Below the pieces are notes generated by a model. The model worked only from the letters and a program-made list of their open reading frames with translations. It made no database searches and had not been told where the DNA came from. The position numbers were made by a program, and so were the translations under genes. 64,000 nt of DNA. Origin: Bryoerythrophyllum caledonicum (Eukaryota; Streptophyta; Bryopsida; Pottiales; Pottiaceae). Positions 1-64,000 of the stretch are shown in pieces. Each line of letters begins with the position of its first letter. Position 1 is the stretch's first letter. The stretch lies in contig OZ020517.1 of assembly GCA_963971425.1 (NCBI GenBank), positions 15,409,297-15,473,296 on the forward strand, in the 5' to 3' direction.

Positions 1-2776
1 GCCAAATTCCAGCCTCCTCACATTGGAATGTTCCCGCATCACATCGGATGGCAATACGCAATCCAGAAACATACATCTAAGGTGAAAATTCTTTGCACAA
101 AATCTGTTTCGGGAAATCTGCTCGAGTTGATAGCTTTGGATTCTGAAAGTTGCTTTCTGATCAGGAGGTATTGACTCTGAGCTTTGAACAGATCGCTATC
201 ACTTCGAGTACGTCGGCTGGCCTGGAGCAGATTCTGCCATGGCTATATTATCACCGGACAATCGGTGTCACACATTTCTTCCTGTTCGTTGAGGGGAAGG
301 CGGCATCGTTAAACTCGACGTCCGTTTTGGAAGCTATTCCTGTACGTATTGTTTGCCATAATAGCCCTGTCTTCGTGTATGTTCTTGGCAGCGTCTCTCT
401 AGCTGCTTGTCACGTCTGATGGATAGGGTTTTTTTTATCCGACCCGTGGAAAAGGTCGAAGGCAGAGGATTGATTCTTAGCCATCTATGGTACACTGTCA
501 CCATCTTCTACTAGGATTTTCATCTTTTGAGATTGTGAGGAAATTATCTCAAGCGTTCTTATTCTTGGGTGCAGGGAGTGAAGATCATCCATCGTACTAA
601 AGAACTGGAAGAGAAGCAAGCGAAAAGGTAGGTGATCTTATAACTTAACCGTAATTGTTTGAATTTAATCCACAAATTGCCAATAACAACTAATTCAATG
701 CAAGATTAAGTCATTTCTTTTGACGTTCGTTAGAAGAAGCGTAGACATGTCAGTACCATCCATTTAGTTTGTGTGGAATTTACGAATGAGTAATGCGAGT
801 CCTCTTGTTATAATGTGCAGTCGGATATGGAATGAGACTTGGCTGTCCGGCTTTTTCTTCAAGCCTTGCAACTATGAGCTTTTTGTGAAACAATCTCTCA
901 ACATGGAGATGGCCATTGTGTTTGCAAGGGTAAGCTAAGAATCGAGCACTTTAAATTTGGTGTGCCAAAATATCAAAATACAACATTTGTTTTTATGTTC
1001 AGCTCCAACAATATTATGTTGACGAAACGCCTGGCAGATCTTTGAGGCTCACTTGTTTGGAATTGGTATTTTAAACAGGAAGTTGGAATCGATTGGATTA
1101 TTCATCTCGATACTGATGAATTGATGCATCCAGCTGGAGCTCCTGAATACTCCCTACAACGCTTACTTAACGATGTCGCTCCAGATGTGGATATGGTGGT
1201 CTTTCCCAACTATGTGAGTTTCCTTGCCACACCATCTCAATCTGTAGCTATAGGACTGAGTGCACTTTTATACTCAAAAGGTCCTCATTCTCACCAACAG
1301 TTTTCTGGTTGTCTTAGGAGACTGCAATTGAGCGCGATGACATTGAAGAGCCATTCAGTGAGGTAACCATGTTCAAGAAGAATTACGACCATGTCACCAA
1401 GGAGACTTACTTTGGGCTGTACCGGGAAGCAACTCGGGGCAACCCCAACTATTTTTTGACGTACGGTAATGGAAAAGCTGCTGCTCGCATGCAAGACAAC
1501 TTGCGACCTAATGGTGCCCATAGGTGGCACAACTATGCAAAAACACCAAAGTGAGTTCACTGCTGCTTGCGCTCTTTCGAACTTAGGTAATGGTATTTGT
1601 TGAGATGCAGTAATTTTTTTCATGGCATCAATTCCTGTATTGATTGAGGGCGTCATAGAAAGTTCCTGGAACTTTAACTGGCTTGGAGATAGTTGGCCTG
1701 ACTACCGAAAAACTATTTCTTTTCTACCATTTGAACAGTGAGATCAAGCTTGACGAGGCGGCAGTGTTGCATTACACATACACCAAGTTTTCAGATTTGA
1801 CATCGCGACGTGATCGATGTCACTGCAAGCCTACCAAGGAGGATGTGAAACGGTGCTTCATGCTCGATTTTGATCGGGCGGTGAGTTCGCACCCCGACCT
1901 ACCTACATTTGTAATTCCTGAACAGTGCCAGTTATTGCCACAATGAGGCTTATTCTAAGTTCTGTTGCTAAGAATATATCTCCTGTTTTTTGGACCTCGT
2001 CAGGCTTTCATTATTGCTTCGACAGCTTCACAAGAGGAGATGAAGCGCTGGTATGATTCTGAACTTTCGTTCTATCTGGTCTTTGTTACTGTTTCAGGAT
2101 ATTGTTAGTCCAGAACATTTTACTTACCTTGAGCGCATTTTTGCCAAGTCGCTGCTACTGATCTTCCCGGATCTTTTTGCAGGCTGATGTATGTTGATCG
2201 TCTTGTGTATTCAGGTATAGAGAACATGTCGTATGGACCGATAAGGAGCTCAACTTGAAGCTTATGCGGAAAGGGCTCTTGACACGGCTTTACATCCCTC
2301 AGGTACCAAGTTTCAGATTGAACAGTTAATATCATAATTTGTTAGCCTATTGGAGCTTACAGTGCTCTAAAAACTTTTCGTTTGCCTCACGATGCACACG
2401 AGCTGTTTTTATTACTTCGAACATGCATGGGTTGTGTGACCACATACCACGTTCGCTTGCACACTCTATTGAAGCTCATTGTCAACGTTTCGTATGTTAT
2501 TTTCAGGCGATTGTGCAAGGTCTGCAAGAAGCAGGAGTATTCAGTAATGCGGTGCAGGCGGGTCAAGCTCGGCTTGACAAGGCGCTACAACAGGAAAACG
2601 CCGCTTCGAAACGTGCAAATTCTGTGAAGGTGGAGACCAAGCTGACCAGTTTAGACGGCGAATCTAGAGGCACAGAAGCTTCGGAAATAAAGGCCGGTGC
2701 CAACATAATGGCCGCCATGCCCCCCAGAGCATCTCCAGGCTTAGAGTCTTTAACGAAATCTGCGGGCAGTCTATGA
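1..2776 (+). CDS. KOB1: KOBITO1-like glycosyltransferase (GT92/DUF23-type), 5' end outside window
   Basis: Nine or ten exons join in phase: 1-81 (continuing from before the window), 165-341, 575-627, 821-929, 1079-1213, 1318-1550, 1739-1880, 2004-2050, 2215-2302, 2507-2776, all with GT-AG borders. The protein has the plant KOBITO1/ELD1/ABI8 signature: LTLSFEQI and [13 protein letters not shown], then IIHLDTDEL with a DxD-like metal/sugar-nucleotide motif, [47 protein letters not shown] and [13 protein letters not shown]. In Arabidopsis the family is needed for cellulose deposition, cell elongation and ABA/sugar responses, and is thought to be a Golgi or plasma-membrane type II protein; the membrane anchor would lie upstream of base 1. 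The last exon ends in a low-complexity Ala/Lys-rich tail unlike the conserved core. It converges tail to tail on the next gene, about 200 bp away. The family is recognised from memory of its motifs. Exon 1 (1-81) is the least certain part. Confidence 0.85.
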
Positions 2777-2979
2777 TTTTACTGATTTGGAAAGCAAAGT
2801 CGAACAATGTGTTGTTTTTTTAGGCTGTCATTCGGCACGCGCGAGTATTAAAGTACGATGACTGTATTTGTGCGCTTGTTTTTTTTTTTTGGCAAGCTAG
2901 TTTGTTCTACTTCTCCAACTGTCAGTTAGTAGTGTCTAGTTTAGTTCCTCAAGTGAAGGACACCTGCATTCTACTGGCA

Positions 2980-5803
2980 CTACCTCTGACCAGCGGTTTG
3001 TCTTCCCTTCTTCCTCTTGGGTTCAAGGGCCTTCTTCAGAGCATTCTGCAGCCGGTTGACCTCCTCTTCTTTTCTCGTAAGTACCTTTGCTATGTGCCCA
3101 AAGATCTGACTCATGCTCGCTCTTTTGTTGTCTAGGAAGTTCCACGGCGTCCGGATAATGTACCTTCCGCTTGGATTCGATGTCTCAATCTCTAGAACTG
3201 CAGCACCAACAGCGTCGGCCACCACAGGACCGTACTTGTTGCGGAGCTCTGTTATTCTTGGGTCACCCTCATCCACTGCGTACTGCACCGTTTACAAGGA
3301 GTTAACTTCTTGGTTATCAAAATGCGTGATCATATTCAGGACAACCTAACCACTTCACATGCTACAAACGTGTATCCATGAAGCGAATTGAGTTCTGCAG
3401 GCGGAAGAAACCAAACCTTCATGTTTCCGGTTTTGCCATCAGGAACCATCTTGAGCGGCCGGAAGTCATGTGTCCGCAACTCTTCGTCCACCTCACTTAC
3501 CCATTGCTGGAAAGCATGAGGGCTTTTGAACTTATCCGTGCACACCTCATACCATCCTTGTGTGTTTAGCTCACCCAAGCTTTTCACTCCAATCTCCTTT
3601 GTTCCGTAGTCGGACAACACCTGGATCACAAACATCTGGTTCGAGTAAAGGCCAAACAATGTAAACGAATGTAACAGTTCGTCTTGAAGACCCAGAGTTT
3701 AATAAGTAAAAAAAGAGGGGTTCTTATTTAAACTGTAGGTGACTTCACAAACAACTATCATGTTGCACACACTTGAAGGGTGAGAGGAGTACTTACATCG
3801 GATTCCATTATAGTTGCCCTGGCGTCTTCAATTTCATCATTCGCTTGTCTCTGCGAAATTGCCAATGTGTTCACCATATCATTGGCCGCCTCTTGCTCTT
3901 CTAGCCTTTCCTGTTCCATCTCTTCCTGTTTTGCCCTCAACTGCGCAATACTCTTGACGTACTCTTCCAGCTTCTCATCACCTGTCTCCTGTTTGTTTGC
4001 CTCGACAAGCTCTGCCTTCTTGGCTATCTCCGTCTCCAACTGCTCTGCGACTCGCTGGGTCTTCAACTCGCGTTGCTGTTTCTCATGAAGTTTCTTTCGA
4101 TCGTCTCGAATCTGGTTCTCCAAAATGATTTTCTCCTCCTACGATTCAGACCGGAAGAGTTCTAGCAGCGAATTAAAACAGAATTTCTTTCACTGAACGT
4201 GGAAAGGCAGGAAAAACTACCAATAACTTGCTCTGTCATGACTTACAAATTACAATTCCATCACAACGAAAAATCAGTGAGAATAGACGTGGTGGTTACT
4301 CAAAGTAGAGCAAAAGTGGCAACCTTGTGCTTGTTGATGAGCTCAATGTGTTTAATTTCCTGGGCTTCCTGATGCTGGACCTGCTCCGTGTACCATGCTA
4401 GAAGTCTTTCTGTCTGCAGGCGGAAAGACAATACTTATATGCCGACACATTTAAACCAACAAATGAATTGAGTAGAACTGTAGAGCATGACATAAAGGCC
4501 AAATTATAGAAATGTACCTCTAGTTTCAAAGAGTCGAGTTCGGAGCTAGACTTTATTTTCAGCTCTTGTATCCTGCTCTCAAATTGTGATCGACAGACGC
4601 GCATGTTTCTTTCATGGTCTTCTGCTACACACCGTGCGCTTTGTTCCCGATCCTCGAGTTCTACACATGACAATATTACCGTAAGCATCATAGTTGATGA
4701 AATAGAAAGGTAAGTAGCAAAGAAAACACTGCAGAAGTACCTTGCTTATGATCCTCTATGAGTTTTTGGTTCTCTTGTTCCGCTTGTTCACGTTGAGCTG
4801 TAACATGGTACAACCTATTTGTCAATCCCCAGTTTTCTTGAGCGGCGACTTGTAAGATACCCTCATTTTTAATCATAACCTTCTTCAGATTCTGCACTTG
4901 CTGATCCGCAATGCCTTCCAACTCCCTCATAATGTCTGGAAGGCTTTTCAAGTCGCCACATGCCTTCAGATGGTCAATTAGGAGTTTGTTACCTCCTTCA
5001 ACATCCTGCACAGGCAACACATCGATATTACCCTACTAAAATCTTCAAAGAAATGAAAAGGAGCGTACCTTCTGGGTAGCCACCCACCCATACAAGTGTG
5101 TGCCACGTCTGGACGAACTATCATTCTCAAAATCTCTACGCCCCCGCCTCTTCACATAAAAACTGTGCCCAAATGCTTCAGCATCCTTGAATCCATCTAT
5201 TGAGTTGCGAAACCCAACGACAGCCGCACCTTGATGACCACTGACATCATAGAGCACCGTCACCGACTCAGGATTGAAGTCCTGCAATACAGAACTCTGT
5301 CAATTCATGCGGATGAAAATGGAAATTCACGTTTCAGAGAATACCTTGAGCTTCTCTCTGATGTCTGCACGGCCAGCACCAGTACGGAAGCCATCATCCG
5401 ACCTTTGAGTGTGATTGTCAATGTTTTGCAAAACGCACATCCACGGGTAGAACCGTTTGTCCTCGCAGTCCGCTCTGGAAGGTACATCCTGCTGCAGATA
5501 CAATCTTCGCTCTGCCTGCGGTTGTGCCCTTCCTGCCATCTCTTTAGAATCCAGGTAAGCTACCAAGGCACGGTGCCTTCCAACAGCTACAGGACCCCGG
5601 TTCCCTTTCCCAACTCCCGCAGCATGCTGGCGAATGTCACTGTATCTGTAGGACTGCTTCTTGCGACCCGGAGAAAAGGGGCACCTGTATGTGCCGTCGG
5701 AGTTCAAACATGCCAGTGTCCCGCCTTGAAGCCCTGCCTCGGCCTCCTCATACGCCTCATTCACTTCGTCGGCATCCAGTCCTTCACTATCAGAGTCGCC
5801 CAT
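2980..5803 (-). CDS. FDM/IDN2-like RNA-directed DNA methylation factor (zf-XS, XS, coiled coil, XH)
   Basis: Eight exons join in phase (5803-5345, 5281-5069, 5005-4741, 4660-4518, 4413-4324, 4138-3797, 3620-3417, 3282-2980) to give about 672 residues, close to the 630-650 of Arabidopsis FDM/IDN2 proteins. The order is acidic N-terminus, zf-XS (about 41-66), XS RNA-binding fold (about 118-215, with YPWMCVLQNI and GAAVVGFRNSIDGFKDAEAF), a long coiled coil (about 225-505), then an XH domain (about 505-655, with GVKSLGELN and NPSGRYIIRTPWNF). These proteins bind double-stranded RNA with 5' overhangs and promote DRM2-dependent DNA methylation in the nucleus. One oddity: the zf-XS usually starts C-P-x-C, but here it reads CPFS, so the second zinc ligand appears to be replaced. 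The start is the first ATG before the acidic stretch; no upstream exon was evident. The domain order excludes SGS3 itself, which lacks an XH domain. Confidence 0.9.
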
Positions 5804-6210
5804 CCTCGAAGAAACCCGGTCACTGCAAACAATTACAGCAAACAGGCAATGATCAACCAAATATGTTCCCCACATACAACTCTTTTAATACCACTCCGCC
5901 ACATCGTTACTGAAACTAGAACACCACACGACGCAGTTCAAAAGAGTTCCATACATCTTCAAACAGATGTGAAGATCCATCTTCACTCCAACACATCCAG
6001 GTCCAAAAATCATGGCCCACCGAGAAGCTCAACTGAATCGCCACGGCACAGAAGTTTAAAGGTGGAGTTGCAATACAAAGGAAGAGGGGGATAATCCTCC
6101 AACAATCCTCACCGCCTTTTAAAGCTTTGCCGCATTGACATCAACTTACGACGGCGCTTCGTACACTCTTTGAATCTCAATCAGGTTCACTGAATCGGGA
6201 TGCATGGAAG

Positions 6211-6322
6211 CACTAGTAGCTATCATCCCTCTCACAGTAACATCGAAACACTTCTAGTAATCATCCCTCTAACAGTACCATCGAAGCATCAATAGTAATC
6301 ATCCCACTGAGAGTACTATATA
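6211..6322. repeat. 38-bp tandem repeat, about three copies
   Basis: Two 38-base units at 6211-6248 and 6249-6286 share the core ATCATCCCTCT plus CAGTA and ATCGAA. A third, more diverged unit follows up to about 6322. Confidence 0.7.
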
Positions 6323-6529
6323 AGTGGACAAGCACCCTTCAGTAAGGGGCTTGATCGCTTTGTCCTCTTGTAAGGAGGCTGGGTCATCCTTCTCCTATCT
6401 CTGTTATCATTCCGAAGTAGGGAAACCATACGTTTAATGAAAGACTCATCATGCACTCCGCTTCTCAGAAGGGAGCCATCTTTTGAACTGGGTCACCGAA
6501 GTCAATGATTTTTCAGAGGGCTCGGGTGA

Positions 6530-6770
6530 TGACGCATACGGCAAGTGGGCGGTAGAAGTGATGGAAAGAATACTGGAGAGAGCCCTTCGGCAGATTCGCA
6601 AGCCTCCACAGATAACTCCACCATCAGTACTACACCGAAGAAGAGGCCTGGAGTTGCTGGGACTCCACTTTGAAGAAGGAGCGACATGAGCTCTGCGTCA
6701 CGCCAGATTCCTTGAATCAAATGCTGAATGAGCAGCACTGGAATAAAAAAATGGCAGAGTAAGTACTTTG
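6530..6770 (+). pseudogene. possible gene remnant, family unknown
   Basis: Two overlapping frames on the + strand read like pieces of one protein. One has a Ser/Thr-rich stretch ending in TTPKKRPGVAGTP. The adjacent frame continues as KKERHELCVTPDSLNQML and then NEQHWNKKMAE, and runs into a good splice-donor-like GTAAGTA at about 6759. The frame change suggests a decayed exon. I do not recognise the family, and chance composition is possible. Confidence 0.25.
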
Positions 6771-6948
6771 TGTATCACTGTAACAAACTACGCCGTTCAT
6801 TGTATAGAGTGTGGACCCAACTATTAGAAATTACCTGCATTGATTCAATGAACACAAATTACAATAATGCTTCTGGGAGGCACTTAGATGATACCTACAA
6901 GCTTCATACCTACAAGCAAATCTGTAAAATCATCAATAAATTGTGAGA

Positions 6949-8319
6949 TCATCTCCTCTTCCTAAACTCTGTGAGCCGGGGAATTGCTCCAAGAAACCTG
7001 GCCTCTAAGGCTCTAACAGTAGACCTCAACAGAGTGGCGTCGTCCTTGAGAAACTCGTCATAAATGGCGAGGCAGTGTTCTTGCCGCTTCACGATCTCCT
7101 CCGCCTTCATGGCGCGCAGAGTGGCCACAATCCGGTGCATCTCCGTGGTCGGGAATTGCAGCAGACACTTGTACCACAGGATCAAGGTGTCGAACGGCTT
7201 CACGTAGTTGTCAGCGATGAGCACCGGAATGGCGCCCGCGCTCAAAACCTCGATGAACCGATACGATGAAGGTTGAACTCCCGCTGGCACAAGCGCGAAC
7301 GTCGTGTTCATGAGGTCGTTGAACGAGTAGTTCCGATGCAACGCTGCGTCTTCGTCGCAGTGCACGCCGAGATCCGGGTTCTTCTCCCGGTTCATGTTGT
7401 TGATAGTATGCTCACAGGAAGTGGCGACAATCACATCGTGTCCATTGTGCATCTCTCGGAACGAATCGTGGCTACGGAACACGCCCTCGCCTGTGCGGCC
7501 TAAATAGCGCAACCCGCGAAACGTTGCGAGGTACTTCCGCTCCAAGATCTTGACCGCCTGCATTTCGTGCAGGTGGTAATGTCCCGGGAGTGGAATGCTG
7601 ATGTCGAACCCCGGGCGGTAGGTCGTTTCGTGGATGTCGCTCGCCATGACGGACGCCATGCCGATGGACGCCTGGTGCGGCCCGTGCTGCGACCACTTGT
7701 CCGCGAAGATGACGAGCGCGTGGTTGCGGCCGTCGTTCCAGTGCGGCAGCTCTCTCGGGTGCGGCGGCCATGGATTGTCGTTCACGTCAAGAAACACCAG
7801 GAAGAGGCACGCTTTGGCGGGGTCGGAGGTGAAGTACTTGGACTCATTGATGCGGGCGAAGTAACGAACTGGCGGAGCCGGGATGTTGTAGGTGAAGATC
7901 TGAAGATGCTCTGCACCCTCGCACTTGGTGTAGTTGAAGCAGGCGTCCATGGAGCAGAGCGGGAACCGCGCCGGGTAGTGCCATGTCTTGCCTCGCACGT
8001 ACCATGGATCAGGGTTGCTGCACACCTCCTTCACAACTTCCTTCTCCACAATCTTTTCTTCCGGAGAAGGACAATGCTCTGTACAATTACATGGACTCAC
8101 CAGGCCCAGCTTCGCGGAGACATCAACTACCTCGCAAGCTGGTCTCAGAGATTTCATGCTGTTGATACTGGAGAAGCATACCAAGACTGTAATCGAACAC
8201 AGACAGAAAACGAGAGCCATATCTCTTTTCATTTTGCGAGCCAGGCACTCTTCTACTCCAATTGGCACGAATTTCAGCAATGTCTCAAGAAATCGATAGA
8301 TGCAACTGAGCCTCCGCAT
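6949..8319 (-). CDS. exostosin-like glycosyltransferase (GT47), copy 1
   Basis: Single uninterrupted exon of 456 codons. A membrane anchor at about residues 34-50 (MALVFCLCSITVLVCF) preceded by basic residues gives a type II Golgi topology. A Cys-rich stem follows (CNCTEHCPSPEEK), then the GT47 catalytic region with FTYNIPAPPVRYFARI, ACLFLVFLDVN, LPHWNDGRNHALVIFADKW, RKYLATFRG and the conserved donor-site block YRFIEVLSAGAIPVLIADNY. GT47 enzymes transfer sugars onto cell-wall or proteoglycan polysaccharides; the acceptor cannot be told from sequence. ATG at 8317-8319 is the first in frame; a second ATG at residue 30 (MKRDMALV) would also leave the anchor intact. It lies head to head with a close paralogue starting 728 bp away. 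The absence of introns, unlike the neighbouring genes, is typical of some plant exostosin subfamilies but could also reflect retroposition. Confidence 0.9.
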   Translation of the reverse strand: MRRLSCIYRFLETLLKFVPIGVEECLARKMKRDMALVFCLCSITVLVCFSSINSMKSLRPACEVVDVSAKLGLVSPCNCTEHCPSPEEKIVEKEVVKEVCSNPDPWYVRGKTWHYPARFPLCSMDACFNYTKCEGAEHLQIFTYNIPAPPVRYFARINESKYFTSDPAKACLFLVFLDVNDNPWPPHPRELPHWNDGRNHALVIFADKWSQHGPHQASIGMASVMASDIHETTYRPGFDISIPLPGHYHLHEMQAVKILERKYLATFRGLRYLGRTGEGVFRSHDSFREMHNGHDVIVATSCEHTINNMNREKNPDLGVHCDEDAALHRNYSFNDLMNTTFALVPAGVQPSSYRFIEVLSAGAIPVLIADNYVKPFDTLILWYKCLLQFPTTEMHRIVATLRAMKAEEIVKRQEHCLAIYDEFLKDDATLLRSTVRALEARFLGAIPRLTEFRKRR

Positions 8320-9047
8320 CGGTCAAATCAAACCTAGCCATGCCCGAAGAATACCCAACCAGATGAAAAACAAACTGCAGATTCTACAATCTCAACATCC
8401 GTGCGAAAAATCAAACTCCATGGAAACTCCGATTCGTCTGAAGTTTGACATTGTCGCAACTTTCAACCGATCACGCTCAAACCCTGCGTTGTGAAATTCT
8501 TAATTCGGTGAAAAGTAGGCAAAATGAACTCACATGTCACACAACCTATCAATCCTCGAGACGTTGCTCAAGAAGATTGTTAGTGACTTCAAGTTGGTAG
8601 ATGCAGACTGCCAGATCCTCACAAAGAATCCCGAACAACATCACACGGTGCAATGGAGTTACGTTTCGTTTATGGAAGGGATATGCTCACGCCTCCGCTT
8701 TCATTGCAACAAGAACGTTTCTTCCACGTCTCACGTTCCAGAGTTGAACAACGTGCAAGTTCAGGCAATAAGCACCTGTAGTATTCACTTCTACTGCGAA
8801 GACGTGCCCACTTTATCGTACATTTTGTCCTGGCACCATCGCCATGATCAAAGCTCGTATCAACGATCAGTAGTTCAATAGTCTACCGTCTCGCCCTTCT
8901 TGTTGCTGCATGGAGCTCTAGCGCAACCTGTTGCAGACGCTTGGTTGCTGATCATCACACCTTCCAATTGCTTCTACTGCGAGGATCATTTGTTGTCGTC
9001 GATTTCCGGCACTTAGTTGCAGATTGATTTAATTTCCGTTGGGGACG
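8320..9047. promoter_or_regulatory. shared intergenic region of the divergent exostosin pair
   Basis: 728 bp between two head-to-head paralogues. It must contain both promoters and 5' leaders. I see no long inverted symmetry that would make it a simple palindromic duplication and no coding stretch; individual promoter elements could not be assigned. Confidence 0.45.
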
Positions 9048-10442
9048 ATGAAGCTACAAGGAACTCTGTCGCTCGCGGGAATATACCTCTTTATCTTTCT
9101 TGCTACTGTCGCGTGCATCTCGAGCTTTTACAGGTTGAACAGCTATTTGTCGACGCCTTCGTGGTACACGATCACAGACTCGAGTTCTCTGTCTCTGTCG
9201 ATGCCGGATGGAAATTGCAGTTGTACAGTCGCATATCTGAGCCAATCGGTTAATGCGAAAGTGCCTGCGCTCTCGTGCAATTGTAACAAGTCGACGGCGC
9301 ATGTGCAAATCCAAGGCGGTGTCAATGTATCCGGCGAGTGTCCGGTGTGTCCTCCGAACGTGCAGACGGTCGAAGTAGTGAAGCCATGCCCCGGCGTGCC
9401 CTGGTACGCGGCGGGTAGAGAATGGCACTCCCCTCCGAAGTTCCCTCTCTGCTCCATGGATGTCTGCTTCGACTATTCCAAGTGCGACAACATGACGGAG
9501 CCGCTGGTGTACACGTACGAGCTTCCAAGCCCGCCGCTGCGCTTCTTCGACCGCATCCAGGAGTCCAAGTATTGGACGGGCGACCCGGAGAAGGCGTGCC
9601 TGTTCTTCGTCTTCCTCGACACGCAGGATCCATGGCCGGTGTGGCCTAAAGATTTGCCTCACTGGAACGGCGGGCTCAACCATGTGTTGATCACATTCGC
9701 GGACAAGTGGGAGAATCGCAACCCGCCGAGTGACTCCATCGGCAACGCATCGATCATGGGAACGATAGTCTACCAGACGACGAACCGCGCCGGGTTCGAC
9801 ATCGGGATCCCTCTTCCCGGGAGAAGCCACATGATTTCCCTCCAATCCGTGCATCCATTGCAGCGGAAATACTTCGCCACGTTCCGAGGGACGAGGTACT
9901 TAGGCGAGAGCGGCGACGGCGTGTTCCGCAGCTTCGATTCGTTCCGGGGAATGCACAACGGCGAGGACGTGGTGGTGACGACGTCGTGCAGCCACGGCAC
10001 GAACGATCTGATCCGCAAAGAGCGGCCACATCTCGGTGTCAACTGCGACGAAGACGGTGAGCTCTACGCCAAGTACGACTTCGCCGACCTGATGAACACG
10101 ACGTTCGGGCTTGTCCCCGCGGGGCGCCAACCGAATTCGTTCCGGTTCATCGAGGTGATGAGCGCAGGCGCCATCCCCGTTTTGATCGCTGACAACTACG
10201 TGAAGCCGTTCGAGACCTTGATTCTGTGGCACAAGTGTGTGCTGCAGTTCCCGACCTCACAAATGCTGAGGATCATCCCCGCGCTCCGGGCTCTGAGCAC
10301 GGACGACATTGTGAAGCGTCAACAAAATTGCCTGAGAATTTACAACCAGTTTCTCAAGGACGACGACTCCCTCCTCGATGCTGCAATGCGGGCCATGAAG
10401 GCGCGCTTCATGGGCGTCATTCCCAGTTTCGCACAGCCATGA
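9048..10442 (+). CDS. exostosin-like glycosyltransferase (GT47), copy 2
   Basis: Single exon. The first true ATG is at 9048 (MKLQGTLSL), giving 464 residues; the frame is open a little further upstream but only through a TTG. A membrane anchor lies at about residues 5-27 (YLFIFLATVACISSF), followed by a Cys-rich stem with CNCNK and CPVCPP. The catalytic part is nearly collinear with copy 1: YTYELPSPPLRFFDRI, ACLFFVFLD, LPHWNGGLNHVLITFADKW, RKYFATFRGTRYLG and FRFIEVMSAGAIPVLIADNY. A Golgi type II glycosyltransferase of family GT47 is the natural reading. The two copies differ most in the stem and anchor. Copy 2 is more GC-rich at third positions than the surrounding DNA. It probably arose with copy 1 by inverted tandem duplication. 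Confidence 0.9.
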   Translation: MKLQGTLSLAGIYLFIFLATVACISSFYRLNSYLSTPSWYTITDSSSLSLSMPDGNCSCTVAYLSQSVNAKVPALSCNCNKSTAHVQIQGGVNVSGECPVCPPNVQTVEVVKPCPGVPWYAAGREWHSPPKFPLCSMDVCFDYSKCDNMTEPLVYTYELPSPPLRFFDRIQESKYWTGDPEKACLFFVFLDTQDPWPVWPKDLPHWNGGLNHVLITFADKWENRNPPSDSIGNASIMGTIVYQTTNRAGFDIGIPLPGRSHMISLQSVHPLQRKYFATFRGTRYLGESGDGVFRSFDSFRGMHNGEDVVVTTSCSHGTNDLIRKERPHLGVNCDEDGELYAKYDFADLMNTTFGLVPAGRQPNSFRFIEVMSAGAIPVLIADNYVKPFETLILWHKCVLQFPTSQMLRIIPALRALSTDDIVKRQQNCLRIYNQFLKDDDSLLDAAMRAMKARFMGVIPSFAQP

Positions 10443-11733
10443 TTTTTTGTACTGTATGTACACTTGCAAATTAGAAAGTGAACATCACTTCGCGGTTTGA
10501 GCATCCTCAACTCGTACCTTGACTTTGGGCCCTGAATCTTGATAGAAAGGATTGACTACCTAGCGACTTTAAATAAATTATGAGCTACTTGAAGGTTGTC
10601 ACACCCCGACCACTAGCCTCTAAATTAGTCCCAACTTTGATTTGTGCACCATTTTTGTGCCACGTGGCATCACTTTCTCTTTGATGGCTCAAAAGCTACT
10701 AAGAATCTTGAGCATGAGTTGTGCGTGGTGTGACAATCAATATAAGTTTGAGCCAAGAGTACCTCTAATATTTATTAGAAAGTCACTTGAAGGACTCTCA
10801 AAGTTTTACAAATATGGCGTGTGGGAGGCAAAAATTGGGGATATTGGGTCAAGGTGACCATTGCATGGCCTCAAAATATCAGGTTGAGACCCAAGTTGGA
10901 GGCGCATTGAGGATGCTCTTAAAAGGGCATAGTATAGCCTACTCTGTGTGAAAGTTGTATTCAAATAGTTGTCAGCAATCACTTCTCTAGCATACGGCAC
11001 AATCAAACCAAGCGACAATGGAAGAGAGAGCAAGGTCAAGTTGGAGTAAACCATGAACTGCACAACCACACTTTCCTTGTTAACTTCTTGATAAATACTT
11101 TTATTTTAGCCACTAGAATTACATCAAGATTCTCAAGACTTGGCGCTCCTAGAAAGTTGAAGCTTTTTTGGTCCTTGTAGAGCATTTGTCGTCAGACCAC
11201 ACTAAGTGTTTTACATTCAAAAGTAGATTTACATGAACACTCAAGTTTGAGGCTTCTTTTTATTTAGGGCAAACTTTTGTCGATTGAATTGGCATTGCTT
11301 TTTGTACGATTACTAACAATTTTCATTGGCGCAAGGTCACTGCATCATTGAGCCCATTTCCACGCGGCTTGTTGGTATGCCTATATTGTGCGAGAAAATG
11401 GCGGGGTGGCCTTTTGCTTTGGCCCAAACTTCCAAGCATTGGCACTAATTGCGACCCAAAAGTGGACCGCGCTTTCCTACTTGTCCTCTACAATCTACAT
11501 ATCTGGCAAAGTTCCCCCATGCCTCCGCAAACTCCACTTCAGTCCATGTAGGCCCTCTTTGCCTCTTCAACCCTCTCTCTATGGAATCAATAGCTTTAAA
11601 TACAACTCGAGCCACTAAGGCCCACACCGCAGCCTCAACATGTCTTGCATATCTGAAGGTCACCGTCTCTTCATCTCTCGAGCTACAACCAACAACACTT
11701 CTTGACGAGATCATGTAACCTAGATCATGTAAC
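10443..11733. other. AT-rich intergenic DNA, no gene recognised
   Basis: Follows the second exostosin gene. It includes a modest open frame on the - strand (11445-11714, with an Ala/Arg-rich peptide) that matches nothing I know and is not supported by splice context. A 14-bp direct duplication (AGATCATGTAACCT) lies just left of the inverted-repeat element that follows. Confidence 0.4.
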
Positions 11734-12106
11734 CTACCGTAGGTGAACCTCTAGTTCGGCGTTTATTAATTAGAAAAATGCTTGCCGAATTAAGTAGAAA
11801 AATATTTAATAAAATTGCTGAAGCTAGAGAAACTCTATATTTACAAATTTTGTCACGTTGGAAGACATCAAAGGAGAGTGGGGCTTGGAAAAGCCTCCCT
11901 TCAAGGTTGTGTATGCATGGAGGCTTTGATTTAGAACCCCAAGGTCTTGGATCCAAGCCACATGACCATCAAGTGTGCTAAATATAGTAGTATGTGATTT
12001 CTTGCCAAAAATTAATTAATTTTTATTTTGGATGCCAAATGGCCTTTTCTCACTCTAATTAATTATTTAGCATGGAGGTGGCGAACTAGAGGTTCAACTA
12101 CGGTAG
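11734..12106. mobile_element. 373-bp MITE-like element with 25-bp terminal inverted repeats
   Basis: CTACCGTAGGTGAACCTCTA at 11734 and its inverse at 12082-12106 match over 25 bases with one mismatch. The interior is AT-rich and non-coding. No clear target duplication is visible, so the superfamily is not assigned. Confidence 0.65.
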
Positions 12107-14085
12107 TTGACATCAGTGGCGGTGCAAGCTGGGCAAGTTGGGTCCATTGAAATCCTCATGATCATGTGTGTGTCAACACCTTTGTAACTTCAATTTGTAT
12201 CAAACAATTCCATTAGCCCAACAACAAAAATTCCTACCAACAATCTAATAGCAACATAGTATGGTCAATTACCAACGGGTATCAACAATCATGACATCGC
12301 CTCAAGACCATATAGTTTGCATGCACTTGAGAGCTACACACGATTTTTGAGTAGGTCATTACTTATACTCTTATGCCTCAAATAAAATTCTACAAGGTGT
12401 AGCCGGATGTAATATGGTCATTAACAGAGTTGCCTCATAATGAAAGAAACAAGAACCTATGGCTAGAATAGTAAGAGGTAGAAATACACTGAGGTTACTC
12501 ACTTTTGGATCCAAAAAAATATACTATGCAGCATATTTTTTTTGGTGCCCTCTATAAATCTTTGTTGAATGCCAACCGTCCATTGAAAAAATCTGAAGAA
12601 ATCGTAGCCAAGAAATGTTAGGTGATCGGAAGATATTTTATACAAGGTGTTGATTTTTTGGACTTCGTGTTTACAAGACACTTGTACACTTTTTACCATT
12701 TATGTTTCCAAACTAGAATTTCCAATCATAATGCCCAAACTCAATATGGTGTTAGTGGATCTTGAAATTTTCATAGAACTTTATACTCTGAATCTCTCAA
12801 AAAAAGTATATGTGGCCAAATTTAGATACTTGTGAGAGGTATATAGTAGTCATGGATATGCCTTTGTTGATTGAACCCTAAGGTGGAATTCCAATAATTT
12901 AAGTTCATTGTAATTTTATAGAAATCAACAATCATATTTTGCACTTAAGAATTTTAAAATCAAAAGGAGGTTGGCATTATTTAGCAAGAAAACACTCGCG
13001 ACTCCGGTCCATGGCCCTTAGTGATAGGTTTTTAATACTAGTATAGTCGACTATCACCCTAAGTAAAGCTGGTAAGAGAGACAAGCGAGGATTCAAATTT
13101 TGTTAGTGTCAACATGAATAGGTTTTTTGGTTGGTAGTTTCATCGAAGAAGATAAAAGGCTCTGAAACTTGTTGTGAAAGGGGGTAAAAATCGAGATTCA
13201 TAAATGGTTATGGAAGTTGAACTAATGGAATTCAAAATGTTATTTTAATATTATTCTATGCATCCATATGAACAATGCCTAATAGTCCATGTAGTGAGAA
13301 ATTAGGTTGAGGGGAGATAGGCAGGTGTATGTAAATTTAACGTGCATGTAGTGGATTATCGGTCCACTGAAGCAACAATATAATAGGGTGCAGTCCAAAA
13401 CCTATCAACGTGTCGCTTGTACCCTGTCTATGATTTGTCCCTATTACATTAACGATCTAGTGTTTGTTTGATATTATTTTGATGGCTTCCATTTGGTTCA
13501 TTTGCCAAATCTAAATTGGTCGATTTGATGTGAGTTGCATTAGTACAAACAAAGTCCTTAAATATGGTGGTCATTTCTAGATCTAGGACGGATAATAGTA
13601 GGATGTGATCTAGGACGGATCACATCCTATATTATTCGTCCAAGATCCAAAACTGGGATAATGTTAGAGAATCAAGAGAGAGAAAGATACTCTATTCAAA
13701 ATTACCTGAGAGAAGGATTTACTTATTATGAAGTGGAATATTATTCGTTAATTCTTTTATTTGAGAGTCGCACTCAAGCTGAGCATTAAGAAAATTCTAG
13801 TTCAAAGGGACTCAAAGTTGGTGTGTAAGCAAGTTGATGGGAGTTGGAGAATAAGATTTGATGCACTAATAAGTTTGCATGAGAAAGTGTCAAGGGCACG
13901 GAAATAACCAACAAGTGATTTGAGGCTAGAAGAGAGTTCAAGACAAGAACTAATAAGAACTTGGATTAACAAGATGAGTACACAAACAACACCAAGAAAG
14001 GTGAGCTAGAACTCCAAAGATTGCATTGTCAAGATTGAAGAACTCTTCAACCTCAACTCCCACATATACTCCTAGAACTACTACC
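12107..14085. other. AT-rich repetitive-looking DNA without genes
   Basis: About 2 kb with only very short open frames. Local direct and inverted pairs occur (for example around 13590-13640, where GGATNNNATCCTA-like words repeat), consistent with old transposon debris. Nothing assignable. Confidence 0.4.
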
Positions 14086-14190
14086 AACAGAAACTTCCAC
14101 AGAAGCTTCTAGCGGCTGCCAATAGAAACTTCCAAAGAAGCTTCTAGAGGATTGCCGACAGAAACTTCCAGAGAAGCTTCCAATGGAAAC
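14086..14190. repeat. 35-36-bp tandem repeat, three copies
   Basis: Three successive units share AGAAACTTCCA, then AGAAGCTTC, with a TAG-rich spacer. Similar TTCTAGAAGG words continue on both sides of the neighbouring MITE, so the MITE seems to have landed in this array. Confidence 0.65.
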
Positions 14191-14213
14191 TTCTAGAAGG
14201 TTTCTAAGACTTA

Positions 14214-14737
14214 GGGCCACTTCACACTTGGTGCCAAGTCGACAGGCCGTTGATTTCCACCAATGAGAGTGCTAGAATGGCCAAAGTCCGGACTTTGGGC
14301 CTTCACACTTGTGCCCAAACTCCAAAGATCGTCGTCCTACATGGCAACACTTTTGGGTTGTTTTCGCGCCAAAGCGACGGCCTCTTCAACAAAATTTGGG
14401 TCGCCCATTTTAGTCGACCCAAACTACAATCGAGAGTCCATCGATTTTTTTTTATTAAAATAATCAAAAACTGATAAGATCTAGACCGTTAGATGAAAGA
14501 GACCGAATTTTTGGGCTGATTACTTTGGCTGATTTTTTTGGGCTGATTTTTTTTGGCGTAATGATATGGGGTTTGGACTTTGGACTTGGCCTTTGGAGCT
14601 TCACACCACGACCGGCCAAACCTTCAATCTATATTATCTAATGTATTTTTTTGGCAAAAAAGTTTGGCCTCTTGCCATAGTTTGGCCACTCATTTTGACG
14701 GTCGGCTTCTCGACTTGGACATAGTGTGAAGCGGCCC
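14214..14737. mobile_element. 524-bp PIF/Harbinger-type MITE with TTA target duplication
   Basis: The ends are inverted copies over about 30 bp: GGGCCACTTCACACTTGG at 14214 and, on the other strand, GGGCCGCTTCACAC ending at 14737. TTA flanks both sides (14211-14213 and 14738-14740). A 3-bp TTA duplication with GGGCC-type ends is typical of Tourist/Harbinger MITEs. No coding content. Confidence 0.75.
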
Positions 14738-14908
14738 TTAATCCTAGAAGGTTTAACAAACTTACTAGAAGGTTCTAGAGGCTATGTCATTAACAGAAAG
14801 TCATCAAATTTAGTAATAGATTTGTGATATTTTCAAATGAGCATGTTCCTTGTGGTTTGATCATGGAAGCCGATAATTTAGCAAAAACAATGAAGTTTTA
14901 ATATATGG

Positions 14909-17860
14909 ATGCATAGGCCCTATGATCAGTCTTATTACATGAAAAGCACAAATATAATCATTCATAGACAAATAAAGATGATGGCTATACTAATGTTCCA
15001 TGGAGAAGATCGAGAAGATCCTGAGGCGTATTTGAGGGAGTTTAAATGTGCATGCATGGCAAATGGTGATGTGGACAAGGCTAATTGGTTGCAGCTCTTC
15101 TTGATTTTCATAAAGAAGCTCCCAGTTGGTGGTATGTACGTCAAATAATCATAGTACAAGGAAAATGGGAGGAGTTCAAAAAGACATCTATTAAAGAGTT
15201 TCAATCAAAGGAGAGCTATCAGAGTCTCTTAGCGTTGTTAAATAGTATACAACGGTTACCACAAGAGAGTGTGAGGACGTACAGTGAGCGGGTTTGTAAA
15301 CTTTGATTATGCATAGATAAATGTGTCTCAAGGAATGTGGCAGCTATGGCAAGCGCGACAGAAATGGACTTGTCTATGGCACTGTTATGGATCAACAGCT
15401 TGATTTTGAGAAGCTTCATCTACATATTCTTACTTGTTTTACAGGAGGTCATGGCCTTTGTCAATCCAACCACTGTTGATGAGGCTATAACATTTGCGCA
15501 GCAAATGAAAGAAAATCTATGCAACATTGGACGACCACTTGTTGCATTGCAAACCATACTAGTTGTTCAAATGACTTTAGTCGTCCAGGGAAGGGAGGTA
15601 AACATGAAAGTTGGATTTGTCATAGTTAATAAGTGACATGGAGGAAGTGAAGCTGTTCACACTCCAAAGTTTGCCATTTGTGTTGCAAAAGGGTGATTGG
15701 AAGGGCAAGAGATCTAGCTCCTCATTTGTAGTGTGTCCATGGGTGTGGTTTTAATAAACATTACCAAGGACATCGGTACCAAGGAACAAAGAAAGCATTG
15801 TCAACAATCATCAAGGCAATAAACTATACCAAGGAACAAAGAAAGCATTGTCAACAATCATCTGAAAGCAAGAGCCACGTGGCTCAGAGGGTGAAAGTCC
15901 ACTAAGGTGGTATATTTATAGTGTCACAAATGGTTTTGGAAAGTGTCACAAACCTCCATTTGCTGCATAGTGCAAATGTGGGATTGATCTTGGAATTCTA
16001 TCGATGGAATGTGATAATTGCCTTGATTTAAATTCTAGAAACCCCAAAAATGTTGAGTTCTGACTTACGGTTTGGCCAATATAGGTATAACTTTCATTAG
16101 TATATACCTATCACAAGTATATGACATTTGCCAAATATACCTATTTTGAGAGTTCTAGGAAGTTAAATACTTCAAAAGTTTTGTGACACACTCACGCCAT
16201 ATAGTGTTCAAATATTATAATTGAAAATTTTAGATCGGAAACTTATTTTCACTTTTATTGCTAAATAACGAGATATTTCTTCAAGGCTCCTAAAATAGGA
16301 CTCAATGTTGATTTTTTCTTTGATTTCTTATCCAATTAGATACATCATGCATAGATCCATCTTGAAACATACTTTTTTCTGAAGAAAAACCTTTTTTTTT
16401 CCATTAAATTGGGCAAAATCAAGTTTTTTTGTCCAAATAAATATACATTTGGGTATATTTTTTTTGTCCAAAAGTGAGTAACCCTAGCTGACTTCTACCC
16501 TAGATCACTATGCTTGAATATAGATTGAAATTTTCAATCATCTACTTAAGAAGATTTAGAGAAACAGGGATAATCAAGTACGACTTTTAAATAGTGGAAT
16601 CTACAATAAAAAATCGAAATGGCTGACATAGAGATCAGCCAAAGACATCATGAGTTCTCTTAAGCGGCAATCTTGGATAATATGAATGACGGTATCACAT
16701 TTGAACAAGTAATAAAAAAATGTTCTTCTCCACGTCAAAACTTGAGTCAGTCTGTCATGTAGGCAAAGAAAGGAGGTTGCGGCAATGGATGTCATCTCAC
16801 AAAATGAAGCCTACAAAGACATACATTTCCCATAGGTTGAAGCGTTAATCAACGGTTTCCATCTAAAAGGGTGTATGCTGGACAATGGAGAAGTAGTAAA
16901 GGTGATGGTGCCATGGTTAATAGTAGACATTGATTTAATACCGAATCAAAATTCTACTATCAAATTGAAAGCGATGGACCAACAAAGCAAGCATTTTCTT
17001 AGTTAGGTATCCGATCTTCCTGTAATGGCGAACATTGTTACTATCAAGTTAGATTTTTTAGCCGTAGACATTGCGGAGACTGTTGGAGGCTACTCGGTCA
17101 TTTTACAAAGACCCTAGTTGTATAAAGTGAAGCGAGTGAATTACTAGGACAAAGGACATTTGAAGATAGGTCCATAGAAAAATTGGGTGCCTATTATTGT
17201 TGCGCCAAGAGAAGTAGCCAATGGGCCACATTCATTATTGAGAAGCAACCTTAGGATATTTTAGCAGATACAACTAGACCTTAAGCATGAGTTCCGAGAA
17301 CAACGTAGACATTGAGGATGAGTCAAAAGCCAAAGTATTTGGTCTTGACTCTTTACCTTAGATGATTGGACGAGAGCCACTTCAACTATGCAAAAATATA
17401 GCCTAGAACAAAAATGATTTAATCTCAGAAGTAAAGTTGGGTCCATCATTGACAGTAGAAGAGCGAAGTACATACAAAAAATTGTTATTAGAATCATTTG
17501 ATTTATTTAATACAAATTATTCCAATCTATTAAACTACAAGCTATAAAAGTGGATCAACACTAAATTGAATTGGTAGAAAGAGCCGTGCCTATGCAAGCA
17601 CGTCAACAAAGAATGTCACTTAAGAAGATGGCTATTTTTAAAAACAAGATTGATTGGCAACTATGTGATATTAAAAAAACTAAAAGCAATTGTATGAGGC
17701 ACACTCATTCAAAATCAACAAATTATAGCTCACAGCTAGTTGATACAAGAAGAAGGAGACCTTTGGGTCCCCATTTGGGAGCCGGCGTGAATAAAGTGTC
17801 CGTTCATTCCGCCCTAGTTGATATAATCTCATAGCTTGATATGTTATTTCAATTCAACCG
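14909..17860 (+). mobile_element. decayed Ty3/gypsy retroelement fragment
   Basis: Fossil on the + strand. A gag-like stretch is recognisable near 14990-15640 (FHGEDREDPEAYLREFKCAC, KWEEFKKTSIKEFQ, RTYSERVCKL). A region resembling an aspartic protease domain lies near 16830-17000, and the beginning of a reverse-transcriptase domain near 17560-17680. It is broken many times and lacks recognisable LTRs, integrase and RNase H. It belongs to a different lineage from the larger element to its right and looks older. Confidence 0.6.
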
Positions 17861-18700
17861 GCTTCTTTTAGATCCAAAACTATAACAACTTAATGAAACC
17901 CTCTTCTAATTTTTTTGTATTCCATTAACTTTTGAAGCCATATATGTCTTACATAGAATCTATCTTCCTTTGAAGGCAATATTCATAATCTTTGTTTCAT
18001 ATACACATGTTATTTGTTTTATTTAACAAGTGTAGATCCCTCTCATCTCCAACGAGGCATGGAGAGCCCCTTGGAACTCTATCCTAGCAGGAGACCATGT
18101 CTTGGGATACCATGTCTGAGCATGATACTTTAGTTCCAGGCGATATCTTGTCCCGGAGCAATATCATGATCTCGCACAATATCCTTTCATAACGTAATAC
18201 CTTGTTTTGTTGCTATATCATGTCCTAGCGCATTACCTATCTTAATGGCAATAATTTACCTCAAGTATTTCATTTGGCTAATTTCATCCAACGGATTCTA
18301 GCACGGAATCGTCCGAGATTGCCAAATTGACAAGATTTAATAATATATAGAGAAAGAGAAATTTTAGTAAGTAAAATTTGTATTAGCTTTGTTTATACCA
18401 ATCCTCTTTAAAGATCAAAGTTCATCTATTGTAAATAATAGCTTAATTTGTACGTCAAAGCTATGATTTCATAAGTTTTGACTCTTGATATTGATCATAA
18501 ATATTAAAATCAATTAAATAGCTCTAAACCTGTATGAACAGCTCAAAGACAAAAATTTAGCTAAGATTCATGGTACAATATGACTTTTCCTTCTCTATTT
18601 TTAGAGGCACGTATAACAACTTCTATCAACTTTAGAGACCACAACACGTTTGTATTCATAATAAGGATATACCACATAAGCTCTTACATATCTAATAACT
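17861..18700. other. AT-rich DNA between two retroelement fossils
   Basis: No gene recognised. It contains the short-period minisatellite at 18093-18240 (separate entry); the rest is AT-rich and unassigned. Confidence 0.4.
18093..18240. repeat. short-period minisatellite, 18-19-bp units
   Basis: About eight degenerate units following the pattern ATGTCCYRGCRCAATATC, for example TTGTCCCGGAGCAATATC and ATGATCTCGCACAATATC, in head-to-tail order. Confidence 0.6.
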
Positions 18701-19270
18701 TGTTGTGTAAAGAAAGATCGATAGCCACAACAGATCGAGAGTCCTAACCAACATCAAATAAACAAAAAACATACATTAAAATAAGTATACGTAATACACC
18801 CTCAAGGAATAAGTATGAAATCACTCACGTAGTCATGCGTCTCGCACTCCACGAAGGGAGAATCAACGAGTGGAAGTAGTATAAGAGAATGTAGAGCCTT
18901 TACTAATGATAAACAATCACTTACAAGCAAAATTAATAACTAACATTCTCTAACTCACTCACAAAGCTTAACTTGTCAAAGACGTCAAGTCAAGGACATG
19001 TGCGACGCTATACGCACACGCATATAACCCTAAGTGGATGAAAATCATCCATGGATGAATTTGGTGTGCCGCCGTTTGTCCCTAAACACCCATAGATTAG
19101 TAACAAACTACTCTACGCTAAAACTACGATACGGAGAGGCCCTCGACGCCACGTCTCGTGATAGCTGTCGTGTAAAGAAAGATTGTTAACCACAACAGAT
19201 CGAGAGCCCTAATAACATCAAATAAACGAAAAACATATACTAACACAAGTATACGTAATACACCCTCAAG
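18701..19270. repeat. 105-bp direct repeat on both sides of the left LTR
   Basis: A segment beginning TGTTGTGTAAAGAAAGAT and ending ACACCCTCAAG occurs at 18701-18805 and again at 19166-19270, nearly nine bases in ten alike. The LTR copy at 18806-19163 lies exactly between them, so the order is A-LTR-A'. This is too long for a target-site duplication. Confidence 0.7.
18806..19163 (-). repeat. left LTR (3' LTR) of the Ty3/gypsy element
   Basis: 358 bp, same orientation as the copy at 29369-29727 and matching along its whole length with scattered differences, many of them C/T or G/A transitions as expected for methylated, decaying repeats. Confidence 0.8.
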
Positions 19271-19593
19271 TGCCCCCTCTAGCGGATAAAGAGACTATTT
19301 ATCCAGCTAGGACCATAGTACAACACTAACAAGACTAAAAGCCATGGTGATGTTGCTGCAACAACTGTACGCATCCAGTCGAAGATGTCGCCCGTCGCTG
19401 AATCAATAAGCATATCGAGAAGTAACAAAGAAAGGATAGGCTGGGTACAATGTAAGCCCCATCTTTAATCACTCTAGTTAGACAACTTTGTTGCAAATTC
19501 CTTGGTCAATCTCCTCGTTGCCAAACCCTAAATCAAAACGAGGAACTCCAACTCAATGGCAATGCACCACACAGTAACAAGTCTACAAGGAAT

Positions 19594-19956
19594 TCAAGCC
19601 GTTTCATCATGCAAAACGTGGCGTGAAGACTTCCGATAAGGAGGGCAAGTCCAATCCCTGGACGGTAATGTAGAAAAAGGTGGCGTCAAGCAAGTTGTAT
19701 GCCAACCAAGCTGGCAGTGGTCACAAAGCAACATGGTAGCCGCGCCCTTCTTTTCACCACACACAAAACACGCAAGGCCGTTAGGTATAACGGCCAACTC
19801 CAAATGAACAGAGCCATCAATGGGTAAATGGCAGGAAGCACAATTCTTAGAGTGATCCCGACACTCTTGGCCATCCTTGCCTTCCAGCAACAAGATGCCA
19901 CTGGGCAACACATCCTTCACGCGAAGAATGGTGCCCTCAACCTTGACTTCCAACAT
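19594..19956 (-). other. PHD-finger domain of the Ty3/gypsy fossil
   Basis: The peptide has the C4HC3 spacing of a PHD zinc finger: CFVCGEKKGAATMLLCDHC, then GWHTTC and DWTCPPY. It sits after the integrase at the C-terminal end of Pol, where chromoviruses carry a chromodomain. PHD fingers read histone H3 tails, so a role in choosing insertion sites is a reasonable inference. Fossil part; not expected to be expressed as a working protein. Confidence 0.75.
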
Positions 19957-20047
19957 CGTGGGCGCCTCACGTTGTACTTAAACATAATCCCCCCGTGGAG
20001 AAACGTCACGGTCGAAGTTGGTAGGCACTGCTACAAATACAAGCGTA

Positions 20048-20792
20048 CTATAAGGTGTCACGGTGTTGAGCGATCGACAAGTTCTCCATGGCCATGGGCA
20101 TAGCCCGCTTTAAGAACTCTGCCCAATCCTGTAGACAGTGGGCCCATCCCTCTGGATTGTCCAAATCCACAACCGAAGCCAACTTTTCCCGAACGAAACT
20201 CGGTAAAATTAGCTCCCGCCCGTATAACAATTGATACAGAGTGAAAGCAGCCAGTGAAGCCTATCGGCTAAACCGGTACGCCATGGCAATCCATGGTATC
20301 ATTAGATCCCAATGACGGTGGCCACCCCGAAGTAATCCATATTTCTGTAGGCCCCGCTTCACGATCTGAACCACACCCTCTGCCAAACCGTCCGCTTCCG
20401 AGAGATCCCGAAAAGTCGTACGATGGTCAATCAAACATTGGTACACAAAATTTTGAAAGCCCCAAGGAACTCACGTCCTTGGTCTATCAAAACCTTAGCT
20501 GGGGCTCCAAACAAGCCAACACCCGATCAAGGAATGCCATGGCCGCCAACTCTGAACAGTTCTGCGGAAGAGCCACGAACTCAATCCACTTGCTGAAATA
20601 CTCCACCATCACCAAGACATATTTGGCTCCGCGTAGAGTCACGGCAAGTGGACCAACTAAGTCTATAGACCACCAGTAATATAGCCCCATAATGGGCAAA
20701 GACTGTAACTCAGATGATAAGGTGTTGAAGCTGGATCTAACCCAATCACATACTTCACACCAAGAAACATACGTGGCGACCTGTTGATACAC
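20048..20792 (-). other. integrase core and C-terminal region of the Ty3/gypsy fossil
   Basis: Recognisable stretches include YVSWCEVCDWVRSS (end of the HHCC zinc-binding part), SIDLVGPLAVTLRGAKYVLV (first catalytic Asp of the DDE core) and FRDLSEADGLAEGVVQIVKR (core end). The gap to the N-terminal part is filled by a later insertion. Confidence 0.75.
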
Positions 20793-20793
20793 C

Positions 20794-22670
20794 CCGGTAT
20801 CCTGATGGAAATTCTTCTATCATGTAGATATTAATACCAGTGTGGATATGTTTTGATTACAGCTAGTGGTTAGATGAGGTAAAAAGGTTTGGTCGTGGTG
20901 AGAACCACGGTTTGAGGATTTGGGCAAGTGTTAGCATGTAGGTGCTGCACCGCTCTTGTCACTGCTCAGGGGGGATAGGTAGCGGGTTGACTGGTATTTT
21001 TCCTGCCTCACTAGCGAGCCAAGCCGTGGGCCGCCCAACCACTCGACGGGCTCGATCGGGTTTGAACTCGGACCGGCGGTGGCCACTGACCACGACATTT
21101 CCAGCCAACCAAGTCCACGACTTGGCGATCAGGTTGTGCGAATCAACACCTTTATACGTCCGTACCATCAGCTATCTTACGATAAGTTTTTTTTATTTAG
21201 TTATTTTTTTTATTTTACTTATCTTGTTGGTTGGAAGGTTTAAGTTTTTAGTCTTCCAATAAATAAAAGACTAGGGGATTTTTATATGGTTGAAAGTGGA
21301 AAGGATAAGAAAGTAATGAAGTACCTTGTGGGGTACTTTGGATAGGGTGACATGAGCTGGAGTGCCCACGTCCACTTGAGGTGGAAAATGTTAGGGGGGA
21401 GATTCCTTAGGGAGTGAGTGTGTGTGTGTGTGCGGGGGAAAGAGCAAGGGTTTGGAGCAGAACTTTGGCTGTGTATAACTCGTTGAGTTTGAATGATATG
21501 GAATTGAAAATTTGTGATCTTGTTCTTGTTTCAAGAGCTTTCCATACTCGTTTTAAATTTTGAATTCGGAGTTGTAGAGAAAAAGTTATTGAGGTTTTAA
21601 TTCTGTGAAAACCCGAGGCCATCCATTGAGGGGCAGAGGTTTCGAGGAGCCACAACTTCTTTTGTAGTTCTCAATTTGATTTGAGATTTTGAAGGACTGT
21701 GCATCTCTATCTTAGCTTTCTAGAAAGATATTACAATTGAGATTTGGAGTTGTGAGCAAGAAGTTATAGAGATCTGAATGAATAGAGGTAGGTAGAACTT
21801 TGATTGTCCATAACTTTTAGACAGTAGTTTAGAATTGTTTGAGAATTGTAAGGTGCGTGAACCATGGTCATAGCTCTTCAAAAAGTCATTACAATTGAGA
21901 TTTGGAGTTTTGAAGAAGAAATTATGAGCGATTGAATATCTGGAGGGGCAGAACTTTGAACTCGTATACCTTTCGGACAGTAGTTTAGATTGACTTGAAA
22001 TTTAGAGGAGTGTTAGTTGTCTGAATTAGCTTTCTAGAGAGCTATTACACTTAGTATTTAAATTTTTGAGTCATCTGTGTCACTTGTTTGAAGGTTACAG
22101 CCTTGGTGAAACTTTTCCATTGTGTTTTTGAACACTTCTTCTGAGTTTCTTAGTGTTTTTGAACACTTAAAGACTTTGGAGTTGAAGGATGGAAGAATTG
22201 AAGACTTGAGGCTTGAAGAGAAGAGAAGATGGAGACAAGTGTGTTGTGGCTTGTGGTCCGATTTCTTTTTTTGTGATTCCAAGCCAGCTTTGGAGGCTAG
22301 TTGTATTTCAATTCTGTTCTTGTAAACTCTGTTGCGGCGAAGTTGGGTTAATTGCCCACATGGTCGTGTTTATGTCGTTCCCACCGATGAAGCACGTTTG
22401 CTGGTCACCGTGGATTTGAATTTTAGGAGCGAATCTTTCGGACGGTTTCAGCTTGTGGTCTGGCCGTCCCGTTTTACCTGTCCGAGGCCGTGGTTTCTTA
22501 TCATCCACCTTTACCCTTAACCTTTTAGAGCCACCACATGATAGGCCAACGGAGAGGAGTTTGAAGACTGAAGTCCGAAGACCACAAGATTTGACAGAAC
22601 TCCGTAGCAAACTATACGAAGTCGCAGCCAGATACCTCGCATATTCTCAAAGCGCACTCCTCTCTACACG
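20794..22670. mobile_element. 1.88-kb element inserted in the integrase region, flanked by 5-bp repeats
   Basis: ACACC lies on both edges (20789-20793 and 22671-22675), and integrase similarity resumes directly beyond each edge. The insert has no coding domain. It contains three to four imperfect tandem units of about 160-177 bp between about 21450 and 22070 (sharing TTACAATTGAGATTTGGAG). A 5-bp duplication and no genes fit a solo LTR of another family, but TG...CA ends are not evident at these borders. Confidence 0.6.
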
Positions 22671-22945
22671 ACACCGGTCCACCAATATTGGCTGCGGAAT
22701 ATCGAATGAGTCCGTTGCACACCAAAATGTCCTAGGTCTTTGTGTACTTGCCATACCAACGAAGCTCTCTGATCTAGCCTTGGAATTATGCATCTAGTCC
22801 CATCTGACCACACCCAAAATGGAAGGACGTTTTCCCAACGGAACCTTACTATTTGGTGCCCAACTTTATCATGCTCCATAGCAGAAAGAGCTGGGGGAAG
22901 TGTTCCATATTGTAGCTTGTGCAAGACTAGACCGTCTTTCCACAC
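22671..22945 (-). other. integrase zinc-binding N-terminus of the Ty3/gypsy fossil
   Basis: Contains IIPRLDQRASLVWQVHKDLG, then HFGVQRTHSIFRSQYWW, which is the H-H half of the HHCC motif and the YWW block typical of gypsy integrases. Confidence 0.75.
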
Positions 22946-23249
22946 ATTGCTAACAACTTAGGCCCCTATCTGATTCCTCATACGTAGCCAAATCAGGCAA
23001 CGTCAATGTGGAGCAAGACATCAACGTCAGATAAATTGCTGCATGCTACCTGACACCAGTCAAATCCTCCTCCAAAGGACTTGGATTGCGAGACTGACCA
23101 TCTGCATCCAAGTTCGTGATGCTGATCCAATGTACAACCTCAAAGTCATACTCCTCAAGCAACAAAGCCCACCTGGCGAGCTTGCCAATAAGCTTGTGAG
23201 ACTCTATGAGCTACTTTAAAGGCTGATGGTCGGTCATCAACGTAAAATG

Positions 23250-23504
23250 TTACCCATATAAATAGGGCCTAAAATGGGCTATGGCCCAAATCGCAGCCAA
23301 AGCCTCCCGTTTATAAGACAAATAGTTGGACTCCCCATTGTTCTTGCTCCTAGAAGCAAACGCCACAACGTACGCTCTTCCTCCATCATCCTTCTGAGTC
23401 AACACAACCCCCAATCCTACAACACTCCAGTCTGTGTGCAATTGAAAGGGTTGTATAGCATCTGAACGCCGCAACACAGGCGCTAAACTGAGGTTCAACT
23501 TCAA
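23250..23504 (-). other. RNase H domain of the Ty3/gypsy fossil
   Basis: FQLHTDWSVVGLGVVLTQKD, VVAFASRSKN and YLSYKREALAAIWAIAHFRP are the standard Ty3/gypsy RNase H landmarks. Confidence 0.85.
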
Positions 23505-23579
23505 AGTAAGAAACGCTTGTTGCTGCTCCCGTCTTCAAGTCCATGGTTAATCCTTTCCTGTAAGAATAGTCAATGGTTT

Positions 23580-24230
23580 AGCAATAAAATTAAAGTTCTT
23601 GACAAATCGGCGATAGTAATTTGCCAAGCCAAGAAAAGCTCAAAGCCATGACACGTCGGTTGGGGCAGGAATCTTTTGCAACGCATCCACTTTGGCTTGC
23701 TACACGCCAAGACCCCCTAAAACAATCATATGTTCCAAATATGGCAACCGGTTGTGGAAGAACTTGCACTTGCAATGGTGCAAGCGCAATCCCTTCTACC
23801 GTAACCGCTTGAACACCGCCTGAAGATGCCTCACATGCTCTTGTGGATTGCTACTAAAATTGATAACATCATCAATGTAGCATCGAACAAACGATACACT
23901 GGTCAATACCCGGTCCATCACCCTCTAGAACTCAGCGGGTGTGTTCTTGAGGCCAAATGGGAGAAACTTCCAATGATAGAGTTGATCTCTCCCATCTTGA
24001 TCAACCCTCCAAAATGGAGTCTTCACTCGGTCACCCATCATCAATGGTAACTGGTGGTAACCAGATTGCAAATCTAAGGTACTAATAACTCTAGCGTGGC
24101 GCACCGCATCAAACAACTCCTCCGGCGTCGACATGGGATACTGGTCTGACTTGGTCATGCGAATGATCGGCTTATAATCCCCACGCATCCGCTTCTCCGT
24201 CTAGTTGCCAAAGATATCTTTCTTCTATAA
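23580..24230 (-). other. reverse transcriptase domain of the Ty3/gypsy fossil
   Basis: ISTLDLQSGYHQLPL, TPFWRVDQDGRDQLYHWKFL and PFGLKNTPAEF identify a Ty3/gypsy reverse transcriptase. Thumb-like sequence continues towards 23580. Confidence 0.85.
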
Positions 24231-24576
24231 CCGTGGCACAAGCGTACCCGCCATTAGAGAGCTCAATCAAGCTGGCAGCCAACAACTCCTGACAACGAGT
24301 CTGAACCCCAACTTTCTTAGAGAAACTGAGCTTGTACGGTCAACTTAAGATTGGATGGTCGTCTTTGAACTGAATGTAAATAGGCTTGCCTCTATATCAC
24401 TCCATATCATGGAGACTAAAGGCAAAACAACTACGATACGAACGTATAAACGTTTGTACCCTCCGTGCCTCGGCACCGATAAGATGTGGCCCCAAATCTG
24501 TAAGCCAATCATCAAACTCCATGGTCTCCTTCTCCACTGTAGAAGACTCACTGCGTACCGGCACAGCCATTGATTG

Positions 24577-25758
24577 CTACTTGATAGTAGAGAGGGCTTT
24601 GATACCCCTAGACTCCTCACTCACGGGATCCATAGAAAATCCTGTGTTGTGATGATAAAATCCGGCAAAGATATCCCGAGCATCTTCTTGACCTAAGTCC
24701 TTGGCCAAGGTTGCAAAGACACGATGAACATAAAGCTCCTCAGCTACATGCCTCTTCAAACAAAAATACAACTCCGCTTCCTCAATCTTGTGAGATGTGG
24801 CATTGCTGCCTCCAGACCATGTCGTCCAAGATGTCATCGACCTCAAGGCACACAGGCCATTGCACTTAAGCAAGTGCAGAGGTGAGCGTCGCCGATGATG
24901 CCATGTTGGTCCAAATCCAACGTGGCTGATGGGCGTAAGAACCCTATGTTGCGGTATCAACAAACGTCGGGGCGCCATGAAGGTGATAGATGTATGCTCC
25001 ATCCTCACGCACCTTCGTTCGTGTATCCTCCAATGAAGGTACATTCTCAAAAATGTATCGCGGTGGTGTCGATTGGTGGGTAATCCACCACTGATGAGCT
25101 TGAGCAAATCTGTAAAGAGACCCGACAGTGGATCATCTAAGCCACGTCCACTGCCCGTCCATGAATGGTCTTGGCAAGGCCATCTGGCAATCACCAAATC
25201 CACGTGACCTAATCGGCAAAGATCATCCTCACTGATGAACGTCACATCACGTGGCAACTTGCGAAAACACCTGCAAATGACAGAAGGTGGTAACTGCTCC
25301 GGATACAATACTAAAAGACGCTGAATGTGATGGTGAGCAGCACGGTTGGCTGCAAAGCCACTATCCACGTGGATATATAGACGTACCTTGAGCCCAACCT
25401 CTAACACAACCGCGAGTACTATATCAATACCAACAAATAGCTCCATGAGGGTAATACCCTCATCTGGTGGTCGCCATTGAATAGTGCAAGCCAACAACGG
25501 AGTGGAAGAGTCCGCTGAAAGCTGTGGAGCATCAATAGCATCCACAATCTCTTGACATCGGCGTGTGAGCTTCAATTGAGTTCCCCATGGAGGAAGGGGA
25601 TCCTTGCAATGACGTGCGGAGATCTCCATTGATCTGTGCTCACGTGATTCCGCTACCCCCAACATAAAAGCATATGTATCCTCGAAAAGCGTAGAACCAC
25701 ATGGCAAATCGTATGCCAAAGCACTGCACCTGAACATTGCATTTGCCGTAGAAGTCAC
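24577..25758 (-). other. C5 cytosine DNA methyltransferase-like domain within the Ty3/gypsy fossil
   Basis: A 393-codon open stretch between protease and reverse transcriptase. It shows motif I-like ITLMELFVGI, a second-strand-like YIHVDSGFAANRAA with an acidic residue where SAM ribose is held, DDLCRLGHVDLVIA leading into the catalytic motif IV WPCQDHSWTGSGRGLDD, and GLFTDLLKLI, in the order of DNMT3/DRM-type enzymes. The C-terminal third is harder to place. Cytosine C5 methylation of the element's own copies is the proposed role of such domains in related elements. This copy is treated as a fossil. An unrelated Rossmann-fold protein is the alternative, but PCQ with the surrounding order argues against it. 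Confidence 0.75.
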
Positions 25759-25897
25759 CGCGCTAATTACAAAGACAACAACAATGAACTCCTTTCTACC
25801 ATTACGGGCAGACCATCCAGGCCTAATCCAGGCGTCTTCCTTTCAACTATTCACCCAAAAACCAAGGAGATAAAGCGCCTGCTAACCCACCTAAATG

Positions 25898-26134
25898 TCA
25901 TAATTGGTGGCGCCAGTTACAACGCACTGGAGAGACACGTGGGAGAACAAGAGACCAGATCCAACGCCGAACATCAACTGTAACGGATGTCGGGTGTAGC
26001 CCATGGCCTTCTCCGTGCCCCCCAAGAGATGTAACAATCGTAAGTGGGCAAGGCTCGAGGTCCGAAGCACCTAGACCCAAATCTTGGACTAGCTGCTTGC
26101 CAATCATCATTGGCTCAGCTCCGGAGTCCAACAT
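25898..26134 (-). other. aspartic-protease-like domain of the Ty3/gypsy fossil
   Basis: LDSGAEPMMIGKQLVQDLGL matches the retroviral-type protease active-site region (D-S-G-A). It lies between gag and the DNMT-like domain. Confidence 0.7.
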
Positions 26135-26901
26135 AACACAGAGAGGGTAGCTCGGGTGGAGTTTTCATCCGTACGATCAACCACCATGACTCCGTCGTTG
26201 TTTACTAAATGTACCACCGCAGGACACACAATGCATCGTTCTCGTGCCAACCGGGCTGCAATGTCAGATTAATAAGCCACTCTTGAGATCAAGGACTGAT
26301 CCTTGGAGGACTGCTACATAGGTGTAGAAGTAGTATTGGCCTCAAACACAAAAATGGCCTCCGCCGCCAACTTTGCCCGTATTGCTACCAAATCCTCTTC
26401 GAAGGGTGGAGCGATCACTACCTGCAATACCTCCAACGATGGCATGGACACCTTGCCCTCCAAGATATTACCCGCCAAGTGGAATACACCGGATGGTTGA
26501 AAATCCAGTGTCACATAGTCCACACCGGCAAACACCGGCAACTACAACACCTTATACGCCAAGGTGTATGTGGCATCTCCACGTGTGGATGAAATCAGTA
26601 GGACCGGGGTCACAGTTGGAACGGCAATAGAAGTTGCCACATCCGCGATGTTGAACGAAAGAGGTAACCAGGACTTATCAATGTGGTCCGGCAATCCCGT
26701 GTGGCGTGGACGGCCACTTCCCCCTCGCACAGAGGGAGAAGGTGCCACAACATGTACGGTAGTCTGAGCATGAATGGCAACTGCTGCCACCGCCTCCCTT
26801 GAAGCGCCATACAAATAGCGATCTAAGGCTAAAGGTGAGCCCTAATCCCTCTCCGGAGGTTGTGTGTTCACCACTTGCTCCAAAGATGCCATCGCGCTCA
26901 T

Positions 26902-27876
26902 CTACTTTTTCACCTCCGCCATTTTGGCTTGGAGTTTCTTCACAACATCCGATTCAGGAGCAGAAGACTCTGGGCGCTTCTCTAGTTGAAGAGCCAAATA
27001 ATTATCAACACTGTGGCCAGACTTGTCACAATAAGAGCATGTCACAGCCTTGTTCCCCTTGCCCCCAGCCTTCTCTACAGCCTTGGCCGCTTCGGTCTTC
27101 GGCTTAGTCTTCACGGTGCTTGCCTCTTTCTTCATCGAGCAATTGGGGTCCCCCTTAGTGTGACTCGCCTTTCCACAAACCCAACAATGCACAACCTTTT
27201 CAGGTTGTGCATCCGCCAAGCTACCAATCGCGGTGGCAAGCTTCTTGGGCTTAAGAGCGTCCATCAACGCCATGATCAAATCCGTGGCCTTGCTCACGCC
27301 CAACGCTCTATCAAGCGCCTCCACCTAAGCAAACGAATGCGCCAAAATGACATTTTAATGATACCAAAAAAGAAGATGTGGACTAATCAAACTCCACCAT
27401 CCGCTTATCCAACTTTGAAATCAAAATCTTTATCAGCTGGTACTCCGTGAACACATTGTCAGCCTCCGCTGACAATCGTGCCAACGGAGTATACATAGTG
27501 CAAGGGGTATCATCATTCTCTCGGCGGAAATCTTGGATGCGCTGCATTTGATCACGCTTGAATCCCCCATACCCACCTCGAAATGCACCATGAATTGCGC
27601 CAAAGGATCAAAGGCTGACAGATTGCCAACTGCCATCAATGCTGCAAGTATAGCCACGGCTAAACGTGACATGGTCCCCATGCCAGACCGTTCGGCTACA
27701 ACGGCAATGCCCTTGCCTTGAACTCCTCGCCGAGGAATCCATCTTCCACCTTGGGCTCCAAGGTGGAAGTCGAGAGTTGGGCAACCGCACTCTCCTTGAG
27801 TGCAGTTACCAACTCCACACGTTGGCGCCAGTATTCCTCTACGAGACGCAGCTACACATCGTGTTGCATGGTCCAC
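26902..27876 (-). other. gag region with zinc knuckles of the Ty3/gypsy fossil
   Basis: CWVCGKASHTKGDPNC and CSYCDKSGHSVDNY are knuckle-type zinc motifs embedded in Lys-rich sequence. Further gag-like sequence lies to the right up to about 27.9 kb. 27.9-29.37 kb would be the untranslated leader. Confidence 0.65.
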
Positions 27877-29368
27877 CTCCCATATGACTAAAGGGCCTCC
27901 AACTCCAAATGTTGGGGTAAGAGCTTGAACGCATACCAGACGTTAAACGATGGCGTTCAAAGGTGCATCTCCTTCATCCATGTCTTGAATCGGAGCCGCC
28001 AATCAGGTAAAGAGATGCCCACACCCGTCCCAAGAACCTATCTCGCACGACATGACGGAGATAGTCTTCCATGTCGTCAAACGTGCCCACACCCCAGACC
28101 CAAAGTCTACGGTTGGTATCCAATGCCGAAACATGCTCAAAAGCCTCGTCGGTATCCGACCCTGGCCCAAAGTCTGTGGTGGAAGCACTCTACGAGTAGT
28201 CAGGTGAGGGGGAGCGGTAATAGTAAATACCGACTCCGTGTACTCACCATAAACAACAACCACCTCGGGACTTATCCACGCGTACTATTTAAACGATAAA
28301 GGTACGAACGGGCAACCTCCACGTGCAAAACCACCAAACTTTGTGGTTCACCGGTCATCACCTCTAGCTAGTACATGTCCAACCACAATCCCCACATAGA
28401 AAGGTCTTCCCAGGCATGAACCCGACTTCATCCCTACGATACCCTATCACAATCTGGATACAACAGAAAACGGGGCCACCGGAAAACACCGGCAATAAGT
28501 CCGCAACACGGGAGAGGTACCGCATAAGAATCCACAAATCAAAATCGGATCATTTTCCCCAACAACATAAGAGTAGGAAAGACAAGGGGTCAGAGTCACT
28601 GGCACACGCCTGCAGCGGATGGCCCGAGTTGCAAACCTGCAATGCGAAGAGAAATACTCGAAAGTACTTCCCCCAGTCTCAAAACTTAAGTTCTATGGAA
28701 ATTTATGGAAGTTGGTGTTTAAAAACACAATTTAGCCCTTGAAAATCACCATTAAGGGCTTAAGATCAACTCCAAATGCCAATCCAATAATTCTAATGCA
28801 AATTTCACATAAAGTGAGCGCAAATTTTGCTCAAATCCGAGCTAAATTGCCTCTACAAATGAACTTCAAAGATTACACTAATCCATTTTTTTAACACCCA
28901 CAAAAATGTGGTTTCTGAAAACTTTTTAATCAAAAGTTTTTCAGTCACTCAAGGTAGGAATCCCCTAAAAAACTCAAATCCTAACTCAAAATTAAAAAAT
29001 AGTAATTATTTTGGAAGATATTATCTCACAATTAAATGAATTCGCCCAAAATTACAGTTTCATCTACAATGGATGAAAATTGCGACCACGGATGAAAAAA
29101 TGCCAGATGGATGAAGAATTGATCGTCGGATGAAAAATGGAAGAATGGATGAAATTGTTGGCAGTAGGTCGAGCAGTTGTCCTTCTTCACTCGAAACTTT
29201 CACCGCCCATAATTTCTTCAAAAATTGTTTAAATCACGCGCCGTTTGTTGCGTTGGAGTAGTCTGAACGCGCACTACAACATCAAACTAAGTACGCACAA
29301 TAAAATTCCATCTTTCTAAGCTCTAATTTCATAGCTAAAGAGGGATTTGTAGGGAGGTCTTTGTCAAG

Positions 29369-29727
29369 TGAACAAGTATGAAATTACTCACGTATTCAAG
29401 CGTCTCACATTCCACAAAGGGAGAATCAACGAGTGCAACTAGTATAAGAGAATGCGGAGCCTTTACTGATGATAAACAATCACTTACAAGCAAATGTAGT
29501 CACTAAACACTCTCAAACTCACTCACAAAGCTTGACTTGACAAAGATGTCAAGTCAAGGACGTGTGCGGCACTATACGTACACGCATACAACCCTAAGTG
29601 GATGAAAATCATCCATAGGTGAATGCGGTGCCTCTCTGTTTGTCCCTAAACACCGGTAGATTAGTAACAAACTAATCTACGCCAAAACTACGATACGGAG
29701 AGGCCCTAGACGCCACGTCCCGTGACA
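29369..29727 (-). repeat. right LTR (5' LTR) of the Ty3/gypsy element
   Basis: 359 bp. On the - strand it begins TGTCACGGGACGTGGCG and ends in CA, matching the left copy throughout. Confidence 0.8.
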
Positions 29728-30011
29728 AACTGTAAAAAGTAAATAAGTAGTAGAACTAAAATTTTAAAGGGAGTATCTTATTGAATCTTTCATTTAATTA
29801 GAGAGATTACAAACTATGTCAAAAAGAAAAGAGAAGATACAATTTCTCCACCATCCATAAATACAAGCTTCATTTTTTCAAACAAACACCTTTTCATCTA
29901 TAACCATGTTCTCAATACTTATACCAAATCAAATGCCAATGACTTATAGAAACACTTCATGTACTACATGACCCCTAAGATTATCTAAAATGGGGAAGTC
30001 ACATGAAGATG

Positions 30012-30815
30012 AAGCCATGTGGTAGATATTGGACATGGACTTCAGAAGACTTGATTGGGAGATATTGGATAATGTTTCCGATGAAGGAGATAGGGACTTA
30101 ACTGGGTATGGTAAAAGAATAATGGATAAGATACGTGGCAGGTATTGGACAGGGACTTGACAAGACTTGATTGGAAGATATTGGATAATGCTTCCGAAGT
30201 AGAAGACGGGGGCTTAACCGAACATGATAAAATCACAAAGGAGAAGCCACGTGGTAGATATTGGATAGGGACTTGACTAGACTTTATTGAGATATTGGGT
30301 AACCTTCCGATGAAGGAGACATAGACTTAACTGGAAATGATAAAAGAATAATAGATAAGCCATATTGCAGATATTGAACTGGGACTCGACAAGACGTGAC
30401 TGAAAGATATTGGATAACGTCCCGATGGCAGAGGCTTAACTAGAAATGATAAAACAATAATAGATAAGCCATGTGGCAGATATTAGACAGGAACTTGACA
30501 AGACGTGATTGGAAGATACTAGATAATGTGTCTGAGGAAGGAGACAAGGGTTTAACTGGGGATAGTAAAAAGACAAAAGAAAAGCTACGTGACAGATATT
30601 GGACATGGATTTGACCAGACTTAATTGAGAGATATTGGATAATGTATCTAAGGATGGAGACATGGGCTTAACTGGGGATAGTAGAAGGACAAAGGAGAAG
30701 CCAGGTGACAAATATTGGACATGGATTTGACTAGATTTGATTGAGAAATATAATTTGGATAATGTATCTAAGGATGGAGACATGGGCTTAACTGGGGACA
30801 AGGACTTAACTAGAG
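30012..30815. repeat. 116-bp satellite, nearly seven copies
   Basis: The word AAGCCACGTGGYAGATATTGG recurs in degenerate form at about 30012, 30128, 30244, 30357, 30466, 30582 and 30699, so the period is 109-117 bp. Each unit also carries GACTTGACNAGACTTGATTG, GATATTGGATAATG and GGCTTAACTGG. It ends just before the RanBP1 promoter region. Confidence 0.85.
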
Positions 30816-31294
30816 ACTATCCATACTCTCTTGAAAACAAGAGGGATCCACTAGTAAGTAATATTTTATTATATGAATAGAGAATCTTCAACCCCTTTCT
30901 TTACAATTATCTCTCCCACAAGTAATTAAAAAAAAACACTGGCGTTTTAAAGATGAAAGTCCCCGACCACCGCTCCCAGTTCCCGACCCCCGTTCCCCTC
31001 TTTCCCAATCCGAACCCGAACCGCCACACCGCATCCCGCGCTCGTTCGCCAGTCGCCCAAACACCGACCACGTCGAACGCCCGCCGTCCAGCAGTCGCCG
31101 GAATTAGGGCAAGCTCTGGAGAGCTCGAGCGATGGCGGCTCCCATCCAAACCCGAAGTCTCGGTAAAGTAAGTGGCCTTCTTGAATCGCGATCGCTTCCA
31201 CTCTCACTCTTCGCAATCCCGATCCCAGGTCTTGCTCCGGATCCATCCTTCTCCTCTCGCTGCACCCAACCCGATTGGCACCGACCCTTTTACC
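30816..31294 (+). promoter_or_regulatory. RanBP1 promoter and 5' leader
   Basis: Composition switches sharply to C-rich after 30940 (runs such as CCCGACCCCCGTTCCCCTC), as in many plant housekeeping leaders. An upstream ATG at 31132 is out of frame with the main start and is followed by GTAAAGTAAG, so a 5'-leader intron is possible. Confidence 0.45.
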
Positions 31295-32980
31295 ATGGCC
31301 GGCGACGACGAGAAGGAGGTGCGTGTGGTCGACGAGGCCACTCCGTCGACGGAGGCCGAGGAGCCCTCCAAAGCCGGCGAGGAGGAGGACACCGGCGCCC
31401 AGATCGCGCCCATCATCAAGCTCGAGGAGGTCGCCATCAGCACCGGCGAGGAGAACGAGGAGGCTCTCATTGACATGTGAGTGGCTTCCCGATTGAGGGT
31501 TGTGTTTTTCGTGTGGATCGGTGAATCTGTACTGGATTGTGATGATTGCTGCAGCGTGACAATGATTGGATCTGATTGGTGGTGAGGAATCGTTTCGTGT
31601 TTGGAGATGGTGAATTGTGGCAATCCGATTCTTGGTCTGGCGTGTGTGATCTGTATGCAAAGTCTTTTAGTTCCGTGAGTTTTGATATTAGAAGGTTGGG
31701 TGTTGTACTGGGAGAGGATTTGGAGAGGTGTTTCCCCCGGGGAACTTTTGGTTGAGGGGAGAGAGGATCGTGCTATGAGTGGTGTGTTTTAGGAGGAGCC
31801 TCTGCGATGGGAAAAGCTTTTTTGCAGTTCGATTTGTAACCGATTGCGCAGTTAAGTCTGTTGGTCTATCGATATTGTTTGACTCCTCGTCGGAGAGAGG
31901 GTTGTGTATTTCTGTAACTGAGCTAGATTGAAATCTACGCTAGTGATCGTGGCCTGATTCGACGAGGGTGCTGAGCCTCGGATCGGAGGACCGCTTCGTG
32001 GTTGAACCCGGTAATCATGGGATTTTAGGTCAACAAGCGTCTTTTGGCGCTGGTGGAGCTGTGAATGTTCTGTCGAGAGACTTGGTCAGCTTTGATTTCT
32101 CAGTAGTTTAGCTGACCCTCTCTGTTCCCACTTTCTTTCAGGAAGGCGAAGCTCTACAGGTTTGACAAGGAAGGCACTCAGTGGAAGGAGAGAGGCGTCG
32201 GCCAAGTGAAGATTCTAGAGCACAAGACGACCAAGAAGGTCCGCCTGCTGATGCGCCAGAGCAGGACCCTGAAGATTTGTGCCAACCATATGGGTAAGTT
32301 CACAGATGACGAGGTAACCTGTTTCATTCTGCAAGCTGAATGCAAGATGGGGACTTAATGTGTCCAGTCGTATATCATTTCAATACCGCCATAATGTCTG
32401 AAGGACCCTATGATATGTCTGGTGTGCAGTGACGGCGTCGACGCAATTACAAGAGCATGCTGGCAGTGACAAGTCTTGGGTGTGGCACGCTCGGGATTAC
32501 TCGGACGGTGAACTGAAGGAGGAGCTTTTCTGCATGCGGTTTGGAAGCGTTGAAAGTATGTGATGTCCAAGTTTTTTCTGTTTCTTTGGTGTATTTTAGC
32601 TCTAGGTTGGTTGGCTGCAGCGTAGATATGTTCTTCGGTTTCAAATGGTTGCTCTCGTTTAGGTTTGAGAGGCTGGAAGTGTACTGGCTCTTTTTCTTGG
32701 TCACATTCGGGTCAATTAATTTGGCACGTGCGTCCCTGGAAGCGTATTCATTAGTTGTTGGAATGTTTTGTTGTGAACAGGTGCTCAGAAGTTCAAGGAT
32801 GTGTACGAGGAAGCTCAAGAGAAGCAGTTAGGGAAGACCGAGGAGAAGGACGAGCAAGCTGACGACGCTGCGGACTTGTTGGACAAGTTAAAGGTGGACT
32901 CCAAATCGGAGGATGCGCCAGCAGCCGCAGAGGAGAAGAAGACGGAAGCGAAGGAGGCGACCGAGGCCAAGGAAAAGTAG
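31295..32980 (+). CDS. RANBP1: Ran-binding protein 1 (RanBP1)
   Basis: Four exons (31295-31476, 32142-32293, 32430-32555, 32781-32980) join in phase to 219 residues, the usual plant RanBP1 length. An acidic N-terminus is followed by the RanBD1 fold: [66 protein letters not shown] and FKDVYEEAQ, then an acidic and Lys/Ala-rich tail. RanBP1 binds Ran-GTP in the cytoplasm and helps RanGAP hydrolyse it, releasing export complexes. The first intron is the longest (665 nt), as is common for housekeeping plant genes. ATG at 31295 is in a good context (ACCATGGCC). No irregularities were seen. Confidence 0.95.
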
Positions 32981-33934
32981 ATTGAAGGTTAGAGGGGGTG
33001 TGATCAACATGTGCTTAAGATGGTCGTAGGTAGTCATACGTGGCACGTTCCTGGTTGCTTGATACATGGCGTTTTTGAAACCCTGATCAGGGTTTTGAGT
33101 TTGGGGATCTTCTTCCCTCTAAGTTAAGCGGTTCTTCACTCGTGTAAACCTTCTTGTTAGTGTTAATAAGTAGTATGCAAGTTGCTTTTTAAAAAGTCCT
33201 GTTTCACTACTTGTAGCATCATGCAGCACAACATGTGCTCTTTTTAGGTGTCGGACTGTCATTGTATCTGGGAAGAATCGGAGGATGTAAGACTGTTGGC
33301 GATTACATCATCTTGTTTCATTTTATTGATTCATTTTGATGTATCAGCTCTTGTTGATACAATTTGCAACATTTATACATTCAAGTTGAGTATTCACAAT
33401 CTATGGAGATTCGATGTAAATCCTGGCGCCGCCGGATTGACCAGCATGCCATAACATGTGAACAATTCTGGTCGCTTAGTAGCTGTTGTAGTAGTGAACA
33501 TTACCTTCAATTGGCAAGGCCAACTTGCTGTTTGCACTTCAGAAAAATTCATAATTTGACGCATTGACTCAGATCAATCACGTGACCCAGTCCAAGTACT
33601 TCTCCTTCTCTCCAATTATTATGAGGAGATATGAATTCTTTGCAACACCATCAATGTAAATGTATAAAGTATTGTGCTCTTAATAGGCAATTCATGGAAT
33701 AGAAGTGGATGATTAACATACCATGTTCAATGCAGATAATGTGGAGGAAGGACAACTTCAGTACCCGACATTTATTATTTACGGCAGGAAAACAAATAAT
33801 CTGGGACCGGCTACAATCTGCGCAGATATTACCGACCTGCTGTATCCGTCCTTTCTATACAGCCACAAATTATATTGCATGACAACTGCAGGCGCACAGA
33901 ACACCTTAAGATCTACACAAAGTTTACAAGGAAT
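32981..33934. other. 3' region between convergent RanBP1 and carboxypeptidase genes
   Basis: Holds the 3' ends of both genes; nothing else recognised. Confidence 0.5.
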
Positions 33935-36900
33935 TTACAAGGGCTTGTTGTTGATGAAAGACTCGAACAGGTGCAGAGCACGGGCTGGCTGCGTGTAAGG
34001 CACCATATGCCCAGCGCCCCTCACTGTCGAAAATGTGAGCTTATCGTACACAGTCACATAGCCTCCGACCTGAACAGCCATAAAACACAAGCATTTACTT
34101 CAATAACAGTACGCAAAAAGAAAAAGAAAAATTAACAGTATAGAGAAAGAACACAAAGCCTAGTCAGCTCTGAATAACAAATATACCCCTCACAAGAACT
34201 ACACACCTGGTTGTCGACAATCCATGGCCTCCAAGACGCAGTGATGTTCAATGGCAACATGTTGAGCCATGTGCGGGTGCCGGTGACAGGTACGATGGCA
34301 TCAATATCGCCACTGAATACAAGGGACGAACTATTTCAGAAGTCGACAAGTGAGGGGTCACACAATTGCTTGGAGAATCACACTTTTTGGAAAAGAAGAT
34401 AAGATGAGATTTAGTACCTGAAAACCAGTATTTCAATGCCAGATTCCAGCAGAGTATGGTAAAGAGGGATTATGCTTGACAAGAGGTCCTCATACGAGTA
34501 GTCCACTATGTCACTGAAATATGAACAGGATTTGATTAATGACAGATTTTATTTTGTGTTCTGTAATACCACCCAAAATCATTGAAGTATTTGCAAAAAC
34601 AGACAGGAAATAAAAACGGATCTGAAAAGAACCTGCAGTCAGTCCACCGCCAAGGAAGTTTCGTGGTGTTGGCATGCAAAGCTTTCTGCACCTCTGGTCG
34701 ATTTAAGTAAATCTCCACCTGTGACAAACCCACTCATGAATCACCCTCCTGCCAGATCAACTCATTGCAAATAATAGTGAGCGAAAATGCACCTCATCGT
34801 CGACACATGGATCGTACGAGTCCTTCAACAAAGGTCGAGTAGAAAGTCCACCACGTCGAGTGCGGCTTAGCTGCCAAAGTGCAAACCACTTTTGTCAGCT
34901 GAATATACTGTCGAATAAAGAGCCGCGAGTATAATAAATGAAAACGAAGAGAAAATAACTATTAAACAGCAACCACCAATCACCTGCTTTCCAAAATGGC
35001 GCGTTTCGGCCTGAGCATGGGCAGAGACACAGATATCTGCATATATTTCGTAGATATTGATGTTGCCCTGCACTTCAAAGATGGTCGCGTGAGAATTCTC
35101 TTAAAGTGCAGACTTGGATGAATCAATAAAAGACATTGACTGGAAACAAGTGGGTTAAAAACTGGAATACAAATGGTTACAGAGAGAATTAGGTAACTTA
35201 CTAGCTCAAGATTTGCGGTATTCACCCACTTATCACACTCATCCTCCGAGTTACTTCGAAGAGGTCCAACAGATGAAAAATTGCACTACAAGCGTTACAA
35301 GACATGCGTAAGTGATGTGAGCAATTGATGGGAATTTATTAAGGGGAAAACGGGAGAAAGGTGGCACTCACATTCTTCAACCCACCAAGTAGAGAGGCTT
35401 TATCATGAACTAGCATAGACGTAAAATTGCACTGCAAGCGTTTGGCAACTTGTATCAGTGATAGGAGCGCAAGCGGCGACTAGGTACAGAATCTGGGGTG
35501 AAGAAAGTCGACACTCACATATTTCACAACACCTTGGAATGCGGCATCAGAAACTAGAGCGTGCGTCCACCAGTAAAATATTGCTCCAAAGTTGTCTACA
35601 GTTGCGTCCGTCCAAGCATTGCCAACCTGCAATCAAATAACTAAAATCTTGAAAGGCGAAAAAGGCTGACGACTCAGAAACATGTCTACTTACATCCTGC
35701 CAATAGTAGGGAGATGTCATGGAACTGAATAATAAGCTACCAAAGAAAAGTTCAAAGATTCCAAAGCACGTACAGCCATTCCTTGAAGGTTGATTTTCTT
35801 GTTGCTTTCAACTTTGTTGCCCTCCAAGATAGCGGCAGCCAACTGCGGAACGTAGTGGCCTGCGCAGACAACTTCCGCTTAGAAACAAACAATATTAAGT
35901 ATATGAGTATCTTACGAAGTTGAACTCAAAGTAGTCTTTATTCCAACACATAGAAAGAAGCAATACCAAGTATCATGCAAAAGTAGCTTCTCCACCCCCC
36001 AAACGGAAACGAACATACACCGCACATGTATGTGCCTAAAACAGTTTGACACCGTACTTAACACGCTGGAAAACTGATGAATCGATTGTAGATGCACTAG
36101 ACAATGACGTTACCTGCATAGCTTTCGCCCGAGACGTAAAACTTGTTTGTAGAATACTGAGGGTACTGCTTGAAGAAATTGAGCAGGAAAACGTAAGAGT
36201 CATCCGCTGGAGTCCCACCAAAAGACCCAGCGTTAGGAATAAAAACAGGTAGAAATAACGTAACCGAGTACAAACAGTGGAACAGCTCTACTATTGTGCG
36301 AAGAGGTGACCAAACTCCAGCATGAGCACTCGGAGCATTACTAAACCTGAAAATCAGTGCCAAATTCAGCCTCAAACGAGAGATGGCTACATAAAAACGA
36401 AGACAAATTATCTACAGCGCACACGAATCGTACCAGTTCGCTTATCACCCGTTTTGTAATCACTTGTCGTGTTGGAGTAAGAGAACCCTACGCCAGCTGG
36501 AGACTCAATGAACAGCATGTTGGAAACTGCACAAAAACCAAATCGCGTCAAAGGAGCACCATATGCATCCCCTTTCTTTTACCAAAGGTTACAAAACTCC
36601 AGCCCACCAGACGCATCCTTACCTTTGTTCCACGAATGCGGATTCTTCAGCAGATGGGCACCGTCGAGAGTTGGGTAAAAAGGCCCAAGTTCACTCAGCA
36701 TTCCTCCACCAACAGAAGAGCATCCAGGACCTGCACAACATCCATCGCTATCAACTTCCTCCTCAAAAGCCAAACCAAGAGAAATAGAAACTCCATAGTT
36801 GCATATCTTCAACACGATGAGAGACAAAACACCTGCTGCTCCCTCACATTACGCGCACATCACCCAAAACTCTACAACCTCACAAGCGGATCCCAAGCGC

Positions 36901-37395
36901 AATCATCTCGCAACATGGAAAATCCAGACACACATCCCCAACACGATGAGAGAAACCCAACGAGTTATCACACCAGCTGCTCTCGCACATTGCAAGGACA
37001 TCACGCAAAGCTCTACTGGAACTCCAAAATCTCAGCGACATCGGAATAAGCCAAATTTTGGAAAATCCTGGACGGACTCTAGCACCATTGCACAAACCCA
37101 ATTGCGCCTCACCTCCATTAAGCCACAAGGTGAGCGGCGCGGAGGTGGGGTCAGCCACATCCGCCTCCACGAACCAGAAGAAGAGGGCGCGCCCGGCCTT
37201 CTCGTCCACCGTCACGTACCCAGATCGCATGACGAACGGCACCTGCGGCGCGCCGGGCAAGCTCTCGATCAAATTGCCGTCGTCGCCATCAGTCACGGGC
37301 CGAATCACCTCCGGCTCGCGCCACCGCAGCGAATCCGCCGCGCCCACGAAGCACACCAGCAGCAAAACAGCCACGCACCGCATCATCCTCGCCAT
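33935..37395 (-). CDS. SCPL: serine carboxypeptidase-like protein (peptidase family S10)
   Basis: Fourteen exons (37395-37113, 36730-36623, 36526-36434, 36206-36114, 35859-35774, 35626-35519, 35431-35372, 35285-35202, 35067-34984, 34870-34793, 34718-34633, 34513-34418, 34312-34207, 34069-33935) close in phase to 499 residues, normal for the family. A signal peptide ([20 protein letters not shown]) points to secretion or the vacuole. [17 protein letters not shown] forms the oxyanion region, [12 protein letters not shown] follows, catalytic Ser190 lies in GESYAGHYVPQ, the Asp motif is VFSGDID at about 419-424, and His476 is in RGAGHMVPY. All three triad motifs are intact, so it should be an active peptidase or, as in some plant members, an acyltransferase. 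An upstream in-frame ATG exists at 37476, but the start at 37395 gives the signal peptide. Exons 7 and 8 both begin with the codons CNF. Confidence 0.93.
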
Positions 37396-37605
37396 CGCTG
37401 AACCTCCAAAACTACACTGAAACGACGTAACCCACATGCGGAACAAGTAGCCCCTAGTTGCGCAATTGTGAAGCAAAGCGAGGAGTCCATGCTCAAGGCG
37501 GCAACCTCCAAACCCGTCATGGTCTCAAAACCAGTGCCATGTTAGGGGCACGTACATCGAAGGCGTGCCATCTCGTGAAATTCTAGATGACGCTGCTTTT
37601 CGGAA

Positions 37606-37671
37606 AGTGAACAGAACTGTAGAGTGTGTTTCCTTTTTCTTTGGAGAGTGAACAGAACTGTAGAGTGTGTT
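37606..37671. repeat. 25-bp direct repeat upstream of the carboxypeptidase gene
   Basis: AGTGAACAGAACTGTAGAGT (25 bp in full) occurs identically at 37606-37630 and 37647-37671, separated by 16 bases, between the F-box 3' end and the carboxypeptidase 5' end. Confidence 0.8.
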
Positions 37672-37801
37672 ACCGTTGGCGGTGCCCAGAGTTTCGGAGA
37701 AGTTTGATTGCTTTGGACGAGACATGTGCAGAACCGCAATTCATCAAGTGTTTGTTACAGATTTCCTATCACTGACACTGATTGTTCCTAAGCGACAAAC
37801 C

Positions 37802-39142
37802 TTACGGCACGGCATCCCACTGAAGCTCGAACATAGCGAAATCGCCCTCTTCGGTCGCTTCGACTTCGACGCCAGAGATTTTCCGCCACTTCTCTGAAAC
37901 GATCTCGTAAACCCACGCAAGATCATGTTCGAAGGCGACCACTTCACCATTGTTGGCAGTCACCAAGAGGAAATCGCGGCATGCGTACAGATGCATGATG
38001 TACTCCTGCGACGGAGCGACGTCAAAGGGGCTGCAGCTGTGGTCCCTCAGTTTCGCCCAGTATGGCCGCCGCCTCCGCGCCTGGTACTCCGAGATCCGGT
38101 ACCGGTTGTAAGTGTAATTTGACCCCGGGCGAGTTTCGAGACCCTTGTGCAGCACGAACAGCCGGTCTTTCACAAGCACGTACGTCGTAAACACACCCGG
38201 TGCTTTCCATGCACTGCTCTCGTCGTCAAGATTCACCAACTTGCCGCTTGCGCAATCATAAAAGCACGGAAGCCGACTGGATGGAAGTGCGGTATCCGGA
38301 TCATCATCAAAGCCTTGGCTCCAGTCGTGGCGGTACCCGAAGACGAGACCATCCGAGGCCTCTGCGCTCCTCCACTTTCCAGCGATGGAGCAAAACACAC
38401 ATGCCTGAAGGGCCCCTCTGTAACACAGCACCAACACCTTGTAGCACTTGAGGTCCCTTTCCATCACCAGCTGCACCATCCACAACCGAGCTGACGACAT
38501 GGGGTGCGGCAGCCGGGGAAGCGCCCGGTCCCGGCATATCAGCGGATTGTGCACCACAATGCGAGGATGCTGGCGCGCGCTCTTGGAAAGGGAGACGATG
38601 CACACCAAGCCGCCGTCGCCTGCATGCATCGTGTAGACCTACCCCTCCATTGGAGGCGTGCAGCCGTACTTGTGCCATGAGGTCTCTGAACCCGGTAGCA
38701 TCACCGCCATCAGTCCGTCGTCGTCGACCTCATCGCCGATCATCCCGAAGAGCCTAGGGTTCACCTCTGCACACACCTTGGTAAACCCGGGCATGTCGCC
38801 GCTCACGTAACGGTCCCAGGTCGTGGACAGTGCGCGGAGGCGGATGATGTCGACCAAGGGCAGATGCGCGAAGACGAGATGCAGAAGCTCCAGCGGCAAC
38901 GTGCTCCACAACTCCGGGTCCAAGGCTTGGGAGACGCTTGATCTGGCAACCGCCCGTCTTCTGGCGCCCATCGATGCTAACTCGTTTTCGAAGGAGTCCA
39001 TGTCTCGTTTCAGAAGCCCCTTCTCGCGGTTGAGATGCGCATTCCTTCTCTCCAGATCGTGAAAGGTTTCTAGAACTCGCACCCTCCGATCTTCACTCAC
39101 ATTCGTGTGTGAATGTGCGATATCCTCCTCGGTGAACTCCAT
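37802..39142 (-). CDS. F-box protein gene interrupted by one in-frame TAG
   Basis: A single-exon frame of about 447 codons. The N-terminal part (39142-38639) has a heptad-like segment, then an F-box at about residues 78-125 (LDPELWSTLPLELLHLVFAH, LPLVDIIRLRALSTTWDRYV). A TAG at 38641-38639 interrupts it, and the same frame runs on without further breaks to 37802 with kelch/F-box-associated character (VFCSIAGKWR, YDCASGKLVNLDDE, WVYEIVSEKWRKISGVEVE). F-box proteins link substrates to SCF ubiquitin ligases; the C-terminal beta-propeller part would choose the substrate. One stop in an otherwise clean frame suggests a recent nonsense mutation, a sequencing error, or read-through. A GT-AG intron here would be only about 20 nt, too short for a plant. 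The second half alone could start at ATG 38629 but would lack the F-box. Confidence 0.75.
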
Positions 39143-39440
39143 CCTACCTGAGCAAGGTCTTCGGTCAGAATCGCTTCAAAGCATTGCAGAGAGCACACAT
39201 GAAACCCTAAACTAGCATTAGGGAACCCTTTCCTCCGAAGCTGAATTTCTGCAACAGACCGGGCCATGGCTGCAAAGCCTCACCGCTGCAGCTTCTTCAC
39301 AAATCTTTGAGCTCCACCTGCAACAATTGCTCCTGAAGTCCAAACATATTTAGATTGCACGAGCACAAGAGCTTTGGCAAACCTCGAAGAATCTAGCAAG
39401 AAAGCGTAACCCACATAAACAAGTACTGAAATGAACTCAT

Positions 39441-40200
39441 CTAAATACCATTCCACTGCCAAACGCTCCTCAACACTTCTGGTAACAGAGCGACACTCAG
39501 ACTCGCTCTCTCTATCTCTCGAGCTCTCCTAAGTCTCTCTCCTTCCCCTGCGAGAAGAACGGAAGTGCCATCCCTATCATTATCCACTCTCACATGCGAG
39601 GTGATATGCATCCGTGCGAAGCAATAAAATAGTAAAACCCTAACGCAGAAGGTTAGCACTAACATGTAAATCCTCAGCATTACGTCAAGTACCTCCACCG
39701 TATCTTTCTGACTTACTCCAGCATTGATGTCCAGAAGCTGCTACTAACCAAACAGAAAGAAAATATCAGGGAAAGTGCTACTCAGGACAGCATACGGAAG
39801 GCAAGGCATCGTACTCACTCAAATCAAGAAAGCTAGTTACAGCAAGTGCTCACGTTAGAGATGGTCAGCTTCTGCTGCAACTCCTCCCTGATTTCCTTAA
39901 TGTCCAAGGAAACCGTGTGATGATTCTGTCTTCCAGGGTTCGTAGAGATAAACTCCCCTGGCTGATCGACGCTAAATTGACAATAGATGTGAAATTCTCG
40001 TCAACCAGGGAAAGATAGTGGACACCGAAATGCATGAACGCACCGTGTAACCGCCGTACAGTTGATCGAGCATCAGATACTCGTCAACTAGCCATTTCAC
40101 CAGGCTCTGCTATTAGCTCCTTCAACCTGACGCCTACGTCCGCAACTCGACAGAACCGAAGACGCATTGGAAAAGCGCAAGGAGACTTTCTGGTGTCTGC
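39441..40200 (-). CDS. possible split gene with LisH-like helix and coiled coil, family unknown
   Basis: Three coding-like stretches on the - strand are bordered by plausible splice sites. The first, near 40100-40040, reads VKWLVDEYLMLDQLYGGYT (LisH-like) followed by GTGCGT. The second, near 39967-39855, runs from PGEFISTNPGRQNHHTVSLD to KEIREELQQKLTISN followed by GTGAGC. The third, near 39745-39441, runs from QLLDINAGVSQKDTVEVLD into a hydrophobic, membrane-like segment and a stop at 39441. Phases agree, but the start and family are not recognised. It may be a fragment or chance. Confidence 0.27.
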
Positions 40201-40496
40201 TCGTGCTGTTCATGTTGAAGAAGCATGATCAGAATCTGTCGCAGTTGCGCAGTCAGTTCGCAGTCCGATGCTCGGTGCAGATCACATGAGAAAGCGGACC
40301 TCTAAATAGAGCGAGGGAGGGAGCAGGGATAGACCATGAATTAGAGGTGGAGGAAGATGGGCATCTGTAGAGACTATTGCCACCGCAATTGGTGCAAGCA
40401 TGGACAAGCTGCATTGATATCGGTGGAATGTGTTCACAGATTTTTGTTCTGAAATATACCCACCGCATAGATGCCACTCTGCATGATCTAAATTCA

Positions 40497-42070
40497 TTAC
40501 CATCATGTTAAGCATGATATTAGTTCCTTGTACACCAATTTTTAGAGGTAAAGATAGGATGTAGCATCTTTGAAAAAAAATTGCAAGGAGTGAAGGTTCA
40601 AAAATTGTCAAATCACGTTATATTTTTTTGTGAACTTAATATGTTTTAGAATGAAAATCCAAATGGTCAATAAGAAGGTTTACACCACATAATTTTGTGG
40701 AGAAAATATAAAGTAAAAAATGTGAAGATCTCTAAGTTTTATGTGGAAAGGAAGAAGATCTTTTTGGTACCTCGCCCAACAATGTGTGATAATGTGTGAA
40801 AATGTTTGACTTGGATTTCTATCTATTTTTCGCTGAAGACAAGAGATTTTGTTTTACAATATGAAAGGAAATCACATTATTTGCCAATATTGAATCTCAC
40901 ATTCAATAGAGTGTCTTAGTAAAAGTTTTTGGAGTTGCCGGATATGCCTGCTCTCCCCATTTGAACTTTAAAACCCTATAACTTTTTCATTAACCCCTAA
41001 AGGACCAAACGTCCCCCCGGGGTCATTTTGGATTTTGGGCATGTACCTACAATTTGAAAAAAAATCCTTTTCAATTGAATTTTATTTTCAAGATATGATC
41101 TGATAAGAGCTTCGTGGAAATATTTTTTAACTTTTTTTTGGATTTGTGGTTTGAAAGTTAGTACCACTTAAAGCCAAAAGTGGGACTCCGGGCACCTCCA
41201 AAAATTTTGGCAAAAGTTTCTATTGACATTGAGATTTTTCACACATATAAAGAATATTTCTGTCTTTAGAAATTTTCAAAATAATTCTTGTCTTTAGTGT
41301 AAAAAGGCATTTTATTCCAAGTCAAACATTTTCACACATTGTCGGGCAACATGGGGGAAAAAACTTCATCTTTTCTACATAAAACCTAGAGATCTTCATA
41401 TTTTTCACTTTCAACAACAATATGTGGTGAAAACCTTCTTATTGACCGTTTGGATTATCATTTGAATACATACGTAGTTCACAAAAAAATAAAACGTGAA
41501 ATGGCAATTTTTGAACCTCCACTTCTTGCACACTTGTTTTGAATATGCTACACCCCTTTTTTAGCTCTAAAAATTGGTGTGTAGGGAAATAACATCATGC
41601 TTAAGACAATGGTAAAAGATTTAGACCTTGTACAATGCAAAAATTTGATACAAAATGAAGTCAAAGTCAGCTGATCTACTCAACGCAGGGATGAAATTGA
41701 ACCATTGTTTTGACTTTAAACACTAAAATCTATCAATCCGTGCGGTGGATTGCAACCAAAATTAGATGGCATGTTGATATAGAAGTCTATTTTAAGATCT
41801 TACGGTTGAAAATCCAAAAATTCACTTTAAATGTGATTTTCATGTCTCTTTTTGACAGTGGTAGTTTTGGACTGGTTTTAGAGCGAAATAGGTCGTGGTC
41901 CTTTAGGAGTTAAATGTCCGATTTAGGAAAAATCCAACTCACACAAGGCTTTTAGTAATGTCTGTTTACAATAAAAATTTCAAAAAAGAATATTATAAAT
42001 TGACACAATAGAAACCTACCCAAACCTCCAAGAGTTCCCCAAGGGGACTCCTAGTAATTTAGAGGTTAGT
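40497..42070. mobile_element. foldback element, copy 1 (long inverted repeats)
   Basis: About 350 bp at 40497-40850 is repeated in inverse at about 41270-41625 (both arms share CAATTTTTAGAG, AAAATGTTTGACTTGG and CAATAAGAAGGTTT). The element continues to a terminus near 42070 resembling the ends of copy 2. No coding capacity. The left border is unclear. Confidence 0.65.
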
Positions 42071-42231
42071 ACCCATTGTGTCCGAACCATTACAATTTTA
42101 AAAAACATTTAGCTTGGCACGTACGTGACAAAAATAAGCACTATGTATAATAGTTTTATACGAAGTCTGATGTTCTGTCGTTGATATTATCAGCTGGTTC
42201 TTTAGATGTGGAACGTGCCTTGAAGAAGTGT

Positions 42232-43636
42232 CGACGAATGCAGCTCCTCGCATGGATTGTGGGCATGCCTTTTGCAATGGATGTTGACGCAATATTTCAT
42301 GATAAAAATTAAGGATGGCCAGAGCCAGCGCATGACTTGTATGGAGGATCAATGTGGTGCAATTTGAGACGAAGACTAAGTACGGGAGGTGGTCGGTTTA
42401 GAAGACCCGGAGTTAGTTGAACGTTATGAGCACCGTTTCTTTTGGAGCCATATTTATTGAAGATGATGCCAAAGTGAAGTGAGGTCCTAGCACCCCGCAT
42501 TGTGGTAATGCCATTCGACTGGAGGGGGAGCCACACTGCGAGAGTGGGTGTATTTGTGGACAACAATATTGCTTCACCTGTATGGACGAACCTCATTCTC
42601 CATGTTCCTGTTATATGTGGGCATTGTGGGACAAGAAGTGCAAAGACAAATTTGAGATAGTAAATTGGCTAACTGTTCATACCAAACCTTGTCCGAAGTG
42701 CCACAAGCCAGTCGAGAAAAATAGCGGATGTAATCTAGTCAGTTGTATCTGTGGTCTGGAACCTTTCTGTTGGCTATGTGGAGCAGCTACACCGTTCCCT
42801 GAATATAGTGTAGACTAGACTATTTGAAATTTCCTACACTACTTGAAAATTTACATGCAATTGTTGACTGACACACACTTGCTTGAGAACAAATACCCAA
42901 TGAGAACTTGGCATGCACATGCTTTGATGGAAATTAGTGTGGGTGATCTACATCAATAATCCCTCTACACTAAATTCAGTGTTTAGTGTACTGGTCGAGT
43001 AGATAACTGGAATAGCATTGAGGGACACAGCTTTGGTCGTTTCAAGGATGAGAAAGAAAAATACTAGGCTAAAAGGGACTTGAAACGCTACGTTCATCAT
43101 CACTCACGCTGGAAAGGGCATATGGATTCATTAAAGTTGGAGCAGAAGCAACAGGAATCTATGGAGGATAAAATAACTGCTCTTGAAGACAGTCAGTGTC
43201 AAGTGAAAGATTACAGCTGGCTTACAAGGTTTGCTGAGGCTATTTCGTGCTCGACGGGCACTTTCTTACTCATTTGCTTTTGCCTACTTCATGTTTGGAA
43301 ATGACAAATTCAAGGATGATATCTCTGAAGAACAAAATGTCATTAAACCAGCAATTGTTTGAGCCTGATCAGCAGCAGCAGTTGGAGGAAACTGAGGAAC
43401 GCTTATCGAAGCTCGTGAAGCATGTAGAAGCTCCTTTGGAGCAGAACATCGATGATAGTTTCTTGCAAGATATCCGTCTCCAAGTTATTAACTTCACCTC
43501 CCTGACCGATGGTCTCTGCAGGCGCATGTACGAGGCTATAGAATACGATTTATCGGACTCGTTGCAGCTCGCTACCATCACATTGCTCCATATGAGACTG
43601 GAGGTGCAGAAAGAACTTCTGAAATATCTTACCTGA
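42232..43636 (+). pseudogene. ARIADNE-type RBR E3 ubiquitin ligase pseudogene
   Basis: Collinear with plant type-A ARIADNE proteins. Part of RING1 (CGHAFCNGC near 42265), the IBR (STPHCGNAIRLEGEPHCE, CICGQQYCFTC, SPCSC), a nearly perfect RING2 with its catalytic Cys region (VHTKPCPKCHKPVEKNSGCN and FCWLCGAAT), then the Ariadne helical domain (AKRDLKRYVHHHSRWKGHMD, LEETEERLSKLVKHVEAPL, RMYEAIEYDLSDSLQLA) to a stop at 43634-43636. RBR ligases pass ubiquitin through a RING2 cysteine. Several in-frame stops and frame changes occur, for example TGA codons just after CNGC and a TAG before AKRDLKRY. The part before RING1 is missing. About 200 bp of unrelated sequence (about 42795-43000) interrupts the region after RING2; it may be an old intron or a small insertion. 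Few introns remain, so a partly processed retrocopy is possible. Confidence 0.8.
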
Positions 43637-45628
43637 GAGGATCGACTCTCTTCCCCTTCTCTGATCTCGTCCACTTCAGACAAGAATTCAGAGAGCAGGT
43701 TAACCCTTTAAGGCCGCTGAGCTTTTTTGGTCTGTGAGGATCTACGAGTGTTCTAGATCATGCAGAATGGCATCTACACAATGGTTACATTTCGGAATAA
43801 AAATCTACGTACTTGTTACACTTTTTTATTGTGGTTTACACATGTTAGTGTGGGTGTGGGTGGAGCAATTGTGGTATATACATTAATATTGATGTTGAGG
43901 TTTTTTTCTAGTAGTGTAAGTTGAGCGAGGTGTTCTAATGTGCCAATTTCTCAGTTTTGATGATGTATGCATAGGACACATAAGGTTGATGGTTCAAGTC
44001 TGGGGTTTTGTATTTCCGGTGGTATGGTGGGTTCTATATTCAACATTGAATCCGCTTCAAATAGTGCTATGATATGGGAGTCCGGAAATGGGCCCAAGTG
44101 TGGATTGAAATTTTGGTACCAGTTAGTGTCGGGTGTGATAATGATAGTGGTGGTATGGTTGGGGTCATTGTTTGCCTCTAGGCGTGCCCAATGTATTGCT
44201 TGTTGTGTTTCTTCGTCATTGTGGGGGTGTGCAAGGCCTATTCCTTTCCACTTGTAGTCAAATGCTCTCCCAAGTGAGCCAAATATCTTATCCGGTTCAA
44301 ATGGAGGGTAGAACTTTGAAATTTTTGTGGAACATGTGAGTGGGGATGAAAAGTATGATCGTGTTATGTCAAAAGATGTGATAAGAGAGTCTAGTGTAGG
44401 AGCGGGTAGTGTCTAATGTGCATGTTTAAAAGGGTCATTTTTTGGTATGCGGTATTTGTATCTTCGGTATAGCCAAACAATTTTGGTTTCAAATGGTTGA
44501 GGTGTGGACAGTGGATTCAATGTTCAACGGGGTTTGTATTGTGTCATGGTATTGGTTCCATAGCCATTGTAGTCTAGTGACCGGTATAGTGATTAGGTGT
44601 CTACCGTTTCATTCACATATGAAGGCATTATATTGTTGTATTTTTATTGTGTTTGTTTATGTGAGAATATCGGTGTTGAGGTTGCATTTGGTCGTGAAGA
44701 TGCTAAGGAGGGGGATGATGATGGATGCTATAAGTAATCTTGTACCTCTAAGTTGTACTTGGAAGTGATGTACTTTTATAATTCCTAGGTAGAAGTTGTT
44801 TTGGACTTTGTGGTAGTATTGTTTAACTTGGATTTCGGTGTTATGGAGAGAGGTGTTATGATTGTGCCAACAAAAAAGATTTCTTTGCAGGAGCCATTTA
44901 CTATAGGTTGTGTTATTGTGTTGCCAATGGCATAGGTATGATGTGTCTTTTTTGCTTATTTCGTTAGAGTCTACATATTTCTATATTTGTGGTCAGTAAT
45001 GTTGTTGATAGGGTATGTAGTAGGATTTTTTTAAATGTGTGGCGGCGGGCGCAAGGGGGAGGGAGGGAGTGAGTGTGGTGGATTTGGTGGATTTGGTGGG
45101 GACTTAGTGTCAAGTTGGATGTCATTGTTATGGATGGTATATGGATCTTTTAGTGTGCAAGGTAGGGCATGAGTGGGGCATGGGGTGAGGCATGTAGGAA
45201 GGCATAAGGGGTGGCAAAATAGTTGTTTAGTGACATTGAGCGCACTTTTTAGAAGCTTGTGTGGAGTACCATAAAATGTTTTATAGTTATTTGTGTCCAC
45301 AAGGTGTGTATCGTTTGGTAGTGTAATTTATTTTAGGTCGGTGATGTTTACGGAGAGTAGTTTTTGTCAAAGTTTGGAGGATAGTTGTCGGTCGAGTCAC
45401 TATTTTGCTCGACTAGATTAGTTCTAGTGGCGCGGGGCCGAGTAGAAAATCTGCTCATGTGCTTTTAAGAAATGTTTGGCCTTCCGTCTTGAGTAGGAAG
45501 AGTGTACGAGTGATAGGGGACCGCATGCAATTGGGATTTTTAGCATTATTGAATTTTTTGGCACCCCCATATGTGGAGAGAATATAGCAAATAAGTCCTT
45601 TGTATATTTTACCGAGTCATCCCATGTT
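43637..45628. other. GT-rich intergenic DNA, no gene recognised
   Basis: The + strand is unusually rich in G and T with little C from about 43840 to 45300 (GTGTGGGTG, TTGTGGTATAT). Open frames here are short and compositionally biased. No domain recognised. Confidence 0.45.
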
Positions 45629-46578
45629 GTTAACCCCTAAATTTCTTTGACAATTTCACACCAAAAACACTTCAAAACTGCCCGAATTAGTGCAATGAGT
45701 AAGTACAAAACAAATAATTTTAACTTCTAGCTTTAATCATAGGATTTCAATTAAGACTTATTGAGTAACTTACACAAAAAAATTCATAAAGTTTGACCGC
45801 ACGGATTGTAATAGTATAGTGTTTGAAGTAGAGAAAGGGTCCATTTTCTTCCCTACCTTTAGTAGATCAGCAGACTTTGACTTCACTTGGTGTCAAATGT
45901 TTGGACTACACAAGGTCTAAATCCATTTTCATCATGTTAAGCATGAAATTAGTTCCCAGAGTTCGAATTTTTAAAGAGAGAAAAAGGATGTAGCATATTC
46001 AAAAAAATTGTGCAAGGAGTGGAGGTTCTAAAATTGTCAGTTTGCGTTGTATTTTATTGCGAACTTAGTATGTTTTAGAATGAGAATCCAAATGATTTAT
46101 AAGAAGGTTTACACCCCATAATGGAGTGAAAAAAATAAAAAGTAAAAAATATGATGATCTTGAAGTTTTATGTGAAAAAGAAGAAGTTTTTTGGTACCTT
46201 GCCTGACAATGTGCGATAATGTGTGAAAATGTTTGACTTGGATTTATATGTATTTTTTCACTAAAGACAAGAACTTTTTTTTGACAATATGAAGGAAAAA
46301 AATATTACTTGCTTGTGTTGAAATCTCACATTCAATAGTGCCCTAGCAAAAGTTTTTGGAGTTGCCTGACGTGCTCGCTCTCCCCATTTGAACTTCAAAA
46401 CCCTATAACTTTTTCATAAAATGTCAGATTCAGGAAAAAATTGAACCTGTATAAAGCCTTTAGTAATGTCCATCTACAATAAAAGTTTCAAAAAATAATG
46501 TTATAAATTGACGCAGGAGGTACCCGCCCGAACCTTCTAGAGTCCCTTGAGGGGACTCTTGGAAATTTAGGGGTTAAC
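45629..46578. mobile_element. foldback element, copy 2 (950 bp)
   Basis: Begins GTTAACCCCTAAATTTC and ends with the inverse GAAATTTAGGGGTTAAC. The region 46030-46410 matches 40600-41000 of copy 1 in the same orientation. The left part matches 41600-41760 of copy 1 in inverse orientation. No open frame and no clear target duplication. Confidence 0.7.
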
Positions 46579-48658
46579 GGCGTTTTGGAGTTGCCCAATG
46601 CAACAAAGATAGGCAAAAATTTTTTTTTTATAGAAAATGCTTCTAGCCCAAATAGATCTTGGAAAAGTTGTGTTATGACATTGGGTGTGCAATTGGGAAG
46701 GCTGCATATTTTTTTTTGTATAGCAATGATTTTTTTGTCAAGTTTTTTTATGGCGAGCAATGAATAGGGGACCACGTAGAAACCGTAAGAAATTCTTGGT
46801 CATACAACAGTGCCAATCAATTTTATTTTTTGTTGCAATGTGGCCGGAATAGAGTTAGTGTTTTGCATTGCCATAATAAGTTTGGAAGTACTAACGTGGA
46901 TTTGTATTTTCCATTTGAGTCATGGGACAAGGTTTATTCCGAGGCAGATGTAAGGTTGATTTTGGTGTTGAACCGGGATTGGTTGGGTTTGGTAGTTAAT
47001 ATTGGTAGCTTAGAGAGGATTAATCGATTGATTGCGGAAGAGATGAGAGAGGAGTAGTTTTGCAAATCCTAGTGAGGAGGGGTTTTTGATGTTAGGTGCA
47101 AATGCAATGCACACAACAATGAGAGTTGTTGGGCTCATCGTGAATCCCCATGTCGTAGTAAAGAGTTTGTGTCTCAAGAAAATACTGGATTTCTGGGTGC
47201 CACTATTCCTCAATCTAGTTCTTGATAAGTAGAACTCCAAAAATATATATAGATTGTCTTTTTTAAGAGACAATTACTTCAATACAAATGTCTTTACAAG
47301 ATCAAGAAGCCCAAATATCTAAGAAAATCAGGTAAAATTCAAAAGCCTTGGAAAGGAAAACTAACTCAAATCCTAAAAGCTTGTAACTAAGAATCAAACC
47401 GTCTAAATGGATTTAAACTTCACCAATAAAATTGATGTACTACTAGTAACTACCACACCAAATCTCAACCGCAAATTCCTCACAAATTTTTAGATATCGC
47501 CAAAAGACTCATAGCCACTTAAAACTCTTGTTTACAAACACCCGCACACTAAAATCTTCATAACTCCCAAATAAAATCTTGAAATGCCACGAAACCTAAG
47601 ATATAGCTTTTTAGCATAATAAAACACCTTCTAGAAAAATCTTAGCCAATAATTCGTCCAGAAAACAAAGATATGGCCTAAACCATCACCAACATCAAAG
47701 TGATATACTTATAGTCTTGGAAATATATGTGATTTGTTCAACTCCAGATAACTCCTTTAAAAGAATTCCAAATCCTTTGATTCTTCCGCGCAAAATGTAG
47801 AACTTAAAAACATCTTTTTAAAAGCTCCTTCAAATCTCCAAAAGCTTTTTTGAAACTCCTAGAATGCTCAAAAGAGTGGCAGTGGATCTCTTAATCACAC
47901 TCTAACTTTAATCGCTTGTAACTCCTTCACCCCAACTCGAGATTCTATGTTTATGTACCAAAATTTTAGCCCATAACCTAAGATTTACAATCCTAGATTT
48001 TTCTCTTTGAATGCCCCCCCCTCAAAGTCTTTTAAAACCTCAAAGTAGCCTTGGACAGCCCTTACATATTATTGGACATGACCAATGGCCAATGGAAAGA
48101 TGACATTCATTTATTTGCCATCCTTCCCCCATCCCTTGCCACCTCTTACCATCCTTTGTCACCTCCTTCACTCCCTTATTCTTTATCACTTGGTGCATCT
48201 TTTAATACTTTACATTATCCTTTTCCATGCTTTGTTTTATCTTTATAATAAAACCTTGGTCTAAATTCTAAATATATTAGGCCTAAAACTTTCCCTAAAG
48301 ACTTAGTATCAAACATTTTGATCTCATATGATCTAAAGTCTATAATTAGCTCAAAAAAGACAAACCAAATTGACTGTCTATATCCTCTTCAATCTATTTT
48401 CTAACTATTTAACATACTTAAGAACTTGTAAACATTTCACCATATAATCTCCTCCTTTTTTTCTATTAATCTATCTTTTTTACAATATATAACCAATCTA
48501 TTCACGACACCGGTGTACACTTCTTTTATTGCTGAATGGTGTTTCTGTTATGTGTAGAATGTTAGAAAGGATTGCAAGTCCTAGATCTATTGTTACAAAG
48601 TTTGAATAGAGATACAACAACCTAGTCTAGTCTCGGACAGTGGATCTATAGCGGAGCT
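46579..48658. other. AT-rich intergenic DNA up to the large transposon
   Basis: No gene recognised. The pyrimidine-rich + strand from about 47500 to 48500 (many CTC, CTT and CCT words) looks like transposon-derived or leader-like sequence. The last 130 bases are the target region of the Mutator-like element and continue on its other side at 62996. Confidence 0.4.
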
Positions 48659-48668
48659 CTATGTTGGC
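48659..48668. repeat. left target-site duplication CTATGTTGGC
   Basis: Identical to 62986-62995, immediately outside the two terminal inverted repeats. Confidence 0.9.
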
Positions 48669-48727
48669 CAAGAACTTGACCATGTGAGCGGTCGGTGAGC
48701 AGTCGGCGTGAGCGGTGAGCGGTGAGC
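48669..48727 (+). repeat. left terminal inverted repeat of the Mutator-like element
   Basis: 59 bp starting CAAGAACTTGACC. The inner part contains five GTGAGC words, three of them in tandem as GTGAGCG units (CGTGAGCGGTGAGCGGTGAG), likely transposase contact sites. Confidence 0.9.
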
Positions 48728-48832
48728 AGAAAAGTTGGATTTATTTTTTGGATTTTTTTCGATTTTGTTATCTTTGAGGGTCGAAAGTTGTGGGTCTTTT
48801 TCAAGTACAATAACTAGTTTTTGTCTCGTGAT

Positions 48833-48997
48833 CCTATAACCGTGGTAGGATATTTACATGATAAAGGAAAATTAGATATTGTTAGGTGAAGTATATATCC
48901 TATTGCCGTGGAATTAATCTTGTTCAAATGCAATTGAAAAGCCGAAAATAGTCAAGTACAGCAATGAAATTGATAAGAGATGCCCATTACCGTGGAA
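48833..48997 (+). promoter_or_regulatory. left subterminal motif cluster (CCTATTACCGTGGA-like)
   Basis: Three variants at 48833-48847 (CCTATAACCGTGGTA), 48899-48913 (CCTATTGCCGTGGAA) and about 48984-48997 (CCATTACCGTGGAA). Inverted copies sit at 62690-62704 and 62796-62810 near the other end. Confidence 0.65.
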
Positions 48998-49327
48998 AAA
49001 TCAAACTTGTAAGATGGTGAGGAAGTCCATTGTTAGGAATGCCTGTATTCAATTTAACCATATGTTGCATTTAATTTCTTCTTATAACTCCATCTCCCAT
49101 ATGTGGTATCACATACAAAACAGGTTTTTAAAACATTGCCCCCAAACAAGATAATATGAAAGTTAAACGTGTGAATTGTATCATATTTAGACGGCAATAG
49201 TGGCTAAAGAATCACAATACCGTGTCTGATGCCAAGGAAGTTGGAACAAAGTATGAAATATATGAATAACATAGTAGAACAGTACTAGCAAACTAAAGCC
49301 ATATAAATGACAACAACAATAGAAAAT

Positions 49328-52300
49328 CTATGTAGAAGAACTTTCACTACCCTCGCGTGCCTCAACATCTAGAAATTGATGAACGTCGGGGTTGATACCA
49401 CAATGTCTTTGAACTAACGGCGGAGAATGCAATGAAGCATAGGCGTGAGCAATAGTCTCTACATATGATGGAAGCATAAATGACTTTGGCGGAGAATAGG
49501 CGGAGTCCATCAATCTACCAAACAACAATATAATTAAGTAATTATACTTTATGAAAGAATTGAAATATCAAGACGGCGAAAACACTGAAACAATGAACTT
49601 ACTTACTTAAACGGTTCTTTTTCGCCACACGGCGAATCGGAACTTCATCGTCATCAAAAGCATCAATTGCTGTAGGTGGAATTGATGAACTTGGTGGCGC
49701 TTGTCGAAGTGGACTAAGAAGGGCTTCAAAGATAAGTGGATCAGATTCAAAGCCTATCACATGCCGATGTAGCCTACTTCCTACTCGAATAGAAGCGCCT
49801 GAACCCGGTCAAAAACATAGCAAGATTCAGAATAGTTGAAATTCTAATGAGTTTAGAAAAATATCAATCACATCAAGTTATGAGTATTGCACCTGTAGCA
49901 GCAGTGGCATCCAAAATTACTGAGCCTGGAGTTGTGAAGGCTTCAACAAACATCTGCAAAAACCCTTCATCCTTTTCACGAGCTCCTCTCCATGGTATTG
50001 GACCATTCATAGCTTGAGACTCAGAGGATGTATAGTTGAATAGAACGTCGTCTTCTTTTAGATTAATACCAACCTTGGCTAGTTCAGCATCAACATGAAT
50101 CGAGAAGGAACTTGCTGCCTTTTCCTCACGGATGAAAAGAAAAACACGAAACCGGCGGGTCTGAAATGATACATTCAAAATTTAATCAACAATTTAATAA
50201 ACATGGAATGCAAAACATATATGACAAGAATTAGAATATCTCTCACTTACAGTATTATCAGAACTAACTGGAGAAGTTAGCCGAAGCTCATTTACACCCC
50301 ACCAATCCTTTAGAATCTTGAACTCGTATGATGCAGCATAAGTTCTCACATCCAACCGAATTGATGGAGACTCTGGGAGGAAAACCAAAAGACCTCCATC
50401 TTTGTGGAGAAACGCATCGGCAAACTCAAAAAACGCCTCAACATCCAACTTTTTATAAACATTCCAAGATGGAATGTCTATAGATGAATCAGAAAGACCT
50501 GGAATCGGAAGGCCTTCTGGAACATCGAAGAGTATAAAGTCCACACCACTGTGGGGACAAGCTCCTGATCGTGCAGGGCCTGCGGCATCACCCATCCCCT
50601 ACAAAATAGAGAAGAGTTAGTTATCCTGATGACTTATAACGAACATAAATTTTGAATTATATCAACACATTATGAATGCAATGAAAGTTGTATACCTCAA
50701 TTACTAATGCATGCATTTTTGAAAGCACCGAATGAGAGGGCCCCGTATCTAGAATCTCCGAGATAGAAGTCTGCTCCAACAAAACTATCGACGATGGATG
50801 AAGGAAAGTGGAGGATGGAGGTTTCAAAATTCGGGATGTCTTCTTTGCCCTCACATGTTGCGAGGTCAATTTTGAAGGAGGAAATTGGCTTTGAACAACA
50901 GTAGTTGCCCGAGAAGGTTGAGGATAACTAACATTAGAAGACGAAGGCATAACCTCATTGATGTCTTCTAATTGTTCCACAGGCACAGGAGCCTCCAAGA
51001 CGGAAGTGTCTCTGGCATTCTTTGCAGACCGAGACGAATTCCTTTTTGTCCCCTTCGTTTTCGAAACATTAGGTGGAACTACTGCTACGGCTGTGACCTT
51101 CTGAATCCCAACCAAAGATGGTTCAATGAGATCTCTAATTGCAATATCAAAGCGTGGAGGCTTTGAAATGGGACAATCTAGGTACCAGCCGCATCTCTCC
51201 CAGTGAGAGGAATTCCAGGATTTCTGGATATTATCAGATATCATGCAATCGTCACTGTCCACATCCAGCCAAGTGGCAAAAAATGCTGGAGACTTGGATA
51301 TTGCCCTGGTAGGATAAAGGATATATTTAAAATACCGATAGAGCACACGCTGCATAGCAGGCATAAATCCCACCTGCTGATCAATCAAAAGGTTCTTGTG
51401 AATTCCTTTTTCAACTTTGAACTCATGGAAGAATGCAGCATCCCATAGTTGGATACGCATTTGCTCGACATATTCGGAGATGGATGGAATGGGGTCCTCT
51501 CCATGTGGGTGATAGTCAATTGTGACTCCTAAATCCGCAACGGTGGTATCAAAAAGTCGCTCAGATTCCACTGCCAACTGAAAGAAAACAAATAAGAAAT
51601 TACGATTAGAAGTCATACCAGAAAATGGAAAACAAGACACTAGACCAATCAATCATAATAAGCACAAAAAATTGGAACTAACCTGACTCCACCAAGTAGC
51701 CCTTCGCAGCCACTCTGGAAATTCAGCATCTCCAAAACGTGGTTTTGGAAATTTCAATTGAATACGAAGTGAAGGCGGTGAGTTCCATCTTTCAAGCCAT
51801 TTGGTTTTGATATGAGACTCCATCACCGAGGTAGAAAACATCCATAATTTCTCCTGAGTCATTTCAGGCACCTCATTATTTTCATAATGTAGCTTGATTT
51901 GATGTAGAAAATCAGGTCCATGCTTGGGGTCGGCAGTTGGCACTTGTTTCTTCAACTCAATGAAGCATTGTTTCTTGACTTTGTTCACAGCGTTCGATAT
52001 GAAGTCAGCAGCCTTCTCAGAAGTCCAATCAGAAGGGTCTGGATACTTTTCGTGGAATCTGATCTATGCATTAGCTGCTGCCTCGTCCAACTCTTGCTGC
52101 ACAATTAAATAACTCAACCCAAAGTTAACTAACTTTACAATATACAAATTCAAAATTAAGATTGGAAAACTTGGTCATACCAAGGAAATAATGAAGGAAG
52201 TTCATACCTGGTTCAAGACTTTATTAAGTCCATCCAAAGTAAGAGTGTACCAAGTTCGCTGTTTTGATTTTTGCTTTGATTCAGCAAGTGCAATTTCATT

Positions 52301-55300
52301 TTGAGTCACTTCACCTTGGAAGAAAGAAACGGGTTGTGCTCCAATACTATTAATTCGGTAGAGTTTGTGAACCAGATTGGTGGTCACATGAGATTTCTGA
52401 TTCCTTCTGAAATTATCATTAACATGTAACTATTAATTGCACCAAATATGAGATAAATACATCGAAAAATACAAATTGACAGTAAGGAAATCGTACCAAT
52501 TGACTTGATGAAGTGCACTCAGAAGAGGACCAACTGCTCCATTAACATCCAAGATAATTGATTCCACGGCATAATGCCAAGCCGGGTCCTCAGAATGATC
52601 TTCATTAATAATTGGAATCCAGGCTTGAAGGCGATGGTTCCCGTCCCACACGTGGAACATTTTGTTGGAGAAACACTTTAAATCCTCGTCTTCAAGAAGG
52701 TGTTTCTCAAAAGTTGCATTGGCTACTTCCCAGTGAGGGCTCCACATATCGGTCACATCTGTGGTCACAGGGACGACCTTACCTTCATGATTCTCCAAAG
52801 CAACATAAAAAACCCCATTGCCTTCCATATATCCGTTACTCAGAAAATGGGAGGCCAAATTCATGACGTCGTTTTTCAAATAGGGTCTGACAATCGGTAA
52901 TGATATCATACGACAAAGTGGAATTTGTAACTTAGACTTTGTCCTTGGCTGAAACCTCAAGTTATCCAAGCATGAAGCAATATTGACTGATTCCTTTGAG
53001 ATCAAAGCCTTCATCTCCTTATTCAAGTCCTCCATTGAGATAGTGTCCTCGTCAAGAGGATGACTATTCATGGGATCATCATCTGCAATCCAACAATACA
53101 GAAATAGTCAATAATAATTCATGATATCAAAATCACGACCTTCGCCGGCACCGGCGACCCCTTCTACTTCGAGATGCACTAATTCAGATCTATGTTGGTT
53201 TGGTCCACAAGCGTCTTGTTTTGGACAGGATGGAGATATCCTTTAATAATTACTGACTGCCCGTCTTCCTGGTTTAGTTGAAAATCTTCTTGGCGACGTG
53301 CAATGTGCCGTCCATGTCAATCATGTCATGGTTGCATCCAAACCACATCTCATGATCTGCCCGAAAATCGTTCCTCTGCCCGAATTAATGGGAACTATTC
53401 AGGGCTGAAGTTGCATGCATTCCTGAGCAAAAAAGGAAGGATGACTCGTCCACGCAGTTGAAGATGGAAGATGGATATGATCTTCAAAATGTCCTGACTA
53501 TGTAGACCGAGCCCTCGTAGATGGTGCCCAATCCAGGAGCTCCAAATTATCGGCTGTGCTCCACTGCAAAATCGAACTGGACCACTCTCTGCGAAGTTGA
53601 GATCTCCAATTCGTGACCGTCGCCGGCACCGGCGAGCCCTTCTCTTTGTCAGTCTGGGAAGCTTCGAGACCATCTATCGACTCCCGCCGGCACCGGCGAC
53701 CCCTTCCACACCAAATTCTGTCCATCCGATCTATGCAGGTCGTGAGATCCTGCACGGAATAACATTGTTTATCAAAATTATACTCAACCACTCACTTCAA
53801 CATGATGTACATGTATGCAGCATTGTCCATCATGTGCACGCCCTCATGGTATTCGTAGAGAGAACTTATGAGCAAATTGAGATTATGAGCAGATTGAGAT
53901 TATGAGCAGAATGAGATTAAGTGCAAGGAAGCCAACCTCGTTCAGTGCGTAAGGGCACTAATTTATTTTAAGTCCACCGGGCTGTATACCATGAACTTGT
54001 ACACACCAGTTTCATGACGGATTCATGTAAAATTTTCCTCGTATCTCAGGCGAAGCTGAGGCTGAACAAGCTCGGTCTGGACTCGATTCTGGATTCGCGG
54101 CTGCACAGCGACTACCCGTCTTCATGGACGTGTCCAGCTTGGCCATTAGTGCTCGTTGTTCGATAAATGCAAATGTGCCACGATGCGGGTACGTAATATT
54201 ATGCATGTCAAGGTTCAGCTTCACGTTTGTGTGCGCTTAGGACACAAGCCTATGCTCGATATTGGTTGACGCTTTCACATTTAAAACTTTCTACTTTCAA
54301 GAAATCGTGATCTATATCCAACATGTCTTGCTGCCTCTACACATCAGAGCTTGATCCGAAGTGGTCTCCAAAAACTCAAACTGTTCCAAGAGTTTAGTCA
54401 AACTTGTATCCAGAGCTATTTTTCCCATAGATGTCAAAAGGTGCCAGTGGTGCCACCGTATTCTACATGTATGATGTCGTATTTGAACATGACAAGCTCA
54501 TTGAGGAATCTACACAGATAGTTGAAGGAAATGCAGTCATGAAAACTTGAACGTACCAATGATTTAGAAGTTGCGATCAACACCACAAGGAATCCAGTGA
54601 CCTTGTATCTGGGCTCCCTATGCAAGACACACTTAATTGCTTGGCAGAAACTGAACAGTTCTTCAAGAATGCGAGAATTGAACGTTCCTTCATCGCTTCC
54701 TGTAGCAGTTCCAGACTAATCCCTTGCTGTGGAAAAAACGTGGAGAATGAATGAGTCCCCTTGCGCGCTGTTGTTCCATACAGCATTGTACCCAGTTGAA
54801 TAACACCTGCAGGTTCGGAGGATGTACTGGCAAGTGTACATGTACTTGCAGGGCTCATGTGGGCCGGTCCTACGTACATAGGTTGTCAGACAGGGCACTC
54901 ACGGCAGCAGCAGCTAGCTGGAGCTCTCTATCACTGAATTGACGGACACGTGCACCTAGTGCCAGGCAGATGCCATGCACATGGTGCGCGCTTCAGCGAC
55001 ACCCCCAGCCGGCACAGGCGATACCCCAGCCGGCACCGGCGACACCCCAGCCGTGGATGGTGATTCCTTCCTCACACTCATGTTGCATAATACCTGCAGG
55101 TTCGGAGGATGTACCGTTAAGTCTGCTGGCACCACTGATCTGGATCGGTCCTTCGTACGTAGGTTCAGACAAGGCACTCACGGCAGCAGCAGCTAGTTGT
55201 AGCTCTCTTCTACTTAATTGATGGACACATGCACCCCGTGCCAGGCAGACTCCATGCACATGATGCGCGCTTCAGCGATACCCCATGCGCACCGGCGATA

Positions 55301-57628
55301 CCCCAGCCGGCACCGGCGACACATTAAATTCAAGATTCGGCGGCACCAATAAGAGACCATAACTTCAGGAGTCGGCGTGCATAAGAGTAGAATACATACT
55401 TAAGCCGACACTGTTGATCCCAGTCTCAGTAATCGAGAAGAAAGGCTGGAAGCCGGCACCGGCGATACCACAACATCAGGGTTCGACGAGCTTCAGGGCA
55501 GAATATAGACCCAAGCCTGCAGTACCGAGCGGTGAGCTAGTGAACAGGAGGTTGCATTTGAGGCTAACCACGACCCCTGCCGGCACCGACGATACCGAAA
55601 CTTGAGGATTCGACGTGCATTAGAGTAGAAAACATACTTAAGCCAGAACAAATCACCCCAGTCTGAGAGTGATTGATAAGAAGAGTTGAAGGCCCTCCTC
55701 GACCCCCGCCAGCACCGGCGATACCACAGCATCAGGATCTGACGAGCATTAGGGCAGAATCTAGACCAAATCGTGCACGTGCGATCCCTTGAGCCAGTGA
55801 TCAGGTGAAGGCGTTCGAGGCAACCAGAGACCCCCGCCGGCACCGGCGATACCCTAACTTCAGGATTTGACGTGCTTCAGGGAAGAATATTAACTAATGT
55901 TGGCACTGGCGACCCCAGTCTCGACGTGATCAGGTGGAAGCGTTAGAGGCCCTCCTCGACCCCCGCCGGCACCGGCGATAAGTTAACTTCAGAATTCGGT
56001 GATCAAATGGACGTCACTTTAAACCAAAATTGTAGTGGTTCGTGACCCCGCCGGCACCGGCGAACCCCACAACAACAAGTTCCGGGTTACCCTGAAAGAG
56101 GATAAGACCCTCGCCGGCACCAGCCGACCCATTGTAAGCCAGTTCGAAGTATCGAACTCTCTTCCCGATCATGCGAGATTTGGAGATAGAACTCTACTTC
56201 ACAAAGTTTAGAAATGGAAAAATGGAGAGTTCACGTCATACTTACCTGCTACCGAGTCGGCAGCTTGAGTGTTATTGTCAAGTTCAACAGGGCCGCCATC
56301 CTCGTCCTCATTCACCGTGCTCAAGTTCATGGCGTCCCAATCTCCGTCGTTGATAGCGTCTTCACTAGACTCAATTGAAGGCTGATCGGCCTGCATCACA
56401 ATCTACTGAAGTTAGAGGTAGCAAATGGGTTTGTGGAAGGATTCGTAAGCTGAACTCCAGATCCAATATACGTGGGAGGGTTTCAGTTCACACAGAAAAC
56501 GAGGCGTGGACGATTAGTGGGACGTGGATTACGCTGGACGCCACGAATTTTAGTTCCCACTGATGGATGAACGACATCCAAGTCAAGCTCTTTTAGACCG
56601 GAGTTGTACTGGGTGATACTGCTCCAACCTAAGTTCAACTGGGCAATACTGTTTCCTTTCGGGAAGTCACAGGTGGTACCATGAATTATTAAACTCATAT
56701 TTGCTTCAATTTAAACAAAATTCAAAGGGGAGAGGGACAATCCAAAAACAAAACAAAAAATCATTAATTAGAGGGAGAAGAAGGAAGTGAGGGACAATTC
56801 TGAAATAAAAAATCTAGATTAAAATCTACAATGGGTAAACTACAATCTCCAGGAAGGTTTGGAGGGGGAGAGGGACAATCATGAATATTTTATTCAACCA
56901 TGATAAATGGGGGGAGGGAGGGATGGAGCAATGGACAACTCATAATTAATAGTATACTATTATTGAAATCAGGAATAATCCAAATAAATAAATAAAAATT
57001 TAGAGGGAGAGGGAGAGTAAATTTTTTTTTTAAAAATTAAAAAAATTAAAAATGAGGGAGAGTAAAGTAAAAATAAAAATAAAAATAAAAAATATGTGAG
57101 GGAGGGTAAAATAAAATTAAAATTATAAATTACAGTGACAGACTGTATGGAAAAGAAGATTAGTTTGAAAGCATATCAACATTCACTTAGGTCCTAAATG
57201 ATTGTTCAATGCTAAATTCAATGAGTTCGATAACACAAAATAGATGAATCTAATGGAACGATTGTTACTTCACAAGAAACTAAACTATCCTATAAAATGG
57301 TATTTGAAGTATCAATGAGAACACGTACCAAATGTTCAAAGTGATGATTGCCCTCGTCCTTCTCCTTGTCTGAAATGTTGACATCCAGATGTTCTGTTCG
57401 CAATCCAGCAACCTCATCCATACTTGTCAAACTTACACTTGGACCGCTCTCAAATGATAAGACACGTGGAGTATCTCCTAAGTCTTCCTCAACAATCTGG
57501 GCCTTACGTTTTCCCATCCTTGCCTTCTTTAACTGCTTACTACTTGAGAAGAGGAGTCCGTGTTTTCTCCTCTTCTTCTTTCCCTCAACTAAATGAGCAG
57601 GTGTTACGGCGACAACTTTTACGAGCAT
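49328..57628 (-). CDS. ParB-like domain fused to a beta-class DNA methyltransferase-like domain (transposon cargo)
   Basis: Ten exons (57628-57329, 56390-56246, 53082-52497, 52403-52208, 52063-51683, 51577-50696, 50598-50251, 50160-49893, 49798-49603, 49514-49328) close in phase to about 1,162 residues. The N-terminus is basic (KKKRRKHG, KQLKKARMGKRK), a likely nuclear signal. Residues about 205-340 resemble the ParB/sulfiredoxin fold: IVRPYLKNDVMNLASHFLSN, then VWDGNHRLQAW in place of the ParB GERR box. A long middle region is unassigned. From about 849 the order is that of permuted N6A/N4C methyltransferases: VDFILFDVPEG where DPPY is expected, GGLLVFLP, then VILDATAATGAS (motif I, SAM loop) and RHVIGFESDPLIFEALLSPL. 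ParB-methyltransferase fusions are common in phages and bacterial mobile elements. The DPPY box is altered, so activity is uncertain. Exon 5 may instead start at 52096, which would include an in-frame TAG (52064-52066). An exon upstream of 57628 is possible. Confidence 0.75.
54785..55320. repeat. direct duplication of about 270 bp inside intron 2
   Basis: The segment beginning ACCTGCAGGTTCGGAGGATG near 54806 recurs from about 55091. Both copies include CACTCACGGCAGCAGCAGCT, the GTGCCAGGCAGA...CCATGCACATG stretch and a GCGCGCTTCAGCGA end followed by the GC-rich motif. Confidence 0.75.
55306..55990. repeat. 128-bp tandem array led by the GC-rich motif
   Basis: Motif starts at 55452, 55579, 55708, 55836 and 55965 are spaced 127-129 bases. 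Each unit continues with CTTCAGGATTCGACG-like and GGGCAGAAT-like words and ends in GACCCCC before the next motif. A diverged unit precedes it from 55306. Confidence 0.8.
56391..57328 (-). other. intron 1 of the ParB/methyltransferase-like gene, purine-rich repeats
   Basis: 938 nt between exons 1 and 2. The + strand carries recurring GGGAGAGGGACAAT-type words about every 60 bases from 56725 to 57120, in A-rich surroundings. No coding sequence. Confidence 0.55.
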
Positions 57629-58740
57629 CTGCAATATATCTTATCTACTCAGTGAGAATATCACATGGCAGTACATTGATATAATTCATCAACTGCACAG
57701 GTATCCCTTCAACTTAGACTAACGGAACTCCAATTGATGGCATCCATTCAATACTGTTCTCTTTCTACCCAGGACATATGCACCAACTACTGAATAAATT
57801 TATGGAAGACAATAACTTGAAACCCATATAAGCACAATTGTCAAAACATGCCTTAACAATCATAATGGGATATTAGACGCCGTGCATTTGTTAAGCTTAG
57901 ATTGGATATTGTCAAACACCGCCGAATTGAATGACCACTAAGAGGAGGGAATTCAAACATAGCAGTTATGAATTGTCAACTTCTCTATGATTAACCTCAA
58001 AATCCAAAGATGCGAACATCATGTCCATCATGCACATGATCGTTTCTATAGATGCTTGCATTTTCCGTAAAAGTACTATATGGTTATTCAATATGAGAAT
58101 TCCCGTTTGTTTAGGTATTAATTTGGTTTAAAATATATATCTATGCAACTTTCAAATACCAAGATTCGTTACCTTTAACTTGAAATGTGACTAACTATTA
58201 TGACCACTTTGTAGAGCTGTTAATATAACACCCCTTCGAATTAATAATTTACAGCCTATAGTTCTCGTCAATCATCTATTACCGTGGATGCTAATGTCGA
58301 TCCGGAGTTTCGCTCGAGTTGCTAGTTCATAATCACTATTATGCTAAATTAGATATTTTCTATTATATATTCTATACCATTTAGAATCAAATTTGACAAT
58401 CTCCTGAACATGGAAGTTACTTTTGATAATACTTTGAACTGACCGCTGGGCGCCGGTACCGGCGGACCTCTCCATGATGTAATTCAAAATATAACTAGGC
58501 AATAATGTAGGAATATTTTTTGCTGGTGTCGTTCATTTCTCACGATTACGTCGTTCAGTTCTAATTCTATCTAATTATATTATTTTGTACCATAATTATA
58601 TTGGTTGTATACGCCGCCATGGGATACCTAAACCAGTCCAACACGTTATCCATCCTTACAAACGACACCATATATGCAAGTTGAGAATGTTGCAAGAACA
58701 TTGGTAGGTATTGTTTCTCTTTCGCGTTTCAGTTTTTCTA
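57629..58740. promoter_or_regulatory. bidirectional promoter region of the transposon genes
   Basis: 1.1 kb between the two divergent genes of the Mutator-like element. AT-rich, no open frame of note. A TCTATTACCGTGGA word at 58275-58288 matches the subterminal motif, and a GC-rich variant lies at 58448. An extra 5' exon for either gene could be hidden here. Confidence 0.45.
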
Positions 58741-61700
58741 ATGGCATCTCTTCGATTCCATGGTGTTGGTGTTCCACTAATTATCCCTCCAGCAGTTGAC
58801 GGGTCATGCACTATCTTGGCATCAATACTTCGTGTTCGTTATGACCTAGATGTTAGAACAATTCATATCGAGCAAGAGGTGCTAGATGATGTAGGGGTTA
58901 TAGTCCAGTACATCTTAATGCCTGATATTGTCGAAGGCGGCAACCGATTCTGGAGGCTCTTGCCTGGTAGCTACAAAGTTAATGGTCTTACAGTAGTACA
59001 GATGGCAGCAAGCACTGAACTTGTCACGCCAGGATTGTCGACAACATCCATTGTTAATCCGATTGTTACTGTGAAGGTTGAACCTGGAACAGAGACTGTC
59101 ATATTGTTGAGCGAGGACGAGGAGCCTCCTTCAGTGGACCATTCCGCTTTGTCGCAACCTCGCGCTCCTTCTCAAGCTACAGTCAACCTCGAAGCACGAG
59201 CTTTTGATACCCGCCACCCCAATTCCGCTTCGAAACCACCTCGCTTTCCAACTCTATCACGTCTTGGGAGCATTGTAGACTCCTTGCGAAGACTCATCAC
59301 AAGACCTGGTGGGCGAAATGTTCTGAAACGCCTTGATTTTAATTCAGTTCCTGTCCATCAGGTAAATTTTCTACCCCCCCTTTACAATGGCGATGTCATT
59401 TTTGAGTTTGAGCCGGCGGGACTCAAGAGAAAGCAAACGGGTATGTTGGATGGTATGGACAAGCGATTTGACGGCCATGCATGGTGCCGAACGAAGACTA
59501 CGAATATCTAGAACGATATGGGTCTCACCTTCCGCTACTCAACATGCGCGGGGCACCTTCGCTGCACTAATCCGGATTGTGATTATCTTCACCGGGAGCA
59601 CCGGTTGTACGAGGTTAATGAGATAGAGTGGGACGGATGTACCGAGAATCCCTTCGGAGTGGGTGCAAGCCCACCAAGGAAGTCAACTTTGGTCTGTGGA
59701 ATATGTCGAACGCCTCCAATATGCATAAGTACGTGCGAGGCTCTTTTTTACTACGCTAGCGGACCCGGCGATATGACTCGTGCATGCATTCATGTCGGAA
59801 TGCACAACCATCCCGTGAAGGTTGGTGAATGTCGTGAATCTCTCCTCAAGGTAAAGTCTCTTTGTAGTGACCAGGTGTCTAGGATGCCAAGTGCTACCCA
59901 TTCTAAGATTGTTTTAGAGGCTAGTAAGGAGTTCTTAGGTGAATTTCTTCTTAGGAAAGACGGAGAGACGATGCAACCGCTTACTGTGGATGAGTTATAC
60001 AAAGTTGCGGACAAATTTAAATCGTTTACGTCGCCCAAACTACGACATACTGTGTCGGGTTTGAAAGCACTCCCCCGTCTGGGCCCAATCGAGGGAATCA
60101 CAAATCTGGCTGGTCTAAGTAACTGGGCGTACGTCCGAGAGAACAAGTTCCCAGGCCAGGGCAAAGGAAAAGTTTTTGTATTCAAGATGTCGGAGGTTGG
60201 TCCTGGTTCTGGCCTTGATTTAGTAATCCGAATGCAACCTGGTGGCGATTTACAAGACGCTTGGATGATGTTTGACCATGTCAAGCGTGTGAAGAATTGG
60301 ACGACCATGGCATGCCATGTTTACGATCCGGTATACTCCAAGGTCATGACTATCGCAGTCTGTGACATGCAGTCGGAGGACACTGAAGCGCAATCTCTCC
60401 TTTGGCACGGTCTGAATGGCGTCGTCATTGAGGCCGGACATTCAAAGCCAGTATTTAAAGGCTTTATGGCAGACAGTGCTCAGGCAAATTGGAACGCTGT
60501 CCGCATCATATACGGATCCGGAAGCGAGAAAGACAAGATGGTCGGCCAAGAACGAACTTGTCTATTTCATTGGACTAAGTCAATGTCCGAGCACACTGAC
60601 AGACATATCAAGTCTGAACTCCGTGAGCAACACCGAGTACTCTGCAGGCAGTACAAGGACTCCACTACCATCGCCGATGCAGAAGTTCGTTATCGTGCTA
60701 TAAGGGAGTGGTGGATCTCAGCAAAGGCTGTAACCAGCGATACAGACATTATGAAGCTAGACGAGTGGCTAGCGTTTTGGCATTTTCGCTACCTTCAGTG
60801 GGGTGGAGCTATGACCTTGGTGAGCAAGTCACTAATTCTGATTGTCTAATTCGCTTGATGTACCCTTTCAGTTAAAACTTTTCTATATTGGATGTTCGTG
60901 TAATTGATTAATATTTGCAGGATTTAACGGACGATGAGCAGGCAAGCATGCCAAGGTGCAACCTCGCTGAGACAATGCACAACAAATGGCTTCAAGCTTC
61001 TGGAAACAAGGGGAACGACCTCTTTGAAGCTACTTTGGATGATTATGTCAGGGCGTTCATACAGGTTACACATTATATTTCGTTCCTGAAGGGTGAACGT
61101 GGAGGTACTGGTCCTAGTAAGAACGAATTGCGATTGAGAAGAGCCCAAGACACTAGAGATCCCAGGAAAATCAAGGCAGCGATGGAGAAATTCCAGAATT
61201 CAGCGGACATCTTGACACGCCCTCCACATTTTTCAGGTGAGGAAATTTTTGGATCAACTAAACGCAAGCTCAATCTACCCCCAGGATCGGAGTTTGACTC
61301 GCATCGCCCGGAAAAGATCAATTTCTCCCATCCTCGAGTAGAGACTAGGTCAGCTAAGGCCCAGAAGACTTCTAAAGTCCTTGAAGAGGTTGTTGAAGAT
61401 GAAGACGTCGACGTCGGCATTGACCTTGGAATAGGACACGAAGATTCTCTTATGGACAACCTTCATGTCCGCGAGACTCGACCTACACATGTTACCGGGG
61501 TGGAGGAATCTGATTGCGTTGTAACAGAATGGCATATCACCCGAGTACCAAAACATCGCACCGGTATAGCTTGTTGGGCTCTCCAAGCTATCTCGAGGAA
61601 GCAGTGCACAAGGAAGATCATACAGAAGAAAAAGGCCACTGCCTGTCCCACTTATACGGGGATTTGGACGAATTACCACACAGGTAAAAATCAAAGACAA

Positions 61701-62389
61701 GAGTTTTATTTTTGCAAAGACGACATTGAGCGTTGTGTACTAGGCACTTCAAAAAAGTGGATTCTTACTCGCCCGGATAGTGTTCCCCAAATCTGGCCTG
61801 TTAAAAGGGGCACCAACCTGAAGCGGTCGGAGATCATTACCCTCGAGCGCGCAGGTTTCCAACTTCCACAGAATAAGAAGCGTCTCCCCGCCGTCACTTT
61901 CACGCAACCATAATTGATGGTATTGACCTTGCTGCGTACCCAATCCTAGAGGACGCTAACAAACATCCTACGTCCCGCTTTACTAAAGTGGTGAAGCGTC
62001 GTTCCGGCAGTCCAGTCGCTGCACAGTTTCAGCGATGGGGGTCTGCCCTCACTCTCAAGGCAAAAATTCAGAAGCGCACAATGGTACCCTTCCCAGGATT
62101 TGGCTGCATTGTCGATTTGGAAGTTGACTCCTCAACTACCCATGCCCTGGAGCACTACATTCTTACGCTCAGTTCATTTCCGGCTTGCACATGCTTGGAC
62201 TTTGTTTCAATGCAAGCAAAGGCCAACCGATCTGGTCGGTCTTGGGTGAATTGCAAGCATCTCTACTTTGTTTATGCAGTCGTATGCAAGCTTGACGAGA
62301 TGGAGGACTTATTTGTCCATGCTCCAACACTTAGCTTCAACGAACTCATGCCCGTAGTACGAGCGATTCTTTCCTACAAGCGTGTTTAA
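58741..62389 (+). CDS. Mutator-like (MULE) transposase with SWIM zinc finger, disrupted in this copy
   Basis: The frame opens at ATG 58741 (MASLRFHGVGVPLI). A Cys-rich DNA-binding-like stretch (FRYSTCAGHLRCTNPDCDYL) precedes the MULE core: TTMACHVYDPVYSKVMTIAV, CDMQSED, then FKGFMADSAQANWNAVRII with a catalytic Asp and CLFHWTKSMSEH, the C-x2-H typical of MULEs. After an intron (60820-60920, GTGAGC...TTGCAG) the frame runs to about 61913. The next open stretch (to 62389) ends in a SWIM finger (CTCLDF, then CKH). MULE transposases bind the inverted repeats and cut the element out. Two defects: an in-frame TAG at 59509-59511, unless a 150-nt GT-AG intron from 59362 removes it, and a one-base frame change near 61900, where the second frame is open across the join. 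This copy is probably inactive unless splicing rescues both. Confidence 0.85.
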
Positions 62390-62926
62390 AACTTAAGGTA
62401 GATAATAAGTTACTCATTATGTTTCTATAGACCTACGTATTATAAGCCTAGGTAATATTCTTCTATTGTTCTCTAATTCTAATTTCTATTTCTGTTTGTA
62501 TGTTTTTTGGATTATGAAGCTACATATTCAGTGTTCATTCCACTCCACAAATGTGATGATGCAAATCGCACAGTTCCTTTATTTGTTCCAAATTTCAGAC
62601 CAATCCCTGGTTTCTTTAACCCAAGAGAGTAATTTAGGATCTACATAGGCTAATATTTACAATTGTCAAAAACAAAATTTTGGCACTAGTTCCACGGTAA
62701 TAGGACCCCAACTTCCTGGATTTTATTGGTTTATCTTTAAGATTACGATGAGTTGAAATCACCTATAACCTTCATAAGAGGGCGGCTACAAAATACTCCA
62801 CGGTAACAGGTCCATATAATATTCCAAATTTCGACATCCATAAATCCCAAAACTTAATTCAGTATCCAAATTTTTTTAAAAATTGTGCAAATTTTGAAAA
62901 ATCCTAATTTTAGGTATCTAATCTTC
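62390..62926. other. right subterminal region of the Mutator-like element
   Basis: AT-rich, non-coding, between the transposase stop and the right inverted repeat. Contains the two inverted CCACGGTAAYAGG words (62690-62704, 62796-62810). Confidence 0.6.
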
Positions 62927-62985
62927 GCTCACCGCTCACCGCTCACGGCGAACGCTCTCCGACCGCTCACACGGTCTTGTCGTTG
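62927..62985 (-). repeat. right terminal inverted repeat of the Mutator-like element
   Basis: 59 bp, inverse of 48669-48727 with nine mismatches, most of them in the outer half. Confidence 0.9.
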
Positions 62986-62995
62986 CTATGTTGGC
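62986..62995. repeat. right target-site duplication CTATGTTGGC
   Basis: Identical to 48659-48668. Confidence 0.9.
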
Positions 62996-64000
62996 TGAGA
63001 TCTAGATCTAGATGTTGCATTCTCCATTTCATCCCTAGAACAATTAGATCTATATCTACATACCACATAGAAACACCGCACACCAAACCCCTCCTCAACC
63101 AAGATACAAGCACCATCATGAAGAAAGTCTATTGCTTACACCAAACACAAGACCAACGCCAAGATACAAGACTCGCTTACAAAGACCAACAATCTTCAAG
63201 ACCAGTTGAGCTACTCATTAATATTCCGCACTTTGCAATGCTCAAATGTAGTTTTAGTAACAATGGTACACACACATTAGTGAATGCTGAAACAATAGGA
63301 TGCATGCCAAACCCCGCCATAAAGAGCCGAATGGTTGCAACAACACAACACGATTAACACAGCAGGACAACCACCTCCAAACTCATCACACGGCAACAGA
63401 TCCCCTCGTAGCAACAAGGTCAGCACAAACCACCTCTGCAACAACCAACCCAGAGCTACAACAGAAACCAAACCAAGAGCACCAGTTGTGGCCGAATAAA
63501 GAGCAGCTGCATCAGCAAAGGCCCAGAAGATATACCATCATTAAAAGTCAGCCTTGACATCAACACATACTCCCAAGACACATGGGCCATCAATACCACT
63601 CCATGGTCAACAAGCCACGACCGACTCAACTATCACAGACCACTTAATACAAGACCCAAAGGACGACGACACATCGCCTTCGGCTAAGGTAAGTACTCTC
63701 ACCTCTCTTTCAAACCTCACACCATCTCAATGTCTTATCAATAGAAAGGACAACGATTACCATAGTTGGGTAGTAGCAATCAAAAAAGCATACCAAGGAT
63801 CTAGTAGACATCAACTGACATAAGGCACGACAAAAGAACATGAAAACCCACCGAAACCAGAAGAAAAGGGAACGCTAGCCCCCAGCCTCCACACCTCAAA
63901 AGGCTCTGCACACCAACCAACACGACGTCACCACCGCTTGCAGCTCCAAACACACCATCATCGACATGAAAACAAGAACTCAAGACATCTTATAGAAACC
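62996..64000 (+). other. right flank, possibly part of an old LTR element of Ty1/copia type
   Basis: Continues the sequence broken by the transposon. An open stretch at 63554-63823 contains INRKDNDYHSWVVAIKKAYQ, reminiscent of the start of copia-type gag proteins, and the DNA is A/C-rich. No LTR, reverse transcriptase or integrase is visible before the window ends. Treat as a possible fossil only. Confidence 0.25.

Follow-up and report, generated by a model that had tools for sequence, protein, structure and literature searches.

A 64,000-nucleotide stretch of the Bryoerythrophyllum caledonicum genome, hereafter the window, contains a spliced gene in which an earlier note, made from the sequence alone, had recognized a ParB-like domain joined to a DNA methyltransferase and carried by a transposon. 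The locus raises the question of what such an accessory protein might do for its carrier: methylate it, bind it, or travel along as chance cargo. A precedent is known from algae. The Sola1 element Sola1-1_Ec32 of Ectocarpus (21.5 kb) carries a ParB-methyltransferase accessory gene with red and green algal relatives. Such accessory proteins of algal transposons have been suggested to bind the element that carries them and to modify it, no target site being named in the available part of the report (PMC12477816). As judged from that part, this type of cargo, which had been presented as new to transposons, was already on record.

Results

Homology among copies delimits a Mutator-like element that extends far past the accessory gene itself (49328-57628). 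Both ends are present in 10 of the 11 copies examined, the window included, with copy 2 represented by its right end. Terminal inverted repeats and target duplications of the 9-bp Mutator type were found for the window element and the nine other two-ended copies, each of the latter being flanked by private direct repeats of 8-12 bp (eight scored, copy 9 by eye; 8 exact bases in copy 1). The proposed location of the accessory gene inside a Mutator-like element was borne out by these inverted ends and by the 9-bp TATGTTGGC duplications. In a diverged sister element, accessory gene and transposase occur in the identical opposed layout (identity 51-74% and 77-80%). The elements constitute a Mutator-like DNA transposon family, in which the two genes are paired in two diverged subfamilies.

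Table 1. Features of the element, in window coordinates (strand "." = none assigned)
Feature	Position	Strand	Remarks
Left target-site duplication	48660..48668	.	9-bp TATGTTGGC
Whole Mutator-like element	48669..62986	.	14.3 kb; copy homology stops within a few bases of both points; inverted ends; flanking duplications
Left terminal inverted repeat	48669..48727	+	59 nt, 85% complementary
Accessory exon 10 and stop	49328..49514	-	
Accessory exon 9	49603..49798	-	remainder of motif I (GAS) and FESDP
Accessory exon 8	49893..50160	-	motif X-like stretch; motif I begins here (VILDATAAT)
Accessory exon 7	50251..50598	-	methyltransferase half, motif IV position (DVPEG)
Accessory exon 6	50696..51577	-	
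Accessory exon 5	51683..52096	-	in-frame TAG at 52066-52064 in window copy
Accessory exon 4	52208..52406	-	TGA as junction codon with exon 3 in window copy
Accessory exon 3	52497..53082	-	ParB/Srx-fold domain; DGNHR motif at codons about 295-299
Accessory intron 2	53083..56245	-	9 of 10 strict-pattern palindromic sites inside; rest diverges fast among copies
First intron-array site	53142..53157	+	TCGCCGGCACCGGCGA
Other strict intron-array sites	starts 53620, 53684, 55027, 55304, 55450, 55834		
Last two strict intron-array sites	55963-55978, 56048-56063	+	
Accessory exon 2	56246..56390	-	
Accessory exon 1	57329..57628	-	start uncertain, TTGCAG directly 5' of ATG; dN/dS 0.61
Palindromic site	58450..58465	.	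GCGCCGGTACCGGCGG; about 290 bp upstream of transposase ATG
Transposase exon 1	58741..60819	+	TAG at 59509-59511 in window copy; open in copy 4
Transposase exon 2	60921..62389	+	frameshift near 61870 in window copy
Right terminal inverted repeat	62927..62986	-	last base set with target-site duplication data
Right target-site duplication	62987..62995	.	9-bp TATGTTGGC

The accessory gene comprises ten exons with GT/AG borders, as the earlier note had described, but the claim that they close in phase fails for the copy in the window. Codon 344, formed at the exon 3/4 junction by splice sites common to the copies, is TGA here and TGG in all ten others, and codon 421 is TAG, replaced by CAG in eight of the other copies and CAA in two. 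The length of about 1,162 codons originally given is reached, by arithmetic, if two acceptors are shifted past both stops. The window copy of the accessory gene is not intact, and its transposase is broken as well (Table 1). Compared to the window copy, dN/dS of the accessory gene was 0.19-0.25 in nine of ten copies and 0.35 in the tenth, where dS was 0.016. Because these values are low across copies, the gene is coding and not a chance arrangement, and the substitution pattern shows it to be selected for its protein product. Exons 7-9 gave dN/dS values of 0.18, 0.20 and 0.38. Exon 1 is weakly supported, since its value in six representative copies was 0.61, as opposed to 0.087 for exon 3; exon 2 had no blastn match in copies 3 and 4.

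The transposase was under purifying selection in eight of ten pairs (dN/dS 0.24-0.32). Searched for a MULE-type DDE domain, the transposase of copy 4 had no MULE match in Pfam at E up to 10, nor did that of the sister element at E up to 1; weak matches to PF23582 were disregarded. The CxC...CxH stretch ending transposase exon 2 is, by eye, presumably SWIM-like.

Both folds originally assigned to the accessory protein hold, and the IVRPYL and DGNHRLQAW stretches are present, as is the order DVPEG, VILDATAATGAS, FESDP. Structure comparison identified a ParB/Srx fold in the exon 3 domain. The superfamily is defined by this fold, which sequence profiles can miss, so that a ParB profile match is usual and not defining. 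The DGNHR stretch, which we take to be the GxxR-type pocket motif of the superfamily by role, is near-invariant in the exon 3 family (D 83/85, G 84/85, N 84/84, H 82/84, R 80/84). Pfam yielded no ParB family match for 92 exon 3 sequences, seven of which matched DndB of DNA-sulfur modification (best 0.0011), and a profile search of solved-structure sequences returned no ParB match; the ParB assignment is therefore based on structure comparison and the motif. A shallow AlphaFold run (pLDDT 35.8) was discarded. ParB reads DNA sequence through its helix-turn-helix domain, and the ParB/Srx fold by itself does not specify a DNA site. Exons 4-6 gave no Pfam match.

The C-terminal half matched a methyltransferase profile at 2.2e-7, above the Pfam cut-off, and CcrM at 1.2e-4, with motif IV preceding motif I as in permuted (beta-class) N6A/N4C methyltransferases. 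Motif IV is DxPEG-like, and (D/N/S)PP(Y/W/F), the catalytic form expected of an active N6A/N4C enzyme, was found in none of 22 sequences. Motif I reads DATAATGAS in the window copy and takes a better form, DAIAGTGAS, in the sister subfamily. By its motifs, the C-terminal part shows a permuted amino-methyltransferase fold whose motif IV is devoid of the usual catalytic residues, and the methyltransferase looks switched off.

A database search with the whole spliced protein of copy 7 found nothing among 6156 candidates, and exon-wise searches recovered 121 relatives of exon 3 (120 listed) and 20 of exon 7. These relatives have uninformative names and lie mostly on short contigs. Prokaryotic or viral relatives of exon 3 were not confirmed with the family alignment, scanned with one peptide pattern at a time; a single viral-contig match to exon 3 alone spans 21 residues and was taken as chance.

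In the elements read, a palindrome of 14-16 bp is arrayed in the fast-changing non-coding DNA of accessory intron 2, and one further site precedes the transposase. By the strict pattern, the window element has 10 sites, ten other copies have 10-16 each and the sister element has 15, counts that are not independent because part of the array stems from tandem duplication and the ten copies are also related. The strict pattern was absent from 54 kb of flanks and from the remaining 49.7 kb of the window, where the 12-mer at two mismatches had three matches outside the element. Intron 2 holds nine strict sites, compared to a mean of 0.0015 and a maximum of 1 in 2000 first-order resamples. Three 10-mers occur at least three times in both the window and the sister element, all of them representing the palindromic site, and information content drops to near zero beyond the palindrome. 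Its 8-base core recurs in 141 of the 143 intron stretches that are similar between copy 3 and the window and in 5 of the 8 shared by the window and the sister, these HSPs being non-independent because of repeats. At the outermost positions of the palindrome, the window subfamily mostly has C..G and the sister T..A; not every strict site is symmetric there (7 of the 10 in the window are, as are 8 of the sister's 15). Copies 5, 6 and 8 have sites in both orientations, at 11 to 8, and many sites lie within tandem repeats of 20-21, 128 and 257 bp. The promoter-side site occupies an equivalent position in the sister element and in the copies, of which numbers 2, 3, 4 and 10 have an altered version, within otherwise poorly alignable sequence. 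Two other subfamilies, partial or decayed, hold few sites: one exact plus degenerate ones in subfamily B and about two in C.

Discussion

Taken jointly, these features would be explained by a transposon family that encodes an accessory protein of ParB/Srx and catalytically altered methyltransferase folds and carries a palindrome array for self-recognition, an explanation to which we give an even chance. The palindrome is a candidate binding site for a dimer encoded by the element, the accessory protein being the most likely one. This protein may be loaded at the array, possibly in the form of an NTP-gated clamp by analogy with ParB at parS, and could then shield the promoters of its own element from silencing or regulate them, in a manner like that of VANC proteins on the motif arrays of VANDAL elements. 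The methyltransferase-like half would act as a reader of DNA or methylation and not as a writer. A more far-reaching version, a eukaryotic ParB-parS-like system in which the clamp spreads from 16-bp palindromes and keeps the whole element unsilenced, the dead methyltransferase fold reads, and protein and palindrome co-evolve by subfamily, appears rather doubtful to us.

The earlier idea that the element marks or protects its own DNA is affected in two ways. The DxPEG-like motif IV weakens the case for self-marking by methylation, and the palindrome arrays lend support to an accessory protein that acts on the element encoding it. We consider it unlikely that an active N6A or N4C methyltransferase, targeted by the ParB domain, protects or activates the element by methylation, as also suggested for similar proteins in the accessible part of PMC12477816. 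That published proposal, the profile matches, the selection in exons 7-9 and the better motif I of the sister subfamily are in its favor, whereas the non-catalytic motif IV and the DATAATGAS of the window copy speak against it. If the palindromes instead served the transposase or a host factor, the accessory protein would act otherwise, for instance by nicking DNA in excision or repair; DNA nicking was reported for a bacterial ParB-methylase in the part of PMC5512222 drawn on here. The site upstream of the transposase gene agrees with this, and the transposase could be the palindrome binder; however, no strict site falls in the terminal repeats, the expected binding place of a transposase, and nine of ten strict sites lie in the intron of the accessory gene, which leaves us with a somewhat improbable alternative.

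A functionless minisatellite spread within the intron would account for the many sites held in tandem repeats. It fits poorly with the sites having little in common except the palindrome, with the lone site at the transposase promoter of both subfamilies and with the symmetric subfamily difference in most sites, and we regard it as quite unlikely. Pack-MULE capture of an ordinary host gene by chance seems very improbable: host genes do get picked up by MULEs (PMC6446971, in the portion used), but many copies here carry gene and transposase together, selection acts across copies and the same pairing recurs in a diverged subfamily.

Returning to the self-recognition reading, the family supplies a concrete candidate target site, one shared by the sister element, the window and ten other copies. 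The family also points to binding rather than methylation for this branch of ParB-methyltransferase accessory proteins. By description, the protein resembles that of Sola1-1_Ec32 in being a DNA transposon accessory of about 1,100 aa that unites ParB-like and N4/N6 methyltransferase domains and is encoded opposite to the transposase; the carrier here is Mutator-like, motif IV is non-catalytic by sequence, and binding-site-like arrays are described, a comparison limited to the available part of that report (PMC12477816). The literature searched yielded no description of such site arrays, which may be new to print.

In the sections of the VANDAL reports considered, the VANC motif arrays of Arabidopsis lie in non-coding DNA, grow by tandem repeats, keep one orientation and are family-specific (PMC5735166, PMC10398659). 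Our element shares the MULE accessory protein and the short-motif arrays in its own non-coding parts, with tandem-repeat growth and family specificity; it differs in its 14-16 bp palindrome, in the ParB and methyltransferase folds and in that anti-silencing is here proposed by analogy. A Pfam search of the accessory protein, taken to E up to 10, turned up no VANC/PMD-type domain. If the self-recognition reading is true, a VANC-like solution of self-targeted protein and motif arrays would have arisen from unrelated, prokaryote-type parts. Bacterial and phage ParB-methylases, as far as the excerpted account describes them, likewise join a ParB/Srx domain to an adenine methylase (PMC5512222), whereas the gene here is spliced, resides on a eukaryotic transposon, separates its domains by several hundred residues and has an altered motif IV. 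Retrotransposon C5-methyltransferases of algal lineages, in the part of the source used, are also transposon-borne cargo related to DNA methylation, though of a different enzyme class and on a different transposon class (PMC5890265).

A mobile element with two opposed genes

We searched the genome (437 Mb in 894 contigs, the window being part of contig C4) with a 1 kb probe from the accessory gene, which joins a ParB/Srx-fold domain to a permuted methyltransferase fold. With 40 of 150 candidates scored, close relatives (86–100% identity) occupied at least 24 places, the window counted, distant relatives (69–76%) at least 16 further places, and short pieces at least five. Among the 23 close copies outside the window, ten were compared over their full length. 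The left homology border fell within three bases of 48669 in nine of these, copy 2 being without the left part, and the right border, by BLAST, within two bases of 62986, again in nine; for copy 9 the match stops at 62946, yet the element end is visible in the sequence. The ends are imperfect inverted repeats, and the window and nine two-ended copies have private flanking direct repeats in a register compatible with 9 bp (8–12 bp in eight scored copies; eight exact bases in copy 1; copy 9 by eye). Judged from these shared borders, inverted ends and private repeats, the 14.3 kb element is mobile as one unit, and its structure is real and well supported. The earlier note had placed the accessory gene beside a transposase in a Mutator-like element, and the inverted ends and 9-bp-register duplications agree with it; the class name is based on the duplication length, the element ends and, by eye, a SWIM-like arrangement of cysteines, while Pfam gave the transposase no MULE match. 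Compared with the window, copy 9 is 98.4% identical in the transposase half and about 91% in the accessory half, an inequality that suggests exchange between copies.

The transposase is broken in the window and open in copy 4 (1189 residues). Relative to copy 4, its dN/dS is 0.24–0.32 in eight of ten copies and 0.64–0.68 in copies 2 and 3, which lie close to copy 4 (dS about 0.02), as expected of decaying sisters. The accessory gene model comprises ten exons and 1174 codons, with a dN/dS of about 0.2 and a minimum of 0.087 in exon 3. Under this model none of the 11 copies, window included, is wholly intact: ten contain one to four stops each, and copy 7 has none but has lost four bases in exon 1. 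The frame is also broken in copy 2, which lacks one base of exon 6 and the whole of exons 7–10, and in copy 8, whose exon 6 is 254 bases shorter; a −1 indel in exon 7 of copy 8 was not supported by its translation. Changes that keep frame are a 3-base loss from exon 2 in copies 5, 6 and 8 and a 3-base gain in exon 6 in copies 5, 6 and 10. Copies 5, 6 and 8 also have an exon 3 that is two bases shorter at its splice border, a place at which the alignment has a 3-base gap. On such patterns the copies are decaying remnants of a lineage under selection, the usual picture. The gene had previously been described as ten exons closed in phase; the exons stand, whereas the phase does not, since the window copy has two stops. 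An AG near each nonsense change (52406; 52066-52064) could act as a shifted acceptor that skips the stop, which may be how the frame had been closed. Public sequence data hold 121 relatives of exon 3, the most distant aligned being 34–39% identical to the window exon, and the accessory family is thus widespread in those data.

A palindromic site recurs within the element

Intron 2 of the accessory gene aligns poorly between copies, yet one word, CCGGCACCGGCG, recurs. When one mismatch is allowed, the window has 14 occurrences, every one within the element; each of ten copies has 12–21 and the sister element, from a diverged second subfamily, 15, with none in 54,370 bases of the copies' flanks; at two mismatches, three matches lie in the window outside the element. 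The strict pattern GCCGGNNCCGGC gave 10 sites in the window element, 10–16 in each of the ten copies and 15 in the sister element, and none in the copies' flanks or the remainder of the window. An unbiased test asked which 10-mers recur three or more times in each of the two elements, window and sister; three words qualified, all of them the palindromic site. Column information falls to background beyond a palindrome of 14–16 bp, which reads TCGCCGG-CA-CCGGCGA in the window subfamily and GTGCCGG-CA-CCGGCA in the sister, the outer pair being mostly C..G in the former and mostly T..A in the latter (7 of 10 window sites and 8 of 15 sister sites, respectively). Sites mostly point in one direction, but the split is 11 to 8 in copies 5, 6 and 8. 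Ahead of the transposase start, at a distance of 289 bp in the window element and 302 bp in its sister, stands one site, which is recognisable in the other copies and altered in copies 2, 3, 4 and 10.

Each of the 16 distant places was sampled by short stretches, and one such element was read nearly whole. This sister element (C4, 20.83–20.85 Mb) has 51–74% identity by segment in the accessory gene and 77–80% in the transposase, and the borders of exons 3–5 are kept. Because both genes retain the same opposed layout in so diverged an element, their partnership is, to judge by this arrangement, old. A second sister copy, with 14 sites, adds little, being about 97% identical to the first. Subfamilies B and C are represented by partial or decayed elements; no transposase was found within the 9.9 kb read for B, and in C only the last ~224 residues are matched. 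One or a few sites are left in these copies, of the T..A type where exact.

The array, the palindrome, the promoter site and the subfamily difference point to a putative sequence-specific dimeric binder encoded by the element, for which the ParB-fold accessory protein would be the natural candidate. Bacterial parS is a 16-bp palindrome, and the site described here is like it in being a palindrome. Through the array, the accessory protein may recognise its own element, with anti-silencing or autoregulation as the putative outcome.

Relation to known systems

As described in passages of PMC5735166 and PMC10398659, the targets of VANC proteins are short, family-specific motifs of one orientation in non-coding parts of the MULE, spread by tandem repeats, a description that the present array resembles. 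The cargo had been proposed as a new kind; that view has to be given up, since portions of PMC12477816 report Sola1-1_Ec32, whose transposase lies opposed to a 1104-residue protein with ParB-like and N4/N6 methyltransferase domains, cite similar green and red algal cases, and propose that a protein of this sort binds its own transposon and modifies it. Among the extra MULE ORFs listed in sections of PMC6446971 (e.g. SET, PMD and an Ovarian Tumour gene) ParB is absent, and the word 'methyltransferase' has no occurrence in its text. Apparently new, within the literature searched, in part as excerpts, are a carrier of Mutator-like type, the arrays of the palindromic site and an altered motif IV. 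The cargo is thus of known kind, and the palindromic sites constitute a new, testable candidate target-site system.

Other features of the window

Neighbouring ORFs match the exostosin GT47, serine carboxypeptidase, F-box and Ariadne families, a set consistent with a plant or alga. In a Ty3/gypsy-like retroelement of the window, one ORF matches C5 cytosine DNA methylase, so that together with the Mutator-like element two unrelated transposons with methyltransferase-like cargo lie here; it may be compared with the retrotransposon-borne C5-methyltransferases in parts of PMC5890265. A PHD-like piece is also present in this retroelement.

Coordinates of other features in the window
Feature	Position	Strand	Remark
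Single-ORF gene	6949-8322	-	divergent from its neighbour; the two alike by eye
Single-ORF gene	9033-10442	+	exostosin GT47 match, 3.7e-26
Decayed Ty3/gypsy-like retroelement	19597-27324	-	component ORFs and pieces
Reverse transcriptase, RNase H and integrase-like pieces, same retroelement	24200 down to 20490	-	by eye
ORF with C5 cytosine DNA methylase match, same retroelement	24577-25842	-	Pfam 22.4 bits, cut-off 22
Zinc-knuckle-like ORF, same retroelement	26902-27324	-
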